DNA from: Proteiniphilum sp. X52
GTDB lineage: Bacteria > Bacteroidota > Bacteroidia > Bacteroidales > Dysgonomonadaceae
Length of the DNA: 64,000 bases
Assembly (NCBI RefSeq): GCF_003712195.1
Contig: NZ_RDSD01000006.1
Span: 1-64,000, forward strand
Reading direction: 5' to 3'
Position 1 is the first letter of the stretch. Every line of letters starts with the position of its first letter. The position numbers and the translations under genes are program-made. Below the pieces are notes generated by a model. That model searched no databases. It was not told the origin of the DNA and saw nothing but the letters and a program-made list of their open reading frames with translations. This document shows, one piece after another, positions 1-64,000 of this stretch.

Positions 1-844
1 ATTTTATTTCCGTAACAAAACAGGTTACGCAGTTCTTTATTCGACAACAATGCGGTAATCCTGTTTTTGGGACAGTCCAGCCGATATACTTTGCCGTAAA
101 TATGTACGGTCTGTGCGCCAATTTCAAATTCCACAAATCCCGTGGCTATAGGGCCGGTAGAGGGTACGGTAAATGCCGGCGTTTCATTGGCGTCCTTTTT
201 CCCGTTGTTGTTCAGGTCTATCCAGACATCGGCCTGATCTTCCGCAGCGGCATATAGCGCAATCTTGATTTTTTCTCCGACAGCTTTCTCCGTGACAAGA
301 GTGATTTTATCAACATCGTCCGGTTCTCCCTCATAGGGCACTTTGTTTGCGTTACTGCCCCTATAATCATATACACCCCATTTTTTTGCAACCGCGATAT
401 TCACGTCTGCTTTTGTGGCTCTGTTTTGCTCATCGGGAACGGTTGTATCAATAAAGGCCAATGTGCCAGCAGAACCGATTTCGTTGCGATCGGGTAAAGA
501 GTTCATCAGGGCGGTGGCATTTGCTCCCGTGATTTTATTTCCGTAACAAAACAGGTTACGCAGTTCTTTATTCGACAACAATGCGGTAATCCTGTTTTTG
601 GGACAGTCCAGCCGATATACTTTGCCGTAAATATGTACGGTCTGTGCGCCAATTTCAAATTCCACAAATCCCGTGGCTACAGGGCCGGTAGAGGGTACGG
701 TAAATGCCGGCGTTTCATTGGCGTCCTTTTTCCCGTTGTCGTTCAGGTCTATCCAGACATCGGCCTGATCTTCCACAGCGGCATATAGCGCAATCTTGAT
801 TTTTTCTCCGGCAGCTTTCTCCGTGACAAGAGTGATCTTGTTGT
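1..844 (-). repeat. 531-bp in-frame direct repeat inside the beta-helix gene
   Basis: Positions 532-844 repeat positions 1-313 with only about four substitutions in the first 305 bases. The offset of 531 bp is 177 codons, so the reading frame is kept. The repeated protein unit contains the DVWIDLN motif and a leucine-rich-like stretch (LDCPKNRITALLSNKELRN). The second copy is cut by the window edge, so the true copy number is unknown. Confidence 0.9.
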
Positions 845-2504
845 CATCTGCCGGTGGTGCCACAACCTCCGAACTTTTTGATGCTTCAGCCGTGTTTCCG
901 TAAGCTCCCATATTTACTCTTTCGCCATTGGGAGAAGGTTCTTTTGAATATTCATCATTCGGATTACCGGCATTGATACACGGACTGGTTACATTGTCCG
1001 TTATCCATCCGTTCCCATTCCAACGCCCTTCTTCCGATTTCAGGTGGTAATCGGAATTCGTTTCGTCTGCAAATAACGGATCAACGGCTGTATTTCCCGT
1101 GCCGGTGATTCGTGCAAATCCGTTCCAGAAATTGGTGTATTCAAATGTAACATCATCCATGTCGCTGTAACCGGCTTCATTTGAATAAGCCGAACCGGTC
1201 CATAGCCCCCATCCTCCGTTCCGGGATATGGTCTCATATTGTTTCGTAACGCCAGAGAGTATACAGTTGCGGAGAAGAGTACCCGAATTGTCATCCGCTC
1301 CCCCGTAAGCGGTTACGCTAAACCTGAACAGGTGAGTGATGTTGACAAAATTGCAATTCTTGAATGTTGTATTGACCGAACTTCTGAAATAGGCACCGAT
1401 TATTCCTTTTTCAAAAATACAATTGACGAATTTGTTTCCGGTCTGCATTTGATTGACCCCTCCCTCGCGTGATCCGTCGTAAACGGTGACAACCTGCGTC
1501 TTTCCAACTGCCTTGCAATTGCTGAACGTATTGTATTCGGCGCCGTCCCTAACCATCAGGCAGGTATTGAATCCGCCCGATTTACCCGTATTGTCGGCAT
1601 AGCAGCTATCGGCTACATTGTGATGCGCACCGTGCGAAAAGGAGATGCACTCTTCAAAATTTTTTGAGGTACAGTTGACAAAGCGGTTATTGGTGCTATG
1701 CGTTCCTGTCGTGCTCGGATTGTCCTTGATGATGATACCGTGGTCGCCTTTTCCCCACCCGGTTGTATTCTCTGTGTGACAGTTCCGGATAGTATTATTA
1801 CTGCTCCACTCCAATACGATATAATAATCGGTCGCAAATTGATTATCTTCCGATTGTTTGGAGTAAGATTTACAATCTTCAAGCGTACAATTGTTCGATT
1901 TAAACAGGTGAATGTTGTTTCCCCCGTTATCTGTGGTCGAACAGTTTTTGATAAGGGCATTTTCGGCGTATTTCAATTGTATGCCGTAACCATCCCATCC
2001 TTTGTTCGCATAATCTGTGTTACAGCATGAATCTACAATAACACCATCTAACGTATTGTTCTTGGTACTTTCAATTAAAATTCCTGTCCGGTAATTTTTT
2101 ACTTTTATGTTTTTTAATACGATGTAATCTTTCTTGGATATATGAATGCCAACAGATAGCCAGTCTTTTCCATCGAGCACCGGGGTGCCGTTATATCCCA
2201 TAAAGACGATCGGGGAAGCTTCCGATCCGGCATTTGCAATAACCACATTTTCATTGTCATAATTACCACCTTCTATTAAAATCGTATCACCCGGATTTGC
2301 CTCCTTTGCTGCGTAAGATATTGTTTTCCACGCATCTTGCTTTGTGATGCCGGTATTTGTGTCATCTCCGCTCGTTGAAACATAATAACAGGTAATAATC
2401 TCTTCAGGTATGATTTCTTTTGGAGGTGGTATTAATTCATCCTCACAATGAATAAACACTACCGCAAAGAATAAAAGGATAAAATAATAAATAAATTTTT
2501 TCAT
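1..2504 (-). CDS. Right-handed beta-helix lipoprotein with near-identical C-terminal repeats (partial, 3' end outside window)
   Basis: The frame is open from the ATG at 2504 to the left edge, about 834 residues with no stop, so the C-terminus is missing. The N-terminus has a lysine pair, a hydrophobic stretch and a Cys followed by acidic residues (C-E-D-E), suggesting a lipoprotein that may be surface exposed; the His before the Cys is unusual for a lipobox. Residues of about 40-500 contain many short Asn/Cys-rich strand repeats (for example NNTLDG, NNTIRNC, NNRFVNC), typical of parallel beta-helix proteins such as polysaccharide lyases and other glycan-active or adhesive proteins. From about residue 550 a 177-residue module begins. 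It holds an acidic DVWIDLNDNG motif followed by a leucine-rich-like segment, and it starts again near residue 730. The gene is last in the PUL direction, 97 bp after the DUF4091 gene. Substrate is unknown. Confidence 0.75.
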   Translation of the reverse strand, partial: MKKFIYYFILLFFAVVFIHCEDELIPPPKEIIPEEIITCYYVSTSGDDTNTGITKQDAWKTISYAAKEANPGDTILIEGGNYDNENVVIANAGSEASPIVFMGYNGTPVLDGKDWLSVGIHISKKDYIVLKNIKVKNYRTGILIESTKNNTLDGVIVDSCCNTDYANKGWDGYGIQLKYAENALIKNCSTTDNGGNNIHLFKSNNCTLEDCKSYSKQSEDNQFATDYYIVLEWSSNNTIRNCHTENTTGWGKGDHGIIIKDNPSTTGTHSTNNRFVNCTSKNFEECISFSHGAHHNVADSCYADNTGKSGGFNTCLMVRDGAEYNTFSNCKAVGKTQVVTVYDGSREGGVNQMQTGNKFVNCIFEKGIIGAYFRSSVNTTFKNCNFVNITHLFRFSVTAYGGADDNSGTLLRNCILSGVTKQYETISRNGGWGLWTGSAYSNEAGYSDMDDVTFEYTNFWNGFARITGTGNTAVDPLFADETNSDYHLKSEEGRWNGNGWITDNVTSPCINAGNPNDEYSKEPSPNGERVNMGAYGNTAEASKSSEVVAPPADDNKITLVTEKAAGEKIKIALYAAVEDQADVWIDLNDNGKKDANETPAFTVPSTGPVATGFVEFEIGAQTVHIYGKVYRLDCPKNRITALLSNKELRNLFCYGNKITGANATALMNSLPDRNEIGSAGTLAFIDTTVPDEQNRATKADVNIAVAKKWGVYDYRGSNANKVPYEGEPDDVDKITLVTEKAVGEKIKIALYAAAEDQADVWIDLNNNGKKDANETPAFTVPSTGPIATGFVEFEIGAQTVHIYGKVYRLDCPKNRITALLSNKELRNLFCYGNK

Positions 2505-2600
2505 GATTTTTAGTTTTTAATAATTATTTGATAAATAAATATTCAATTCCAATTTATTTGTAATGAACAAATTACATATAACAGAATAAAAAATGTCTTG

Positions 2601-5111
2601 CTAATCATCGATAATTGCGGTTCCAAATCTCTCCGGTCTGCCAAAGCCGCCTCTTGTCATTACCCACGATGAAAGTTCGAGTAATGCATCTTTTGGTCTG
2701 CGTTCACGATTGAAGTTCAATCCAAACCGGGGAACTAATTTCATCCCTTTTACAGGGATACCGAGCTCCACAATCCATTCCTGTTTTTCTTTGTTTATTG
2801 ATGTCGCCGTTTTTATGTCGGGATTCCAATCCTTGTAACTTCCATCCGTCAAATAGATTCCAAGCGGGTTTACGGCTACATGATAAAATTTACTCTGCGT
2901 AATTCCGGGATCAAGGAATACCTCTACACAGTCATCACTCGTAACGTTGTCTCCTTGCTCCGTAGCATTGACGGTAAGAAAATCGATCACTTCCTCGGTG
3001 CAGGTAAATGCAATGTACAACGTACCGTTATGTAGCCCGCAATGTACTTTTGTAGGCATTTTGGGGGCTCCGAAAATATCATTCAACGTCAATTCTACTT
3101 CGGCAGCGTCTTTCCATTCATTAAGAGTAACCTGCCCATCAATAACCGGAGCGTTTTTTAAACCGGGAATATGGATCGTTTTTTGAGCAAATTCCGGTTT
3201 GGGGATTGTCTTGGATATTTTCACATTGGGAGGGATCGTTATTCCTGTAGGGGAGACCTCTTCCATTTTTTCCATCATGTGCACGATGTGTGCCGCTACC
3301 ATTTGACGGATTTTATCGTAATCATCCAATTGCAGATTGTTCCCGTACTTGTATGCGCCGCTGGCATAAGCAGAAATTTTTCCGTGAATGGGAGGAATAA
3401 AAGCGTGCTTTTTAGCTTCCTCTTCAGGAAGATACATTGTCCAATCCATGTTTTTGTATTGAGCTGTCGGATTGTTGCTCAAACTTGTGCGAAGTTCTTT
3501 AAGCATTTTATCCGCCTCTTCGGCAGCTTTCGCCGCTGCTCCTCCTTTGGCTTTCGCCCTTGAGATGGTTTGCTGACAAAGTTCAAGATAGTGCCTGTCG
3601 TTTATTCCCTGACGAATATTTTCCCAGCCGATGGAGCTACCGCCCGGATGCGCAGTTGTTTTGGGATAATGGTGCATCCAATCGCCGATTTTCGAATCGA
3701 AGTCATTATAAAGATCTTCTCTTCCACCAAAATAGACCCAGTTAAAAGCGCCATCGAGTCCGAATTTCCAATTAAACAGTCCGGTTGCCCAGCGGCCGCA
3801 TTCTCCGAGCCAACCGGAAACATCGTAATTGTAAAGGGTAACCTTACGCCCTTCCGACTGTGCTTTTTGCACATCTTCTTCCGAACTGATTGCCGCATTG
3901 TAGTTCCAAAAATCGGCATGCGGCCCCGCAATATTGACAAAGTAATTATCGCCCGGGCCATCTATTTCCGTTGGAATGCCGGCCGCTTTCAACACTTTCA
4001 ATAAATGCAGGTTTTCATCGCGTTCCTGCTGTGAATGCCAACCCGGTTCATCGTAAGGTTGCACATACATTGCCGGCCAACCTTTGGATGCTGCTTCTTT
4101 AAACAGTTCTTTATAAAAGCTGACATAGATTGAATCATATTCCGGAGTGCCGAATCGATGCCCTTTCGTTGCCTTTTGTGCCGCCCGGGACATGTCAATA
4201 ACCGGTTCTGGAAATTTATATTCTTTGTATGCCTCCATAGTTAATTCGAAAAGCGTGTTGCCATCGAAATGAAATTTCACGTCTCCTTTATCGGAAACCG
4301 TATAACTGCTTGGATCCACCCCATTGCATATCCCTATGGAGGTCATACCGTGCATCCGCATATCCGCCAGATCGTGCCGTACTTGTGCACGCATCTCATC
4401 AACCGTTTTAAGATTTCCGAATACCTGATTATAAGCCATATAGTACAATCCATACAGCAACCCTTCTGGCTCCGGGAGTTTAAAAGGCAAAATCCGTATT
4501 TTTAAAGGGATCTCCTGAGATGCATCTTCTGTTTGAAGTGTGATCGTACCGGTATATACCCCGGGCAGAGCATGCTCGGGAGAATGAAAATTTATCCAGA
4601 TTTTTTCACTTCTATCGGTGGAAATTGAGACGGTTTTTTCAAGTGATGTGATGTACACGGGAGCATTCACCAAATGTTGAAGTTTCTGATACATGAATCT
4701 TTTAGTCAAGTACTTCACTATATACGGCTTCATGCTTGTTGCGGAAATAACCGTTCCGTCGTTCTTCTTTAAATCGGAAATTTTTAATTGTGCGTTTTCT
4801 ATATCACGCAGTGCATATACACAAAAAGTCACCGGAATGATTTCTCCTTGCGCGGCAAAGGCATCGATACCCGTGAGTCGCATTGAGTCGGGCCTTGAAT
4901 GTTCAAACGACATTTTCAACGAATGACCGGGGTAAACGATAAAACCGTTCTCCTGCTCAGATTTTGTTGCAACAGGTTTGGGATTTCTCTCCACATAGAC
5001 CACCGCCGCATCTTCCGGTTTTTGTACGTTCGATACGGTTTGTGAATACGATCGGGAAAAATTAAAAATCACAAAAACCGGCAACGATAACATTAAAAAA
5101 CAATACTTCAT
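2601..5111 (-). CDS. DUF4091/GH123-like glycoside hydrolase with CBM9-like C-terminal domain
   Basis: I chose the ATG at 5111 because it begins a clean signal peptide (MKYCFLMLSLPVFVIF); an ATG 14 codons upstream would add a polar extension. The mature protein has an N-terminal beta-sandwich-like region, then a central domain resembling DUF4091, related to GH123 beta-N-acetylgalactosaminidases. An adjacent Asp-Glu pair sits in a YDEPGWH motif near residues 353-359. GH123 enzymes use a neighbouring Asp-Glu pair for substrate-assisted catalysis, so this is the likely active site. The last ~180 residues (from about VIDGQVTLNEWKDA) look like a family 9-type carbohydrate-binding domain. It lies 54 bp after the DUF5107 gene and is the only clear glycosidase-like enzyme in the visible PUL. 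Activity on N-acetylhexosamine glycans is inference. Confidence 0.7.
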   Translation of the reverse strand: MKYCFLMLSLPVFVIFNFSRSYSQTVSNVQKPEDAAVVYVERNPKPVATKSEQENGFIVYPGHSLKMSFEHSRPDSMRLTGIDAFAAQGEIIPVTFCVYALRDIENAQLKISDLKKNDGTVISATSMKPYIVKYLTKRFMYQKLQHLVNAPVYITSLEKTVSISTDRSEKIWINFHSPEHALPGVYTGTITLQTEDASQEIPLKIRILPFKLPEPEGLLYGLYYMAYNQVFGNLKTVDEMRAQVRHDLADMRMHGMTSIGICNGVDPSSYTVSDKGDVKFHFDGNTLFELTMEAYKEYKFPEPVIDMSRAAQKATKGHRFGTPEYDSIYVSFYKELFKEAASKGWPAMYVQPYDEPGWHSQQERDENLHLLKVLKAAGIPTEIDGPGDNYFVNIAGPHADFWNYNAAISSEEDVQKAQSEGRKVTLYNYDVSGWLGECGRWATGLFNWKFGLDGAFNWVYFGGREDLYNDFDSKIGDWMHHYPKTTAHPGGSSIGWENIRQGINDRHYLELCQQTISRAKAKGGAAAKAAEEADKMLKELRTSLSNNPTAQYKNMDWTMYLPEEEAKKHAFIPPIHGKISAYASGAYKYGNNLQLDDYDKIRQMVAAHIVHMMEKMEEVSPTGITIPPNVKISKTIPKPEFAQKTIHIPGLKNAPVIDGQVTLNEWKDAAEVELTLNDIFGAPKMPTKVHCGLHNGTLYIAFTCTEEVIDFLTVNATEQGDNVTSDDCVEVFLDPGITQSKFYHVAVNPLGIYLTDGSYKDWNPDIKTATSINKEKQEWIVELGIPVKGMKLVPRFGLNFNRERRPKDALLELSSWVMTRGGFGRPERFGTAIIDD

Positions 5112-5165
5112 GACAATTTTTTTAGTTGTTTCTGTATAATTAAGGGGTTGCATTTCTCGATTTAT

Positions 5166-8100
5166 TTAAAATAATCGTATAAATTCAGCACTCGTTATTG
5201 ATTCTATAACCTCCGCAATCATCTTATAGTCAAACGCATAATCTTTATCTTTATGGGTATCATAAAAGGTGTTTCCCCAATTTTTCACACGAGAGTCGTT
5301 TTGCGCCGACGACCATTTGCGCATCATGTCGTTTGCATGCTGCTTCTCGCCTAACCGGTAAAATGCCAGTACCTGCAATAAATAATGCATTGAATTGTCG
5401 CTTTTTTTTGAAAAAGCAACTTTCTTCAAATATTCATCTTGCTCATCCGGTTTTTTTATTTTCTGTGCGATTAATGCATCCAGCCAGTCTTCCAGCCTGA
5501 AATCAATATCTTCGTCGTTTGGCTTGCCCACACCCAGGTTACGAGGGTACAGCCGGGCTTCATTTATTTTTTGTTTCGCATATTTCGTGTTGTTTTTTAA
5601 AAGTGCTTCTGCAGCCAACATCAATTTTGTCTGCCGGTATAATTTGTGTCCGTCCCGATAACCTTCGGCGGGGAGAACAATGATGTCACTTAATGCTTTT
5701 TCCGCCGTTTCATACTCTTTATTTTTTATTAGTACGCGCACATACAACAATCCTGTCTGATATTGTTCCGGATGGTTTGTGCAAAAAGGTGTAATGGTTT
5801 CGAGCGCTTTTATATGCTCGTTGCTGGCAAGGTAATAACGGGTTAAATCGCTGACGTATCGCCATTCGGCAGGTGCTAATGAAACCGCTTTTTTCAGGTA
5901 ATTTCCTTTAGCCTCAAGGTCTGTTGCCAACTGTGCGGAAAATGCATGAAAAGGGGCAAAATTTACCTCTTCACGGACAGATGACATCAGGTTATACGCC
6001 TCGTCATTTCTGTTCCTGGACCTATAAAGCAAAGCCAACAGATAACGTGGAATCCAGTGCGGTTGCTCCTTTATCGCCCATTCAAGAATCTCTTTGCTCT
6101 CTTCCCTGAAAGGAAACTGAAAAGAAAGTTCCCTCTCAAGGGCTTTTTGTAAATTGATTGTCTTTTCATCTTCCGCATACAGGGCGTCATTTAAAAACGC
6201 TTTCCAATAACATACAACCGGAGTTTCGGGCGATTGCTCCAATATTTTAAGGCTTCTATCCGGCAAATTCAGTTGATGGTACCACGTCCCCAGTTCCAGA
6301 TAGGTTTGCTCCGGCATTTCATTCCGGATGCCGTTCTTGAATTCAGTCAATGCTTGAGTATCGCCACGTTTTAAATAGTTTTCAAACCGTACGAAATGAT
6401 TCAGCGGATCCAGTTCCAATATCCGCTTTCCAGTCTCTTCCGCCTTTTTGCTTTCACCTGTGAATGAATAACTTAAATAGGCTAATTGCAATCCTTGAAT
6501 GTTGTTTTGGTTGTTTACAAGACTTTTTTGGGCGTATTCCAAGGATTTCACTAGATCTTTCCGGACGAAATAAATCTCGCTGATTTTGGTATATGCCGCA
6601 CTTCGGTAAGATTCACTTAAAGAAGCCACTTCAAAACCGTCGAGCGCATCGAAATATTTTTTCAGACGAAATGCCGCGCAACCGTATTCATAATTGGCTG
6701 CCGCATCGTACGTATCAATGGACAACGCTTTTTGGGCTACTGAAAATGCGCTGTCGTACTTCATCTGATGGGAGTACAACCTGGCCAACTCAACCAGGGA
6801 AGGAATGTGGTTCGGATTCAACTTCAAGGATTTTTTTATATAGGGTTCCGCCCGTTCATACAAACGAAATCCCATTAAATCCCGGCCTCTAAGGTATTGT
6901 CCGTAACCGGTATCCCAGTCAAAATCGTCGACGGTTTTTACCGGACGGTTTAACCTGTTATCCTCATTTTGCCACAACAACCGATTTCCGTAAAATATTC
7001 TTGTCAGTTCTTCGTTGTCAGAGACAGGAATATTCAGGGAAAAAAGTTGCCGGATTCCTAATTTTACGTGTTCTTCTTTTATTATTTGACCGTCATTGTT
7101 ATATACTCTCAATGTGTCCTCACCTGCTTGCAAAGGGTATATTGAAATATCGTAAGAGTTTCGGTTTTTTTCAACATCAATTGCCCCTGTCAAAGTGACA
7201 TTTTTTACCTCTTTCATCTCCTCGAAAGGGAACCAATATTCAGTCCATACATCGGTCTGATAGGGCTGGAACAAGATCTGCTTGAAAGGAGTAAAGGAAC
7301 TGCTTACCATATTCTGGTTAAACAGCCTACCGCTCTGTAATTCAATATATTGTCCGTTTTGATCCGTCAATAATTCTTCCCATATCTTGCCTAAATCGGA
7401 TAAAGCCCAACTGAACATCTTTTTCCCCAATTTTTCATCCCTGTCCGAATAATGAAGCCAGCCGAAATGATCGTTTTCCCAGTATGCACCAAAATAGGAA
7501 TCATGACTTCCGATAATGTGATAAGATTTGGATCGATCGCTCTCAAAATTGTTTTCCCTCCAGAGAGAGATATCCTTATTTTGAACGGAATCAAAAGGCC
7601 ATGACGATGCGATCGTTCCCTCATGCCCGATGTTGTATATACCCGGATAGATGAATCTCAGGTCGTCTTTGGCTGTAATAGCCGTATTCACCCAGTTGTA
7701 GTAAGGCTGAGGAGAGCCTGTACGGTTATGCCAGAAAGATTTTGTGGTGAACCAACCTTTGTCTTTGGGCAAATTGATTTCAACACTCCAATAAGTACGT
7801 GTTAACAAATCCAACGTACCGACAACACAACTGGCACTTCCGTCTTTGTTGTTTCGGACAAGGTAGTCTACCGGAAAAGAACAGGATGGGGAATGTCCGA
7901 TAACTCCATAGTTGAATTCGATGCCTCCGCTTGTCCACGGCCCACGTAAGGAGATGTCCCTGAATTTGACCACCTTATTTCCATAAAACATCTCCTTCCC
8001 CGATCTTTTATCCATCACAGACCAAATTTTACCACCAATTTCGGGGAATATTTTAATTTTTAGAAAATCATTTTCAAGTTCGATGATTTTCCATGATTTC

Positions 8101-8291
8101 TTTTCCGGCAGGGTAGTATAGCCGTCGTATCGAAAATAGGGATATATCTTTCCAAACAGGGGTATGGGATTTGCATCGGAATAGGGATAAGTAATGTATT
8201 CCTTAGCGTATTCTTTACATTGGGAGTCATGTTGGTTGCATGAAAATGCAACCAACAGCCATAATCCAATTAAAATAGGAGTAAGTTTCAT
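5166..8291 (-). CDS. DUF5107-type lipoprotein with tetratricopeptide repeats
   Basis: The protein has 1041 residues and begins with a lipoprotein signal ending in AFSC near residue 18. Residues of about 45-350 match the DUF5107 pattern: IFPEIGGKIWSVMDK, then RGPWTSGGIEFNYG, a galactose-mutarotase-like beta-sandwich arrangement often found beside glycan genes. From about residue 430 to the end there are repeated helical pairs with TPR spacing (for example LKLNPNHIPSLVELARLY and KALSIDTYDAAANYEYG). The family is common in Bacteroidota and its biochemical role is not established. It lies between the DUF1735 lipoprotein and the DUF4091 enzyme, so a role in binding or processing of the PUL glycan is likely. 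The 255-bp gap upstream holds a long hairpin. Confidence 0.72.
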   Translation of the reverse strand: MKLTPILIGLWLLVAFSCNQHDSQCKEYAKEYITYPYSDANPIPLFGKIYPYFRYDGYTTLPEKKSWKIIELENDFLKIKIFPEIGGKIWSVMDKRSGKEMFYGNKVVKFRDISLRGPWTSGGIEFNYGVIGHSPSCSFPVDYLVRNNKDGSASCVVGTLDLLTRTYWSVEINLPKDKGWFTTKSFWHNRTGSPQPYYNWVNTAITAKDDLRFIYPGIYNIGHEGTIASSWPFDSVQNKDISLWRENNFESDRSKSYHIIGSHDSYFGAYWENDHFGWLHYSDRDEKLGKKMFSWALSDLGKIWEELLTDQNGQYIELQSGRLFNQNMVSSSFTPFKQILFQPYQTDVWTEYWFPFEEMKEVKNVTLTGAIDVEKNRNSYDISIYPLQAGEDTLRVYNNDGQIIKEEHVKLGIRQLFSLNIPVSDNEELTRIFYGNRLLWQNEDNRLNRPVKTVDDFDWDTGYGQYLRGRDLMGFRLYERAEPYIKKSLKLNPNHIPSLVELARLYSHQMKYDSAFSVAQKALSIDTYDAAANYEYGCAAFRLKKYFDALDGFEVASLSESYRSAAYTKISEIYFVRKDLVKSLEYAQKSLVNNQNNIQGLQLAYLSYSFTGESKKAEETGKRILELDPLNHFVRFENYLKRGDTQALTEFKNGIRNEMPEQTYLELGTWYHQLNLPDRSLKILEQSPETPVVCYWKAFLNDALYAEDEKTINLQKALERELSFQFPFREESKEILEWAIKEQPHWIPRYLLALLYRSRNRNDEAYNLMSSVREEVNFAPFHAFSAQLATDLEAKGNYLKKAVSLAPAEWRYVSDLTRYYLASNEHIKALETITPFCTNHPEQYQTGLLYVRVLIKNKEYETAEKALSDIIVLPAEGYRDGHKLYRQTKLMLAAEALLKNNTKYAKQKINEARLYPRNLGVGKPNDEDIDFRLEDWLDALIAQKIKKPDEQDEYLKKVAFSKKSDNSMHYLLQVLAFYRLGEKQHANDMMRKWSSAQNDSRVKNWGNTFYDTHKDKDYAFDYKMIAEVIESITSAEFIRLF

Positions 8292-8418
8292 GAATGCTGT
8301 AAATTATGAATGGATTGAATAAAATAAACTGTGGGTTGAAATGCTTATATTGAATGCCAAAAAAAGCAATTTACCTGTGTAAATAACGATTAGATTTACT
8401 TTAAACCGGAACGAACAA

Positions 8419-8476
8419 GAGGATGCAGAGGAGAACCTTTGTCAAAGTTTCAAGATTCCGACAAAGGCACATCCTC
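8419..8476 (-). other. Two-part intergenic hairpin inside the PUL operon
   Basis: GAGGATG (8419-8425) pairs with CATCCTC (8470-8476), and further in CCTTTGTC (8436-8443) pairs with GACAAAGG (8460-8467), giving a stem with an internal loop. No U run follows on the minus strand, so it is not a standard terminator. It sits between the SusC/D-DUF1735 block and the enzyme block, where an mRNA processing or stability role is possible. Confidence 0.45.
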
Positions 8477-8546
8477 CCTCCGGTGCATTCAATTACATCA
8501 TAAAATAACCGATTTTCCAAATAAACGTGTGTGATAAACAATCGCC

Positions 8547-9566
8547 TTAATCGAATACTGCCGGTTCAAAAACCTCCATAACAATTCCTCTGTCCCTTAT
8601 TACCAATGTATCTGTGGCGGAATAGGTGTTAACTCCGTCCGTAAATTGATAGTTCAGGTAAATTGCATTGCGCTTTTTATCTCCCCAAGTATCGCCGTCT
8701 TTGACAAATTTACCGGTACCGGTAATAGCATGCACAGCGTCTTTCCCCTCTTTAACCGTGCATTCTCCATTATCCGCAAAATCCAAAACCAAATTGAGCT
8801 CTCCTGTAATACTTGAGGAGTGAATATTGCCTTTTACGGTTACTTGATTTTTTCCACTTGTTCCCAAACTCCATAATTCATTATCAACGATATGGCGTGT
8901 CCGGTATATATTGGTTTCAAGTACGTTGTTTGCGGCATCTTTAAGTATGCTCTTCCCACGATGAAGGTATGTTCCGTGATAAGGATTCACAAACTTTACG
9001 GCAAACAGGGTGAAATCGCGGGGAACAACATCCCAATGGCTTGAAATTCTCGGATCCGGATTGTTTACGGCCGGTTTTCCTCTCAAAATAGAATCCACAT
9101 CATTAGAGCCGACAATGCGCAAAGGAATCACGTAATTCAATTGGATTGCCGATGGATCGTTAAAAAATTCTTCCGACAACTGTACGGCAATGCTTCCATT
9201 AAATTTCCCCGCAGGGATTGTCAATTTATCTGAAGAGCTTAACGTGTAATAATTGGAAGGCATGGGTTGTACAGCATTCGACGTAGATCCGAACCGTACA
9301 TTTTTGCATAGGCTTTCGTCCACTTGTATATTGAGAACCCTGTCCTTGGTATTTGCATAAACACCTCCAAATCCTGCCGAAATCAGAAATCTGTGTTCAT
9401 TATCGTTGCTGTTATCGTATATATAATCGCCCAATATCAGGGTTCTGACAGGATATTGGTAAGGAAAATATGCCGCCGTAAAATTAAAGTCGGGAAAAAC
9501 ATTCTCTTGGTTTTCGCATGCTGACAAAGCAAATACGAAAATTATCATAATTACTATTTTTCTCAT
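8547..9566 (-). CDS. DUF1735-type surface glycan-binding lipoprotein
   Basis: The 339-residue product starts with a lipoprotein signal peptide (MRKIVIMIIFVFALSAC, Cys17) followed by E-N-Q-E. The first 150 residues show the DUF1735 pattern: an AAYFPYQYPVRTLILGD segment, then a VDESLCKNV segment and a LSSSDKLTIPAGKFNG segment close to BT_3987-like immunoglobulin-fold domains. The C-terminal half (from about NPYHGTYLHRGK) resembles the jelly-roll domains attached to DUF1735 in PUL proteins. These proteins sit beside SusD on the outer surface and help bind glycan. It follows SusD by 44 bp, which fits the SusC-SusD-surface binding protein order. The ligand is unknown. Confidence 0.75.
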   Translation of the reverse strand: MRKIVIMIIFVFALSACENQENVFPDFNFTAAYFPYQYPVRTLILGDYIYDNSNDNEHRFLISAGFGGVYANTKDRVLNIQVDESLCKNVRFGSTSNAVQPMPSNYYTLSSSDKLTIPAGKFNGSIAVQLSEEFFNDPSAIQLNYVIPLRIVGSNDVDSILRGKPAVNNPDPRISSHWDVVPRDFTLFAVKFVNPYHGTYLHRGKSILKDAANNVLETNIYRTRHIVDNELWSLGTSGKNQVTVKGNIHSSSITGELNLVLDFADNGECTVKEGKDAVHAITGTGKFVKDGDTWGDKKRNAIYLNYQFTDGVNTYSATDTLVIRDRGIVMEVFEPAVFD

Positions 9567-9610
9567 AATGGTTTCTGTTTATCTTTTTTGTATAAAATCA
9601 ATGAATGCGT

Positions 9611-11368
9611 TCACCATCCCTTATTTTGGACAAGGGCGTTAAATTTAAGCACCTCTCCTTCAGGCAGTGGAGCATAATGCATGTATGAATTATCGTATTT
9701 ACGCTCTTCAACATCCACAATATCGAACGTTCTCCCATGAATATTGACTCCTTTTACCGTCGGTGTCAAATCTTCTTTCCAGCGACGCAAATCCCAGAAG
9801 CGAAAACCTTCGAAACAGAGTTCGATCCGTCTCTCGTTTCGGATCAGCTTTCTCATCTCCTCTTTGGTGGAAATAGAATTTACATATAGATCGGGTTGGC
9901 TTATTCCTGCCCGTTTACGGATAGCCCTTATTACGTCTCGGGCCGAGTAACTGTGGTTTCCGGTACCATCCGGTCCCCAAGCTTCGTTGGCTGCCTCGGC
10001 ATAGGAGAGGTACAGTTCGGTATACCTCATGTGTGTGTCGTAATGATTTTTTGCCGCCGGCGACACCGGATCCAGATTGACATCCTCTCTTAACATTTTC
10101 CGAAGGTAATATCCCGTACGTGTTGATGTTGCGATGGAATCTTTGGCGTCTACCTTCCCCCCTACACCGGTATGAATTACATTCCCTTTCAATTTACTCC
10201 CGTCATACACGATGTATAGCGCTAAACGGGGGTCACGGTTGGCATAAGGTTCTTCCGGGTTATATCCGCTTCGCGGATCGGAAATGGGGTATCCATTGAT
10301 ACAGGGGAATGCATCCACCAGGTTTTGCGAAGGATTCACTTCCCCTCTTCCATATAAAGAGGGAGGATAATTGGCGGCTTCACGGTACGACGTTGCCCCG
10401 ATTGCCTTTCTCCAGATTATTTCTTCCTGTTCTTTTTTTGTGGAGATAATGGCTTCGATCATGGCTCCTTCAAAAAAACGGTGCCCATCCGGATCCAGCC
10501 CTTCGATACCATTATTCTTGTCGATCAGTACAGCCGCATAATCGGCCGCTTTTTTCCATAAAGCAATATCTCCGTTCGAAAAGGCGGGGCTCGCCTCCAA
10601 CAAGGCTACACGCGCTTTGATCCCTTTTACTATCCTGCCGCTGATGCGTTGTTTGGCAAAATCTCCGAAAACCGTATTGTAGTTGTCTGTATTCACTCTC
10701 TCGTAGCCGGGCGGAAGTTGTGAGGCTGAACTTATATTGTAGTAATCGTCCATGGTAAGGTATTCCGACGCTTTATCCAAGTCGGCATATATCTGCTTGA
10801 CCGATTCGGCAAAACTCGCGCGCGGAACGTTAAAATCGGCATCGAATTTCATGAACTCGTTATAGATTGGAATTCCCAACAGTTGATTGTCTTTTCCTAT
10901 TCCCCCGATCGTTACCAGCAGATGGTATTCAAACAGCGCTTTTAAAGCGTACGCTTCGCCCTTAAGCCTTTTTTTAAACATGCCATTTATCTCTTCATTC
11001 GACCATTTCCAACCTACCGTATCAATGATAGGGATAAATTGATTGATATAAAATATGGCTGAATTTGAGTTGTTCCACTCACTTACCGGGTTATACAACG
11101 CGGACCACTGTCCTGTAGCCATTTTCAGGAATCCATTCGATGTGTTGTTGCTGACGGCATCGTCGGTAGCGACCTCGGTATATTTCAGGCTGTTGGTGGG
11201 TAATTTAGAATATACGGTCATTAATAGGCCTTCGGCATACTCCGGATCCTTATACACTTGCTCGAAAGTGGTAAAATTCTCGTTTTCAGGTTCGAGTAGG
11301 TTCTCACACGAAACGCAATGTATTGATACAATCAATAAGATAATAAAATATATATTATTTTGTTTCAT
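9611..11368 (-). CDS. SusD/RagB-family nutrient-binding outer membrane lipoprotein (third pair)
   Basis: The 585-residue protein has a signal peptide ending in CVSC followed by E-N-L-L, the usual SusD lipoprotein start. It has the helical TPR-type body of SusD proteins, the NRDPRLALYI segment and the C-terminal RRIELCFEGFRFWDLRRWK motif that marks the family. The last residues (ALVQNKGW) fit the usual aromatic terminus. SusD forms the lid over its SusC partner and binds oligosaccharide at the cell surface. It begins 12 bp after the SusC stop, so the two are translated from one transcript. Confidence 0.92.
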   Translation of the reverse strand: MKQNNIYFIILLIVSIHCVSCENLLEPENENFTTFEQVYKDPEYAEGLLMTVYSKLPTNSLKYTEVATDDAVSNNTSNGFLKMATGQWSALYNPVSEWNNSNSAIFYINQFIPIIDTVGWKWSNEEINGMFKKRLKGEAYALKALFEYHLLVTIGGIGKDNQLLGIPIYNEFMKFDADFNVPRASFAESVKQIYADLDKASEYLTMDDYYNISSASQLPPGYERVNTDNYNTVFGDFAKQRISGRIVKGIKARVALLEASPAFSNGDIALWKKAADYAAVLIDKNNGIEGLDPDGHRFFEGAMIEAIISTKKEQEEIIWRKAIGATSYREAANYPPSLYGRGEVNPSQNLVDAFPCINGYPISDPRSGYNPEEPYANRDPRLALYIVYDGSKLKGNVIHTGVGGKVDAKDSIATSTRTGYYLRKMLREDVNLDPVSPAAKNHYDTHMRYTELYLSYAEAANEAWGPDGTGNHSYSARDVIRAIRKRAGISQPDLYVNSISTKEEMRKLIRNERRIELCFEGFRFWDLRRWKEDLTPTVKGVNIHGRTFDIVDVEERKYDNSYMHYAPLPEGEVLKFNALVQNKGW

Positions 11369-11380
11369 TTTGGTATTTTT

Positions 11381-14300
11381 TTAAAACTGCATTTTTAATC
11401 CAACGGAAAATGAACGGTAGTTTGGTTCAGATCCCACCCTCAGTTCTTTTATATCCCGGTATTTTGAAACGGTGAAAAGGCCGGATCCGTCTAAAAAACA
11501 ACTGATGTTTTTCATTTGCAGCGTTTGTGCCAGGACTTTGGGAAATTCATAGGTCAATTGCGCCCGTTGCAACGTAAAATAGTCGTCTCTATACAGCCAA
11601 AAGGTAGAATTACGGAAATTATTCGTACTGGTCATCGTTGTCAGACGCGGATAAGTGGCCGTTGTTTTGGTTTCTTCCGTCCAACGGTTCAATATGTACT
11701 CCGAATATTTCTTATCTCCGTCCACCCAATAATAGTTCCCGTTTATATAAGAATCTGCCCCCTTGCGACCATTTCCTAAAGCGTAAAAAGATACATTTTT
11801 GTACGTCAGGCACAAGTGTAATCCATAAGAAAAAGGAGCCTGCCAACGGCCGATCTGAACCTCATCGTTGATGTTAATAACGCCGTCGTTGTTCTGATCC
11901 ACATATTTAATATCCCCCGGCTTTACTGTGCCGAAAGTTTGGGTGGGACTGTTGCTGATCTCTTCTTCATCCATAAACAGCCCGGCTGCAACCAATCCGA
12001 AACGGGCGTCTACAGGGCGTCCCTGACGATATTGATACGCATCGGCATATATTTCGTCTCTTCTAATAACTTCCGACGTTGTGTACAATGCATTTGCCCC
12101 CAGTACAATCCGGAAATCCCCTAATTTGCGATTGAAAGTCAATCCGATTTCCGCACCTTTGTACGCATTTTTATCAAAATTGACATAAGGAATAAATTGT
12201 GAATAGAAAGTGGGGTATATGGTTTGTGCACGGGTAACCATGTCGTAATTCAAACTGGAAAAGATATTGGCTTCCAGCGCCAGCATCTGGTGGAAGAAAC
12301 TCCCTTCAATCCCGATATTCAACTCTCTTCGTTTTTCAAACCCCATCACATTATTTTCACCCTGCACGGCAACGACGCCTTCGTTACCCCAGTTCAATTC
12401 ATTCCATTGATAACCGGTGGATTTGGCATATCGGCCGATGTAATCGAAGAATCCCCCGATTCCTGCATCGTAATTGATGATACCCCCTGTCAATCGGAGT
12501 TTCAGGTAATCGATCGCTTTCACGGATGACATAAAATCCTCGGAACTAATCATCCAGGCAAGCCCGAAAGAGGGAGAGAATGCCCTTCTTGCTTTTGGGG
12601 GCAACTTCACGGAATTGACATAGGCACTGCTAAAATCAACCATATACTTCCTGTTATAAATATAGTTTAGCCTCAGTCCGAAGTTGGCATTTTTTTTACT
12701 TTGGTAATCTCCCATCATCTTATAGCTGTTGGCGAACCCCAAGAGCGAACCCGTGAATTGGTGCACCTCATTAAATATCCTGTTATAGTCGAGCAGGCCG
12801 TAAAAACCGAACCTTCTCTGATAATACGTGCCAGAAACGGACTGGGTTCCGGGACGCGAATCATTTCCGTATTTCACCAAAGCTACTATCGAATCTCCTG
12901 TCAAATTCCAGGTGGGCTCATAGACCGAATATTCATTGGCAACGCGTTGATCATAATTGGTGAAATAATCGAAACTGATATTGGTATGAAAAGCCAATCC
13001 GTTCAGGAAATCACTTAAATCAAAGTCGATCCGGTTGTTCAGTGAAAAGTTCCGTTGTATATTTTCACTGGTGCCACCCGAATAGCCGTCGGCAATGGGG
13101 TTTGTCAAATAGGATTGCGTGCCCCCCAGCAAGTAAATTTCTCCCACATCATTTTTTCGTGATTTCAGCAAAGGTTCTGTTGAAACAATATACTTAATGG
13201 GGAGGAGAGGGGAAAACAGGTTGGGCTTTAACGTAGCCGCATTACTCCAGTAATCACCCACAGGTTCCTTGTCGTTTGAAAATACCGCCACGGCATCTAA
13301 GGAGGCTTTGATAAAAGAATTAACATTTAAATCGACATTGCCCCTTAAATTGAATCTGTTCCTGCGGCCGTTTCTTCCTTCACCAAAATTCAACAGGCTT
13401 CCCGCATACTCCCATCCCATATTGGTATAATAGGTGGCGGTATTATTACCCCCTGAAAATTCAGCCATTCCTTTTGCAAAAGGTTTATAAGATTTCAGGT
13501 AGTCGTTGGAATAATAATCGATATCCGGATAACGATAAATGTTATGTCCTTTTCTGTAGTTTTCAATCACTCTTTTTTTATATAGCGGGGTTAAACCGTC
13601 GTTCACGCGGGCTTCATTATACAATGTCATATAATCGGCCGATGACAGGTATTTAGGCAGTTGCATGGGTAGTGAGACACCGTAATAGGCCGTAACATTT
13701 ATTTTACTCTTATTGGGATTTCCTCTTTTGGTGGTAATTAAAACCACACCGTTTACCGCCTCGCTTCCGTATAACATTGCCGAATTGATGTCCTTTAACA
13801 CGCTTATCTGCTCCACTTCCGCCAAGTTTATCGTCCAGATATCACGGGGCAATCCGTCAACAATAAATAAAGCATTCCCCAATCCGCGGATATTGTTATA
13901 GCCCAGCAAACCGGGTATGCGGCCCAAGAGGGCATCGGAAAGCCATTGGGTGTTATCGTATTTGATTATATCGTCGGCCACTAAAAAAGTAGCTGAACCT
14001 ATTAGGTTGCCCTTTGGAATTCTTCCAAAAGCGATATTTACACTATCCCTTTTACTATATAAAGGAACATGAGGTTCCAACTGGAACAATTCCATTTCGG
14101 CAAATTCTCCCGCCTGAAAATAAACCGGCTCAAATGCGGGAGCTTTTATGGAGAGATCAGACTGATCCGGAACGGATATGGTGAACTTCCCCGAATCATC
14201 TGAAAAAGCGACCACCCATCCGTCATTTGCCGAGATCGTTGCTCCGCTTATGGGATTTCCGTTATTATCTTGAACAACAGCGTCAATTGTTATGTATTTG

Positions 14301-14392
14301 GTATGTTGCCTCCTTTGGGCAAAGCTTTTTCCTGTGGAACACAGCATTAAAAAAACCAATAAGGTAGATAGTATATCGTATTTTATTTTCAT
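11381..14392 (-). CDS. SusC/RagA-family TonB-dependent transporter without STN domain (third pair)
   Basis: The protein has 1003 residues with a signal peptide ending near SFAQ. An N-terminal carboxypeptidase-like domain (residues ~30-110: ITIDAVVQDNNGNPISGATIS) is followed by a plug domain (LIGSATFLVADDI to VNGVVLITTKRG) and a 22-strand-type barrel ending in phenylalanine (SVGLKMQF). Unlike the two upstream SusC genes it lacks the secretin/TonB N-terminal (STN) signalling domain, so it should not contact FecR directly. The plug is divergent from usual SusC: the standard LEEVVVVGYG stretch is not recognisable. It starts 44 bp after the preceding SusD, so it probably depends on upstream transcription. 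Confidence 0.9.
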   Translation of the reverse strand: MKIKYDILSTLLVFLMLCSTGKSFAQRRQHTKYITIDAVVQDNNGNPISGATISANDGWVVAFSDDSGKFTISVPDQSDLSIKAPAFEPVYFQAGEFAEMELFQLEPHVPLYSKRDSVNIAFGRIPKGNLIGSATFLVADDIIKYDNTQWLSDALLGRIPGLLGYNNIRGLGNALFIVDGLPRDIWTINLAEVEQISVLKDINSAMLYGSEAVNGVVLITTKRGNPNKSKINVTAYYGVSLPMQLPKYLSSADYMTLYNEARVNDGLTPLYKKRVIENYRKGHNIYRYPDIDYYSNDYLKSYKPFAKGMAEFSGGNNTATYYTNMGWEYAGSLLNFGEGRNGRRNRFNLRGNVDLNVNSFIKASLDAVAVFSNDKEPVGDYWSNAATLKPNLFSPLLPIKYIVSTEPLLKSRKNDVGEIYLLGGTQSYLTNPIADGYSGGTSENIQRNFSLNNRIDFDLSDFLNGLAFHTNISFDYFTNYDQRVANEYSVYEPTWNLTGDSIVALVKYGNDSRPGTQSVSGTYYQRRFGFYGLLDYNRIFNEVHQFTGSLLGFANSYKMMGDYQSKKNANFGLRLNYIYNRKYMVDFSSAYVNSVKLPPKARRAFSPSFGLAWMISSEDFMSSVKAIDYLKLRLTGGIINYDAGIGGFFDYIGRYAKSTGYQWNELNWGNEGVVAVQGENNVMGFEKRRELNIGIEGSFFHQMLALEANIFSSLNYDMVTRAQTIYPTFYSQFIPYVNFDKNAYKGAEIGLTFNRKLGDFRIVLGANALYTTSEVIRRDEIYADAYQYRQGRPVDARFGLVAAGLFMDEEEISNSPTQTFGTVKPGDIKYVDQNNDGVININDEVQIGRWQAPFSYGLHLCLTYKNVSFYALGNGRKGADSYINGNYYWVDGDKKYSEYILNRWTEETKTTATYPRLTTMTSTNNFRNSTFWLYRDDYFTLQRAQLTYEFPKVLAQTLQMKNISCFLDGSGLFTVSKYRDIKELRVGSEPNYRSFSVGLKMQF

Positions 14393-14436
14393 TTCGTGGA
14401 ATTTTTAGGTTGTTAGTATTCGACTGCCCGTCTAAG

Positions 14437-16224
14437 TTACCAGCCCGGATTTTGAGGAAATTCGGGATATAAAGTGGTAAATTTCACCTGAAACGGCAAC
14501 CAGTTGTGTTTCTTTTCAACCACCCTCGTGATCACAATCCTTTCTTGTAAATTGATTGGTTTCCCGTTCGGACCGCGGTCAAAATCAATGGCCGTTTTCT
14601 CCCTGTATTTCATCTCTCCATTCAAATTCCACCTACGTAAATCGTGAAATCGATGTGCTTCAAAAGCCAATTCCACTGCCCTTTCCCGAATAATTTCACC
14701 CATAAAGGCTTCTTTTGTTGAAGTATACCGGGCATCCAGATCCGGTAATTGTGCGCGGTTCCTGATTATATTCAACGCCTGTTCCGCAGTGAGGGAATAG
14801 TTGGGCGCTTTAGACGATGGGTTGCCATAACCTTGTAATACCGCCTCTGCGTACATCAGATAGATATCCGCCAATCGCAAATAAGGGATATAACATTGCC
14901 AACTTGCCCATTTATTATCCCAACTGTTGCATCCGATGGGACTGAACCTTTTATAGAAATACCCCGTCACACTGTTACCTACCGTGCTGCGGTATGAGCC
15001 GCCGTTGTATAATTCCGCGAATCGGACGCTGGCAGGAGGCGCTGTGCTATAAACCAGCTGGTCTCCGTCGATAATGATATCGGAATAAAAACGGGGTTCA
15101 CGCCCTGTCCACGGATCGTTCGGATTATACCCCGAATGGGGGTCATCGATGGGCAAACCGTTGGCCATGGCATAGTTTTTAATAAAATTATGCGTAGGCA
15201 CTTCTACATTTTTTTGCATTCCCCCGCCTAAAGCCACAGGAACCGTACCATTGACTGCAGACCATCTGGATCGAGAATATTCTAGAATTGCCGGATACAT
15301 GATGACTTCGCTACCGCCGGGCAAAGTCCTGTTACTGGCTGACCAAACCCAAAAGTTATCTGTCCATGTGGCCCACGGCTGTAACTTATAAGCTCCCGTT
15401 TCGTCACAGAGCTTGAGGAGTTCGGAAAAAGCATCTGCCGCTTGTTGACAAAGTTCACTATCGAATACGGCTTTTCCCGTCGATTCTTCATTCATCATCG
15501 GGCTGGCCGCATACAATAAATCTTTACCCAGATAGCCCAATGCGTGGATCTTTGTGATCCGTTGGTGGTTATTGCCTAAAGTAGGCTTCCCTGCCACCGA
15601 TTTATCCCAATCGACAGGTAACAGTTTCGCTGCCGCTTTTAAATCTTCTGCCGCTTTTAAAGCCGTCTCACGATATGACAACCGCGGCAAGCTTAAATCA
15701 TCTGTGGCGACCAATACGGTATCAATATAGGGCAGACCTCCCCAATAACGCATCAGTTCGAAATGAAACCAACCCCGGAAAAAAAGGCACTGCCCTTTGA
15801 TAAAATCCTTTTCTTCCTGCGTGGCATCCGTTAACAGGTCAAGTTTACTTAGTCCCAGATTGGCTTTCCGGATGCCGTACCAACACAAGGGCCATATTCT
15901 TTTACTCCTCGGTTCATTATCGGTATTGGCTGTTGTTCCGTAGAGCAAAGCGCTCTGATCCCAATAATTCCCCAAATCGAAAGAATAGGGATAGTTGTTC
16001 AGGGTTTCATCGGCAAAAAGATATAGATTCCAGGCTCCGGCTTTGTTGTAATCGGTAACACAATTGTACATCTCTTCTACAAATCCCTGAAAACTTGTAA
16101 AACTGCCGTAAACCTCTTTCTCCGTAATATTGGCTTCCGGTGATTTGTCCAGATAATCTTCACAGGAAGATATTATTAGCATCAATAGTAATGAATAGCT
16201 TATTTTATAGATTATGTGTTTCAT
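14437..16224 (-). CDS. SusD/RagB-family lipoprotein (second pair)
   Basis: The ATG at 16224 gives a clean lipoprotein signal (MKHIIYKISYSLLLMLIISSC); a more upstream ATG at 16251 would overlap the SusC gene. The roughly 595-residue product carries SusD hallmarks: SSCEDYLDKSPEANITEKEVY near the N-terminus, GQCLFFRGWFHFELMRYWGG, GREPRFYSDI, and RERAVELAFEAHRFHDLRRW near the C-terminus, ending in QNPGW. It should cap the adjacent SusC transporter at the surface and bind its glycan. The start lies 10 bp after the SusC stop. Confidence 0.92.
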   Translation of the reverse strand: MKHIIYKISYSLLLMLIISSCEDYLDKSPEANITEKEVYGSFTSFQGFVEEMYNCVTDYNKAGAWNLYLFADETLNNYPYSFDLGNYWDQSALLYGTTANTDNEPRSKRIWPLCWYGIRKANLGLSKLDLLTDATQEEKDFIKGQCLFFRGWFHFELMRYWGGLPYIDTVLVATDDLSLPRLSYRETALKAAEDLKAAAKLLPVDWDKSVAGKPTLGNNHQRITKIHALGYLGKDLLYAASPMMNEESTGKAVFDSELCQQAADAFSELLKLCDETGAYKLQPWATWTDNFWVWSASNRTLPGGSEVIMYPAILEYSRSRWSAVNGTVPVALGGGMQKNVEVPTHNFIKNYAMANGLPIDDPHSGYNPNDPWTGREPRFYSDIIIDGDQLVYSTAPPASVRFAELYNGGSYRSTVGNSVTGYFYKRFSPIGCNSWDNKWASWQCYIPYLRLADIYLMYAEAVLQGYGNPSSKAPNYSLTAEQALNIIRNRAQLPDLDARYTSTKEAFMGEIIRERAVELAFEAHRFHDLRRWNLNGEMKYREKTAIDFDRGPNGKPINLQERIVITRVVEKKHNWLPFQVKFTTLYPEFPQNPGW

Positions 16225-16234
16225 AGGAAGTCTT

Positions 16235-19200
16235 TTAAAAATTAATATCAATACCCAAATTTATCCTTTTTACCGTTGGATAGGTGCCGTAGCTCGCAGA
16301 TCCTCCTGCCCATGCGGCTTCCCTGTCATCGGGAAGTCTCGACCAGAAAAACAGGTTGTTCCCATTTAAATAAACTCTTAATGAAGATAATCCACTGTTT
16401 TTTAATAATTTATTTGCTTTGTCAAATGTGTAAGCGATTTCAACCGTTTTGAGCCGGATAAATGACGCATCATACAAGTAATAATCCCCGATGCTAAAGA
16501 GAGAAGTATTGTCTTTATTTCCAGTTTTCCATCTCGGCAGGAACGATGTAGCATTTTGATTGTCTTTTGACCAGTAATCCTGCACGTGAGAAAATACCAC
16601 ATTATCGTAAAGCAAAAAATTTAACAAAGGTACTGAGCGAGAAACGTTGTTCACACCATAAAATTGGGCCATGGCACTGAATCCCTTGTAATTCAATCCC
16701 AAAGAAAGGTTATAGGTGTTTTCCGGCACCTCGGGATAACCGTAGGGAACAACATCTTCCGAGTTTCGGATGTATCCGTCGGCATTGAAATCGAGAAGAT
16801 TATAAAATCCGGGCATTTTCAGTAGGTCATTCGTCTCCATCGGCACACTGGCATACACCTCATCCCAATTGTTGTAAAACTCCGTTCTTAACAGGCTTCT
16901 GCTTTGGCCGATAGGGTATCCCTGGGCTTTCAAATAATCGGGTAACAAAAGCGGGTCGTCTTTAAAGATTACCTTGTTCCGGATATGGGTGAATGACAGC
17001 GTTGTCCAGAGATGAAAGTCGTTGCTGATTCTTTTGTTAAACTTGGTTTCAACCTCATACCCTGTAGAGTTTACCCGTCCGGAATTGGTAGTAGGCGGCG
17101 TGCCTCCATAAAAAGGGGGTACACTGCTTAAGTTACCCGCCAGTAGGATATCGGTTCTTTTCTCACTAAAATAGTCAATATCTATGGCCAGTAAATTATT
17201 GAAGATACCCAACTCAACACCGTAATTTTGTTTTTTCGCTTTTTCCCAGTGAATGTCGGAGTTGCCGATAGAAGCCTCCTTATACCATGTATAGGGACTT
17301 GCGCCTCTCGGCGATTGGTTTAACCGGGCAAAACCGCCGTAGGAATATTGGGAAGCGTACAGCCATCTTCCTCCACTTACCCTGTCATCCCCGACGTATC
17401 CCAAACTGTAGCGAAGTTTTAATTTATTGATCCACTGCGGTTTGAAAAACTTCTCGTTAGAAACATACCATCCGAGCGCCATGGACGGGAAGAAATCAAA
17501 ACGGTATCCCGGCCCGAACTGCTCGGAACCGTTATATGCTCCGTTAAATTCCAAAAAGAACCGGGTGTCGTAATCGTAGGTGGCTCTCGATACCCAATCT
17601 TCCCGATAATGTTTAAACTCGTTTCCGGAAGCGTATTCTTCCCGTTTCATCACTCCCATAGCGCCTACGCTATGGAGTCCGAATTTACGCGCATAGTTGA
17701 TTTGCAATTGATAAACCATTCTTCTGCTCAAAGCTCCGGAAGGTGCTTCATCGTAGAGTTCCCAAGGTTTCAATGCCCAGTCGAATTGATTGTATCCCAG
17801 GATCGGCAGGTTTTGGATATATTCGTTTGGATCCTGATCCGGCCCGGTATATAATTCCGAGTTCACATATTTTTCCGGGGTATTACTGTTCCAGTCCGTA
17901 GGACGGATATGGTTGGCCAAATCCCAAATGCCTCCGGTCGTGGAAAGGGTATTGTCGTAATAAAAAGAGGCCTTGGCAACCAACCCTTTGGTAATGAATT
18001 CGAGATTTTGCTCCACCTCAAAATCGGACAATAACGAAGTTGTACGGATTTGTTTCAATCCCTGGTTATAAACTACGGCTACCGGGTTTATTTTTCCCGT
18101 CAACAACGACCAGCCCCAACGACCGTCCGAATATTGCGGGAGATAAATGTCAGGCGGCATCCCGTAAACGGCTGCCCACATACTTCCATCATAGCCATAG
18201 TTTTTATTTTTCTGGCTGTAATAGCCGGACAGGTTCATTTTTAAAGTAGTTGAGCCGGTTATCTGAAAATCGAGGTTGCTTCTGAAATTAAACCGGTCAA
18301 AATCATAATTCGGGTCATAATTTTTAAAATTCTCATAATCTTTAAACATATCTCCTTCGTGCAGGTAGGAGAGGGAGCCGAAGTAACGGACCAGGTTGTT
18401 TCCACCAGACACATTCAACGTGGCTTTGTGTGAAAATCCGACATCTTTGAACATCGCTTTCTCCCAATCGACGTTGGGATATATTTCAACGTATTCGGGT
18501 GACTGGGGTAATTGATATCTTTTGGCTATTTCAAAAGGGATATAATCCTGCCAGGAAGGTTCGTTCAGTGAAACTTCCCGTTCAATGGCTTCGTTCCGGG
18601 TAAGGATAGCCTGGTAGGAATCCATTGTTTTCGGGACTTTGGATAACTGCATGGCCGTGGTATTGTAAGAAAAAGAGATATTGGGTTTTCCTCTTTCTCC
18701 TCTCTTGGTAGTTATTAAGATTACCCCGTTTGCGCCCTTTACGCCAAAAACCGCAGTGGCAGAGGCATCTTTCAATATGGATACATTTTGTACTTCATTG
18801 ACATCCACATTGCTCATATCCCTTTCAACACCATCTACCAGGATCAAAGGCTGACCCCCGTTCCACGTGTTTTGACCGCGGATAAAAATGGATGTGGCGC
18901 TCGACCCGTCATTTGTGCCGCCCGGTTCTCCTGATGAGGTGATCGTGACCAAGCCGGGCAATTGTCCGCTCAGAGCCTCCCTTAAGTCGGCAACATTTCC
19001 CCTTCTTATCAACTCCTTGGATGATGCCTGGGAAATGGCACCCACCACACTCTCTTTTCGTTGTACACCGTATCCCACCGCAACAACTTCTTCAAGGCCT
19101 ATGGTCTCTTCTTTCATTGTTATGTTGATCGTGGTTCTGTTTCCAACGGTGATCTCCTGCGATTGCATGCCGACAAACGAAAAAATGAGAACGGGAGTAC

Positions 19201-19756
19201 CGGGAATATTGTGTAATATATAATTACCGTCAACATCGGTAGTAGTTCCCATTGATGTTCCTTTTACCACGATGGTTACTCCCGGTAGAGGTTCTCCGTG
19301 TTCGTCGATCACCTTTCCTCTTATTGTTTTTCCTTGCTGTTCCGGTTCAGCGATGGAAACTTCTTTTATGTCTGTTGTAATTGGTTTGGGATTCTTATAT
19401 ACCGAAACCTGTCGCCCTATCGTTTTATAAGCTAGGTCGGTGCCGGAGAAGATATTGTCCAGGATGGTTTGAATGCTCTCTTTCTTTGCCCGCAACGATA
19501 TTTTTCGATTCAATTCTCTCGATGCTTCGTCAGTAATAAGAAAAACATAGTCGCTTGTCTTTTCGATTTCGGAAATCGCCTTTTTCATACTGACGTTGCT
19601 CAGTTCCAACGAAAGTTTTTTTTGCTGCGAAAAAACGTCTCCCGCGGTAATGGTAAAAAAGCAGAAAAAAAGCATTAAAAATGAAATCTTCATGATTTTT
19701 ATGGTTCTGTTGCACTTTTTACATCTACTTTGGTCAGGTTTAAATTTTTCTTCCAT
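16235..19756 (-). CDS. SusC/RagA-family TonB-dependent transporter with STN signalling domain (second pair)
   Basis: The 1173-residue protein has an unusually long basic n-region (MEEKFKPDQSRCKKCNR) before the hydrophobic signal core; translation from the internal ATG at 19693 is an alternative. Residues ~45-115 form an STN domain (LSLELSNVSMKKAISEIEK). A carboxypeptidase-like domain (~145-220, TIRGKVIDEHGEPLPGVTI), the LEEVVAVGYG motif, plug and barrel ending in GIDINF follow. STN domains pass a substrate signal to FecR anti-sigma factors, so this transporter is probably both importer and sensor. A candidate antisense RNA starts over its initiation codon. The N-terminal DNA is similar to that of the other STN-type SusC at 24877, which suggests duplication. 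Confidence 0.92.
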   Translation of the reverse strand: MEEKFKPDQSRCKKCNRTIKIMKISFLMLFFCFFTITAGDVFSQQKKLSLELSNVSMKKAISEIEKTSDYVFLITDEASRELNRKISLRAKKESIQTILDNIFSGTDLAYKTIGRQVSVYKNPKPITTDIKEVSIAEPEQQGKTIRGKVIDEHGEPLPGVTIVVKGTSMGTTTDVDGNYILHNIPGTPVLIFSFVGMQSQEITVGNRTTINITMKEETIGLEEVVAVGYGVQRKESVVGAISQASSKELIRRGNVADLREALSGQLPGLVTITSSGEPGGTNDGSSATSIFIRGQNTWNGGQPLILVDGVERDMSNVDVNEVQNVSILKDASATAVFGVKGANGVILITTKRGERGKPNISFSYNTTAMQLSKVPKTMDSYQAILTRNEAIEREVSLNEPSWQDYIPFEIAKRYQLPQSPEYVEIYPNVDWEKAMFKDVGFSHKATLNVSGGNNLVRYFGSLSYLHEGDMFKDYENFKNYDPNYDFDRFNFRSNLDFQITGSTTLKMNLSGYYSQKNKNYGYDGSMWAAVYGMPPDIYLPQYSDGRWGWSLLTGKINPVAVVYNQGLKQIRTTSLLSDFEVEQNLEFITKGLVAKASFYYDNTLSTTGGIWDLANHIRPTDWNSNTPEKYVNSELYTGPDQDPNEYIQNLPILGYNQFDWALKPWELYDEAPSGALSRRMVYQLQINYARKFGLHSVGAMGVMKREEYASGNEFKHYREDWVSRATYDYDTRFFLEFNGAYNGSEQFGPGYRFDFFPSMALGWYVSNEKFFKPQWINKLKLRYSLGYVGDDRVSGGRWLYASQYSYGGFARLNQSPRGASPYTWYKEASIGNSDIHWEKAKKQNYGVELGIFNNLLAIDIDYFSEKRTDILLAGNLSSVPPFYGGTPPTTNSGRVNSTGYEVETKFNKRISNDFHLWTTLSFTHIRNKVIFKDDPLLLPDYLKAQGYPIGQSRSLLRTEFYNNWDEVYASVPMETNDLLKMPGFYNLLDFNADGYIRNSEDVVPYGYPEVPENTYNLSLGLNYKGFSAMAQFYGVNNVSRSVPLLNFLLYDNVVFSHVQDYWSKDNQNATSFLPRWKTGNKDNTSLFSIGDYYLYDASFIRLKTVEIAYTFDKANKLLKNSGLSSLRVYLNGNNLFFWSRLPDDREAAWAGGSASYGTYPTVKRINLGIDINF

Positions 19757-19763
19757 ACATTTG
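19756..19763 (+). promoter_or_regulatory. Antisense -7 promoter element overlapping a susC start codon
   Basis: TACATTTG on the plus strand is a perfect match to the Bacteroidota -7 consensus TAnnTTTG. It overlaps the complement of the susC ATG and is kept in the paralogous locus at 24877. I see no convincing -33 TTTG at the usual spacing; one lies 23 bp upstream. Confidence 0.55.
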
Positions 19764-19769
19764 TAATGA

Positions 19770-19862
19770 ATTTTTAGTTTAGGTAATTTATTTTCTGAGG
19801 ATTATCCGTGAATTAAATTTTCACCCGATCGGGCGATGTGCCACCATTGCCCGATCTTTTTG
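19770..19862 (+). ncRNA. Candidate cis-antisense small RNA opposite the susC leader (copy 1)
   Basis: A TACATTTG -7 element (19756-19763) predicts a start near 19770, and a hairpin with T tract ends near 19862, giving an RNA of about 90 nt. It is complementary to the susC leader between SusD (stop 19885) and SusC (start 19756). The same unit occurs at 24891-24976. PULs of Bacteroides fragilis carry small antisense RNAs of the DonS type at this position, which repress the susC operon; assigning this one to that class is inference. The exact 5' end is estimated from the promoter motif. Confidence 0.6.
19827..19861 (+). terminator. Plus-strand hairpin terminator of candidate antisense RNA, copy 1
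   Basis: The 12-bp stem GATCGGGCGATG (19827-19838) pairs with CATTGCCCGATC (19845-19856) with one G-U wobble and a 6-nt loop, followed by five T. On the minus strand the wobble becomes an A-C mismatch and no U tract follows, so the plus strand is the functional direction. Confidence 0.7.
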
Positions 19863-19884
19863 TTCCTTTTCTTATTTATTCAAG

Positions 19885-21405
19885 TTATTGTTCAACATCC
19901 CACCATACACGGGTTGTGAAAGCATCAGCACCCATAGAAGTTATCGCTTCAGCAAGATTGGACGAATTGACGGAGTATTCACTCGAGGGATATCTGATTC
20001 TTCTCGGTATTTGTCCGTTTGATTCATTTCCGGTGTAGTTAACCGGAGTCAATACCGGATACCCGGTACGTCTCCAATTAGCATAGCTTTCGTAAAAATT
20101 CATCCAGGTCGCCAGCCAGTATTGCTCGCCGATCTGCTTGAGCCCGACGGAGGAATGGTATGGATTGGCCGCGAGGTATGCATTCACTGCGGCATCATTA
20201 ACGGTCAACGACGGATCATATAGCGTGAACATTTGCATGGCTGCCTTTACTCCTTTATCATAATGAGACTTGGCATCGGTTACATTTCCCCAACCTCGTT
20301 CGGCTGCCTCAGCCAGCATCAACTCCACTTCCGCATAGGTCATATAGATCAATGGAGCTCCCAAATTAACTAAAATGGGGTTAACATCGCTATAGATGTT
20401 CAGGTCGAGACTCTCATCGGCACCAAGCCCTTCGAAAGCTTTTATCGTGATATGATCGTACCCGTTGGGCATGCCGTGATGAACCGTGTTTGCGCTACCC
20501 TTTTCAAACATTACATCTATCCGTGGGTCGTTCGTTGCGAGCATAAAATCTATAAGCGTCTTACTGATCTTTTCGCCCCAATCTGCTTCGTGAAAAGGCC
20601 AACTGTTTGGGTTTTGGTTATATTCCCGGCTACCGTTTTCATTGCGCGGAACAAATGCGATATCATCGTTTCCGGTCATCACTCCTCCTGCGACGGCTTT
20701 CTGAACCCACCCGGCGGCGTTAGTAGGATCTACCTTCGACATACGCATCCCCAGTCTCAACATCATGGAGTAACCGAGTTTTTTCCATTTGGCAATATCG
20801 CCGTTATAAATCAGATCTGATTCTCCCCAGGTCGGTTTGGACGCGTCAAAAGCGGCAGCAGCCTCTTCCAACTCATTCAGCATATCGGCGTAGATGCTCT
20901 GCTGGGTGTCGTACTTGGGCGTGTAATTCTGTTCCAAATACCCGAGCCCGGACTCGGAATAAGGCACATCACCGTAAAGATCCGTAATAACATGAAAAAC
21001 AACTGCCCGCCAAATCCGTGCCATGGATAAATTGTTCACCATTTCCGGGTCATCTTCCATATTGTGAATAAGCATCGCCAATTCTTTGACAGCCTGAGGG
21101 TAAGACTCATCAAAGTAAGCAGAACAACATGTGTTGCTATACAGGTACTTGTCACCAACCCCATAATCCCCGGTCGACAGGTTGGCAAATTGCTGAACAA
21201 AAGTGCTGCACAAAAACAGATTAACACGTTTCGCCACATATTGTCTTCCGCCTGTTACTGTAAGAATATAACTAAACAAATAGCCATTATCCATTTGGGA
21301 GGAAGTTTTGGGATTCACGTTTAAATTTTTAAGATCTTCCGTGCATGCTGTTAGAAATATTGTACCGGTGACAAGTATGATAAAAATTCTTTTGAATCGT
21401 TTCAT
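19885..21405 (-). CDS. SusD-like lipoprotein (first pair)
   Basis: The 506-residue product begins with a lipoprotein signal (MKRFKRIFIILVTGTIFLTAC) and continues ...EDLKNLNVNPKTSSQ, which is the start typical of the shorter SusD-like subgroup. It carries MARIWRAVVFHVITDLYGDVPYSE, LIYMTYAEVELMLAEAAERG and a C-terminal NWRRTGYPVL motif, all seen in that subgroup. It is paired with the STN-type SusC upstream, 31 bp away. It should bind the transported glycan or glycopeptide at the surface. The downstream 128-bp gap contains the antisense RNA unit and separates this pair from the second pair. Confidence 0.9.
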   Translation of the reverse strand: MKRFKRIFIILVTGTIFLTACTEDLKNLNVNPKTSSQMDNGYLFSYILTVTGGRQYVAKRVNLFLCSTFVQQFANLSTGDYGVGDKYLYSNTCCSAYFDESYPQAVKELAMLIHNMEDDPEMVNNLSMARIWRAVVFHVITDLYGDVPYSESGLGYLEQNYTPKYDTQQSIYADMLNELEEAAAAFDASKPTWGESDLIYNGDIAKWKKLGYSMMLRLGMRMSKVDPTNAAGWVQKAVAGGVMTGNDDIAFVPRNENGSREYNQNPNSWPFHEADWGEKISKTLIDFMLATNDPRIDVMFEKGSANTVHHGMPNGYDHITIKAFEGLGADESLDLNIYSDVNPILVNLGAPLIYMTYAEVELMLAEAAERGWGNVTDAKSHYDKGVKAAMQMFTLYDPSLTVNDAAVNAYLAANPYHSSVGLKQIGEQYWLATWMNFYESYANWRRTGYPVLTPVNYTGNESNGQIPRRIRYPSSEYSVNSSNLAEAITSMGADAFTTRVWWDVEQ

Positions 21406-21436
21406 GATAATTTTTTAATTTGTGGCTGATTATCAA

Positions 21437-24400
21437 TTAAAATTTAATACTCAGGTTTATGCCGAAACTTCTTGTCGAGGGCACGCCAAATCCTTCCAAT
21501 CCCTGGGCATTGCCGGCAATATAAGTCGACTCCGGATCGATATTGGCTGTTTTACGCCATAGAAGCAGCAGATTTCGCCCCACAAGGGACACGTTCACAC
21601 CGGTAAACGGCGTTTCACTCAGCAGCCTTGAAGGAAAATTATAGCCCAGTACCAATTGCCTCAGTTTGACAAACGATGCGTCCTGTACAAATTCTTCCGT
21701 TATCTGGAAAAGCCTGGCGTAATAAGTGCGGATATCTTCCGGGGCAATATGATAAGTGAACGGATTCCCCTCTTCGTTTACACCGGAAATATCCAGCCCC
21801 GATTCCCGGCCTTCCAATGTGTTTTTGTGGAATCCCCGGGTATAACCGTAAGCATCGCTTGCCGCATAAATATGTCCTCCGGCTTTCATGTCGATCAGAA
21901 AATCCATATAGAAATTCTTATATGTAAAAGAGTTGTTCAGGCCCATTGTCATTGGACTGATACCGGTACCCAGCGGATATAACTCCGTTGTCCTTACAGG
22001 TCGTCCCGATGCGTCATACACCCGTACTCCCTGATCGTTAGTCTTGAATTTATACCCGTAGATCTGGCTGTAAGGCTCTCCGACAATATTGGCCAGGAAA
22101 GCGCTCTGTGTCCGGCTTTCGGCCATGGTAAGCGTTTTTATGTCTCCGGACAGGCGGATCACTTTGTTTTTGTTGTAGGCAAAATTGAGAGAAGCATTCC
22201 ATTCGAAGTTGCGCCGCCTTATAATGCCTGAATTGATCAACAACTCAATGCCCTTATTGGTGACTTCACCGACATTGACCCTGGCAGAAGAGTAGCCGGA
22301 TGCCCTGGATATTGTGGCGGACAATATATCGTTTTCCGTCTTTTTGCTGTAATAGGTGAAATCTATACCCAGCCGGTTGTTAAACAGCCTCACGTCGTAT
22401 CCCAATTCGTATTCCGTACTCTTATAAGGTTTTAAATCGGTATTCGGTACCGTTGATTGTGATATATAACCTGCCGGTTGCCCCTGGTATCCTCCTCCCA
22501 GCAAACTGTAGCTTAGCGAGGTCTGGTAGGGGCTGTCGACTCCGCCACCCACCTGCGCTAAGGATAACCGTAATTTGCCGAAAGTCATCCAGTGGGGCAT
22601 TTTAAACGTATCGGAGAATATCCAGCTTAGACTTGCGGAAGGGTACAAAACGCTTTTACCGTCGAGCGTGGAAAACCAGTCCTGCCTACCGGTCACGTTC
22701 AGGAAAAGATAATCTTTGTATGAAATTTCCGCGGAACCCAGGAGGGAGTTAACACCGTAATTACTTACACTGCTACCATAGCCTTGATTGGCGATATTGG
22801 ACACATCATGAAAGAAAGGGATGTTAAAATCATTTCCCCCAATACTCGCATAGTCGTACTTGTGGCGCATGTAATTGCCGCCAACAAATCCGCTGAATTT
22901 ATAATTGTTAAATTCACGATCCCATCCCAACATGACATCGGCGTTTTCCTCGCTGATCACGAATCTTTCTTCGGTCATTTGACCCCGGGGTATGTAACCG
23001 GTTCCATAGGGAGTGAGATAGGTTCTCGAATAATGATACCAGTCTCTCCCGATACGGCCCTGGAGATAGAGCCAGTCGGTGAAATCGTATTTTAAAACCA
23101 TTGAGCCGATAATCCTGTTCCTTTTGCTGCTGCGCCTGTATTGATAGGCAACCCAATAGGGATTGTTCACATATACGTTCCCGTTGAACTGCAGTTCCGT
23201 TCCCTCTTCGTTTGCTCCGAATTTATCGGTTGTTCCCTTCAGTGTTTCGACATCGATACTGGGGGGTAGGGAAAAAAGCGTGTAGTTTACATTTCCGGGC
23301 GAATCCGATATTTCACTCCGGTGGCTTACGTTCTCGATGATGTAATCGACCTTTGCCGACGCGCTGAATTTTTTCCCATACTGCCCGTTCGCGTTTAGGC
23401 TGAAGTTCTTTCGGTCCATATTATTCTCCGGAACGATCCCCTTGTTTTCAAGGTCGGAAACGGTAAAACGAAACGCGTGCATCTCGTTTCCTCCGGTCAG
23501 GGTTAAGGTGTTGGTCCAGGTGGAACCGGTACGATAGAATTTTTTCAAATTGTTGCCGACGTAGGAATACGGCCTGGATACACCGTCGAATTGGATGACA
23601 CTACTTCCGTCCAGTTTTGCCCCATAACTGTAAAGTCCGTAATCCAATGCTTCCGTTTGACTGGTCGGTTTTGCTCCGTTAAATCCATGTCCGTACTCTT
23701 TCTGGTAATCCGTAAAATCAATCATATTTTCCAGTACGTAGTTTGTAGAGAACTCAATACCAATCCCTTTCCTTTTCTGTCCTTTTTTAGTGGTGATCAG
23801 GATAACCCCGTTGGATGCCCGTGAACCGTAAAGGGCGGCTGCGGCGTTTCCCTTTAATATGCTGATATTTTCTACATCTTCTGGATTCATCAAACTGGAC
23901 GTGCCATCCCCCCAATCACTGCCTCCCCATGTTCCGGGAACCCCCAATTGGGTATTGTCGATGGGGATACCATCAATAACGTACAACGGCTGGTTACTGG
24001 CCGACAACGAGGTGTTTCCCCTGATAAGGATTTGGCTTGAACCCGAAGCTCCCGTAGCGATGTTGCTGACATTTACCCCCGCTACTTTTCCGGCCAATGC
24101 GTCGGCAATGTTGATTTCCCTTGCCTGGATTAAATCGCTTCCCGATACTTCTGTAACTGAATAACCGAGCGCTTTTTTTCTTTTTTCGATCCCGAAACCG
24201 GTTACCACCACCTCTTCAAGGGCCTTTACATCTTCCTGTAAAACAATGTTGAAGCTCCTTTTTCCTGCCGTGGAAATATCTTGCGACAAATACCCTATAT
24301 ATGAAATATGAAGGATCGCATTTTCTTCTACACTCAACGTAAAATTTCCGTCTATATCGGTTATGGTACCGTTAGCGGTACCCTTTTCCAAAATATTGGC

Positions 24401-24877
24401 TCCTATAACCGGTACTCCTTGCTCATCAGTAATCTTTCCGGTGACCGTTTTTTTTTGTTGTTCGATCTCCTCTTTTTTTATTTCATTTTTTTCTATCGCC
24501 TTCAGCGAGGCGCTTTTATACACCGATACCTGCCGCTCCACCACGGTATATCCCAACTCCCTGTCTTTCAGAAGTTTTTCCAGAATTGCGGGGATGGATT
24601 CTTTATTGGCATGGAGGCTGGTTTTCTTATTGAGTTCGAGTTGCGCCTCATCAGTAATAAGAGACACATCGTCGCTGGTTTTCTCAATTTCTGAGATAGC
24701 CTTTTTGATGGTGACGTTTCTCAAATCTAACGAACGTTGCGTTTGCTGGGGATGCACATTCTCCCCCGTTAAAGAAAACAGACAGAAAAAAAATAATAAA
24801 GTTAAAACCTTCATGATTTTTAGAGCTCTGTTGCATTTTTTGGATACAATCAGGCTAAATTCAAATTTTTCTTTCAT
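21437..24877 (-). CDS. SusC/RagA-family TonB-dependent transporter with STN signalling domain (first pair)
   Basis: The 1146-residue protein begins with a long basic n-region (MKEKFEFSLIVSKKCNR) before the hydrophobic core; the internal ATG at 24814 is an alternative start. An STN domain (LDLRNVTIKKAISEIEK, ~50-115) is followed by a Lys/Glu-rich linker, a carboxypeptidase-like domain (KTVTGKITDEQGVPVIGANIL), the LEEVVVTGFG motif, plug domain, and barrel ending SFGINLSIKF. It is the first gene after fecR, so it is the most likely partner of the ECF sigma/FecR signalling pair. An antisense RNA candidate overlaps its leader and start codon. Confidence 0.93.
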   Translation of the reverse strand: MKEKFEFSLIVSKKCNRALKIMKVLTLLFFFCLFSLTGENVHPQQTQRSLDLRNVTIKKAISEIEKTSDDVSLITDEAQLELNKKTSLHANKESIPAILEKLLKDRELGYTVVERQVSVYKSASLKAIEKNEIKKEEIEQQKKTVTGKITDEQGVPVIGANILEKGTANGTITDIDGNFTLSVEENAILHISYIGYLSQDISTAGKRSFNIVLQEDVKALEEVVVTGFGIEKRKKALGYSVTEVSGSDLIQAREINIADALAGKVAGVNVSNIATGASGSSQILIRGNTSLSASNQPLYVIDGIPIDNTQLGVPGTWGGSDWGDGTSSLMNPEDVENISILKGNAAAALYGSRASNGVILITTKKGQKRKGIGIEFSTNYVLENMIDFTDYQKEYGHGFNGAKPTSQTEALDYGLYSYGAKLDGSSVIQFDGVSRPYSYVGNNLKKFYRTGSTWTNTLTLTGGNEMHAFRFTVSDLENKGIVPENNMDRKNFSLNANGQYGKKFSASAKVDYIIENVSHRSEISDSPGNVNYTLFSLPPSIDVETLKGTTDKFGANEEGTELQFNGNVYVNNPYWVAYQYRRSSKRNRIIGSMVLKYDFTDWLYLQGRIGRDWYHYSRTYLTPYGTGYIPRGQMTEERFVISEENADVMLGWDREFNNYKFSGFVGGNYMRHKYDYASIGGNDFNIPFFHDVSNIANQGYGSSVSNYGVNSLLGSAEISYKDYLFLNVTGRQDWFSTLDGKSVLYPSASLSWIFSDTFKMPHWMTFGKLRLSLAQVGGGVDSPYQTSLSYSLLGGGYQGQPAGYISQSTVPNTDLKPYKSTEYELGYDVRLFNNRLGIDFTYYSKKTENDILSATISRASGYSSARVNVGEVTNKGIELLINSGIIRRRNFEWNASLNFAYNKNKVIRLSGDIKTLTMAESRTQSAFLANIVGEPYSQIYGYKFKTNDQGVRVYDASGRPVRTTELYPLGTGISPMTMGLNNSFTYKNFYMDFLIDMKAGGHIYAASDAYGYTRGFHKNTLEGRESGLDISGVNEEGNPFTYHIAPEDIRTYYARLFQITEEFVQDASFVKLRQLVLGYNFPSRLLSETPFTGVNVSLVGRNLLLLWRKTANIDPESTYIAGNAQGLEGFGVPSTRSFGINLSIKF

Positions 24878-24884
24878 ACATTTG
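24877..24884 (+). promoter_or_regulatory. Antisense -7 promoter element overlapping a susC start codon (copy 2)
   Basis: TACATTTG on the plus strand matches TAnnTTTG exactly and overlaps the complement of the susC ATG, as at 19756. No -33 TTTG is visible at standard spacing. Confidence 0.55.
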
Positions 24885-24890
24885 TAATGA

Positions 24891-24976
24891 ATGTTAGTCT
24901 ACATAATTAATTAAGCGTTAGTTGTAGATTAATTATCGTATGATCGGGCAATGTGGCAGCATTGTCCGATTTTCTT
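24891..24976 (+). ncRNA. Candidate cis-antisense small RNA opposite the susC leader (copy 2)
   Basis: The -7 motif at 24877-24884 and the hairpin at 24942-24971 with following T-rich run define a unit of about 85 nt complementary to the leader between fecR and susC. The middle part differs from copy 1, while promoter, stem and spacing are kept. This position, between anti-sigma gene and susC, is where DonS-type antisense RNAs lie in Bacteroides fragilis PULs. The 5' end is estimated. Confidence 0.6.
24942..24976 (+). terminator. Plus-strand hairpin terminator of candidate antisense RNA, copy 2
   Basis: GATCGGGCAATG (24942-24953) pairs with CATTGTCCGATT (24960-24971) using two G-U wobbles, with a 6-nt loop and a T-rich tail. 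On the minus strand the same positions would be A-C mismatches. Confidence 0.65.
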
Positions 24977-25070
24977 TTCATTCGGTACTTCTCTCATAGG
25001 CAATTATTTTTCTACATGTGTTTCAAATAATGCTTGCCGGAATAAGGAACAGTCTTTTTTTCAGAAGCAT

Positions 25071-26264
25071 TTATTTTTTAGTGATATGGATGATATTGTT
25101 TTCTCTTTGGTAAACAGTGGATGAGAGTACGGAAACGGAGGCCATGACGCTGTCCAAGTTGTTCGAAAGGAACAGTTTCCCGGAACAGGTCTTATCGTTC
25201 AGCTTTATCTCCGGACTGCTTTCGAATTGAACATTGTAATATCTCCCTATTCTCTTCAGTATTTCAGACATAGGCGTTCCGTTAAATTCCAATATACCTC
25301 TTGTCCAACTGATATATTCCGATACATTTACAGATTCCTTTGTCATGTCATCTCTCGTAATCTCTATTTTCTCGTTGGGCAGCAATTCGGCCGTAAGCCT
25401 GCCGGCCGTTTCTATTTTTACTTTTCCTTCCACCAATACGACAGTTTTTCTACTGTCATCATGGTAAGCCGAAATATTAAAGGAAGTACCCTGTACATAA
25501 ATATCCATATCATGTGCATGTACAATAAACGGGATTTCCGGATTATGTGCAACATTGATAAAGATCTCACCATTCACGCGTATTTCTCTCCTACTTCCCG
25601 TAAATTCTGAGGGAAAATCGAGTTGAGTCCCTGAATTCAACCAAACCTCTGTTCCGTCAGAAAGGGTCAGATTTGTTCGTTTACCGTAAGGAACGACCAA
25701 TTTATTGAACTCTGCTGTAGCCAACAACAATTCTTTCCGGGAATCAGTACTATCCGTTACCAGTGCTTTTCCATCTCCGGTGAGACCAATATGGGATTTG
25801 GGGGCGATATTAATTGTCTTTCCTCCCGAAATAAGGTGTATTTCCTCTCCGGGAAGCGCTTCTCCGACAATAATCTCAGTTTCAGAGTTACTGTTCGGTC
25901 CGGGATCTTCTTTACGGGTAACAAATAAGACAGACAAGGCACCTATTACCAAAACTGCGACTGCCGAACTAATTCTCTTCACCAATCTACGTCTCTTATG
26001 CCTCTGTATATCTACCCAAACAGCCTGGTAAATATTCTTTTTATCCTTCTCCGATAATTGATCCCGATTAATTTTTACCGTATCAAACTGTATTACTGCT
26101 TCATGGAACACTTTTTTCAGATGCGGGTGTCCGATCTGAAAAGAGTTCCAATATTCATCTAATTCCTTCGTTTGAAAGAGCCTCCATCTAATAAAATCTT
26201 CGTCATGAAGGAAGTCATGAACATCTTGAAACAGCCGGTTTTTATTATCCTCTTTATTATTCAC
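25071..26264 (-). CDS. FecR-family anti-sigma factor
   Basis: The 397-residue protein starts at a GTG (26264). Residues ~1-90 form a cytoplasmic N-terminal region that should hold the sigma factor. A basic RRRLVKR stretch precedes a single membrane segment (~95-115). The periplasmic part contains the FecR core (LVVPYGKRTNLTLSDGTEVWLNSGTQLDFPSEF region) and a C-terminal DUF4974-like domain (YNVQFESSPEIKLNDKTCSGKLFL) that contacts the SusC STN domain in related systems. It lies 170 bp after the ECF sigma gene and 193 bp before the STN-type susC, the standard order of trans-envelope signalling operons controlling host-glycan PULs. Confidence 0.92.
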   Translation of the reverse strand: MNNKEDNKNRLFQDVHDFLHDEDFIRWRLFQTKELDEYWNSFQIGHPHLKKVFHEAVIQFDTVKINRDQLSEKDKKNIYQAVWVDIQRHKRRRLVKRISSAVAVLVIGALSVLFVTRKEDPGPNSNSETEIIVGEALPGEEIHLISGGKTINIAPKSHIGLTGDGKALVTDSTDSRKELLLATAEFNKLVVPYGKRTNLTLSDGTEVWLNSGTQLDFPSEFTGSRREIRVNGEIFINVAHNPEIPFIVHAHDMDIYVQGTSFNISAYHDDSRKTVVLVEGKVKIETAGRLTAELLPNEKIEITRDDMTKESVNVSEYISWTRGILEFNGTPMSEILKRIGRYYNVQFESSPEIKLNDKTCSGKLFLSNNLDSVMASVSVLSSTVYQRENNIIHITKK

Positions 26265-26434
26265 AGTACCCCTTTTTATAGGGATGACGGATCTCTTTTA
26301 TTTTCGTGGACATAAATAAATAAAAATCAAAAAAATTAACATTTTCAAGAATAAAAAAGAAATAATTTTATCGATTATTCCATAGAAATATACTAATTAT
26401 ATAGTGGTTATGGAAATATTATCACTGCTTGCTG

Positions 26435-27037
26435 TTACAAAAACCGCTGAGACAAAAACAGCAGGAACAATATGCTTAGTCCTTCCGGAAAATCTTCCTG
26501 GGAAACTTGTTGCCGAAGTTTTTCCATCGTCCGGTACAATAATTTACGAGCTGATTCTTCACGAATATTAAGGATGTCTGCTATTTCCTTATGTTCCAGC
26601 CCTATCATATATTTCAGATAAACCACTTCACGTTGGTTGGCCGTGAGTCCATCCAGGAGCGAGGAGACTTTTTCCTTTAATATTTTTGCCTTTTCACTGT
26701 CTATTATATTGTCCAGCACGGTTACATTTACAGTAAAAGATTCGGTAATGACATCGAGGGTTTCCTCCCTTATATTTTTTCTGGATAGATCTATCAAACG
26801 GTATTTGAACGATTTAAAAATATAAGCGGTGATATTTTTTATATGGCTTAAATTGTTCCTGGATATATAGAGTTTATAGAATATGTCCTGTATGGCGTCT
26901 TTACACGTCTCCTTTTGAAAACCCAGGCTGATTCCATATGAATACAAATCATCCACATGGCTGTTATAAATAAGGGAGAAAGAGGGTTCATCTCCCTTTT
27001 CCACAAAGTTCCTCCAATTTAAATCAATAGAGACCAT
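26435..27037 (-). CDS. ECF-type RNA polymerase sigma factor
   Basis: The 200-residue protein has a sigma-70 region 2 (SFSLIYNSHVDDLYSYGISLG to AIQDIFYKLYISRNNL) and a region 4 helix-turn-helix (LTANQREVVYLKYMIGLEHKEIADILNI, then ESARKLLYRTMEKLR). It is the size expected for the Bacteroidota ECF subfamily paired with FecR. It is the first gene of the PUL regulon and is held by the FecR product until the SusC STN domain signals substrate. The C-terminus ends in a hydrophobic tail (LSILFLLFLSQRFL), which is unusual for a soluble sigma factor and could aid membrane proximity, though this is speculation. Confidence 0.93.
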   Translation of the reverse strand: MVSIDLNWRNFVEKGDEPSFSLIYNSHVDDLYSYGISLGFQKETCKDAIQDIFYKLYISRNNLSHIKNITAYIFKSFKYRLIDLSRKNIREETLDVITESFTVNVTVLDNIIDSEKAKILKEKVSSLLDGLTANQREVVYLKYMIGLEHKEIADILNIREESARKLLYRTMEKLRQQVSQEDFPEGLSILFLLFLSQRFL

Positions 27038-27081
27038 TCAATTATATATACCCCTGATTTTCTTTACTTGGTATTCAGAAA

Positions 27082-27113
27082 CAAATTAACGTCATTTTTT
27101 CTTTGTGGGCAAA
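27082..27113 (-). promoter_or_regulatory. Promoter of the ECF sigma gene
   Basis: On the minus strand a -33 TTTG (27110-27113) and a -7-like TTAATTTG (27082-27089, 7 of 8 to TAnnTTTG) are separated by 20 bp. The element sits about 45 bp upstream of the ATG at 27037. Confidence 0.55.
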
Positions 27114-27139
27114 TTTTTTAATTGTAAATGAAGAGTAAC

Positions 27140-27172
27140 AAAAACCGTACCCGGTAAAAATACCGGATACGG
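27140..27172 (-). terminator. Rho-independent terminator of the CxxC TonB receptor gene
   Basis: CCGTACCCGGTA (27145-27156) and TACCGGATACGG (27161-27172) form a 12-bp stem with a G-U wobble on the minus strand and a 4-nt loop. A run of five U follows in the minus direction. Confidence 0.85.
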
Positions 27173-27255
27173 AAACATGTTTTTTAGTTATGGGGAACCG
27201 CACGACAAGTTCTTCAGCATCTCTGCCCGATAGACTGACGAAATCGTTTTTTAGG

Positions 27256-29673
27256 TCAGTAATTCATATTTACCGAAATACCGGCATAATAGAGTGCGCC
27301 ATAAAGGGGAGCATAGATAAACGCCGCGTCATCGAGGTGTTTCTCGTCCTGCATATAGCTGAATATGTTTTTTGCCCCGGCATAGAGATTGAATAGTCCG
27401 AAACGCCTGGAGACCCGGGCATTGAAGGTCATATAAGGATCCGTCTTTTTGATCTTTGACTTTGCAGCCGTCTCGCTGATATAATCGATATACATTTTGC
27501 CCTGATAGATGCCGTATAGTGTGAACATCCAACTCTTCGGCGAATATTCCAGTTTTATGCTTCCGCTGGTGGACGGAAAGCGGGGAATGTAGCGGCTGAT
27601 ATCTGCGTATTCGGTTTCCGCCCAGTCTCCCCTGTTGTTATTATACTTTCCGCTATTCAAAGCAAAGTCTGCCCCCACATTCAGATTCCTGAAGGGATTC
27701 ACCATTACCATCAACTCGATTCCTTTTACCACCGCATCGTCGATATTTTCCCATTGGTAGGTATACCCCAGTTTCTTCACCTCGTCGTCGGCATCCGCAA
27801 AATCGATCTTATTTTTCAGGAAGGTATAAAACAGGTTGGCGCTGACCTGGAAATGGTGGCCGTAATAATCGGCGGAGAAATTGGCGCTGCGTGATGTCTC
27901 GGCTTTCAGTTCGGATGATTTCCACACACGGGGAGAGCCGCTGCACAGGTGCAGGTCTTCCGAAAACCCGTAAGGCGCCCTGAAGCCCGTGCCGGCATTC
28001 GCCCGTAGGGTAATCTGTCTTGTCAATTGGTATTTTAGCGCCAGACGGGGATTAAAGCTTGTTTCATTAAATTTCGTTTTCGGGAAATCGCTGTCGAACA
28101 CTTTTCGGTCGGAAGTATATTCTTCACCCGACGAATGATGATCGACACGCACACCCGGTACGAGCGTCAATCTGGGTGACACATTCCATTCGTCCTGGAT
28201 ATAGGCTCCCATTTCACGGGCATGTTTATGGGCTATGGATTGATAAGCATTGCCATAGTATTCACTGGCCTTGTCCACTACGGTGTACATCCCGGTTTCA
28301 TTAAGGTTTGTGGTATAGTATTGTGCTCCAAGGATCAGGTTATGATTTTCGAGTCTCGAGGTAAAGCTGAGGGTCGATACCCAGGTGTTCTCTCTGGCGA
28401 TATAGGGACGCATATCCAGCACGTTCGGCGTTTCCCCGTCGTGTGTGCCCATGTAATCGTTCAGGAAAGAATCGTTGGTCGCTTCCCTGTTATGATTGAT
28501 ATAAGCGGTGTTGAACTGTAATTCGGAACGCTGCCCAAGTGGTTTCATGTAGTTCATTTCTCCCTCATAACGGTGGGTGGTGATATTTTCAGTGCCGTCG
28601 GTAAACGGGTTTTTATAATAATCGTTGGTAATGGTACCTCCGGCCCGCTTTTCATTAATACCTTTTCCCCGGAAAATAAGTTTATCGTCTTTAAAGAAAG
28701 GATTATCCAGATAAAGGCTGAATCCCATATTGTGCAATTTCGATTCCACACGGTCGGTTACCCCGTCTTTCTGTTTCACCTCTTGCCGGGTATCACCCTC
28801 GCCCGTTTCGTCAATCACGCCGTGGTCGACCTTCTGCGCATATACGTTCAGACCTATATTGCCTTTATCATTGCGCATGGAAGAAGAGATATTATAGGCG
28901 TTGGTGCCATAGTTCCCGAACTGGATGTCGGCCGAGATGGAGGGGATGGCCGACGGTTCGCGCGTAATAATATTGATAGCCCCGGCCACGGCGCTGCTCC
29001 CGTAAAGGGCGGAGCCCGCCCCTTTCACGATCTCGATCCGGTCCACATCGCCCGTTCCGATCTGCTCAAGCCCATACACACTGGCCAAACCGGAGTAGAT
29101 CGGTTGTCCGTTTATCTGCACTTGAGTATGTTCGGCCCCCAGTCCCTGCATACGTACCATGGAGAAATTACAGAACTGACACTGGTTCTCCACCCTGAGA
29201 CCCGGAATCGCTTCCAGCGCCTCAAAAATATTCTGGGCGTTCTTTGCCCTCAGCGACTGCGAAGTAACCACCTCGGTGCGGACAGGCACATTCTTCACGT
29301 AGTGGGGTGTACGCGTTCCGGTGACCACCACCTGTTCCAGGTTGAACATGTCTTCTTCCAGTTCAAAACGGATTTCGGTATTTTTTCCGGATTCAACCGT
29401 CACATTGACCTCCTGCGGTTTATACCCCACATATTGGGCCACAATGGTCTGTTTCCCTTCCGGAATATTTCTCACCACAAATGTACCGTCGGAACGGGAG
29501 GATGTTCCTTGTGATGTTCCTTTTACGAAAATGGTGACGGATGGTAACCCTTCTCCGTTTTTCTTATCCTGCACGTATCCCGAGAGCGTTCCCTCACTTT
29601 TTTGTGCTTGTGAAAAAGCGTCGGACACATACCACAGCATAAGTGACAATAAAAATAAATAGGTAGTTTTCAT
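27256..29673 (-). CDS. TonB-dependent receptor with CxxC plug motif, probably iron, heme or metal related
   Basis: The 805-residue protein has a signal peptide ending near AFSQ, a carboxypeptidase-like domain (~28-105: GTLSGYVQDKKNGEGLPSVTI), a VVVTGTRTPHYVKNVPV TonB-box-like segment, a plug domain (~125-235) and a barrel ending in SVNMNY. The plug contains a CQFC motif at residues 165-168 within a NQCQFCNF stretch, a feature found in a subgroup of Bacteroidota receptors. It is not SusC-like in size and has no SusD partner. It is divergent from flavodoxin, which many bacteria express under iron limitation, so import of iron, heme or a metal complex is a reasonable inference. A terminator follows at 27145. 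Confidence 0.85.
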   Translation of the reverse strand: MKTTYLFLLSLMLWYVSDAFSQAQKSEGTLSGYVQDKKNGEGLPSVTIFVKGTSQGTSSRSDGTFVVRNIPEGKQTIVAQYVGYKPQEVNVTVESGKNTEIRFELEEDMFNLEQVVVTGTRTPHYVKNVPVRTEVVTSQSLRAKNAQNIFEALEAIPGLRVENQCQFCNFSMVRMQGLGAEHTQVQINGQPIYSGLASVYGLEQIGTGDVDRIEIVKGAGSALYGSSAVAGAINIITREPSAIPSISADIQFGNYGTNAYNISSSMRNDKGNIGLNVYAQKVDHGVIDETGEGDTRQEVKQKDGVTDRVESKLHNMGFSLYLDNPFFKDDKLIFRGKGINEKRAGGTITNDYYKNPFTDGTENITTHRYEGEMNYMKPLGQRSELQFNTAYINHNREATNDSFLNDYMGTHDGETPNVLDMRPYIARENTWVSTLSFTSRLENHNLILGAQYYTTNLNETGMYTVVDKASEYYGNAYQSIAHKHAREMGAYIQDEWNVSPRLTLVPGVRVDHHSSGEEYTSDRKVFDSDFPKTKFNETSFNPRLALKYQLTRQITLRANAGTGFRAPYGFSEDLHLCSGSPRVWKSSELKAETSRSANFSADYYGHHFQVSANLFYTFLKNKIDFADADDEVKKLGYTYQWENIDDAVVKGIELMVMVNPFRNLNVGADFALNSGKYNNNRGDWAETEYADISRYIPRFPSTSGSIKLEYSPKSWMFTLYGIYQGKMYIDYISETAAKSKIKKTDPYMTFNARVSRRFGLFNLYAGAKNIFSYMQDEKHLDDAAFIYAPLYGALYYAGISVNMNY

Positions 29674-29792
29674 CCTGTTATGTTATTTACTATGTATAAT
29701 ACCTAAAAAAGCACGCAAAATTACCAGTAATTATAAATCGTATCAATACCCAATAGTTATAAATTTTCAGAAAAAAATAGTCATATTTGGTC

Positions 29793-29824
29793 ATTGCTAT
29801 ATCTGATAGAATCATATTACTTTG
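29793..29824 (+). promoter_or_regulatory. Candidate promoter of the flavodoxin gene
   Basis: ATTG (29793-29796) and TTACTTTG (29817-29824, 7 of 8 to TAnnTTTG) are separated by 20 bp. This leaves a leader of about 100 nt before the ATG at 29933. Confidence 0.45.
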
Positions 29825-29932
29825 CAAAACATTCTAAAATCAATAACGCAGCATGAACGTCATGGCATCCAAGAGAACAAATATATTGTCTTGTATCTTG
29901 GTTCATGACTCTTGGCTCTAAAATTTAATCGT

Positions 29933-30439
29933 ATGAAGTCAATCGCCATTATTTACGGTTCAAGTACCGGTAACACCAAATACGCGGCTCAATTAGTCGC
30001 TGAAAAGCTGGCCGGTTATTCACCAGTCTTGAAAGATCTTGCCGACATCTCGTCTGAGGAGCTTCTGGAGCCCGATGTGCTTATTCTGGGTGCTTCCACT
30101 TGGAGCATAGGGGAATTGCAGGATGACTGGGACACATTCTTCCCGCAGATCGGCAAGCTTGATCTGAAGGGTAAGACCGTGGCCTTTTTCGGTCAAGGGG
30201 ACGCGGAAGGGTATCCCGACACTTTTGTAAATGCGCTGGGTATCCTTTACGATGAGTTCGCCAAGACAGGCTGTACTTTTGTGGGAGAAGTATCCACAGA
30301 AGGATATGCGTTTGATGATTCCCACGCTCTCAGGAACGGCGTTTTCGTGGGATTACCGCTGGATGAGGATAACGAAAGCGACAAAACAGACAGCAGGGTT
30401 GAGGCTTGGGTGAATTCACTGAAACCGTATTTGGATTGA
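29933..30439 (+). CDS. fldA: Flavodoxin
   Basis: The 168-residue protein begins MKSIAIIYGSSTGNTKYAA, where the S-S-T-G-N-T loop binds the FMN phosphate. The W in STWSIGELQDDW and the GQGDAEGYPDTFVNALG segment are conserved FMN-contacting parts of long-chain flavodoxins. Length matches the family. I chose the ATG at 29933 because seven extra residues from the upstream ATG precede the first beta strand. Flavodoxin carries electrons in place of ferredoxin when iron is scarce. It is divergent from a TonB-dependent receptor and is followed by a strong terminator. Confidence 0.95.
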   Translation: MKSIAIIYGSSTGNTKYAAQLVAEKLAGYSPVLKDLADISSEELLEPDVLILGASTWSIGELQDDWDTFFPQIGKLDLKGKTVAFFGQGDAEGYPDTFVNALGILYDEFAKTGCTFVGEVSTEGYAFDDSHALRNGVFVGLPLDEDNESDKTDSRVEAWVNSLKPYLD

Positions 30440-30562
30440 TCTTTTTATGATGATGGTATTCGCCGGATATTCCGGTAAGAATCATAAGAAAAGATCGACG
30501 GACACAAGTCCCCATAAAGGACTCTTCTCTCTTTTAAATTATCAATCGTGTTCTACACTATC

Positions 30563-30598
30563 AAACAGTGGGTTGTCTATGCAACTCACTGTTTTTTT
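30563..30598 (+). terminator. Terminator downstream of flavodoxin
   Basis: AAACAGTGGGTTG (30563-30575) pairs with CAACTCACTGTTT (30582-30594) with one internal mismatch, and the run of T continues to 30598. It lies 124 bp after the flavodoxin stop. Confidence 0.8.
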
Positions 30599-30667
30599 GA
30601 TTCACATTTTGGTGTTCCAATGATTTCTCCGCAACAATTATTTTTGCCATGCCCGGTACACTACAGT

Positions 30668-30704
30668 AAAAACCGCGTAACAACAATTTGTCACACGGTT
30701 TTTT
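30668..30704 (-). terminator. Terminator downstream of the BACON/OB-fold lipoprotein gene
   Basis: Read on the minus strand, AAAACCGTGTGAC pairs with GTTACGCGGTTTT using two G-U wobbles, followed by a U run. It lies about 65 bp after the stop at 30767. Confidence 0.65.
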
Positions 30705-30766
30705 ATTATCTGTCACGCAACTCATGCTGCGTTTCACACTGCTTATCGTATATGGTTTCGTATTAC

Positions 30767-32299
30767 TTACTCCGCACTTTCGTGGCTGAAATAAATGCCA
30801 TTGGCAAGTTGAATTGTTGATATTCCTGTTGTACTATTAGTATAAGTGGTCTTCGTTCCAATAACCGTCAGTTTGTCTCCCACTATAATGCCCTTGGCTG
30901 CTAACAAGCCTTTTCTAAAATCGCCGGTTGCACCATAACCCGGATAACAGCCGTACACGTAAATCTCACTGCCGCCGTCTTTCAAATAAAGATTACCGTA
31001 GTCCTGATTAGCAATTGATGTAATGGCACCTGTCACCATATAGTAATCTTTGCTGGAATCAGGTTTAGTCAGCACCTCGGCAATGGTAACAGCAGTTACA
31101 GGGATAACGCTCTCCAAAACGGCACCACCAACTTGAGGATTTCCATTATATGCGGCACGTCTGCCGACAATGGTGATGATGTCGCCCACTTTCAATCCTT
31201 TACTTTGGAAATCCTGAATACCATACACATACGCTTCACCAGAGAAATCCCTCAGGTATAAATTACCATAGGTAGCATGGGCAATACTGGTGATCACTCC
31301 TGTCAGACGATATTGCGTGTTACCAACCGCAGCCGCGAGAAATTCTGCCACAGTTGCTTTCACAATCGCACCTTTTTGACTGAGCGTTGTCTCTGTAGTA
31401 TACTCTTTAGAACCATCCGTAGTACGGAATATGATGGTAGTGTTACGGTCTCCGCCGGTATTGGCAGCGGCTTTGAATTTCACAACAGCATTTGTTCCCG
31501 CCTGTTGGATAGACGAAATTGACAACCAGGATTCGGCATCTTCAGGAATTTCCACCGACACGCCTTGCCCTTTGCAGGTAAGGTATGCTGTGAACTCACC
31601 CCCTTCGAGAGGAAGCACCTCGTTTTCAACAGAATCAACTTTTACCAGTGATTTGTTGATATTGATCACCCTCACTTTTACCAACTCTATAACTGAACCA
31701 TAGGTAAGTTTTGGTCCTTCAACAGTTACCTCGTCTCCCATTTCAAGACCAAGACTCAGGAAGTTTTTTTCCTCGTTATTCGCATCAAGCGTACCGTATA
31801 TATACAAGGAACCGGTTTCATCCGTCAAATACCAGTTGCCATAGACAGTATTTGAAATTGCAGTGCAAACACCCGTAACACGGAAAGTTTTTCCATCGGG
31901 GCCGCCAATCACGTCAGCGACAGTGGCTTCGGTTACTCCCAGCAGACCTTGGATAATGTTAATTCTCTGCGTATTACCACCACAATTAAGTAAAACCTCC
32001 GCAGCCCGGCCATCTATGGTAGATGGAGCAGAAAATGTAAGTTCTGTCTCACCGGCGCTTCCGGTAGCTGAAGAGATCGTCAGCCATTTAACCGAATCTT
32101 TCTCGGTAATTACTTTCTTTGCCGTCCAGCTGTCCTGTGCCGTCACGGTAATGGTTGTAGAACCGCCTCCTTCAGGAATAGCCACGTATGACGACGATAC
32201 CTGAATTTCTTTAAGCAACGTCACAGCCTCTTTATCGTCACAACTTGTCATCAGGGCAATTGTCGCGATGAATAATGGGAATAAGTATTTTAATTTCAT
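30767..32299 (-). CDS. Lipoprotein with BACON-like and OB-fold repeats
   Basis: The ATG at 32299 gives a lipoprotein signal (MKLKYLFPLFIATIALMTSC), so longer starts are unlikely. The roughly 510-residue protein alternates two BACON-like immunoglobulin domains (IQVSSSYVAIPEGGGSTTITV... and LVKVDSVENEVLPLEGGEFTAYL...) with three OB-fold-like modules. Each OB-like module has the pattern VADVIG...YRLTGVITSI...YGNLYLRD...VYG...GDIITIVG (DUF5689/DUF6359-like). Such proteins are typical partners of Oar-like TonB receptors in Bacteroidota. It starts 17 bp after that receptor, so the two form an operon. The ligand is not known; surface capture of a peptide, glycan or nucleic-acid-like ligand is possible. 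Confidence 0.75.
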   Translation of the reverse strand: MKLKYLFPLFIATIALMTSCDDKEAVTLLKEIQVSSSYVAIPEGGGSTTITVTAQDSWTAKKVITEKDSVKWLTISSATGSAGETELTFSAPSTIDGRAAEVLLNCGGNTQRINIIQGLLGVTEATVADVIGGPDGKTFRVTGVCTAISNTVYGNWYLTDETGSLYIYGTLDANNEEKNFLSLGLEMGDEVTVEGPKLTYGSVIELVKVRVININKSLVKVDSVENEVLPLEGGEFTAYLTCKGQGVSVEIPEDAESWLSISSIQQAGTNAVVKFKAAANTGGDRNTTIIFRTTDGSKEYTTETTLSQKGAIVKATVAEFLAAAVGNTQYRLTGVITSIAHATYGNLYLRDFSGEAYVYGIQDFQSKGLKVGDIITIVGRRAAYNGNPQVGGAVLESVIPVTAVTIAEVLTKPDSSKDYYMVTGAITSIANQDYGNLYLKDGGSEIYVYGCYPGYGATGDFRKGLLAAKGIIVGDKLTVIGTKTTYTNSTTGISTIQLANGIYFSHESAE

Positions 32300-32316
32300 A
32301 TTGTCTTCACTTTTAA

Positions 32317-35300
32317 TTAGTTGAACATATATTTGATACCAATTGAAGCATACCAGCACTGACCCAATGAATAGCTTGGTGTGAATGTTTTGGTATCGCC
32401 ATTGATTGAAGCGGGTGTAGAGAATGTAGCCACACCGTCAGCATCCACACCTTCATATTTCAGGATACGCGCTTCCGAACCAATTGCCGGATTCAAATAT
32501 TTAGCCACGCCCCAACTGGAATTGAACAGATTCATCACATTTTTGATATCAAAGCTCAGTTGCAGCTTATGTGTATCTCTACCTGCATTCACCACAAAAT
32601 CATGCTTGTAGCTAAAGTCGACACGATGTACCCAGGGAGAGTAAACGCTATAAGCCTCTGCATATTTGCCTTGCCGGTTTTTCAAATAACTGTTGCCATG
32701 CACATAGTCCATAAAACGGGTTTTGTCGTCTTCCGACACAAAGCGGAATTGATTGTTTTCCACTTCAGCGTCAGTGGGGACATAGATTGCATCGTAATTG
32801 TAACCGTCACTATTGATATCGTTCACCATCATGTATGAGTAGTTTGCTCCACCACGCCATCCTTCATAGACAAAGCTATAGTGATTACCGCTCTTGTCGT
32901 GGGTAGTAAGCGAAGCCACAATACGGTCGGGTGTGGTGTATTGGGAATTGTGCAACTTGATGTGGTTGGGGCCTTCTACCGTAGGAACGTATGTAAATGC
33001 GGATTCAGCATTCGATCCGGGCATACCGGTCACATCTTTGGCAACCGTGTGTGTATAGGCAGCCATCACGCTGATCCATTCTGCCGGTTGGGCATTGAAA
33101 GTGATGTTGCCTGACCAGCCATAACCACGGCTTGTGTTTTCCAACATAAATGCCGCTTTGTTGACACGATAACCATCGGGATAAATCGGGCGGTTGTCCA
33201 CACCGTTGAAACGGGCAAAACCACCTACTGAGGGGGTACTCCAGTCAGACATACAAACACCGTTGATGGTTTTGTTGAAGATCCCTTCCACCGTAAAGGA
33301 GGAGGGAAAAGGTGTGGGTAATGCATAGTCAAGAGCAAGCGACGTTTTCCATACCTGTGGCATTTTGAAGTTTTGATCTACAGCCGCAATAGCTGAAGGA
33401 ACGGTTCCGTCTTCGGGTGATATGGCCATAGGATAACCCAACGAGGCCAGTTTGTCATAAAGAGCGGCAATAGTGGCTTTACCGTTGGCATCGGTTACCA
33501 GGCCGCCGGCAAATGTATTCATTGAGAAACCTCTCCTTGCAGCTTCCGCGGCATTTATTTGTGCCTGATATTGCACCATTCCGCTGTTGGTAGGCATATT
33601 GGTGAAGAATACAAGCGGCAAATTACCTGAGAAAAGACCGGTACCGCCACGCACTTTCAGGCTCTTGTCCCCAAAAGTATCCCATACAAACCCTACACGG
33701 GGAGAGAATATGAGACTTGCTGAAGGCCATTTACCGGTGTCGATATGACGGCCAAAATAATCTATATCGTAGATCGCTTTGTTTGTCATCAAGTCAGCAT
33801 TGTTGAAGAAAAGTCCATCAATACGAAGGCCGTATGAAAGTTTGAATTTTTCGCTGATACTCCAATCGTCTTGTGCATATACTCCAATTTTGTTACTTCT
33901 CACCCGAGCCACAGGATTTTTTTCTCCGTCATAACCATACGTCAGGTTCACAATTTCAGGTACCCCCCCGTTTAAAAAGTCGTCAAGACTTCTGTAGCGA
34001 TAATATCCGGTACCGTTACGCATATAAGCATTATCTGCCATCTTGTATTCATATGCGACACCTCCCACGACTTTGTGGTTGCCCAGGTAATAGGTCAATT
34101 CATCCTTGATGTTCAGTACATTGTTGTGGACACCGTTATTCCAGGTAAAAAGCTCATACCCCAAAGAGATATAGGACTGATCATCTTTCAAAATGTCGAT
34201 GAACGGGAATTCTGCAGAATTCGTCCCGCGAATATCGTCCAATTTTGAGAATGTTGCCAGGAACTGGTTGGAAAGGTTGTCTGACAACCGGCTGTTCAGG
34301 TCGAACGAGAATGAATGCACGAGGTTGTCCATTGAATACATCGAATTTGCAAATGACATTGAGGCTTGTGACATTCTGGCCTCCGACATACGTGTACCCC
34401 CATCCATTGAAGTGGCATTGGGAGATCTCCATGAAACATTTTTTGTATAGTTATAACGCAAAGCCAGACGATGTTTGTTTGTGATATTCCAATCCAAACG
34501 GGCAAGAAGTTTGCGATTACTCTCATCTGCCGGGAAGTTCGTGTAAGATCCCGTTTCATATCCATATTCACTTCGCACAAAATCAGAAACCCTCTTGAGG
34601 TCGCTTTCTGTTGTACGGGAGATATAATTGTCAGGATCGGCCACACCATTCGCGGAAGGTTTCCAACGATTGGCTATAGTGGGTATTTTAGCCATTTCAG
34701 CGTTGACGAAGAAGAACAATTTGCTTTTGATAATGGGACCACCTATGGTGAAACCGTAGGCGGTATTACGGTCCTTTTCACGCACGTCTTTTTCGACCAG
34801 TTGACCCCTAACGGCATTACCGCGCATATTTTCATTTCTATGAAAAACGTAAGCGCTGGCTTTAAAGGTATTTGTACCCGATTTTGTAATAGCGTTTACG
34901 CCACCACCAATAAAGTTTGTCTGACGGACATCGTATGGCGCGATAACGACTTGCAATTCTTCGATCGCTTCAAGGGAGATGGGGTTACCTCCACCAGGCA
35001 GAGCGGCACTCAAACCAAAGTTATTGTTGAAATTAGCTCCATCCACAGTAAAGTTTGCCGTACGACCATCTGTACCGGCAAAGCTCATACCATTGCCTCC
35101 ATAAGGTGAAAGGCGGGTAACATCCATAATACTACGGCTTACCGTAGGCAAATTAACTATCTGGCTGTTTGTGATATTCGTCACTGCTCCGGTTTTCTCA
35201 TTGGAGAATTTTGTGCGGGTTGCCGTTACCACAACTTCGTCCAATGATGTTGCTTCTTCGGAGAGTAGGGCATTCAACACATAGTTTTCACCCAGGCTCA

Positions 35301-35586
35301 ACGTAATGTTGTCTGTGGCGTGAGTTCCATATCCAATGTAAGAAATTTCCACGGAATAAGGTCCACCCACACGCATGCCGTTTAGGTTGTAGCGGCCCTC
35401 CATATTGGTAATCGTCCCGTAAGTCGTTCCTGAAGGTTGATGTGTGGCAATCACCGTCGCACCGATCACGGCCCCGTCAGCATCTGTGACACGTCCGCTC
35501 ATACTGGAGGTAGTCACCTGGGCCTGCATCACAGTAGCAATCATTAAAGTAAGAGCTACAGCTAAAAACTTCAATTTCTTTACCAT
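32317..35586 (-). CDS. Oar-like TonB-dependent receptor
   Basis: The 1089-residue protein has a signal peptide ending in QAQ, a carboxypeptidase regulatory-like domain (~28-105: SSMSGRVTDADGAVIGATVI), a SLDEVVVTATRTKFSNEKTG segment and a plug (INLPTVSRSIMDVTRLSPYG-type region to NAITKSGTN). The large barrel ends in IKYMFN. The plug with PTVSRS..DVTRLSP and the GTNTFKASAYVFHRNENMRG motif is typical of Oar-type receptors, not SusC. Some Oar receptors import proteins or peptides. The downstream lipoprotein is a likely lid or surface partner. No STN domain is present. Confidence 0.85.
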   Translation of the reverse strand: MVKKLKFLAVALTLMIATVMQAQVTTSSMSGRVTDADGAVIGATVIATHQPSGTTYGTITNMEGRYNLNGMRVGGPYSVEISYIGYGTHATDNITLSLGENYVLNALLSEEATSLDEVVVTATRTKFSNEKTGAVTNITNSQIVNLPTVSRSIMDVTRLSPYGGNGMSFAGTDGRTANFTVDGANFNNNFGLSAALPGGGNPISLEAIEELQVVIAPYDVRQTNFIGGGVNAITKSGTNTFKASAYVFHRNENMRGNAVRGQLVEKDVREKDRNTAYGFTIGGPIIKSKLFFFVNAEMAKIPTIANRWKPSANGVADPDNYISRTTESDLKRVSDFVRSEYGYETGSYTNFPADESNRKLLARLDWNITNKHRLALRYNYTKNVSWRSPNATSMDGGTRMSEARMSQASMSFANSMYSMDNLVHSFSFDLNSRLSDNLSNQFLATFSKLDDIRGTNSAEFPFIDILKDDQSYISLGYELFTWNNGVHNNVLNIKDELTYYLGNHKVVGGVAYEYKMADNAYMRNGTGYYRYRSLDDFLNGGVPEIVNLTYGYDGEKNPVARVRSNKIGVYAQDDWSISEKFKLSYGLRIDGLFFNNADLMTNKAIYDIDYFGRHIDTGKWPSASLIFSPRVGFVWDTFGDKSLKVRGGTGLFSGNLPLVFFTNMPTNSGMVQYQAQINAAEAARRGFSMNTFAGGLVTDANGKATIAALYDKLASLGYPMAISPEDGTVPSAIAAVDQNFKMPQVWKTSLALDYALPTPFPSSFTVEGIFNKTINGVCMSDWSTPSVGGFARFNGVDNRPIYPDGYRVNKAAFMLENTSRGYGWSGNITFNAQPAEWISVMAAYTHTVAKDVTGMPGSNAESAFTYVPTVEGPNHIKLHNSQYTTPDRIVASLTTHDKSGNHYSFVYEGWRGGANYSYMMVNDINSDGYNYDAIYVPTDAEVENNQFRFVSEDDKTRFMDYVHGNSYLKNRQGKYAEAYSVYSPWVHRVDFSYKHDFVVNAGRDTHKLQLSFDIKNVMNLFNSSWGVAKYLNPAIGSEARILKYEGVDADGVATFSTPASINGDTKTFTPSYSLGQCWYASIGIKYMFN

Positions 35587-35652
35587 AAATTCAATCTTTT
35601 AATTGTCAATCGTATTTTTAATTAAACTAAATGTCATAGCCTATATATTGCG

Positions 35653-35660
35653 CAAAAGTA
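35653..35660 (-). promoter_or_regulatory. -7 promoter element of the Oar-like receptor operon
   Basis: On the minus strand TACTTTTG matches TAnnTTTG exactly, about 67 bp upstream of the ATG at 35586. The -33 position is only weakly matched. The rest of this 307-bp gap holds only A/T-rich sequence and the groEL terminator. Confidence 0.55.
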
Positions 35661-35814
35661 CGATAATTTTATCTAAAAACTGTTACATTTTTGTTACTTT
35701 ATTTATCTTTTTTCAGGTTGGATCAGAATTAAAATTATCCAGTTAAAACAATGTAAAAAGAGACATAAGGAAGTAAGAATTGGCACAAAAGCACTCTTTA
35801 AATATTTCTATGAC

Positions 35815-35863
35815 AAAAAACAAGGCGGATAACCTCCAATTTTCATTTTCGGTCATCCGCCTT
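35815..35863 (-). terminator. Terminator downstream of groEL
   Basis: AAGGCGGATAACC (35822-35834) and GGTCATCCGCCTT (35851-35863) form a 13-bp stem with a G-U wobble on the minus strand, followed by a U run (35815-35820). It lies 30 bp after the groEL stop. Confidence 0.85.
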
Positions 35864-35893
35864 CATAGCGTATCAATATAATCTATTCCGAGA

Positions 35894-37558
<1,665 letters not shown>

Positions 37559-37659
37559 TTAGATTGATTTAGATTGATTCAGATTGGTTCAGACTAATGC
37601 AATTAAAATTTCTCAATTTCTCCATTCAATTTCCTCAATCCCTGCTTCAATCTTTTTAT

Positions 37660-37932
37660 TTATCCGATGATTGCTAAAATGTCAGACTGACGCATAATCA
37701 GGTATTGTACTCCATCGATTTCAATTTCAGTGCCTGCATATTTTCCATAAAGCACTTTGTCGCCTTGTTTGACGACCATCTCTTCGTCTTTTGTACCTTT
37801 TCCCACAGCTACCACTTCACCTTTCAGCGGTTTTTCCTTTGCCGTATCGGGGATGATGATTCCACTCACTGTCTTTTCTTCTGCAGCTGCCGGTTTTACC
37901 AGCACTCTGTCTGCCAATGGTTTAATGTTCAT
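37660..37932 (-). CDS. groES: Co-chaperonin GroES
   Basis: The 90-residue protein starts [36 protein letters not shown]. It carries the mobile-loop GI-I-I-P sequence that docks on GroEL, the EVVAVGKG segment and the C-terminal [15 protein letters not shown] stretch. Length is normal for the family. It is the first gene of the groESL operon and has a perfect -7 promoter about 73 bp upstream. Confidence 0.99.
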
Positions 37933-38005
37933 ACTACTAAAATTGATGTTAATATAATTAATGTTAGTTATCTAATTGACATTACCTCCACAGCGAATTC
38001 TGTGC

Positions 38006-38035
38006 CAAATTTATTCAAATCCCTTTTCTGCCAAA
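38006..38035 (-). promoter_or_regulatory. Promoter of groESL
   Basis: On the minus strand -33 TTTG (38032-38035) and -7 TAAATTTG (38006-38013, perfect TAnnTTTG) are separated by 18 bp. No CIRCE-type inverted repeat was seen near it. Confidence 0.65.
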
Positions 38036-38157
38036 AAAAACATTGACAGGAAGGGAAACTGACAAATTTCCTGCCAAAATTTCAGTCCTCCTCCCATGCA
38101 AAAATGCAGGAATGAAAAACCCTTTCACCAAAGTGAGAATATTTCGAGCGTTTCTTG

Positions 38158-38165
38158 TACCTTTG
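38158..38165 (+). promoter_or_regulatory. -7 promoter element of the corrinoid uptake operon
   Basis: TACCTTTG matches TAnnTTTG exactly and is followed by CAGGG. It lies 103 bp upstream of the BtuF-like ATG at 38268. No full B12 riboswitch fits between promoter and start. Confidence 0.6.
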
Positions 38166-38267
38166 CAGGGTTATATCAGGTGAAAAATTGGGAAAGAAGA
38201 AGAAACAAAAGTTTCAACGCATTTTTTGAGCGGAAAAAACATTGTGAAATGCTTTATTTTAAAGAAA

Positions 38268-39083
38268 ATGAAAAAAATATTCCTATTTCTATTTATTGTC
38301 ATAGTATTTACCGTACAGGGACAGCCTTACACGCGTATCGTGTCGCTGGCGCCCTCATTTACACAGAGTATCTATTATCTGGAAGCGCAGGACAATCTTA
38401 TAGGATGTACAAGCTATTGCATGGCAGCGAAGGAAGATAACAAGGAGATCGTATCTTCAGCAGTAAAAGCGAACGTGGAAAAGATCATCAGCCTGAAACC
38501 CGACTTGGTACTGGCTTCCGGCTTGACCAATCCAAAAGATATAGAATTACTGAAGAAGATGGGGATAAAAGTAGAGATCATCCCCACTCCTCAATCTTTC
38601 CGGGAAATATGTAACCAGTTTATCCAGATGGGTAAGTTGGTCGGCAAAACCGAAAAAGCCAATACGCTGATAAAAGAAAGCGAACGTAGCATCCAGCAAA
38701 TAACAGAAAAGAACAAAAACAAAACTACGCGGAAGATGTTTTTCCAAATCGGAGCCAATCCGCTGTTTGCCGTCACGTCCAATACATTCATGGATGACTA
38801 TATGACGTTCCTCGGCATCGAAAATATCTCAAAAAAACTGACACAAGGCGCTGTCACGCGGGAATTCGTTATCGCTAATAATCCCGATTATATTTTCATT
38901 GCCACCATGGGTATCGTAGGAGAAGAAGAACTGAAAGCATGGAGCAGGTATTCCAGTCTCAAAGCAGCCCGGAATAAACAAATATATATCATCGAGTCCG
39001 ACATAGCCTGCCAGCCGACTCCAATCACTTTTGCACAGACAATCGTGTTGATGGATCAGTTGATGTCGAGAACCGGGAACTGA
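38268..39083 (+). CDS. btuF: BtuF-like periplasmic corrinoid-binding protein
   Basis: The ATG at 38268 gives a signal peptide (MKKIFLFLFIVIVFTVQGQ) with no lipobox Cys, so the mature protein is probably soluble in the periplasm. It has the two-lobed class III binding protein pattern: RIVSLAPSFTQSIYYLEAQDNLIGCTSYC near the mature N-terminus, ISLKPDLVLASGLTNP, a long helix between lobes, and QPTPITFAQTIVLMDQL at the C-terminus. Such proteins deliver cobalamin or iron complexes to BtuCD/FecCD permeases. The cobO, btuC and btuD neighbours make corrinoid the likely ligand. Its last four codons (R-T-G-N) and stop lie inside a heptamer repeat array. Confidence 0.82.
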   Translation: MKKIFLFLFIVIVFTVQGQPYTRIVSLAPSFTQSIYYLEAQDNLIGCTSYCMAAKEDNKEIVSSAVKANVEKIISLKPDLVLASGLTNPKDIELLKKMGIKVEIIPTPQSFREICNQFIQMGKLVGKTEKANTLIKESERSIQQITEKNKNKTTRKMFFQIGANPLFAVTSNTFMDDYMTFLGIENISKKLTQGAVTREFVIANNPDYIFIATMGIVGEEELKAWSRYSSLKAARNKQIYIIESDIACQPTPITFAQTIVLMDQLMSRTGN

Positions 39084-39202
39084 GAACCGGGAACTGAGAA
39101 CCGGGAACTGGGAACTGAGAACTGAGAACTGGGAACTGGGAACTGGAAACTGGGAACTAAGAACTGAGAACTAAGAACTGAGAACTAAGAACTGAGAACT
39201 AA
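39070..39202 (+). repeat. Heptamer tandem array 1 (GAACTNN), 19 units
   Basis: Nineteen exact 7-bp steps of GAACTGA, GAACTAA, GAACTGG and GAACCGG fill the gap between btuF and cobO. The first two units lie within the btuF coding end. The array ends 13 bp before the cobO ATG. Confidence 0.95.
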
Positions 39203-39215
39203 GATAGATTCATCT

Positions 39216-39746
39216 ATGAAAAATTTAGGGTTAATACATATATATACCGGTGACGGGAAGGGCAAGACAACCTCGGCTGTGGGATTGGCTGCACGTGCTT
39301 TGGGTAGTGGATTCAAAGTCTGCTACTGCTCGTTTCACAAACGTCCCGAAAAATATGGCTATGCTGAAATGGAAAGCCTCAAAAAACTTGGCGCGACAGT
39401 TTTAAACTTTGCCAAAGGGCATCCCCATCTGGATAAAAGCATCGACGAAGATCAAATCAAGAACGAAGTTCCGGAAGCTATCCAAACGATTAGAGAGATA
39501 TTGACCACGGAACATTATGATCTGCTTATCTTGGACGAAATACTTATTTCCGTCCGAGATCAATACCTAGACGAATCCATATTACTCGATTTTATAAAAT
39601 CCAAACCGGCCAATATGGAACTCGTAATGACAGGCAGGGCCGCCACAGATAACGTGATGGAACTGGCTGATTACGTCACGTTCTGTAAAAAGCTGAAACA
39701 TCCTTACGACCGGAAAATACGTAGTCGGAAAGGGATTGAGTATTGA
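39216..39746 (+). CDS. cobO: Cob(I)alamin adenosyltransferase (CobA/CobO type)
   Basis: The 176-residue protein has the P-loop GDGKGKTT at residues 12-19 near its N-terminus, as in CobA/CobO/BtuR enzymes. It also has the characteristic YDLLILDEIL and the C-terminal VTFCKKLKHPYDRKI-type segment. It transfers the adenosyl group of ATP to the cobalt of reduced corrinoids in the cytoplasm. Length is slightly below the ~195 residues of enterobacterial CobA, from a shorter N-terminus. Its place between the binding protein and permease genes suggests that incoming corrinoid is adenosylated on entry. Confidence 0.93.
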   Translation: MKNLGLIHIYTGDGKGKTTSAVGLAARALGSGFKVCYCSFHKRPEKYGYAEMESLKKLGATVLNFAKGHPHLDKSIDEDQIKNEVPEAIQTIREILTTEHYDLLILDEILISVRDQYLDESILLDFIKSKPANMELVMTGRAATDNVMELADYVTFCKKLKHPYDRKIRSRKGIEY

Positions 39747-39791
39747 ACGCCGACAGAATTCTTTCCGAAATATCTGTTAAGCAACCAAGGA

Positions 39792-40811
39792 ATGGGACAA
39801 AAACAATGGATCTGGGGTTTATATGTCCTGCTACTTCTGGCAGGGCTCATAGTCGCATCCATCCTGTCGCTGGGAATGGGTGAAATTTCAATACGAATCG
39901 GCGACCTGCCGCGTATTTTTTCCGAAAAGGAGAGTATGGAATACGGCGTATTGGCCTACATCCGTATCCCCCGCACATTACTTGGCCTGGCCATCGGCGG
40001 GAGCCTCAGCCTGGCCGGAGCCATATTACAGGGGATTTACCGGAATCCTTTGGTGGAACCATATACGCTTGGGATCTCAGGCGGCGCCTCGTTGGGTATC
40101 ACCTTTGCCATTGTGTCCGGACTTCATCTGCTCAATATCCTGTTCCTGCCGTTGGCCGGATTTATCGGCTCTTTTGCGACCATCTTCCTTGTATATACCC
40201 TCAGCCTTGGAAGAGGCGGACTCAGTGTCAACCGGATGTTACTGATCGGTGTGATGATCAGCTTTATCGCTTCTTCACTAATGATGTTTCTCATGTCCAT
40301 CACTTCCACCGACAATATCCATGGTATTGTTTTCTGGATGATGGGGTCGCTCAACGAAACGAACAGCACTATGATCACGGTGATGATTGCCCTTTCTCTC
40401 TTCTGCCTGATCGTTTCATACCTGTTCGTAATGCCGCTCAATGCACTTCGACTGGGAGAGGAAAAAGCCAGGCACCTCGGATTTAATGCAAACAGTGTGA
40501 TCCGTATCCTGTTCATCATCACGTCACTGCTTACCGGGGCATGCATTGCCGTGGCAGGGGTCATCGGATTCGTGGGACTGGTGATCCCGCACATCGTACG
40601 CCTATGGGTAGGTACCGATTATCGCATACTGCTCATCTCCTCTTTTCTGAGCGGCGGCATATTCCTGATCCTGTGTGATGTGATTGCACGTACTATCATC
40701 TCGCCCAATGAGCTGCCTATCGGAGTAATTACCGGCATTGTCGGCGGCGCGGCCTTTATCGTTTTATTGAGTAACTCAAGACGGAAAGAAATCAGACGAT
40801 ATGATGATTAA
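39792..40811 (+). CDS. btuC: Corrinoid ABC transporter permease (BtuC/FecCD family)
   Basis: The 339-residue protein has about ten hydrophobic segments and FecCD/BtuC signatures: RIPRTLLGLAIGGSLSLAGAILQGIYRNPLVEPYTLGISGGASLG, then VAGVIGFVGLVIPHIVRLWVG and ELPIGVITGIVGGAAFIVLL at the C-terminus (quoted in parts of the family pattern). It forms the inner-membrane channel with the BtuD ATPase and receives substrate from the BtuF-like protein. It starts 45 bp after cobO. FecCD permeases also serve iron chelates, but the cob neighbours favour corrinoid. Confidence 0.92.
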   Translation: MGQKQWIWGLYVLLLLAGLIVASILSLGMGEISIRIGDLPRIFSEKESMEYGVLAYIRIPRTLLGLAIGGSLSLAGAILQGIYRNPLVEPYTLGISGGASLGITFAIVSGLHLLNILFLPLAGFIGSFATIFLVYTLSLGRGGLSVNRMLLIGVMISFIASSLMMFLMSITSTDNIHGIVFWMMGSLNETNSTMITVMIALSLFCLIVSYLFVMPLNALRLGEEKARHLGFNANSVIRILFIITSLLTGACIAVAGVIGFVGLVIPHIVRLWVGTDYRILLISSFLSGGIFLILCDVIARTIISPNELPIGVITGIVGGAAFIVLLSNSRRKEIRRYDD

Positions 40812-40906
40812 TTGACGTGATGATGTGATGATTGAAAAAAAGATTGAAGAAGATAGATGAAGATTGAAGGAGATTGAAGAATTTATGTGAATTCTTTCTT
40901 ACTTCT

Positions 40907-41004
40907 TTAATTTTTCACTTTTCACTTTTCATTTTTCATTTTTCACTCTTAATTTTTCACTCTTAATTTTTCATTTTTCACTTTTAATTCATAACTCATA
41001 ATTA
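40907..41004 (+). repeat. Heptamer tandem array 2 (TTCANTT/TTAATTT), 14 units
   Basis: Fourteen 7-bp steps of TTCACTT, TTCATTT, TTCACTC and TTAATTT lie directly before the btuD ATG at 41010. A less regular GATTGAAG-rich stretch precedes it (40840-40880). Confidence 0.88.
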
Positions 41005-41009
41005 ATAGA

Positions 41010-41816
41010 ATGCCTCCTTTCCTCGACATACAAAACCTCTCCTGCGGATATAGCAGCGGTTTCAGGATACACGACATCAACCTGTCGCTCACCGAAGGGT
41101 CGTTTGCGGGTATCATCGGTCCCAACGGATCCGGGAAAACCACCTTGTTCAGGGGGATCTCCGGAGCATTGCCTTTAAAGGAGGGGTATATCCAGCTTGA
41201 GGGAACCGATCTGTCGAGACTTACATGGAGGGAGAAAGCGCGAAAGCTCGCCATCGTCTCCCAATTCTCCGAAACGGCAGAACTATCTGTAGAGGAATAT
41301 GTGCTGATGGGAAGACTACCCTATCGTCAACCATTCCAGTTCTTCGACAGGAAAGAAGATATCGAGATAGCGCATCACTACATGCATTTGACCAACACCT
41401 ATCGCCTGCGCAACAAGTCAATGACAGAATTGAGCGGCGGTGAGCGACAAATGGCCAATATTGCTTGTGCCCTTTCGCAACACCCCCGCCTGTTACTCCT
41501 GGATGAACCCACATCACACCTCGACATCACCCATCAGATGCAATTCATGAACCTGATCCAAAGGCTGAACGAAGAGATGAAATTAAGCGTGATGATGATC
41601 ATACACGACCTCTCCCTTGCCGCCGAATATTGCGACTTCCTGCTGATGATGAAAAACGGGACAACCTTTTGCCAGGGAGCCCCCGAAGAGGTGATGACCT
41701 ATGAACATATCGAAAATGTGTACAACACGGTGGTGATCGTGAAAACCAATCCCATATCCGGCAAACCGGTAGTCTTTCCCGTTTCCGAACAGAGGTTACG
41801 CAATGGAAAAAAATAA
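41010..41816 (+). CDS. btuD: Corrinoid ABC transporter ATP-binding protein
   Basis: The 268-residue ATPase has Walker A GPNGSGKTT at residues 37-45, the signature LSGGERQ, Walker B LLLLDEPTSHLD and the switch His in MIIHDLSLAAEYCD. This is the FepC/BtuD class that powers FecCD-type permeases. It sits 198 bp after btuC, separated by a heptamer array, and upstream of the cobalamin riboswitch. It energises uptake of corrinoid into the cytoplasm. Confidence 0.93.
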   Translation: MPPFLDIQNLSCGYSSGFRIHDINLSLTEGSFAGIIGPNGSGKTTLFRGISGALPLKEGYIQLEGTDLSRLTWREKARKLAIVSQFSETAELSVEEYVLMGRLPYRQPFQFFDRKEDIEIAHHYMHLTNTYRLRNKSMTELSGGERQMANIACALSQHPRLLLLDEPTSHLDITHQMQFMNLIQRLNEEMKLSVMMIIHDLSLAAEYCDFLLMMKNGTTFCQGAPEEVMTYEHIENVYNTVVIVKTNPISGKPVVFPVSEQRLRNGKK

Positions 41817-41889
41817 ATTATTCCACCAAACAAACCGATCTCCGAATAAACTCTTCAATATTTCATTTCCAAATTCCAAATAAAAACAG

Positions 41890-41897
41890 TACTTTTG
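41890..41897 (+). promoter_or_regulatory. -7 promoter element for the riboswitch-btuB transcript
   Basis: TACTTTTG matches TAnnTTTG exactly. It predicts a start near 41904, just at the 5' edge of the riboswitch. Confidence 0.65.
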
Positions 41898-41903
41898 CAC
41901 CGC

Positions 41904-42120
41904 TTTTCGGGTATAAAGGAATTCGGTAGTTTGCCTGTACGCAAAGAAGCCGAAGCTGTACCCGCAGCCGTATGTTCTCTATGGCTAGACTATTCCAGAT
42001 GTTTTGGAAATAGTTTCGCTGACAAGGTTCTCCGACGCGGAAAACGCGAAAGTCACTGTCCCGGTAATCGGGGTGGGAAGGCAACGGATAACCGGGAACG
42101 AGCCGGAAGACCTGCCTGAA
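41904..42120 (+). promoter_or_regulatory. Cobalamin (B12) riboswitch controlling btuB
   Basis: Recognisable parts of the cobalamin aptamer appear in the right order. These are AAAGGAATTCGGT followed by CCGAAGCTGTACCCGCAGC (~41926-41968), a variable arm, the B12-box-like AAGTCACTGTCC (~42050), GTGGGAAGGC (~42073) and GAGCCGGAAGACCTGCC (~42100-42116). It lies downstream of a -7 promoter and 150 bp upstream of the BtuB-like start. An inverted repeat TTCCGATT (42168-42175) / AATCGGAA (42192-42199) in the gap could be the expression platform. Bound adenosylcobalamin would switch off the receptor gene. Confidence 0.88.
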
Positions 42121-42267
42121 AGCATCAACCATCCAAGCTTTCGGGATAAAAGCAGCGTTGAGACTATTTCCGATTTCCCCTATTTCCCACCAATCGGAAT
42201 TTCACAACACACTCTCCCTTGAAAGTTTATGGTTCAAACAAATGTTTAACTGTAAATTTTTTCAACA

Positions 42268-44406
42268 ATGAACAAGAAATTTTTATCGGGCATCATTGCC
42301 CTGTTTTTTGCAGGCACTTGCCTCTATGCGCAGGATTCCGCCGAACAGTCCTATGACCTGGACGAAGTGGTGGTCACCGCCACCCGTATGGGGCTTCCAT
42401 TAAAGAGCGTCCCTCAGAAAGTAGAGATCATCGACAGTAAAAAAATAGCCACCGTACAGGCCGACAATGCTGCCGACCTATTGAAACGGACGGTAAACCT
42501 CGATATCATACAATATCCGGGAGCCTCCTCGGCCGTGGGTATGCGCGGCTTCGCACCTTCCGCCCACAATCGCAATTACACGTTGGTACTGATTGACGGC
42601 AAACCGGCCGGGACAACCAACCTGACATCCATACCAACCGATTTTATCGAGATGGTAGAAGTAGTGAAAGGACCCTACTCAGTGCTCTATGGATCGGACG
42701 CAATGGGTGGCGTGATCAATATCATCACACGCAAACCCGGTGATAGCCGGACTGGCAATATCAGCCTCAGCGCCGGAAACTTCGGGCAGACCAACTTCAA
42801 CGGATACGCATCGGGAGGCGTTTCCGATAACGTTTCTTTAGCACTCGGCTTTTCGAGGAAAGCACAGGATAAAGATTATCGTATCGGGAAAAAGAATCTG
42901 ATTTCTTTGTCGGAAAAAGAGGAATTGATCCTCGACAAAAAATCGTATGGCGACATCATGACCAACAGCCAATACCAGATCAACCAATTCATGGGGAAAT
43001 TGAATGTCGGGTTCAATGACCTCTGGAGTGCCGATCTGTCAGGCATATTCGTCACTTCAAACGATATTGAAACGCCCGGCAATTACTGGCATTCATACGG
43101 TTTGAGCAAGAAAGATTTCGACCGTACCAATACAATGCTCGATATCCAACGGAAAACATTCAACAATACATTGCTTATCTCACCCTATTATTCCGTATAC
43201 AACGAGAGCAATTACGACAACAATACGGAGGAGGGGTTTATCAACTCCAAAGAATCGGTCAAGCAGTATGGGTTAAAACTGAGTAATACGCACATCTGGG
43301 GCGACTTTCAACTGATCGGGGGGATCGACTTGGATGCGCTGAATGTTTCGTCCGAACGATTTTCGGATAAATTAACGCCTACAAATCCTTACCGTCCGGA
43401 TCATAACAGCCTTGCCTCATCCGCATTTGTGCAGGGCGCGTATACTAAGGGAGATCTTTTTGTCAACGCAGGTATCCGCTATAACTACACGAAATTCACC
43501 CTCGAAGCCGATGATTTTCTGGGCAATGAAAAGAAGAGCACCGATTATTCCAACCTCAACCCTTCGGTGGGTATTAAATACTTCCTCACACCGATGCTGA
43601 ATATCCATGCCAGTGCAGGAAACGCGTTTTACGTTCCGGACGCCTATAAAACAGCCGGGAGGTATCAGGTTGGAAACACACAATATAGAGGGAATGAAAA
43701 CCTGAAAGCGGAAACATCCACCTCATTCGATTTCGGCATCAATATGTCTAATAATGAATGGCTTAACTTAGATGTGACCTATTTTCATGCGTTCTACAAG
43801 AATAAAATCGTGAATGATAAGAAGACCGATAAGGCAACCAACGAAAAGTATACTACTTATGCAAACGCCGATAAAGGCCGTATGAACGGTTTGGAGATCA
43901 TGTTCTCTTCCGATATCGCCAAAGCGCATGGATCACGGTACAGCCTTGAGCTATATGCCGCTTTTACCCACCTGTTCAATAATAAGTTCGATGAAACAAC
44001 GGATAAAGATACGCCCGCCCAAAAAACGCTGACCAAAGATATGTTATATGTCCGTCGTAACACCGGGAATTTCGGAATCACATTCGACACCCACAATGGT
44101 TTTGTAACCCGCCTGAATGCCCGCTATATCGGGAAACGGCTCGAAAACGACTGGATGGCATGGGATAATCTTCGCCCCGATATAAAACCGGAGGATTACT
44201 ACATCAAAGGCGACTATGAAACAACCGATCAGGTTCTTCAGCATTCGGCACATCTGGTCTTTGATTATTCCGCTTACTATAATGTAACCCCGAAAGCACG
44301 TGTCGGGATATCAGTCTCCAACCTGCTCGATGAAAATTACACCGAAAAAGACGGATACAATATGCCGGGACGCAGTATTATGGGATCGTTCAGCTATTCG
44401 TTCTGA
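42268..44406 (+). CDS. btuB: BtuB-like TonB-dependent corrinoid receptor
   Basis: The 712-residue protein has a signal peptide ending in LYAQ, then directly a DLDEVVVTATRMG TonB-box-like segment with no carboxypeptidase-like domain, as in BtuB. The plug (VPQKVEIIDSKKIA to SDAMGGVINIITRKPG) is followed by a 22-strand barrel ending in GSFSYSF. Size and architecture match outer-membrane cobalamin receptors. A cobalamin riboswitch lies immediately upstream, and btuFCD and cob genes flank it, so corrinoid is a firm assignment of substrate. Confidence 0.93.
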   Translation: MNKKFLSGIIALFFAGTCLYAQDSAEQSYDLDEVVVTATRMGLPLKSVPQKVEIIDSKKIATVQADNAADLLKRTVNLDIIQYPGASSAVGMRGFAPSAHNRNYTLVLIDGKPAGTTNLTSIPTDFIEMVEVVKGPYSVLYGSDAMGGVINIITRKPGDSRTGNISLSAGNFGQTNFNGYASGGVSDNVSLALGFSRKAQDKDYRIGKKNLISLSEKEELILDKKSYGDIMTNSQYQINQFMGKLNVGFNDLWSADLSGIFVTSNDIETPGNYWHSYGLSKKDFDRTNTMLDIQRKTFNNTLLISPYYSVYNESNYDNNTEEGFINSKESVKQYGLKLSNTHIWGDFQLIGGIDLDALNVSSERFSDKLTPTNPYRPDHNSLASSAFVQGAYTKGDLFVNAGIRYNYTKFTLEADDFLGNEKKSTDYSNLNPSVGIKYFLTPMLNIHASAGNAFYVPDAYKTAGRYQVGNTQYRGNENLKAETSTSFDFGINMSNNEWLNLDVTYFHAFYKNKIVNDKKTDKATNEKYTTYANADKGRMNGLEIMFSSDIAKAHGSRYSLELYAAFTHLFNNKFDETTDKDTPAQKTLTKDMLYVRRNTGNFGITFDTHNGFVTRLNARYIGKRLENDWMAWDNLRPDIKPEDYYIKGDYETTDQVLQHSAHLVFDYSAYYNVTPKARVGISVSNLLDENYTEKDGYNMPGRSIMGSFSYSF

Positions 44407-44410
44407 AATC

Positions 44411-44487
<77 letters not shown>

Positions 44488-44679
44488 CTGTTTTTGTTAG
44501 ACAAGCCCAAGATTCCTTAATTTTGAGCGTATGCTAAAATCAACAGTTCGGTATTTTTTACTCAAAAGGACCTATAACTGATTGACTATCAGCGTCAAAC
44601 AGGATCTCACCACAATTGATTGATTATGTGGTTATTAAATAAAAATTTACCGAACAATTAAGAATGAGCCAGAAAAAAT

Positions 44680-45069
44680 ATGGAAACAATGAAACAAAAA
44701 TTAGCAACCATCTTTTTGGCAACTGCATTTGCGGTGGGCATATACGCCCAGGAGCAAAAGGTAACGCTAGAGATTGATTACGGCGGCAAGAAAGCCAACG
44801 AAACACACCAGATAAACTGGTTCGAAGGGATAACCGCAATGACCGCCCTACAATCTTGTGCTACAGTTGAATCTTATCCGGTAAAAGAGTATATCTTTGT
44901 AACTACCATTAACGGTATAAAAACCGAAAGGACCGTGATGGCATGGTATTACACCGTAAACGGACAGAGTACGGGTAAGTTGGCGTTCCGTTATAACGTA
45001 AAACCCGGCGATACCGTACGATGGGTCTACAAAACGGATGTTTGTTCAAAACCGGATACAGTAGAATAA
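44680..45069 (+). CDS. Small secreted DUF4430 (transcobalamin-like) protein
   Basis: The 129-residue product has a signal peptide (MKQKLATIFLATAFAVGIYAQ; ATG at 44689 is an equal start choice). The mature ~105 residues show the DUF4430 pattern: VTLEIDYGGKK, a central FEGITAMTALQSCA helix, MAWYYTVNGQSTGK and a C-terminal VKPGDTVRWVYK. DUF4430 is the fold of the C-terminal domain of transcobalamin and intrinsic factor, which cap bound cobalamin. Its stop codon overlaps the cobU start (TAATG), so the two are translationally coupled. A role in binding or handing over corrinoid outside the cytoplasm is inference from fold and neighbours. Confidence 0.72.
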   Translation: METMKQKLATIFLATAFAVGIYAQEQKVTLEIDYGGKKANETHQINWFEGITAMTALQSCATVESYPVKEYIFVTTINGIKTERTVMAWYYTVNGQSTGKLAFRYNVKPGDTVRWVYKTDVCSKPDTVE

Positions 45070-45578
45070 TGCGGGAGATCATTTTCATCACAGGGGGACA
45101 ACGGTCGGGTAAAAGCCGGTTTGCCCAAGAGTTGGCGGAAGAGTATTCCGCCAACCCGTTATATCTGGCTACAGCCCGTCGCTGGGATGATGATTTCGAG
45201 CTGCGTATCCGCCGTCATCAGGCTGACCGGGGTGAGCAATGGGAAACCGTCGAGGAGGATAAACGGCTGAGTTCGCTCTCCCTTGCCGGACGGACGGTAC
45301 TGCTCGACTGCATCACACTGTGGCTAACCAATATCTTTCACGATAACAGCTACAACCTCGATGCCGCACTGGAAGAGGCAAAGTCGGAATGGAACGGTTT
45401 CATTCAGCAGGATTTCCGGCTGATCGTCGTCAGCAACGAAATCGGAATGGGGCTTCATGCTCCCGATGAAGCTTCGCGCCATTTCACCGATCTGCAGGGA
45501 TGGATCAACCAGCATATTGCCGCATCGGCCGATAAGGCATACGTTATGCTCTCGGGGATTCCTTGGCAACTGAAGTGA
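45069..45578 (+). CDS. cobU: Adenosylcobinamide kinase / guanylyltransferase
   Basis: The 169-residue protein starts MREIIFITGGQRSGKSRFAQ, with the CobU P-loop GGQRSGKS at residues 9-16. It also has the ATARRWDDDFELRIRRHQADR segment carrying the guanylylated-His region, and DCITLWLTN. CobU phosphorylates adenosylcobinamide and adds GMP to give AdoCbi-GDP. Length is close to the ~180-residue family. The ATG overlaps the stop of the DUF4430 gene by one base. The following gap to cobT holds a heptamer array. Confidence 0.95.
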   Translation: MREIIFITGGQRSGKSRFAQELAEEYSANPLYLATARRWDDDFELRIRRHQADRGEQWETVEEDKRLSSLSLAGRTVLLDCITLWLTNIFHDNSYNLDAALEEAKSEWNGFIQQDFRLIVVSNEIGMGLHAPDEASRHFTDLQGWINQHIAASADKAYVMLSGIPWQLK

Positions 45579-45644
45579 AGAAAGTGGAAAGAAGGAAAGG
45601 TTCTTAAGTGCTTAGCTTGGATGATAATTCCCCGAATTTACCCA

Positions 45645-45827
45645 TTCTCAACTTCTTAGTTCTAAGTTCTTAGTTCTAAGTTCTAAGTTCCCAGTTCTTA
45701 GTTTCTAAGTTCTTAGTTCTAAATTCTTAGTTCTAAATTCTTAGTTCTAAATTCTTAGTTCTAAATTCTTAGTTCTAAATTCTAACTTCCCTGTTCTCAG
45801 TTCTAACTTCTTATTTCTTATTTCTTT
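45645..45827 (+). repeat. Heptamer tandem array 4 (GTTCTNA/ATTCTNA), about 26 units
   Basis: About 26 steps of GTTCTTA, GTTCTAA, ATTCTTA and variants lie between cobU and cobT, with one 8-bp step (GTTTCTAA). The unit is the reverse complement of the AGAACTN heptamer of arrays 1 and 3, so the same repeat type is inserted in opposite orientation. The array ends about 10 bp before the cobT ATG. Confidence 0.92.
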
Positions 45828-45837
45828 TAGTAAAAAA

Positions 45838-46848
45838 ATGAATATTGAAACCGCACTTCGTAGTAAGATCAACAGCCGCACAAAGCCGGTAGGTTCGCTC
45901 GGCAAACTTGAAGAGATTGCCTTTAAGATCGGCAGGATACAACAAACACTGACGCCCGAACTGCGTAATCCTGCCATACTGGTCTTCGCCGCCGATCATG
46001 GCATTGCCGACGAGGGGGTAAGCCCCTGTCCGAAAGAGATCACCCATCAGATGGTGATGAATTTCATCCACGGGGGCGCCGGGATCAATGTGTTCGCGCG
46101 CCAGCACGGTATCAACCTGAAAATTATCGATGCCGGTGTCGATTTCGATTTTCCGGCAGGATCAGGTGTCGTCGATGCCAAACTGGGCCGTGGCACCTGC
46201 AATATGTTATATCAACCGGCCATGAGCATAGAGACCTGCCGCATGGCGATGGAAAGAGGAGCGGAATTTGTCCGTCAGGAATTTGATCATGGCTGCAACG
46301 TGATCGGTTTCGGAGAAATGGGTATTGGAAACACCTCACCGGCATCATTACTGCTGCACAAATTCGCCGGCATTCCACTCGAAGAGTGCGTTGGACGCGG
46401 TGCCGGACATGACGAGGCAGGTGTCCGCCATAAATGCGATGTCCTTCGACGGGTGGCAGAAAAATATAATCCCGCTACGCCACTCGAAATACTGGCTACA
46501 TTCGGAGGGTTCGAAATTGCGATGATGTGTGGAGGCGTACTTGAGGCGAAACGGTTGAACATGCTGATCATCGCCGACGGATTTATCGCCACTTCCGCCT
46601 TTCTTACCGCATATGAAATGCAGCCCGGTATCCTTGAAAATACGCTCTTCAGCCATTCGTCGGATGAGAAGGGCCATCTATTGATGCTTGAATATCTGCA
46701 AGGCGATCCAATCCTGCACCTCAACCTGCGTTTAGGCGAAGGCACCGGTGTCGCCCTGGCCTATCCTCTTGTCAGGTCGGCATTGATCTTTCTCAACGAA
46801 ATGGCGGGTTTTGAGGAAGCCGGCGTACATGACGTAAGCAAAAAATAA
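45838..46848 (+). CDS. cobT: Nicotinate-nucleotide-dimethylbenzimidazole phosphoribosyltransferase
   Basis: The 336-residue protein matches CobT along its length: SLGKLEEIAFKIGRIQ near the N-terminus, FAADHGIADEGVSPCP, FGEMGIGNTSPAS, GRGAGHDEAGVRHK and LRLGEGTGVALAYPLV. Glu301 in the GEGTG motif corresponds to the general base of Salmonella CobT. It makes alpha-ribazole phosphate from nicotinate mononucleotide and a lower-ligand base. It is followed closely (5 bp) by cobS, so the two act in the same nucleotide-loop assembly operon. Confidence 0.96.
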   Translation: MNIETALRSKINSRTKPVGSLGKLEEIAFKIGRIQQTLTPELRNPAILVFAADHGIADEGVSPCPKEITHQMVMNFIHGGAGINVFARQHGINLKIIDAGVDFDFPAGSGVVDAKLGRGTCNMLYQPAMSIETCRMAMERGAEFVRQEFDHGCNVIGFGEMGIGNTSPASLLLHKFAGIPLEECVGRGAGHDEAGVRHKCDVLRRVAEKYNPATPLEILATFGGFEIAMMCGGVLEAKRLNMLIIADGFIATSAFLTAYEMQPGILENTLFSHSSDEKGHLLMLEYLQGDPILHLNLRLGEGTGVALAYPLVRSALIFLNEMAGFEEAGVHDVSKK

Positions 46849-46853
46849 GGGCA

Positions 46854-47612
46854 ATGAAACAGCAACTCAACCTCTTTTTCCACGCACTCCTATTTTACAG
46901 CCGCATTCCGGCAGGTAAAATCGACTATTCGGAAGAAAATCTGACGAAAGCATTCCGTTATTTTCCATTGGTCGGCATTATTGTGGGTGCGCTAGGAGGT
47001 GGAGTTTTTTTGCTGTTCCAATGGATACTCCCGATACCGGTCGCCCTTGTGATAGCGATGACGGCCATAGTATTTCTCACGGGGGCGATTCACGAGGACG
47101 GTCTCTCTGATTTTTTCGACGGGTTTGGAGGGGGACGCGACAAGGAACGCATTCTCTCCATCATGAAAGAGAGCGCTATCGGCGCTTATGGCGTTATATC
47201 CCTTATCCTGTTGTTTCTGCTGAAATTCATGTTGTTGCTTTCCATCGGCCCATCCCATATCATGGTGGTGCTGATTGCAGCCCATGCTTCGAGCCGCATG
47301 ATGCCGGTCTTCATGGTGAACAGCTCACGGTATGCCCGCACCGGAGATAGCAAAGCGATGCACACCCGCAGAAAAACAGATATGACCACTTTCCTGATCG
47401 CCCTTACGTTTGGTCTTGTTCCATTGAGTTTTATGCCCTGGCAAATCATAGTGATTGTCATTCCGCTATATGCAGTGATCATGATCGTGTTGAAAAAATA
47501 TACCGAAAAAAAGATAGGCGGTTTTACCGGTGATGTGTTGGGTGCGTTGCAACAATTTTCGGAGCTCGCTTTCTATCTTGTTTGCATTATAATATATCCC
47601 ATAAATCAATAG
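46854..47612 (+). CDS. cobS: Adenosylcobinamide-GDP ribazoletransferase (cobalamin synthase)
   Basis: The 252-residue integral membrane protein has several hydrophobic segments and the CobS signature HEDGLSDFFDGFGGGRDKER, an Asp-rich metal-binding motif near residues 82-100. It starts 5 bp after cobT. CobS joins AdoCbi-GDP with alpha-ribazole (phosphate) at the inner membrane. Length matches the family (~250). Confidence 0.95.
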   Translation: MKQQLNLFFHALLFYSRIPAGKIDYSEENLTKAFRYFPLVGIIVGALGGGVFLLFQWILPIPVALVIAMTAIVFLTGAIHEDGLSDFFDGFGGGRDKERILSIMKESAIGAYGVISLILLFLLKFMLLLSIGPSHIMVVLIAAHASSRMMPVFMVNSSRYARTGDSKAMHTRRKTDMTTFLIALTFGLVPLSFMPWQIIVIVIPLYAVIMIVLKKYTEKKIGGFTGDVLGALQQFSELAFYLVCIIIYPINQ

Positions 47613-47671
47613 TTTGACATCTGTAATTTCAGACATACACATTTCTCTTTATACACTGGCGGAAGTTCTGC

Positions 47672-47713
47672 AATTGGTAATTGGTAATTGGTAATTGGTA
47701 ATTGGTAATTCCT
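47672..47713 (+). repeat. Heptamer tandem array 5 (AATTGGT), 6 units
   Basis: Five perfect AATTGGT units and one AATTCCT lie immediately before the cobC ATG at 47715. The heptamer differs from arrays 1-4 but the period is the same. Confidence 0.95.
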
Positions 47714-47714
47714 C

Positions 47715-48326
47715 ATGAGACTCTATCTTGTCCGACATACACGCGTGGATGTGCCGTCAGGGATCTGTTACGGGCAGACCGATGTCCCATTGGCCGCTTC
47801 GTTCGAAACCGAATCGGAATCTGTCCGGTCGAAATTATCGAAGATACAGTTTGATGCTGTTTTCTGTAGTCCGCTGAGCCGATGCATGAAACTCGGTTCA
47901 TTGCTGTCTTATCGCTTCCAAACCGACGACCGGTTGAAAGAACTGGACTTCGGCGAATGGGAAGGCCGGACCTGGGATACGATATTCGAATCGGAAACAG
48001 GGAAAAGGTGGTTTGGAGATTATCTGAATGAAACCTGTCCGAATGGGGAATCGTATAATGATATGCTCTGCCGTGTCCAGGGGTTTATCGACGACCTTCC
48101 AGATACCAGAGGGAATATACTGGTTATAACGCATGCGGGAGTGATCCGGGCATTCAAAATACTACTGGAAGACCATCCGGAGAACATGTCATCCGCTGAA
48201 CGAATATTCCCCGCAAGAACAGGCGACACTTCACGGCATTCGCCACACAAAGTGTTCGACGAACCTATTGCTTACGGGCAGATTACAATCATAAAAAACC
48301 TCCCTAAAACGCAGAGCTGGTCATGA
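47715..48326 (+). CDS. cobC: Alpha-ribazole phosphatase (histidine phosphatase family)
   Basis: The 203-residue protein begins MRLYLVRHTRVDVPSGICYGQTDVPL, with the RHT motif (His8) that forms the phospho-histidine. It also has FCSPLSRCMKL, ELDFGEWEGRTWDTIF and the second catalytic His in VITHAGVIRAF. This matches CobC phosphatases, which dephosphorylate alpha-ribazole phosphate or cobalamin phosphate. It follows cobT and cobS. Other histidine phosphatases look alike, but CYGQTDVPL and gene context support CobC. Confidence 0.88.
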   Translation: MRLYLVRHTRVDVPSGICYGQTDVPLAASFETESESVRSKLSKIQFDAVFCSPLSRCMKLGSLLSYRFQTDDRLKELDFGEWEGRTWDTIFESETGKRWFGDYLNETCPNGESYNDMLCRVQGFIDDLPDTRGNILVITHAGVIRAFKILLEDHPENMSSAERIFPARTGDTSRHSPHKVFDEPIAYGQITIIKNLPKTQSWS

Positions 48327-48343
48327 AGAAGAATTTAAAATCC

Positions 48344-48418
48344 CGCCTTTCAGTATTACACCTTCCGACATCATGCCTTTTAGCATCATACCTTTTGGTA
48401 TCATACCCTTTGGTATTA
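48344..48418 (+). repeat. 15-bp tandem repeat, 5 units, with palindromic core
   Basis: Five consecutive 15-bp units fit the consensus TACCTTTTGGTATCA. Units 4 and 5 contain the palindrome TACC-TTTT-GGTA or a close form and could each form a small hairpin; units 1-3 are degenerate. The array ends 10 bp before a perfect -7 promoter motif. Confidence 0.85.
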
Positions 48419-48428
48419 TATTTTTTCT

Positions 48429-48436
48429 TATCTTTG
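48429..48436 (+). promoter_or_regulatory. -7 promoter element of the ATPase gene
   Basis: TATCTTTG matches TAnnTTTG exactly. It lies 19 bp before the ATG at 48456, which leaves a very short leader. Confidence 0.6.
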
Positions 48437-48455
48437 TCAAAATATTTGTTTGAAT

Positions 48456-49607
48456 ATGGAAAAACTCCCTTTTATTTTTGGCAAATCGACTGATGCGGCA
48501 AACTTTACCGATCGGGAAGAAGAGTCTGTTCGACTGGCTCTCAACTTTAAGTCGTTGACAAATACGACGATTATCTCGCCACGACGCTGGGGTAAAACAT
48601 CTTTAGTCGAAGCTGTATCAAAAACAGTTATGGATGAAAGCAAAACAATAAAAGTGTGTCTGCTTGATATTTTCAATGTGCGTAGCGAAATAGATTTTTA
48701 CGACTATTTCGCAAAAGAGATTCTCAAGACGACAGCAAGCCGTTGGGAAGAAATGGCGACTCATGCCAAGAATTTTTTGGCACAACTGTTACCGAAAATA
48801 TCATTTTCACCTGATTCGCAAGCCGAAATTTCATTCGGCGTAAGTTGGGAAGCCTTACAGAAAAGTCCTGATGACATTCTTAACCTAGCCGAAAATATTG
48901 CAAAATCGAAAAACATACGTATTGTCGTATGTATCGACGAGTTCCAAGCCATAGGCGATTTTCCCGACAGCTTGGCTTTTCAGCGGAAGTTGCGTTCGCA
49001 TTGGCAACACCACCACAGCGTGGCCTATTGTCTTTACGGCAGCAAACGCCACATGCTGCTCAATATTTTCTCCAACATTTCCATGCCATTCTACAAGTTT
49101 GGCGACATCATGTTTTTACAAAAAATCAACAATGCAGTGTGGGGGAAATTTATAAAAAAACGTTTTGAAGACAGTGGTAAAAAAATCGGGATCAAAACCG
49201 CCGAATATCTTGCGGCAAGGGTGGATAATCACAGTTACTACGTGCAGCAACTTGCGCAACAGGCTTGGCTGCGGACCACGGAAACCTGTACGAAAGAAAT
49301 CATCGAGAATTCCTTGCAAAGCATTAAAAATCAACTAAGTTTACTCTTTATCGGACAAATCGAAGGACTTAGCGCGACACAGATCAATTTTCTGAAAGCC
49401 GTATTAGATGGCGAAAGCGCCTTTACTTCAAGGAAAGTATTACAAAACTACCGTTTGGGGACCTCGGGCAATCTCAAAAAAATAAAATCGGCACTTTCAT
49501 CCAAGGAAATTATTGATATACAGGAAAAAAAAATAGAGATCTTAGACCCAATCTTTAAACTTTGGTTAAAAGAAGATTACTTTAGAAACTATTTAAATTT
49601 CTTTTGA
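48456..49607 (+). CDS. AAA/archaeal-ATPase-like ATP-binding protein
   Basis: The 383-residue protein has a Walker A-like SPRRWGKTS motif near residues 45-53 and a Walker B-like IRIVVCIDEFQAI near 150. Its later part contains a winged-helix-like region (SATQINFLKAVLDGE...TSRKVLQNYRLGTSGNLKKIKSAL). This is the layout of the archaeal ATPase-like AAA families, whose physiological role is mostly unknown. The ATG at 48456 is preferred over a TTG two codons upstream. It has its own promoter and interrupts the cob gene order between cobC and cobQ, with no evident tie to cobalamin. It may be a later insertion. Confidence 0.8.
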   Translation: MEKLPFIFGKSTDAANFTDREEESVRLALNFKSLTNTTIISPRRWGKTSLVEAVSKTVMDESKTIKVCLLDIFNVRSEIDFYDYFAKEILKTTASRWEEMATHAKNFLAQLLPKISFSPDSQAEISFGVSWEALQKSPDDILNLAENIAKSKNIRIVVCIDEFQAIGDFPDSLAFQRKLRSHWQHHHSVAYCLYGSKRHMLLNIFSNISMPFYKFGDIMFLQKINNAVWGKFIKKRFEDSGKKIGIKTAEYLAARVDNHSYYVQQLAQQAWLRTTETCTKEIIENSLQSIKNQLSLLFIGQIEGLSATQINFLKAVLDGESAFTSRKVLQNYRLGTSGNLKKIKSALSSKEIIDIQEKKIEILDPIFKLWLKEDYFRNYLNFF

Positions 49608-49736
49608 AAGAAGTAAATAAAAAATAATTCTTTTGAATAGCGAAACAAATACGGACCGACCGGCCACATTCATGGAAAAATGAAGATAAAATGGTCGAAG
49701 TATTTAAGTTACAAGCATCAAAAACATCGTCAACGA

Positions 49737-51194
49737 ATGAAGAAACTTCGGCCCATTATGTTTGTCGGCACCGGCTCCGATGTAGGAAAATCGGTGATCA
49801 ACACCGGTTTCTGCCGTATATTCCTGCAGGATGGCCACTCCCCTGCCCCGTTCAAGGCGCAGAATATGTCGCTCAACAGCTATCCGACCGGCGACAATCT
49901 CGAAATAGGCCGCGCACAGGCTGTACAAGCGGAAGCGTGCCGAATCGACTGCACCGTAGAGATGAACCCGGTCTTGCTGAAACCGACCGGCAACTCTACC
50001 TCGCAAGTGGTACTCAACGGCAAGCCGGCCGGAAACAAGTCGGCACGGGAGTATTTCAACGAGACCGACCGGAATGCACTGTTCACAGAAGTGATGCGTT
50101 CGTTCGACAGGCTGGCCAGCCGCTATAATCCGATAGTGATTGAAGGGGCGGGCAGTATCTCGGAGATCAACCTCCGGGAGAAAGATATCGTGAACATGCG
50201 TGTGGCACTTCATACCCATGCTGCCACATTTCTGGTGGCCGATATCGATAAAGGGGGTGTGTTTGCCAGTGTGTACGGAACCCTTGAATTGCTTCCCGAC
50301 GGCGAACGCGATGCCATCAAAGGGATCATCATCAATAAATTCAGGGGAGATATCGCACTGTTTGAAGAGGGTAAAAAGATACTGGAAGAGCTGACAGGAA
50401 AACCGGTAGTGGGCATCATTCCCTACTGTAAAGGACTTTTCATCGAACAAGAGGACGGGGTAGTTATCGAAAAAAAGAAAACGGCCTTGAAAGCCGGAAA
50501 AATCAATGTCGGAGTGGTATTGTTGAAACATTTGTCGAACTTTACCGATTTCAATATGCTGGAACTGATGCCGGACGTGAATCTTTTCTATTCGGACAAT
50601 GCGGAAACATTGTCGCAGGCCGATATAATCATTATCCCTGGATCAAAAAACACGCTGTCGGACTTGAAAACACTGCGGGAAAAGGGCCTTGACAGAGCCA
50701 TCCTGGCGCATCACCGCAACGGAAGACCTTTGTACGGTATTTGCGGCGGTTACCAGATGATGGGTGAGGAGGTACGCGACCCGGATGGCGTGGAGGGCGA
50801 TATCGCATCCCTACCCGGTTTGGGAATTCTTCCGGTCGTCACCACCCTTGCCGACGGTAAACAGACGCGACAATGCCGGTTTTCATTTATTGAAGGCGAC
50901 ATTTCAGGGGAAGGATACGAAATACATGCAGGATATACACCTTCCACTCGCCCGCTCTGTCGTATGGAAAACGGTGAAACCGACGGTTTTTTCCTGAACG
51001 ACAATACCTGGGGGACCTATATCCACGGTATTTTCGATAATGCATCCGTCATTGAACAGGTGCTACGTCAGATAGATCCCGCCATCTCCGTTACCGTAGA
51101 TTATAAAGCCCGCAAGGAAGAGGGATATGACCGGCTCGCCGATATGATCCGGGAAAATGTGGATATGGAGTATATTTACCGGTGTCTGCGGTAA
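49737..51194 (+). CDS. cobQ: Adenosylcobyric acid synthase (glutamine-hydrolysing)
   Basis: The ATG at 49737 gives MKKLRPIMFVGTGSDVGKS, which is the usual CobQ start with P-loop GTGSDVGKS at residues 11-19; an open frame extends to 49680. The N-terminal synthetase part (QNMSLNSYPTGDNLEIGRAQ) is followed by a class I glutamine amidotransferase domain with Cys336 in GICGGYQMMG and a C-terminal His in TYIHGIFDN. It amidates four carboxyl groups of adenosylcobyrinic a,c-diamide to give adenosylcobyric acid. Length (~485) is normal. Its presence means the pathway here reaches further back than nucleotide-loop assembly alone. Confidence 0.95.
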   Translation: MKKLRPIMFVGTGSDVGKSVINTGFCRIFLQDGHSPAPFKAQNMSLNSYPTGDNLEIGRAQAVQAEACRIDCTVEMNPVLLKPTGNSTSQVVLNGKPAGNKSAREYFNETDRNALFTEVMRSFDRLASRYNPIVIEGAGSISEINLREKDIVNMRVALHTHAATFLVADIDKGGVFASVYGTLELLPDGERDAIKGIIINKFRGDIALFEEGKKILEELTGKPVVGIIPYCKGLFIEQEDGVVIEKKKTALKAGKINVGVVLLKHLSNFTDFNMLELMPDVNLFYSDNAETLSQADIIIIPGSKNTLSDLKTLREKGLDRAILAHHRNGRPLYGICGGYQMMGEEVRDPDGVEGDIASLPGLGILPVVTTLADGKQTRQCRFSFIEGDISGEGYEIHAGYTPSTRPLCRMENGETDGFFLNDNTWGTYIHGIFDNASVIEQVLRQIDPAISVTVDYKARKEEGYDRLADMIRENVDMEYIYRCLR

Positions 51195-51254
51195 TAGGAT
51201 GATATGCTTCAGACAATAAAGGAAAGTACCCTTTATGCGGATCGCACCTCCGGC

Positions 51255-51394
51255 AATAATTGGTAATTCGTGATTCGTGATTGGCAATTTGTAATTGGCA
51301 ATTCGTAATTTGTAATTGGAAATTCGTAATTTGTAATTGGAAATTTGTAATTTGTAATTTGTAATTCGTGATTCGTGATTCGTAATTGGTATTA
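51255..51394 (+). repeat. Heptamer tandem array 6 (NGTAATT/GGNAATT), about 19-20 units
   Basis: About 19 steps of CGTAATT, TGTAATT, GGCAATT, GGAAATT and CGTGATT fill the gap between cobQ and the CobD-type gene, ending 6-12 bp before the ATG at 51400. Related to the AATTGGT array 5. Confidence 0.93.
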
Positions 51395-51399
51395 AAGGA

Positions 51400-52422
51400 A
51401 TGCAAACAGGTCATGGTAACGACACATATAACTATCCTGGGGCTATAAGATGCGACTTCAGCTCCAATATTCCTTACCGGAACGCGTCGGAGACCATCGA
51501 GGGTTATCTGAAAAGCCGTATGGATACCATTCGTAATTATCCCGATCCGAACAGTCGTAAGTTAACATCCCAATTGGCCGATTTTCATGCTGTTTCTCCC
51601 GATAATATCCTTGTGACGAACGGTTCTGCCGAAGCGTTCTATTTGCTCGCGCACCTCTTTCAACACTGGGAAAGTGTGATCCCTTATCCTACTTTTTCAG
51701 AATATGAAGATGCCTGTCACGTTTACCGGCACAGGATTTCATTCATCCCGACAGAGTCTTTGCAAGAGTCCGTCCACTTTAGTGCCGACACGGTTTGGTT
51801 TGGCGTACCCAACAATCCCGATGGAAAAATTGTGAACAACGACATGATTTCCCGTTTTTGCAGCGAAAACCGCCACACCTTTTTTGTCGCGGATGCGGCG
51901 TATGACGAGCTATGCCCGCGAAACGAATCGGTGAAAGAGTTGCAAGGCAGATTCAGGAATCTGATCATCGTACATTCACTTACAAAAACATTCGGCATTC
52001 CCGGATTACGCCTGGGGTATATTGTTGCCGACCGACAGATAATCGACGCTATCCGGTCATTGCGTCCACCCTGGTCGGTAAACGCATTGGCCCTGGAGGC
52101 AGGAAGTTTTATTCTGGAGAACCGGGACAGGCTGTTGCCGGATGCCGCTTCACTTTGCGCCGAATCAGCACGGTTACAGCAAGAAATCGCCGCATTGCCG
52201 CAATTCGAAGTGACCGCTTCGCCATCCAATTTCTTTTTGGTGAAGATGAAAGAGCGAACAGCGGCAGAACTGAAATATTTCCTGGTCGACCATTTCGGCC
52301 TGTTGATCCGTGACGCGTCCAATTTCAGGGGATTGACTCCGCAATATTTTCGTATTTCGGTACAGGAGGAAGCATGGAACCGTCAGCTTATTGAAGCGCT
52401 GAATCTGTTTCACACAGGATAA
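51400..52422 (+). CDS. cobD: PLP-dependent L-threonine-O-3-phosphate decarboxylase (CobD type)
   Basis: The 340-residue fold-type I aminotransferase-like protein has the PLP-binding Lys196 in HSLTKTFGIPGLRLGY, the NPDG segment (FGVPNNPDGKIV) and VADAAYDELC. It begins MQTGHGNDTYNYPGAIRCDFSSNIPY, where the GHGN and DFSSN motifs are typical for CobD/CobC-type proteins rather than HisC. It would make (R)-1-amino-2-propanol O-2-phosphate from threonine phosphate. It lies before cbiB, which uses that product. HisC-like activity cannot be fully excluded. Confidence 0.88.
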   Translation: MQTGHGNDTYNYPGAIRCDFSSNIPYRNASETIEGYLKSRMDTIRNYPDPNSRKLTSQLADFHAVSPDNILVTNGSAEAFYLLAHLFQHWESVIPYPTFSEYEDACHVYRHRISFIPTESLQESVHFSADTVWFGVPNNPDGKIVNNDMISRFCSENRHTFFVADAAYDELCPRNESVKELQGRFRNLIIVHSLTKTFGIPGLRLGYIVADRQIIDAIRSLRPPWSVNALALEAGSFILENRDRLLPDAASLCAESARLQQEIAALPQFEVTASPSNFFLVKMKERTAAELKYFLVDHFGLLIRDASNFRGLTPQYFRISVQEEAWNRQLIEALNLFHTG

Positions 52423-52482
52423 CGAGCGTGGATTGGGGAAGAGGATTTTCAAAGAGTTATTTATATCAGCAATTGTATTACT

Positions 52483-53457
52483 TTGTATCATTTTTTCACC
52501 ACATATCAGGATTTTCTCATTCCGCTATTGGGCGGGTTATTGCTGGATGCGCTCATGGGTGATCCCCACCGTTTGCCGCACCCCATCCGTCTGTTCGGCA
52601 GCATGATAGCGTGGTGCGACAGGCAATTTAACCGGGGAAATCATCGAAAGAGAAATGGCGTGCTGGTCGCCTTGGGACTGGTATTGTCGGTCTTCGCTCT
52701 TTTATATGGTCTGGAACGGGCACTTTCTCCCTACCCCTCCTCCCTGCTCATCATCAACACTATTCTCTTTTTTTACGCGATCAGCAACCGGAGCCTGATC
52801 TGCGAAGCGATGAAAGTAGAAAAGCGGGTTATGAAAGGTGATATTCCGGCGGCACGAAACCAACTGGCCTGGATTGTGGGACGTGACACATCGCAACTTA
52901 CAGCAAAACAGATCCGCATGGCAACACTCGAAACACTGGCCGAAAACCTAAGCGACGGAGTGATCGCTCCCCTGTTTTTCTATGTGCTCGGAGGAATTCC
53001 GTTGATGATGGCCTACAAGATGATCAATACCATGGATTCCATGATCGGATATAAAAATGAGAAGTACCGCGATTTCGGATGGTTCGCCGCCCGCATCCTC
53101 GATGACACGGCCAATTTTATTCCCGCGCGGCTCACTGCTTTATCAATGGTGTTACTACCACCCTCCCGGCGTGGATTCACCTTTATCCGAAAATATTCCA
53201 AATGCCACTCAAGCCCCAACTCCGGTTATCCGGAATCGGCGCTGGCCGGTATCCTCAACTGCCGATTGGGCGGTCCAAACCTATATCATGGCAAATTAGT
53301 GGAGAAACCCTATATAGGAGAGAACGACCGGGATCTCTCACACGCCGATGTGCGGCGGGCCTGTTTCATCAACCTACGGGTTACCTTGACAATGACGTTG
53401 ATGATCATTCTGTTCCTTTACGGATTATACTACTTTTTGAGTTGCCCCACCATTTAA
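52483..53457 (+). CDS. cbiB: Adenosylcobinamide-phosphate synthase
   Basis: The ~324-residue membrane protein has LLLDALMGDPHRLPHPIRLFGSMIAW near its start, the CbiB hallmark. It also has ETLAENLSDGVIAPLFFYVLGGIPLMMAYKMINTMDSMIGY and FGWFAARILDDTANFIPARL. No ATG lies before the conserved core, so the best start is TTG at 52483 (MYHFFTTYQDF). CbiB links aminopropanol phosphate to adenosylcobyric acid in the inner membrane. It is downstream of the CobD-type gene, 60 bp apart. A CTTTG sequence overlapping the TTG resembles a -7 promoter box, so the true start could differ. Confidence 0.92.
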   Translation: MYHFFTTYQDFLIPLLGGLLLDALMGDPHRLPHPIRLFGSMIAWCDRQFNRGNHRKRNGVLVALGLVLSVFALLYGLERALSPYPSSLLIINTILFFYAISNRSLICEAMKVEKRVMKGDIPAARNQLAWIVGRDTSQLTAKQIRMATLETLAENLSDGVIAPLFFYVLGGIPLMMAYKMINTMDSMIGYKNEKYRDFGWFAARILDDTANFIPARLTALSMVLLPPSRRGFTFIRKYSKCHSSPNSGYPESALAGILNCRLGGPNLYHGKLVEKPYIGENDRDLSHADVRRACFINLRVTLTMTLMIILFLYGLYYFLSCPTI

Positions 53458-53503
53458 TTGCAAACTTTTTAGTCACAAACCATTTAGTTTTATATTTTTC
53501 TTA

Positions 53504-53511
53504 TACCTTTG
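53504..53511 (+). promoter_or_regulatory. -7 promoter element of the DUF192 gene
   Basis: TACCTTTG matches TAnnTTTG exactly and lies about 96 bp before the ATG at 53607. Confidence 0.55.
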
Positions 53512-53606
53512 CCATACATTATTTCTCCGCGCCGCTGGAGAAAAATATCTCGGATAGAGCCCGTTGCAAAAACGATTATGGCTAAAAACAAAACCATAAG
53601 AAAAGT

Positions 53607-54137
53607 ATGTCAAAAAAGAAAAAAAGCAACCGAAGCGTATATTTGATGGTTTTATTGATCGTAATAGCCGGTCTTGCAGTATACTTTTTACAGCGATCCG
53701 GCAACGAACCGGAAATATCAACGCAATCCGAAGCGATAGACATTCCATTCCGCAAGCAGGGAGAATTGTTCTTCACCAGTCGGCAGAATGGCGACACACT
53801 GGCAATGATCGATATTGAAGTGGCCGATAACGACCAATTACGGGCACGCGGATTGATGTACCGGCGCAGCCTTCCGGAAAATGCGGGAATGTTGTTCATT
53901 CAAAGTATGGAAGAAATGCAGAGTTTCTGGATGAAAAACACTTACATCCCGTTGGATATCCTTTTTGTGAATAGGGACAAAGAGATCGTGACCATTCACG
54001 CGAATACCACCCCGTTAAAAGAGTGGAACTATGCGTCTACAAAACCCGCGATCTATGTAGTGGAGGTAAACGCGGGATTCACCAATCGGCACGGTATACG
54101 TACCGGAGACAGGATAGAATTCATCATCCCGGAATAA
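53607..54137 (+). CDS. Membrane-anchored DUF192 protein
   Basis: The 176-residue protein has a basic N-terminus (MSKKKKSNRS) and one membrane segment at about residues 12-30, with the rest in the periplasm. Residues ~60-175 match DUF192: IDIEVADNDQLRARGLMYRRSLPENAGMLFI, FWMKNTYIPLDILFVNRDKEIV and YVVEVNAGFTNRHGIRTGDRI. DUF192 proteins are small secreted or anchored proteins of unknown function. It has its own -7 promoter and is not clearly part of the cob operon. Confidence 0.88.
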   Translation: MSKKKKSNRSVYLMVLLIVIAGLAVYFLQRSGNEPEISTQSEAIDIPFRKQGELFFTSRQNGDTLAMIDIEVADNDQLRARGLMYRRSLPENAGMLFIQSMEEMQSFWMKNTYIPLDILFVNRDKEIVTIHANTTPLKEWNYASTKPAIYVVEVNAGFTNRHGIRTGDRIEFIIPE

Positions 54138-54158
54138 CGTCCTCCCCGGTCTCCCATT

Positions 54159-54227
54159 CTTCCCTCTTCCCTCTTCCCTCTTCCCTCTTCACTCTTCATT
54201 CTTCATTCTTCACTCTCATTCTTCCCT
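54159..54227 (+). repeat. Heptamer tandem array 7 (CTTCCCT/CTTCANT), 10 units
   Basis: Four CTTCCCT units followed by CTTCACT and CTTCATT units, with one 6-bp step near the end, lie between the convergent DUF192 and S9 peptidase genes. The array overlaps the last eight codons or so and the stop of the peptidase gene. Confidence 0.93.
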
Positions 54228-56641
54228 TTGTTTTTCACATATTTCTCCAACCACCGATCCTGCTCCCACAAGAGGTGGAGTACGTTTTCCCGGGCAGCAT
54301 ATCCGTGGCTTTCCTTGGGCAGGATCACCAGGCGGACAGGGGCGCCAAAACTTTTCAAAGCCTGGAAATAGCGTTCGCTCTGCATCGTATGCGTGCCTGA
54401 ATTGTTGTCGCTCTCCCCATGGGTAAGCAATAGGGGTGTTTTCATCTTATCGGCATGCATAAAAGGCGACATGGCATTATAGGTCTCTGAGGCAATCCAG
54501 TAACTGCGCTCTTCCGCCTGAAAGCCGAAGGGTGTAAGCGAACGATTGTACGCTCCGCTACGGGCGATACCCGCGGCAAAGAGATCGGAATGGGTCAGCA
54601 GATTTGCGGTCATAAACGCGCCATAGGAATGTCCCCCTACAGCGACCCGCTCCCGGTCGATATATCCCAGTGCATCCACGGCATCTATGGCCGCTTTGGC
54701 ATTGGCCACCAGTTGTTTCACAAAAGTATCGTTCGGCTGTTCATCTCCTTCTCCCACGATGGGAAAGGCCGCGTCATCAAGGATCGCATAGCCGCGCGTT
54801 ACCCAGTATACAGGGTTTCCATACGACAGGTAGGTGAATGAATTGGGATTGGCAGTCGTTTGTCCCGCGCTGCTCCGGTCCTTGTATTCAGTAGGATATG
54901 CCCACATGATCATGGGCAGTTTTTCCTTTTTGTCCCTGTCATAACCCACCGGCAGGTATAATGTGCCGGAAAGTTCCACCCCATCGTCGCGTTTATAGCT
55001 GATGACTTGCTTATGGACATTTTCAATGCTTTTGAAAGGGTTTTCAAAGGCGGTCAACGGCTCCGGCGCACTTTTGCTCCTGATATTGCGGATATAATAA
55101 TTGGGATATTCCCTCGGCGACTCAATCCGGGTGATCACCGTGCCTTTTTTACTGTCGACAAAGGTGACCAACTCTTCCACCTTATCGGTATAGGCAGACT
55201 GATAGATCCGTTTCTTTTTCAATGTTTTCAGATCCAGTTCGTCGATAAAGGGAAACTGTCCCTCAGCGGTGAAACCGTCTCCAAAAAAGTAAATCGAATT
55301 TCCGTCCATTTTCAACGTGTAGGTCCCCAGCGCATTTTTTGTGGTTTGCGGATAACCGGGATCCTCATAAACATTCTGATAGTTCCGGTCGACCAGGACA
55401 CGAGGTTCCTGTTTGTTGTCCGACGGATTAAAAACATACATCTTCTGATTCCGCGTGTTCCACCAGCGGTCATGAAGAACAGCGTATTGATTGTTTCCCC
55501 AGGTAATCCCCGCGTAACGGTGAATGGTTTTTACCAACGAACGGGGTGTGCCGGTGAATGGGGCATCGAGTTCGAATACCTCATCACGGAAATCCACTTC
55601 CACTCCGGGATCTCCTTTATCGAGCGCCTCCACCCAATAGAGGGTCGAAGGCTTGTCGGCACGCCAGTAAATATTCCGTTTTCCCTGCTGTGTGGCCATA
55701 AATCCTATCGGAAGGTTATCCAGTAACGGCTGTTCATTGAATTTCATTAAGAAATCTCCTTCAGCCGTGTATATCTCCGCGACATTGGGAAAATTATAAT
55801 AAGGAACGGTATAAGAGAACGGACGGGAGAGTGTGGTCAGCAACAGATATTTTCCATCCGGGGAAAATGATTGTCCAATATACATTCCGGCCCCCTTCCA
55901 TTGTGTTTTCGATCCGTCGAGCCCTATCTTATAGAGCTCCGATGTCATTAACCTTTCGAAATTAGTCTCATCCACCGGGTTTTTCAACAGGTCCTGATAA
56001 GTACGGTTCTGCGATATCTGTCCGTCACTGACCGACACAATCGGCCCTTCCGGCAAAGCTTTTTGGATATCGATCAATCCGGCCCGGTCTTCAGGAAGAA
56101 TCCTCACGAGTAATCCGGTTCCCCCGCCGAACCAACTGTATGGAAATCCGGCATTGGCGTTCACAACCGCATCCGTCACTCTTTTTGCCTGCAAGGTTTT
56201 CAGGTCGACAATCCACAACTCTACACCGTTTTCCACCGTATTGGTAAAAGCAAGTTTTGTCTCATCAGGCGAAAAAAGGACATTGGCGATAAGAGGTTCG
56301 GAAGGCAACCCTTCTATCTGCCGTATTTCCTTATCGGTCGTTTTTTTATAGCGGATATTATTAAAATAGGTAATGGTACTCGATATATTGGCATCGGGAT
56401 TGATACGTAGTCCTGCCAACCTTACTTCAGGCTGATTCAAGTCGGACAATGTTTTGAACGTATTCCGGTAAAAGAACAACATCTGCTCACCCTTACTGTC
56501 CATATTGACTGACGGCGCTCTCTCGATATCCACCAGCTCCAGAATTTCTGCCGGCGGCACCTGATAGGTGATATTTTCCTGCGATTCAACAAACCGGGTT
56601 GTCATAAGCAAAACAAATAAAATGAGGCAAACTCGTTTCAT
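54203..56641 (-). CDS. S9-family prolyl-oligopeptidase-type serine peptidase
   Basis: The 812-residue protein has a signal peptide (MKRVCLILFVLLMTTRFVESQ). A beta-propeller region (~40-560, with FSPDETKLAFTN and FSPDGKYLLLT repeats) is followed by an alpha/beta hydrolase domain. The nucleophile is Ser672 in GGHSYGAFM, an Asp lies in THGESDNNSG and a His in PKESHGYAA near residue 780. The 'glutamyl endopeptidase'-like S9 branch has this length. It is probably periplasmic and cuts peptides. The C-terminal residues (GKNESEE) are encoded by a heptamer repeat array. Confidence 0.93.
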   Translation of the reverse strand: MKRVCLILFVLLMTTRFVESQENITYQVPPAEILELVDIERAPSVNMDSKGEQMLFFYRNTFKTLSDLNQPEVRLAGLRINPDANISSTITYFNNIRYKKTTDKEIRQIEGLPSEPLIANVLFSPDETKLAFTNTVENGVELWIVDLKTLQAKRVTDAVVNANAGFPYSWFGGGTGLLVRILPEDRAGLIDIQKALPEGPIVSVSDGQISQNRTYQDLLKNPVDETNFERLMTSELYKIGLDGSKTQWKGAGMYIGQSFSPDGKYLLLTTLSRPFSYTVPYYNFPNVAEIYTAEGDFLMKFNEQPLLDNLPIGFMATQQGKRNIYWRADKPSTLYWVEALDKGDPGVEVDFRDEVFELDAPFTGTPRSLVKTIHRYAGITWGNNQYAVLHDRWWNTRNQKMYVFNPSDNKQEPRVLVDRNYQNVYEDPGYPQTTKNALGTYTLKMDGNSIYFFGDGFTAEGQFPFIDELDLKTLKKKRIYQSAYTDKVEELVTFVDSKKGTVITRIESPREYPNYYIRNIRSKSAPEPLTAFENPFKSIENVHKQVISYKRDDGVELSGTLYLPVGYDRDKKEKLPMIMWAYPTEYKDRSSAGQTTANPNSFTYLSYGNPVYWVTRGYAILDDAAFPIVGEGDEQPNDTFVKQLVANAKAAIDAVDALGYIDRERVAVGGHSYGAFMTANLLTHSDLFAAGIARSGAYNRSLTPFGFQAEERSYWIASETYNAMSPFMHADKMKTPLLLTHGESDNNSGTHTMQSERYFQALKSFGAPVRLVILPKESHGYAARENVLHLLWEQDRWLEKYVKNKGKNESEE

Positions 56642-56778
56642 GATGGATATGTTTTTTATTTAGCATAGTTTATATTTGTAGAATATAAGATGCGGTTCGG
56701 CAGAATCTTCAAACAAGTTTGATATTCCGCGCTCACCTTTCACAATCTTTGTTGAATATAAGTGCGCTCCGGCTTTCA

Positions 56779-57534
56779 CTATATTTTATGAAAAACGGAA
56801 GCCGACGCCTGTGCTGTGGGCATCACGACCATGTCGTTGATATTCACATGCGGCGGACGGGAAACCGCGAACCAGATACACTCTGCGATATCGTGGGCGA
56901 CCAGACACTCATATCCCTCATACACTTTATCGGCACGGTGCTTGTCCCCATGAAAACGCACGAGGGAAAATTCCGTCTCCACGGCACCGGGACATATCTG
57001 CGTTACTTTTATATTATGGGGAAGCAGATCAAAACGCATCCCTTTCGTCAATGCGTCCACGGCATGCTTGGTAGCGCAATAGACATTTCCGTTGGGATAA
57101 ACCTCTTTTCCGGCGATCGATCCGATATTGATGACATGTCCTTTTTTCCGGGAAATCATTCCCTGTGAAATGCAACGGGTAACATACAACAGTCCCTTCA
57201 CGTTCGTGTCGATCATCCGGTTCCAGTCCAGGCTGTCACCCTGCTGAACCGGCTCCAGACCGGCAGCCAGACCGGCATTATTCACCAAGACATCCACACT
57301 TTGCCATTCCGGGGGTAGATTTCCCAGGGCAGCATTCACTCCCTCCTCGTCCCGCACATCGAAACAGAGAGCCAACACATGCGAGCCGTTCTCTTCGAGT
57401 GTGTTCTTCAATACGTTCAATCTTTCCTGCCGTCTGCCGGTGATTATTATATCGAACCCGTTTCCGGCAAGTTTCAGGGCTGTAGCTTCTCCAATTCCGG
57501 AAGTCGCTCCTGTGATTAATGCTATTTTCTCCAT
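56779..57534 (-). CDS. Short-chain dehydrogenase/reductase (classical SDR)
   Basis: The 251-residue enzyme starts at ATG 57534 (MEKIALITGATSGIGEATA), giving the cofactor motif TGATSGIG at residues 8-15. It has NNAG near 85-88, catalytic Ser139 and the Tyr152-x-x-x-Lys156 pair in YCATK. The basic GRRQER after beta strand 2 suggests NADP(H). It resembles YdfG-type 3-hydroxy acid dehydrogenases (FSLVRFHGD...CIWFAVSRPPHVNINDMVVMPT). The substrate is not certain. A 5' leader of about 90 nt starts with a hairpin. Confidence 0.92.
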   Translation of the reverse strand: MEKIALITGATSGIGEATALKLAGNGFDIIITGRRQERLNVLKNTLEENGSHVLALCFDVRDEEGVNAALGNLPPEWQSVDVLVNNAGLAAGLEPVQQGDSLDWNRMIDTNVKGLLYVTRCISQGMISRKKGHVINIGSIAGKEVYPNGNVYCATKHAVDALTKGMRFDLLPHNIKVTQICPGAVETEFSLVRFHGDKHRADKVYEGYECLVAHDIAECIWFAVSRPPHVNINDMVVMPTAQASASVFHKI

Positions 57535-57596
57535 ACAACTCAATTTCAGATCCAGAAATCAAGGATAAACTAATGTGCTAATTTATTACTATGCCA

Positions 57597-57638
57597 CACA
57601 TCGCTCAACGGAACGAAGCGCAGTGATGTGCAAAAATA
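57597..57638 (-). promoter_or_regulatory. SDR-gene -7 promoter and 5'-terminal stem-loop
   Basis: On the minus strand TATTTTTG (57631-57638) matches TAnnTTTG exactly. The predicted transcript start falls in a stem formed by CACATCGCT (57597-57605) and AGTGATGTG (57622-57630), which has one mismatch on the minus strand. The mRNA would begin with this hairpin. The rest of the 410-bp gap holds a MITE. Confidence 0.5.
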
Positions 57639-57726
57639 GTGTAAAAAAAAACATAATCCTTGTTTTAATAAACAAAACCTTACTCCCTAAAACAAAAAAG
57701 CCTACTTTTACGTTATCAGAGAATAA

Positions 57727-57917
57727 GAATCTGTTTTGAATTTTTTCATCCATTGTTTTTTAGCCATTTTTCGATGGATTTGGATTTTCATTGATTGAAA
57801 AGTGGCGGGCTACTTAAAAGAAATGAAAGTTCAAAGGCGCGAAAAAGGGCAAAAAACAATAGGAAAGAGTCGAAAAATAAGCGTAAAAGAATTACTCGTA
57901 AAATTCAAAACAGTTTC
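57727..57917 (+). mobile_element. MITE-like element, copy 1 (191 bp)
   Basis: The element has inverted ends: CTGTTTTGAATTTT at the left (57731-57744) and AAAATTCAAAACAG at the right. With GAAn outside, the ends are about 18 bp. It is flanked by TAA on both sides (57724-57726, 57918-57920), a possible 3-bp target duplication. No protein is encoded. A second copy lies at 58328-58522. The right end is 27 bp before the DUF2007 ATG. Confidence 0.85.
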
Positions 57918-57944
57918 TAAGATCATGTCACAAAAATTTTATCT

Positions 57945-58175
57945 ATGGAGGAACATTTTATTACGGTGAAAACATTTGCCTTCCCCGCCGATGTGCCCAT
58001 CGTCCAATCATTCATGGAAATGAGAGGGATTGAGACCTATATGAAGAATCTCACCTCCAACAGGCTGGCTTATACCCTGGGAGAAATAGAGATGCAGGTG
58101 AGAAACTCCGATTATGAAAGGGCAAAAGAGGCTCTGATCGAAGGCGGATTTGCCAAACCGGAAGATTTTCTATAA
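57945..58175 (+). CDS. DUF2007 family small protein
   Basis: The 76-residue protein MEEHFITVKTFAFPADVPIVQSFMEMRGIETYMKNL... fits DUF2007, a putative signal-transducing fold related to the GlnB-like ferredoxin topology. The C-terminal part RNSDYERAKEALIEGGF is typical. Function is unknown. It is bracketed by two MITE copies, which places its promoter either in the left MITE or upstream of it; no perfect -7 motif was seen directly before it. Confidence 0.82.
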   Translation: MEEHFITVKTFAFPADVPIVQSFMEMRGIETYMKNLTSNRLAYTLGEIEMQVRNSDYERAKEALIEGGFAKPEDFL

Positions 58176-58327
58176 TTTTCCGTAATCTTTATTCAACTAT
58201 TCAAGATTGAGTCTGCTCCGAAAATCCCCAAAACCGATTTCACAGGCTTTCAACTCATTGAAAATCAATAGTCTTTTTGAGAGAAATTTGGGTAAAAAAG
58301 ACTTTTCGGAGGGGATTCAAGATTTAA

Positions 58328-58522
58328 GAAGCTGTTTTGAATTTTTTCATCCATTGTTTTTTAGCCATTTTTTGATGGATTTGGATTTATTGAAATGTGG
58401 CGGGCCACTTAAAAGAAATGAAAGTTCAAAGGCGCGAAAAAGGGCAAAAAACAATATGAAAGAGTGGAAAATAAGCGTAAAATAAGCATAAAATAATTAC
58501 TCGTAAAATTCAAAACAGTTTC
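58328..58522 (+). mobile_element. MITE-like element, copy 2 (195 bp)
   Basis: Same element as at 57727, in the same orientation, with the same terminal inverted repeats and TAA on both sides (58325-58327, 58523-58525). Small indels inside (for example an extra AAATAAGCAT-like stretch near the right end) show the copies have diverged slightly. The remaining 58176-58327 gap contains a weak inverted repeat (CTCCGAAAA / TTTTCGGAG) and no gene. Confidence 0.85.
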
Positions 58523-58614
58523 TAAGATTGAATAGGATTGAGCCGGGAGGGAACCCTTAAAGGGGTTGATTATTAACAGAACAGAGATATATTATAAATT
58601 TCATAGGATTTCCA

Positions 58615-59742
58615 ATGTCGATAGAGCACGAAAAAAAAGAAAGACGGTATAAATATATCCTGATCGGATTTCTTATCCTGTTAGGACTGATCATTTTCAA
58701 GTATACCCGTCCCTATATGAGCGGGTTTCTGGGCGCAGCCACCTTGTATGTGCTGGTGAACGGGCAACAGAAATATTTCACACAAAAGCTTAAATTCAAA
58801 AAGTCGCTCAGTGCATTGCTCATCGTGTTGGAAGTCCTTTTCTTTATCCTTCTCCCCCTCACCGGACTCACTTTTCTGGTAATTGATACTGTGTCGGGAA
58901 TTTCTATTAACCCGGAAGCAATACTGATACGGTTTAACGAATTTGTCGATACGTTAGAAGAAAGACTGGGATTTAATATATTCACTCCTGAAAATCTGTC
59001 CGCCTTGCCGAGAGCAGGGTCCAATATCCTGCAAATGCTTGGAAACAGTGTCTACTCGTTCATCATCAATGTCATTGTCATTCTCTTCGTATTGTATTAC
59101 ATGCTTTTCAATAACGACGAGTTTGAAACGGCTATCCGTGAAGTGTTACCCTTCAAGGAAGAGAATAAGCAGATCCTTGCCGAAGAAACGCGTATGATCA
59201 TCCAGGCAAACGCCGTAGGAATACCTCTTCTGGCAATTATCCAAGGTTTTTTTGCCTACCTGGGATATCTTTTTTTCGGCATAGACAGTGCGATTTTATA
59301 CGCCATTCTCACCGCTTTTTCCACCATCCTGCCTATCGTAGGCACCATGATTGTCTGGGTTCCACTAGGGATCACCCTGCTGCTGGGGGGAGAGTATGTG
59401 AACGGTATCGCATTGCTTATATATGGTATGTTTATTATTGGAGGCGTGGATAATGTGGCCCGTTTCTTACTGCAAAAAAAGCTGGCCGACATCCATCCGT
59501 TGATCACCGTATTCGGAGTACTTATAGGGATTCCCATGTTCGGGTTTTGGGGAGTTATCTTCGGACCGCTGCTTCTTTCGCTTTTCATACTCACATTCAA
59601 CATGTTCCGGCACGAATACATACCGGGATCAAAAGCAGAACCCCGTGTTACCACACGCATCAAATCCCGGAAGGTGAAAATTCCGATGTATGAATCGGTC
59701 AAACCCGAAAAGAAAAAGGGAAATTTAGAAGGGACTGAGTAA
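58615..59742 (+). CDS. AI-2E family (PerM-type) membrane transporter
   Basis: The 375-residue protein has an initial basic region, paired hydrophobic helices (residues ~15-60), a further helix near 70-95, an extracytoplasmic loop, and a C-terminal cluster of helices. This part includes the family motif ANAVGIPLLAIIQGFFAYLGYLFFGID and LADIHPLITVFGVLIGIPMFGFWGVIFGPLL. This matches the AI-2E/UPF0118 family. Members have been linked to quorum-signal export or ion exchange, so no specific substrate is given. It ends with a basic cytoplasmic tail. It has no partner gene nearby. Confidence 0.9.
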   Translation: MSIEHEKKERRYKYILIGFLILLGLIIFKYTRPYMSGFLGAATLYVLVNGQQKYFTQKLKFKKSLSALLIVLEVLFFILLPLTGLTFLVIDTVSGISINPEAILIRFNEFVDTLEERLGFNIFTPENLSALPRAGSNILQMLGNSVYSFIINVIVILFVLYYMLFNNDEFETAIREVLPFKEENKQILAEETRMIIQANAVGIPLLAIIQGFFAYLGYLFFGIDSAILYAILTAFSTILPIVGTMIVWVPLGITLLLGGEYVNGIALLIYGMFIIGGVDNVARFLLQKKLADIHPLITVFGVLIGIPMFGFWGVIFGPLLLSLFILTFNMFRHEYIPGSKAEPRVTTRIKSRKVKIPMYESVKPEKKKGNLEGTE

Positions 59743-59916
59743 AACAAATGAATAATGACCGGTCAATCAATGGGTCAATGGTCATACCGAAATCATAATA
59801 TCCACAGGTTATTCTTTGGCACTGTTTTTGCCATACCATATGGAGCGGTCTTATAAATGAGTGATTAATTTTTTATCTGACCCTCAAAATATTTTATTCG
59901 ATTTAAAATAAAAGAC

Positions 59917-59924
59917 TATATTTG
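59917..59924 (+). promoter_or_regulatory. -7 promoter element of clpC
   Basis: TATATTTG matches TAnnTTTG exactly, 37 bp before the ATG at 59961. Confidence 0.65.
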
Positions 59925-59960
59925 TAATCGATACACAGCAAAAGAAGGGAATAAAACTAT

Positions 59961-62507
59961 ATGGACAGCAATTTTTCACAACGGGTCAGAGACATCATGG
60001 CATACAGCCGGGAAGAAGCGGGCAGGCTCCAGAACAATTATATAGGGCCTGAACATCTTATGCTCGGCATCCTTCGCGATGGCGACGGATTAGCTATTCA
60101 GGTGCTCCAGGATTTCGATATCGATCTGCATGTGCTGAAAGATTATATCGATTCGCACGTGCGTGCTGCTCAGGAGCCTTATGATGGAGCCAATGAACTC
60201 GTAATTAATAAGAATACGGAAAAAGCATTAAAAATGAGTATTCTGGAAGCGCGTCTTACCAAGAGTCGGGAGACCGATTCCGAACATATTCTGTTGGCGC
60301 TGCTGAAAGAAAAAAGCACATTGATAAATGATATCCTCACACAATTTCAGCTTGATTATTCAAGTGCGTTTCTCTATATAAAAAGCATTCTTGACAACCG
60401 GACTGAAGATGGGGAGAAACAATCACCCTCTGCGGGAGCGAATTTCACCGACGACGATGACGAAGATGCGAACGAAAAATATCCGTTCAATCCTGCGGGA
60501 GGTCAAAGTTCCTCCTCGCAGACAAAAAGCAGTGGATCTGATACTCCCGTACTCGATAATTTCGGGACGGATATCACCCGCGCCGCGTTGGAAAACCGTC
60601 TCGATCCGGTAGTAGGGCGGGAAAAGGAGATTGAACGCATTGCGCAGATCCTCAGTCGCCGCAAGAAAAATAATCCGGTACTCATCGGTGATCCCGGTGT
60701 GGGTAAATCGGCCATTGTGGACGGACTGGCATTGCGTATCACGCAGAAGAAAGTCTCCCGCGCACTGTTCGACAAACGGGTGATCGCCCTTGATATGGCG
60801 TCGATCGTTGCGGGAACCAAATACCGCGGCCAGTTCGAAGAGCGCATCAAGGCAATATTGAACGAACTGTCGAAAAATCCGAACATCATCCTCTTTATCG
60901 ATGAGATCCATACTATTGTGGGTGCCGGTGGCGCTGCCGGATCGCTGGATGCAGCCAATATGTTGAAACCTGCCCTGGCACGGGGTGAGATACAATGTAT
61001 CGGAGCCACGACCCTGGATGAATACAGGAAGAATATTGAGAAAGACGGCGCATTGGAACGCCGGTTCCAGAAGGTGATAGTGGATCCCACCACCGCGGAA
61101 GAGACGCTGCAGATACTGCGAAATATCAAGGAGCGGTATGAGGAGCATCATAATGTGCGCTATACCGACGAGGCACTGCAGGCATGCGTGAAACTGACAG
61201 ATCGTTATGTTTCCGACCGCACTTTTCCCGACAAGGCAATCGATGCACTCGATGAAGCCGGGGCCCGGGTGCATATTTCCAATATAGTGATACCTAAGAC
61301 CATCGAACAACTCGAAGAGGAGTTGAAAGAGGTGGAACAGCAGAAAACCGACGCGGTAAAAGCGCAGAAATATGAGCTGGCAGCCAGCTATCGCGACAAA
61401 CAACGTCAGTTGTTACTGGCACTCGAAGCAGAAGAAGAGCGCTGGCAGAAGGAGATCAAGGAGAAGCCGGAAATCGTGGATGAAGAAAAGATCGCCGAAG
61501 TAGTGGCAATGATCTCCGGTGTTCCGGTACAACGTATAGCGCAGGCCGAAGGACAGCGGCTGTTGGAAATGCGGGATGAATTGAAGAGCAAAGTGATCGG
61601 CCAGGATGAAGCGGTGGACAAGATTGTAAAGGCCATCCAGCGCAACCGGGTAGGATTGAAAGATCCCAACAAACCCATCGGCACTTTTATGTTCCTCGGC
61701 CCGACAGGGGTGGGAAAAACGCATTTGGCCAAGAAGCTGGCGGAATTCCTGTTCGACTCGGCTGAAAACCTTATCCGTATCGACATGAGCGAATACATGG
61801 AAAAATTCAACGTGTCGCGTCTCGTTGGGGCACCTCCGGGATATGTGGGATATGAAGAGGGCGGACAGCTTACCGAAAAAGTGCGTCGCAGACCCTACTC
61901 CGTAGTGTTGCTTGACGAGATCGAAAAAGCGCATCCCGACGTGTTCAATATCCTGCTTCAGATCCTGGACGAAGGGCATGTGACCGACAGCCTGGGTCGG
62001 AAGATCGATTTCAAGAATACAATCCTGATCATGACCTCCAATATCGGAACGCGGCAGTTGAAAGATTTCGGCCGTGGTATCGGGTTCAATACCAATCACG
62101 ATGTGACTGATGCCGAATATTCGCGCAACATCATCCAGAAAGCGCTGAACAAGGCATTTGCACCCGAATTTCTGAACAGGGTAGACGATATCGTGATGTT
62201 CGACCAGCTGAGCAAAGAGTCGATCTACAAGATTATCGATCTTGAGTTGAAAGGCCTTTACAAACGTGTCGGAGACCTCGGATACAATGTTGTCCTTACT
62301 GAGCCGGCGAAAGAGTTTATTGCCAATAAAGGATACGACGTACAGTTCGGAGCACGTCCGCTAAAACGGGCTATCCAGAAATACATCGAAGACGAAATGG
62401 CAGAAATGATTATCCGCACCGGGATGAAAGAAGGCGAAACCGTTCTGGTAGATTTTGACGATGAAAACCAGAAAGTGATCATAAATGTAAAAGAAAAAGT
62501 GGAATAG
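59961..62507 (+). CDS. clpC: ClpC-type AAA+ ATPase (Clp protease unfoldase)
   Basis: The 848-residue protein has an N-terminal double Clp_N domain (~1-145), then AAA+ domain 1 with Walker A GDPGVGKS at about residues 243-250. A UVR-like coiled segment (~425-500) and AAA+ domain 2 with Walker A GPTGVGKT at about 580-587 follow. The sensor region and C-terminal D2-small domain (GARPLKRAIQKYIEDEMAE) are intact. It unfolds substrates for ClpP in the cytoplasm. A low-complexity acidic stretch (DDDDEDANEKY) lies after the N-domain. The stop codon is inside the left arm region of a bidirectional terminator. Confidence 0.97.
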   Translation: MDSNFSQRVRDIMAYSREEAGRLQNNYIGPEHLMLGILRDGDGLAIQVLQDFDIDLHVLKDYIDSHVRAAQEPYDGANELVINKNTEKALKMSILEARLTKSRETDSEHILLALLKEKSTLINDILTQFQLDYSSAFLYIKSILDNRTEDGEKQSPSAGANFTDDDDEDANEKYPFNPAGGQSSSSQTKSSGSDTPVLDNFGTDITRAALENRLDPVVGREKEIERIAQILSRRKKNNPVLIGDPGVGKSAIVDGLALRITQKKVSRALFDKRVIALDMASIVAGTKYRGQFEERIKAILNELSKNPNIILFIDEIHTIVGAGGAAGSLDAANMLKPALARGEIQCIGATTLDEYRKNIEKDGALERRFQKVIVDPTTAEETLQILRNIKERYEEHHNVRYTDEALQACVKLTDRYVSDRTFPDKAIDALDEAGARVHISNIVIPKTIEQLEEELKEVEQQKTDAVKAQKYELAASYRDKQRQLLLALEAEEERWQKEIKEKPEIVDEEKIAEVVAMISGVPVQRIAQAEGQRLLEMRDELKSKVIGQDEAVDKIVKAIQRNRVGLKDPNKPIGTFMFLGPTGVGKTHLAKKLAEFLFDSAENLIRIDMSEYMEKFNVSRLVGAPPGYVGYEEGGQLTEKVRRRPYSVVLLDEIEKAHPDVFNILLQILDEGHVTDSLGRKIDFKNTILIMTSNIGTRQLKDFGRGIGFNTNHDVTDAEYSRNIIQKALNKAFAPEFLNRVDDIVMFDQLSKESIYKIIDLELKGLYKRVGDLGYNVVLTEPAKEFIANKGYDVQFGARPLKRAIQKYIEDEMAEMIIRTGMKEGETVLVDFDDENQKVIINVKEKVE

Positions 62508-62527
62508 GACATTCCACTTTTTCTTTT
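62494..62527 (+). terminator. Bidirectional terminator between clpC and susD
   Basis: AAAAAGTGGAAT (62494-62505) pairs with ATTCCACTTTTT (62511-62522) with a 5-nt loop and T tracts on both sides. It serves clpC on the plus strand and the SusD gene on the minus strand. The clpC stop TAG overlaps the top of the stem. Confidence 0.88.
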
Positions 62528-62598
62528 TTAAACGTGATCCAATCACATTCCTTTATCGCCGGTTTTCTTTTGATAAAAGCTATTCTGTGAAAAGCTAA

Positions 62599-64000
62599 TC
62601 AATAGCCAGGATTTTGTTTCAGTGAAGGATTACGCTGCAACTCCTGCTGTGTAATAGGCCATAACATATGTTTTTCCTGGAAGGTGGCACCCCAGGGATT
62701 TTTTGCTCCGATCACATCGATAAACGTTACCACGCCCTTATTGTTTGCAGACGTTACCGGATATTTACGAGTACGTTGTATATCGTCCCATATTTTCATC
62801 TCGAGACTAAATTCACGGATACGTTCAGCCCATACCTGTTCAATAAAAGCTTCCCTTGAAAGAGCGCTCAATTGAGAAACAATCTGGGTCCTGGTCCTGG
62901 TTGTGTATGCACGGGCGCGCACATCCGCCAGATAGCCCACGGCCTCAGCGGTCACCCCTTCTGCCTGGGCGATAGCCTCAGCCGCGATCAGCAACACTTC
63001 GGCATAGCGGTAGATAGGGAAATCTTTTCCACTGATACCTGTTTCAAACATGGCTTCCTCATCAAGATAAAACCATGGAGAGGGTTGTTCAAATTGAGAC
63101 ATATTCCCATTCTGATCCGGATACTGGGTGAAGAAGAACTGTCTTTCCTGTATACGAAGGTCGTTTACCGGATCATAAGCATTGATCAATGTGGGCATCG
63201 GCCGGATCGCATTGTTGGTCAGGGTATATTTGAAAGTTCCCCAAGCCGCGGCATAAACGGGGAAAGAGAGTTGCACCCAACGGTTCTGGTAATCAGAGAT
63301 CGTGGCTGAACGCTCCCTGGTGAAAACATATTCCTTAAGGTTATCCTCCGTACGGAGAATGTTATATGCGCTATTCTCAGGCTCATTATCCCGATGCTGT
63401 GTCAGGCTATGTTTTCCGGCATCAATAACGCTTCTGGCCGCCGCGGCAGCATCCGCGTAACGGTTGGTGTTCAACGGGTAACCGCTCATTTGCAGATACA
63501 CATTCGCCAACAATGTTTCCGCAGTAGCTTTCGTAATCCTGAAACCATTATCAACAAATGCCGCGTCAGCCAAAACCGGGATCGCGTCTTTCAGATCCTG
63601 CTCGATCTGCGCATACACAGCGGACGAGGGGTCACGCGGAATATAAAGGTTCTCGAGCGACTCATAAGGTTCTGTTACCAGAGGTAGATCACCGTAGAAC
63701 TTGACCAAGTGGAAATAGTTGAAAGCACGGAAAAATTTTGCCTGTGCGATCAATCGTTCTTTCTCGCCCGCAGCAAAACTGACGTCTTCAATTCCCGGAA
63801 TATACTTCAATGCCGTATTGGCTCGGGCAATTGCTGTATAACAGTTAGCCCACAGTGTATTCATTTGGTTGGCGATATTAGACGCGCTGATAGTCAATTC
63901 CTGGCTGTACTGCACGATTACCTCCTGTCCTTTGTATTCATTGTCATACAAACCTGAAAGATAGGGTCCCCATGCAATGGTTGCTCCATTATACACCCCC
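62599..64000 (-). CDS. SusD/RagB-family lipoprotein (partial, 5' end outside window)
   Basis: The frame runs from the right edge to a stop at 62599, giving about 467 C-terminal residues. SusD features are clear: KFFRAFNYFHLVKFYGDLPLVTEPYES, VYAQIEQDLKDAIPVLAD, FPIYRYAEVLLIAAEAIAQAEGV and a C-terminal RIREFSLEMKIWDDIQRTRKYP, ending QNPGY. The N-terminal lipoprotein signal and its SusC partner must lie to the right of the window. This is the start of a second glycan uptake locus, separate from the one at 1-27 kb. Confidence 0.92.
   Translation of the reverse strand, partial: GVYNGATIAWGPYLSGLYDNEYKGQEVIVQYSQELTISASNIANQMNTLWANCYTAIARANTALKYIPGIEDVSFAAGEKERLIAQAKFFRAFNYFHLVKFYGDLPLVTEPYESLENLYIPRDPSSAVYAQIEQDLKDAIPVLADAAFVDNGFRITKATAETLLANVYLQMSGYPLNTNRYADAAAAARSVIDAGKHSLTQHRDNEPENSAYNILRTEDNLKEYVFTRERSATISDYQNRWVQLSFPVYAAAWGTFKYTLTNNAIRPMPTLINAYDPVNDLRIQERQFFFTQYPDQNGNMSQFEQPSPWFYLDEEAMFETGISGKDFPIYRYAEVLLIAAEAIAQAEGVTAEAVGYLADVRARAYTTRTRTQIVSQLSALSREAFIEQVWAERIREFSLEMKIWDDIQRTRKYPVTSANNKGVVTFIDVIGAKNPWGATFQEKHMLWPITQQELQRNPSLKQNPGY

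Follow-up and report, generated by a model that had tools for sequence, protein, structure and literature searches.

A candidate DonS-type antisense RNA gene before an operon-internal susC in a PUL of Proteiniphilum sp. X52

Within the window analyzed here (the whole stretch of 64,000 nucleotides from Proteiniphilum sp. X52, positions 1 to 64,000 of contig NZ_RDSD01000006.1), positions 19756-19861 of the plus strand probably form a cis-antisense RNA gene of the DonS kind that serves as a brake on susC2 and the genes downstream of it and that has outlived sigma control. In the mechanism we propose, transcription would begin at a promoter of the housekeeping type, its -7 box overlapping the susC2 start codon by one base, and would yield a two-hairpin RNA of about 93 nt with an intrinsic terminator at its end. 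This RNA would be complementary to the susD1-susC2 intergenic mRNA as far as a point some 12 nt ahead of the ATG. The partner of this RNA would most likely be operon mRNA from the head promoter before susC1, and pairing would block ribosome access to susC2 and/or trigger cleavage, with the result that susC2 and later genes would be lowered relative to susC1D1. The antisense gene would have arrived with the susC2 PUL, which would have lost its own ECF sigma-FecR head and kept the antisense gene. For this gene, referred to as copy 2 (copy 1 being the one before susC1), we infer transcription, pairing in vivo, repression and an uneven expression of both susCD pairs.

The operon lies on the minus strand in the order ECF sigma, FecR, susC1, susD1, susC2, susD2, susC3, susD3, DUF5627, DUF5107 and GH123-like. 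Pfam matches identify an ECF-type sigma factor (26435-27037) and a FecR-type anti-sigma factor (25071-26264) at the operon head, the STN-type susC1 (21437-24877), susD1 (SusD-like_2, 19885-21405), susC2, an STN-type TonB-dependent receptor with plug and CarboxypepD matches (16235-19756), and susD2 (SusD_RagB, 14437-16251); these are followed by susC3 (11381-14392), which has no STN match, and susD3 (9611-11368). The STN domain of susC2 scored 27.4 bits in the Pfam search, just below the cut-off of 28.4, and 32.4 bits in the genome search. The gap of 128 nt between susD1 and susC2 (19757-19884) is almost wholly taken up by the antisense gene, which targets the susC2 leader, and its T tract is 23 nt away from the stop codon of the neighboring susD1. 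The original prediction of a DonS-type regulator between two susCD pairs thus agrees with the anatomy and position of copy 2, and the placement between anti-sigma gene and susC that it cited for this type does not apply, as copy 2 follows susD1. It also suggested that the downstream pairs could be tuned separately, which copy 2 may do. A strong terminator-like hairpin also separates the ECF sigma gene from a TonB receptor gene (27256-29673); it lies at 27145-27172 of the minus strand.

The anatomy of copy 2 is established. A perfect plus-strand TAnnTTTG box overlapping the complement of the susC2 ATG had been predicted and is indeed present at 19756-19763 (TACATTTG); the overlap is a single base, the first T of the box (19756) standing opposite the A of the ATG, so that this -7-type box, the putative antisense promoter, is locked to the start codon. 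The predicted succession of about 60 nt, a stem and a T tract was likewise found, with a spacer of 63 nt from the box to the stem-loop GATCGGGCGATG-TGCCAC-CATTGCCCGATC, which has 12 pairs (7 G-C) and is followed by TTTTTG; hairpin (19827-19856) and T tract (19857-19861) together make up an intrinsic terminator at 19827-19861 of the plus strand. In line with the claim that no protein gene on the plus strand could use this terminator, no plus-strand ORF of at least 100 aa was found between 19224 and 20451. Transcription from sigma-ABfr promoters starts about 5-8 nt past the -7 box, and the RNA of copy 2 would therefore overlap the leader up to a point some 12 nt short of the ATG and leave the start codon uncovered. 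An RNA over both leader and start codon had been expected; the leader part stands, and the start codon falls inside the promoter box and outside the transcript. Predicted antisense RNA 2 extends over 19769-19861 of the plus strand (about 93 nt, with the 5’ end estimated from the box and the 3’ end at the T tract) and folds a 5’ hairpin at 19773-19817, which corresponds to consensus helix 1 described below. Since its complementarity to the leader begins some 12 nt ahead of the ATG, it should cover the ribosome landing region on operon mRNA from the head promoter.

Copy 1 has the same organization, with a box TACATTTG at 24877-24884 (plus strand) locked to the susC1 ATG and a predicted antisense RNA 1 at 24890-24977 of the plus strand whose terminator hairpin occupies 24942-24971. 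Predicted RNAs 1 and 2 each consist of a 5’ hairpin and a terminator hairpin, with z of about -5, and each folds better than its complement. The cognate duplexes have predicted energies of -155 and -171 kcal/mol and the cross pairs between the copies -64 and -62; each RNA should therefore act upon its own leader. Pairing in trans between copies 1 and 2 was considered and set aside as weak, the longest common run being 8 nt.

Neither element is informative by itself, because both occur at chance level. TAnnTTTG is found 48 times in the 64-kb window against 51.5 expected, with no enrichment, and loose terminator matches between 8000 and 27500 number 22 against 20.4 expected; the box alone was accordingly dropped as evidence. 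A strict terminator scan of both strands of the 64 kb (at least 11 contiguous pairs, at least 5 G-C, and a T tract) returned four hairpins, two of which are the antisense hairpins of both STN-type susC leaders. The composite of box, hairpin and T tract is above chance. A -33 TTTG element is not conserved, occurring at a gap of 23 in 6 of 49 distinct upstream sequences.

Which strand folds is established by base pairing in copy 2 and in its homologs. The original observation that the stem pairs fully on the plus strand only was correct: on the sense strand the single G-U pair of the copy 2 stem turns into an A-C mismatch, and the fold of 19770-19864 is stronger on the plus strand (-29.0 kcal/mol, z -5.0) than on the minus strand (-24.7 kcal/mol, z -3.9). 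At E ≤0.01, BLAST with the copy 1 leader found matches, some of them short, in 21 of 41 genomes. Alignment A2 comprises 19 of the 30 BLAST loci, picked for having both a perfect box and the plus-strand stem, and among these selected sequences 96.7% of 398 cells are paired, compared with 30-43% in slid controls, and seven pairs show double changes. Consensus helix 1 (the 5’ hairpin) has 93.5% of its cells paired and consensus helix 2 (the terminator) 99.1%, with double changes in six pairs of the latter; G-U cells at paired columns outnumber A-C cells 62 to 0 in these 19 sequences. Alignment A3 contains the 18 strongest BLAST matches (E ≤1.1e-7), taken without structure selection, with pair columns taken from A2, and here the ratio of G-U to A-C is 53 to 2, which shows that the folded strand is the plus strand, antisense to susC. 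In copy 2 and its two ortholog leaders, the plus strand retains all 12 terminator pairs, double changes included.

Conservation of the gene is also established. A first covariance model, R1, bore the terminator pairs only and was replaced by R2, which has both helices, was built without the box and gives rough E-values; copies 1 and 2, both members of its training set, match it at 24887-24980 (92.4 bits) and 19766-19865 (69.1 bits). Failure of homologous loci to keep the box and the plus-strand pairing had been named beforehand as a result that would speak against the prediction, and many relatives keep them. Within the genus, R2 matches occur in 33 of 39 genomes; across the order, counting the genome under study, they occur in 16 of 119. 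The box was checked at 37 loci of this genome and the genus, among the more than 80 R2 matches listed, and is at the expected place in 16 of the 21 that lie outside the training set (two of them after offset correction); it is missing at L073, L076, L077, L094 and L106. Among the order loci, 12 of 19 have the box and 11 of these are locked to CAT; the figure of 12 is on the low side, since L213 has a locked box one base outside the scan window. Three order loci with neither box nor ORF start (L209, L215 and L216) are probably chance hits; L219 has a box but neither lock nor ORF start, and the best order match, L202, is locked, yet the ORF that follows it (239 aa) matches nothing in Pfam.

The antisense arrangement is linked to STN-type susC genes, and this link too is established. 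The 25 STN-type receptors of the genome represent all matches at E ≤0.001, three of them below the Pfam cut-off, and were compared with 22 STN-less SusC controls, obtained from the 30 of 56 SusC matches that had a locus, the other 26 having none, minus 8 that proved to be STN-type. The box was locked to the ATG in 12/25 STN-type as opposed to 1/22 STN-less leaders (Fisher p 0.0009, with leaders partly related), an antisense terminator was found in 11/25 versus 1/22 (Fisher p 0.002, with the same relatedness), and both occurred together in 8/25 versus 1/22. The sole STN-less SusC with both has a long N-terminal extension. By the same scan, 13 of the 25 STN-type leaders have no locked box and 14 no terminator, and the two features co-occur (8 of 12 locked and 3 of 13 unlocked STN leaders have the terminator; p 0.036). 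Terminators on the sense strand were found in none of the 25 STN-type, 22 STN-less and 28 order-sample SusC leaders. This order sample of STN genes, taken regardless of RNA (29 loci, one without an ATG), yielded 2/28 locked boxes, 4/28 antisense terminators and 1/28 with both, so that outside the genus the arrangement is by no means general. Among SusC2 relatives within the genus, box and terminator are both present in all five distinct STN-type genes, and neither is present in the 18 genes with an available leader that begin past the STN domain, as judged by alignment start and not by Pfam. Three sequences were left out of this clade: L179 (whose contig begins inside the gene), L186 (partial N terminus; locked, no terminator) and L191.

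Most of these genes adjoin an anti-sigma gene. Upstream of the 25 STN genes there is FecR in 19 cases, SusD in 2 (copy 2 and L021) and no match in 4, one of them at a contig end; one of the 22 STN-less SusC genes, L135, is also downstream of FecR. Across 59 loci, 56 of them R2 matches and 3 BLAST homologs, the upstream gene is FecR at 49 and SusD at one, copy 2, and 9 have no match; of these nine, some represent additional detached cases and others chance hits. That copy 2 is the sole detached case was ruled out by four antisense leaders at which no adjacent FecR was found: L018 of this genome, which has box and terminator and no FecR found upstream; L074, whose susC has no STN match and lies beside a LacI-type gene; L100, which follows a sugar-isomerase-like gene and has a shifted susC start; and L055, with a susC without STN match and no ORF of at least 60 aa in about 580 nt upstream. 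On contig C27 of the same genome, L201 has two STN-type susC genes in tandem, both with a locked box; the leader of the first is cut by the contig end, and the second is downstream of susD and lacks a terminator.

A recurrent motif, GCCTATG, accompanies FecR-linked leaders on the sense strand. In copy 1 it lies at 24995-25001 (minus strand), just past the antisense terminator, and it was found in 12/25 STN leaders (in L028 at an odd place), 2/22 STN-less leaders, 3/28 of the order sample and 10/12 aligned leaders. Leaders with the motif include L010, L011, L013-L015, L018, L019, L026, L027, L031, L032, L149, L154 and L160; by eye, a stop codon follows the ATG of the motif within 1-4 codons in 9 of these 14 leaders. 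Our guess is that GCCTATG is part of the sense promoter or the leader start; the region is possibly a sigma-dependent start region or a tiny leader ORF. The motif is absent, as CATAGGC/GCCTATG, from the susD1-susC2 gap, and it is also absent from G043a, a leader that does follow FecR, so that the missing motif in copy 2 says little about whether a sense promoter was lost there.

The synteny history of copy 2 is established from related genomes. In G012 and G043 (the latter and L064 being one genome, counted once), susC2-susD2-susC3-susD3-DUF5627-DUF5107 is headed by an ECF and a FecR of its own, sharing just 39-41% identity with the ones in this operon. The ECF-FecR-susC1 head of the window is that of another PUL type, found in G007 beside the same neighboring receptor, with ECF 86% and FecR 78% identical. 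Given the own, dissimilar heads in G012 and G043 and the G007-type head here, two PULs appear to have been fused, the second bringing the antisense gene and not the sigma head, and the position of copy 2 is best explained as a trace of this event, an explanation that the original prediction did not include. By eye, similarity of copy 2 to the leaders of the second PUL type stops at about the T tract. L021 (contig C27), the other susD-preceded STN susC of the genome, has a locked box and no terminator, indicating that retention after detachment is not general. In a separate comparison with 21437-27037 of the window, L193 and L196 match in ECF-FecR and the first 370 SusC1 residues, but not over the greater part of the barrel or in SusD; judging from these alignments, the signaling head of SusC seems to have been exchanged between transporters.

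Several other explanations were weighed against the antisense brake. The gene may be real and act mainly by transcription, with plus-strand polymerase colliding with polymerase arriving from susD1 and the RNA itself of minor importance. The antisense promoter does face straight into oncoming operon transcription, and the mechanism by which DonS represses is described as unknown in the passages cited (PMC11697453), but both hairpins are under base-pair conservation in homologs and pure collision needs no 5’ hairpin. Furthermore, copy 2 has no recognizable adjoining sense promoter (insofar as the absence of GCCTATG, a motif whose role is a guess, can tell), which makes interference with initiation unlikely there, and we regard collision as a rather improbable main mode of action. 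An unlikely alternative is that copy 2 persists from the PUL fusion as a passive relic and, whether or not it is transcribed, has no effect at its internal site: the synteny has the leader arriving with the PUL, and L021, the other STN susC preceded by susD, has no terminator. Against it stand the intact box and the 12 intact terminator pairs of copy 2, whose differences from the orthologs are paired changes, possibly made before the fusion. Two points count against the antisense brake itself: some antisense transcripts may stem from random promoters and have no function, as noted in the literature (PMC7366714), and the kept sequence could also reflect a recent fusion.

Two further readings assign the sequence to the sense strand. 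The hairpin might act within the mRNA, stabilizing or attenuating it as an intercistronic element at the susD1-susC2 junction, since the sense strand folds there too (8 uninterrupted G-C-rich pairs, z -3.9). We consider this most improbable in light of the G-U to A-C ratio of 53:2 in favor of the plus strand, the count of 0/25 STN leaders with a sense-strand terminator, and the location of 49/59 homologous loci downstream of fecR and not of susD. The box TACATTTG might instead be a sense translation-start context (CAAATGTATG) and no promoter. Its lock to the ATG would suit such a role, as would the four of 12 locked STN leaders that failed the terminator scan (L013, L021, L030 and L022), two of which have particular circumstances, L013 having a terminator with one mismatch and L022 a leader cut by the contig end. 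However, the near-absence of the box from STN-less SusC (1/22) and the association of lock and terminator (8/12 vs 3/13, p 0.036) make a start context very unlikely.

If copy 2 is an antisense brake, its location offers a comparison that most loci do not. At 49/59 loci the antisense gene has the anti-sigma gene as its neighbor, and presumably the sense promoter as well, so that their effects are hard to separate; copy 2, inside the operon and remote from both the anti-sigma gene and the putative sense promoter, together with a normal copy 1, constitutes a natural test of post-transcriptional action versus promoter interference. We tentatively propose, as a possibility somewhat short of probable, that in the fused PULs one ECF-FecR head drives both, that the kept RNA 2 makes expression of the second and later susCD pairs uneven by acting on read-through mRNA, and that a start-codon-locked antisense promoter with a two-hairpin RNA may be a recurrent post-transcriptional module of Bacteroidales STN-type susC genes. 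The start-codon lock and the two-hairpin model also provide a means to find such RNAs from sequence.

Known systems provide close parallels. DonS belongs to a family of 78-128 nt RNAs directed against susC homologs, according to the sections cited (PMC7366714), and antisense RNAs are described, in the portions of the literature cited, for 15 PULs in B. fragilis and as 32 PUL-associated RNAs in B. thetaiotaomicron (PMC7366714, PMC10994844, PMC11697453, PMC9723704, PMC11501099, PMC12596196). FopS RNAs are about 65-70 nt long, have a terminator at their end and hold down translation of susC by acting close to its start codon; they come from 14 loci, act in trans with a common 5’ seed and are deposited in Rfam (PMC11697453). 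With Rfam 15 at gathering score, neither copy was matched, the only match in the window being a cobalamin riboswitch (41892-42133, plus strand; RF00174, 40 bits), and at E ≤5 over 19650-19950 there were five chance-level matches, none of them FopS, in a release that may lack FopS. The RNAs predicted here resemble FopS in being short, terminator-ended and directed at the susC start region, and differ from the trans-acting FopS in that their predicted pairing is cis and copy-specific. They are closer to DonS and the PUL cis-antisense RNAs, with which they share a short RNA against a susC homolog, a TAnnTTTG-type box and an ECF sigma/anti-sigma operon head, and, as with the DonS family of B. fragilis and B. 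thetaiotaomicron, several such leaders occur in this genome. Copy 2 fits the DonS kind by its anatomy: it is antisense to the susC2 leader within the PUL, has its own promoter box by sequence, and its predicted length of about 93 nt is inside the family range. Unlike the DonS type, it lies inside the operon after susD1, without adjoining FecR or recurrent sense motif. No operon-internal PUL antisense RNA after loss of the sigma head was found in a search of literature excerpts that did not include the founding DonS paper. What is new is this operon-internal place after sigma-head loss, the kind of switch itself being already known.
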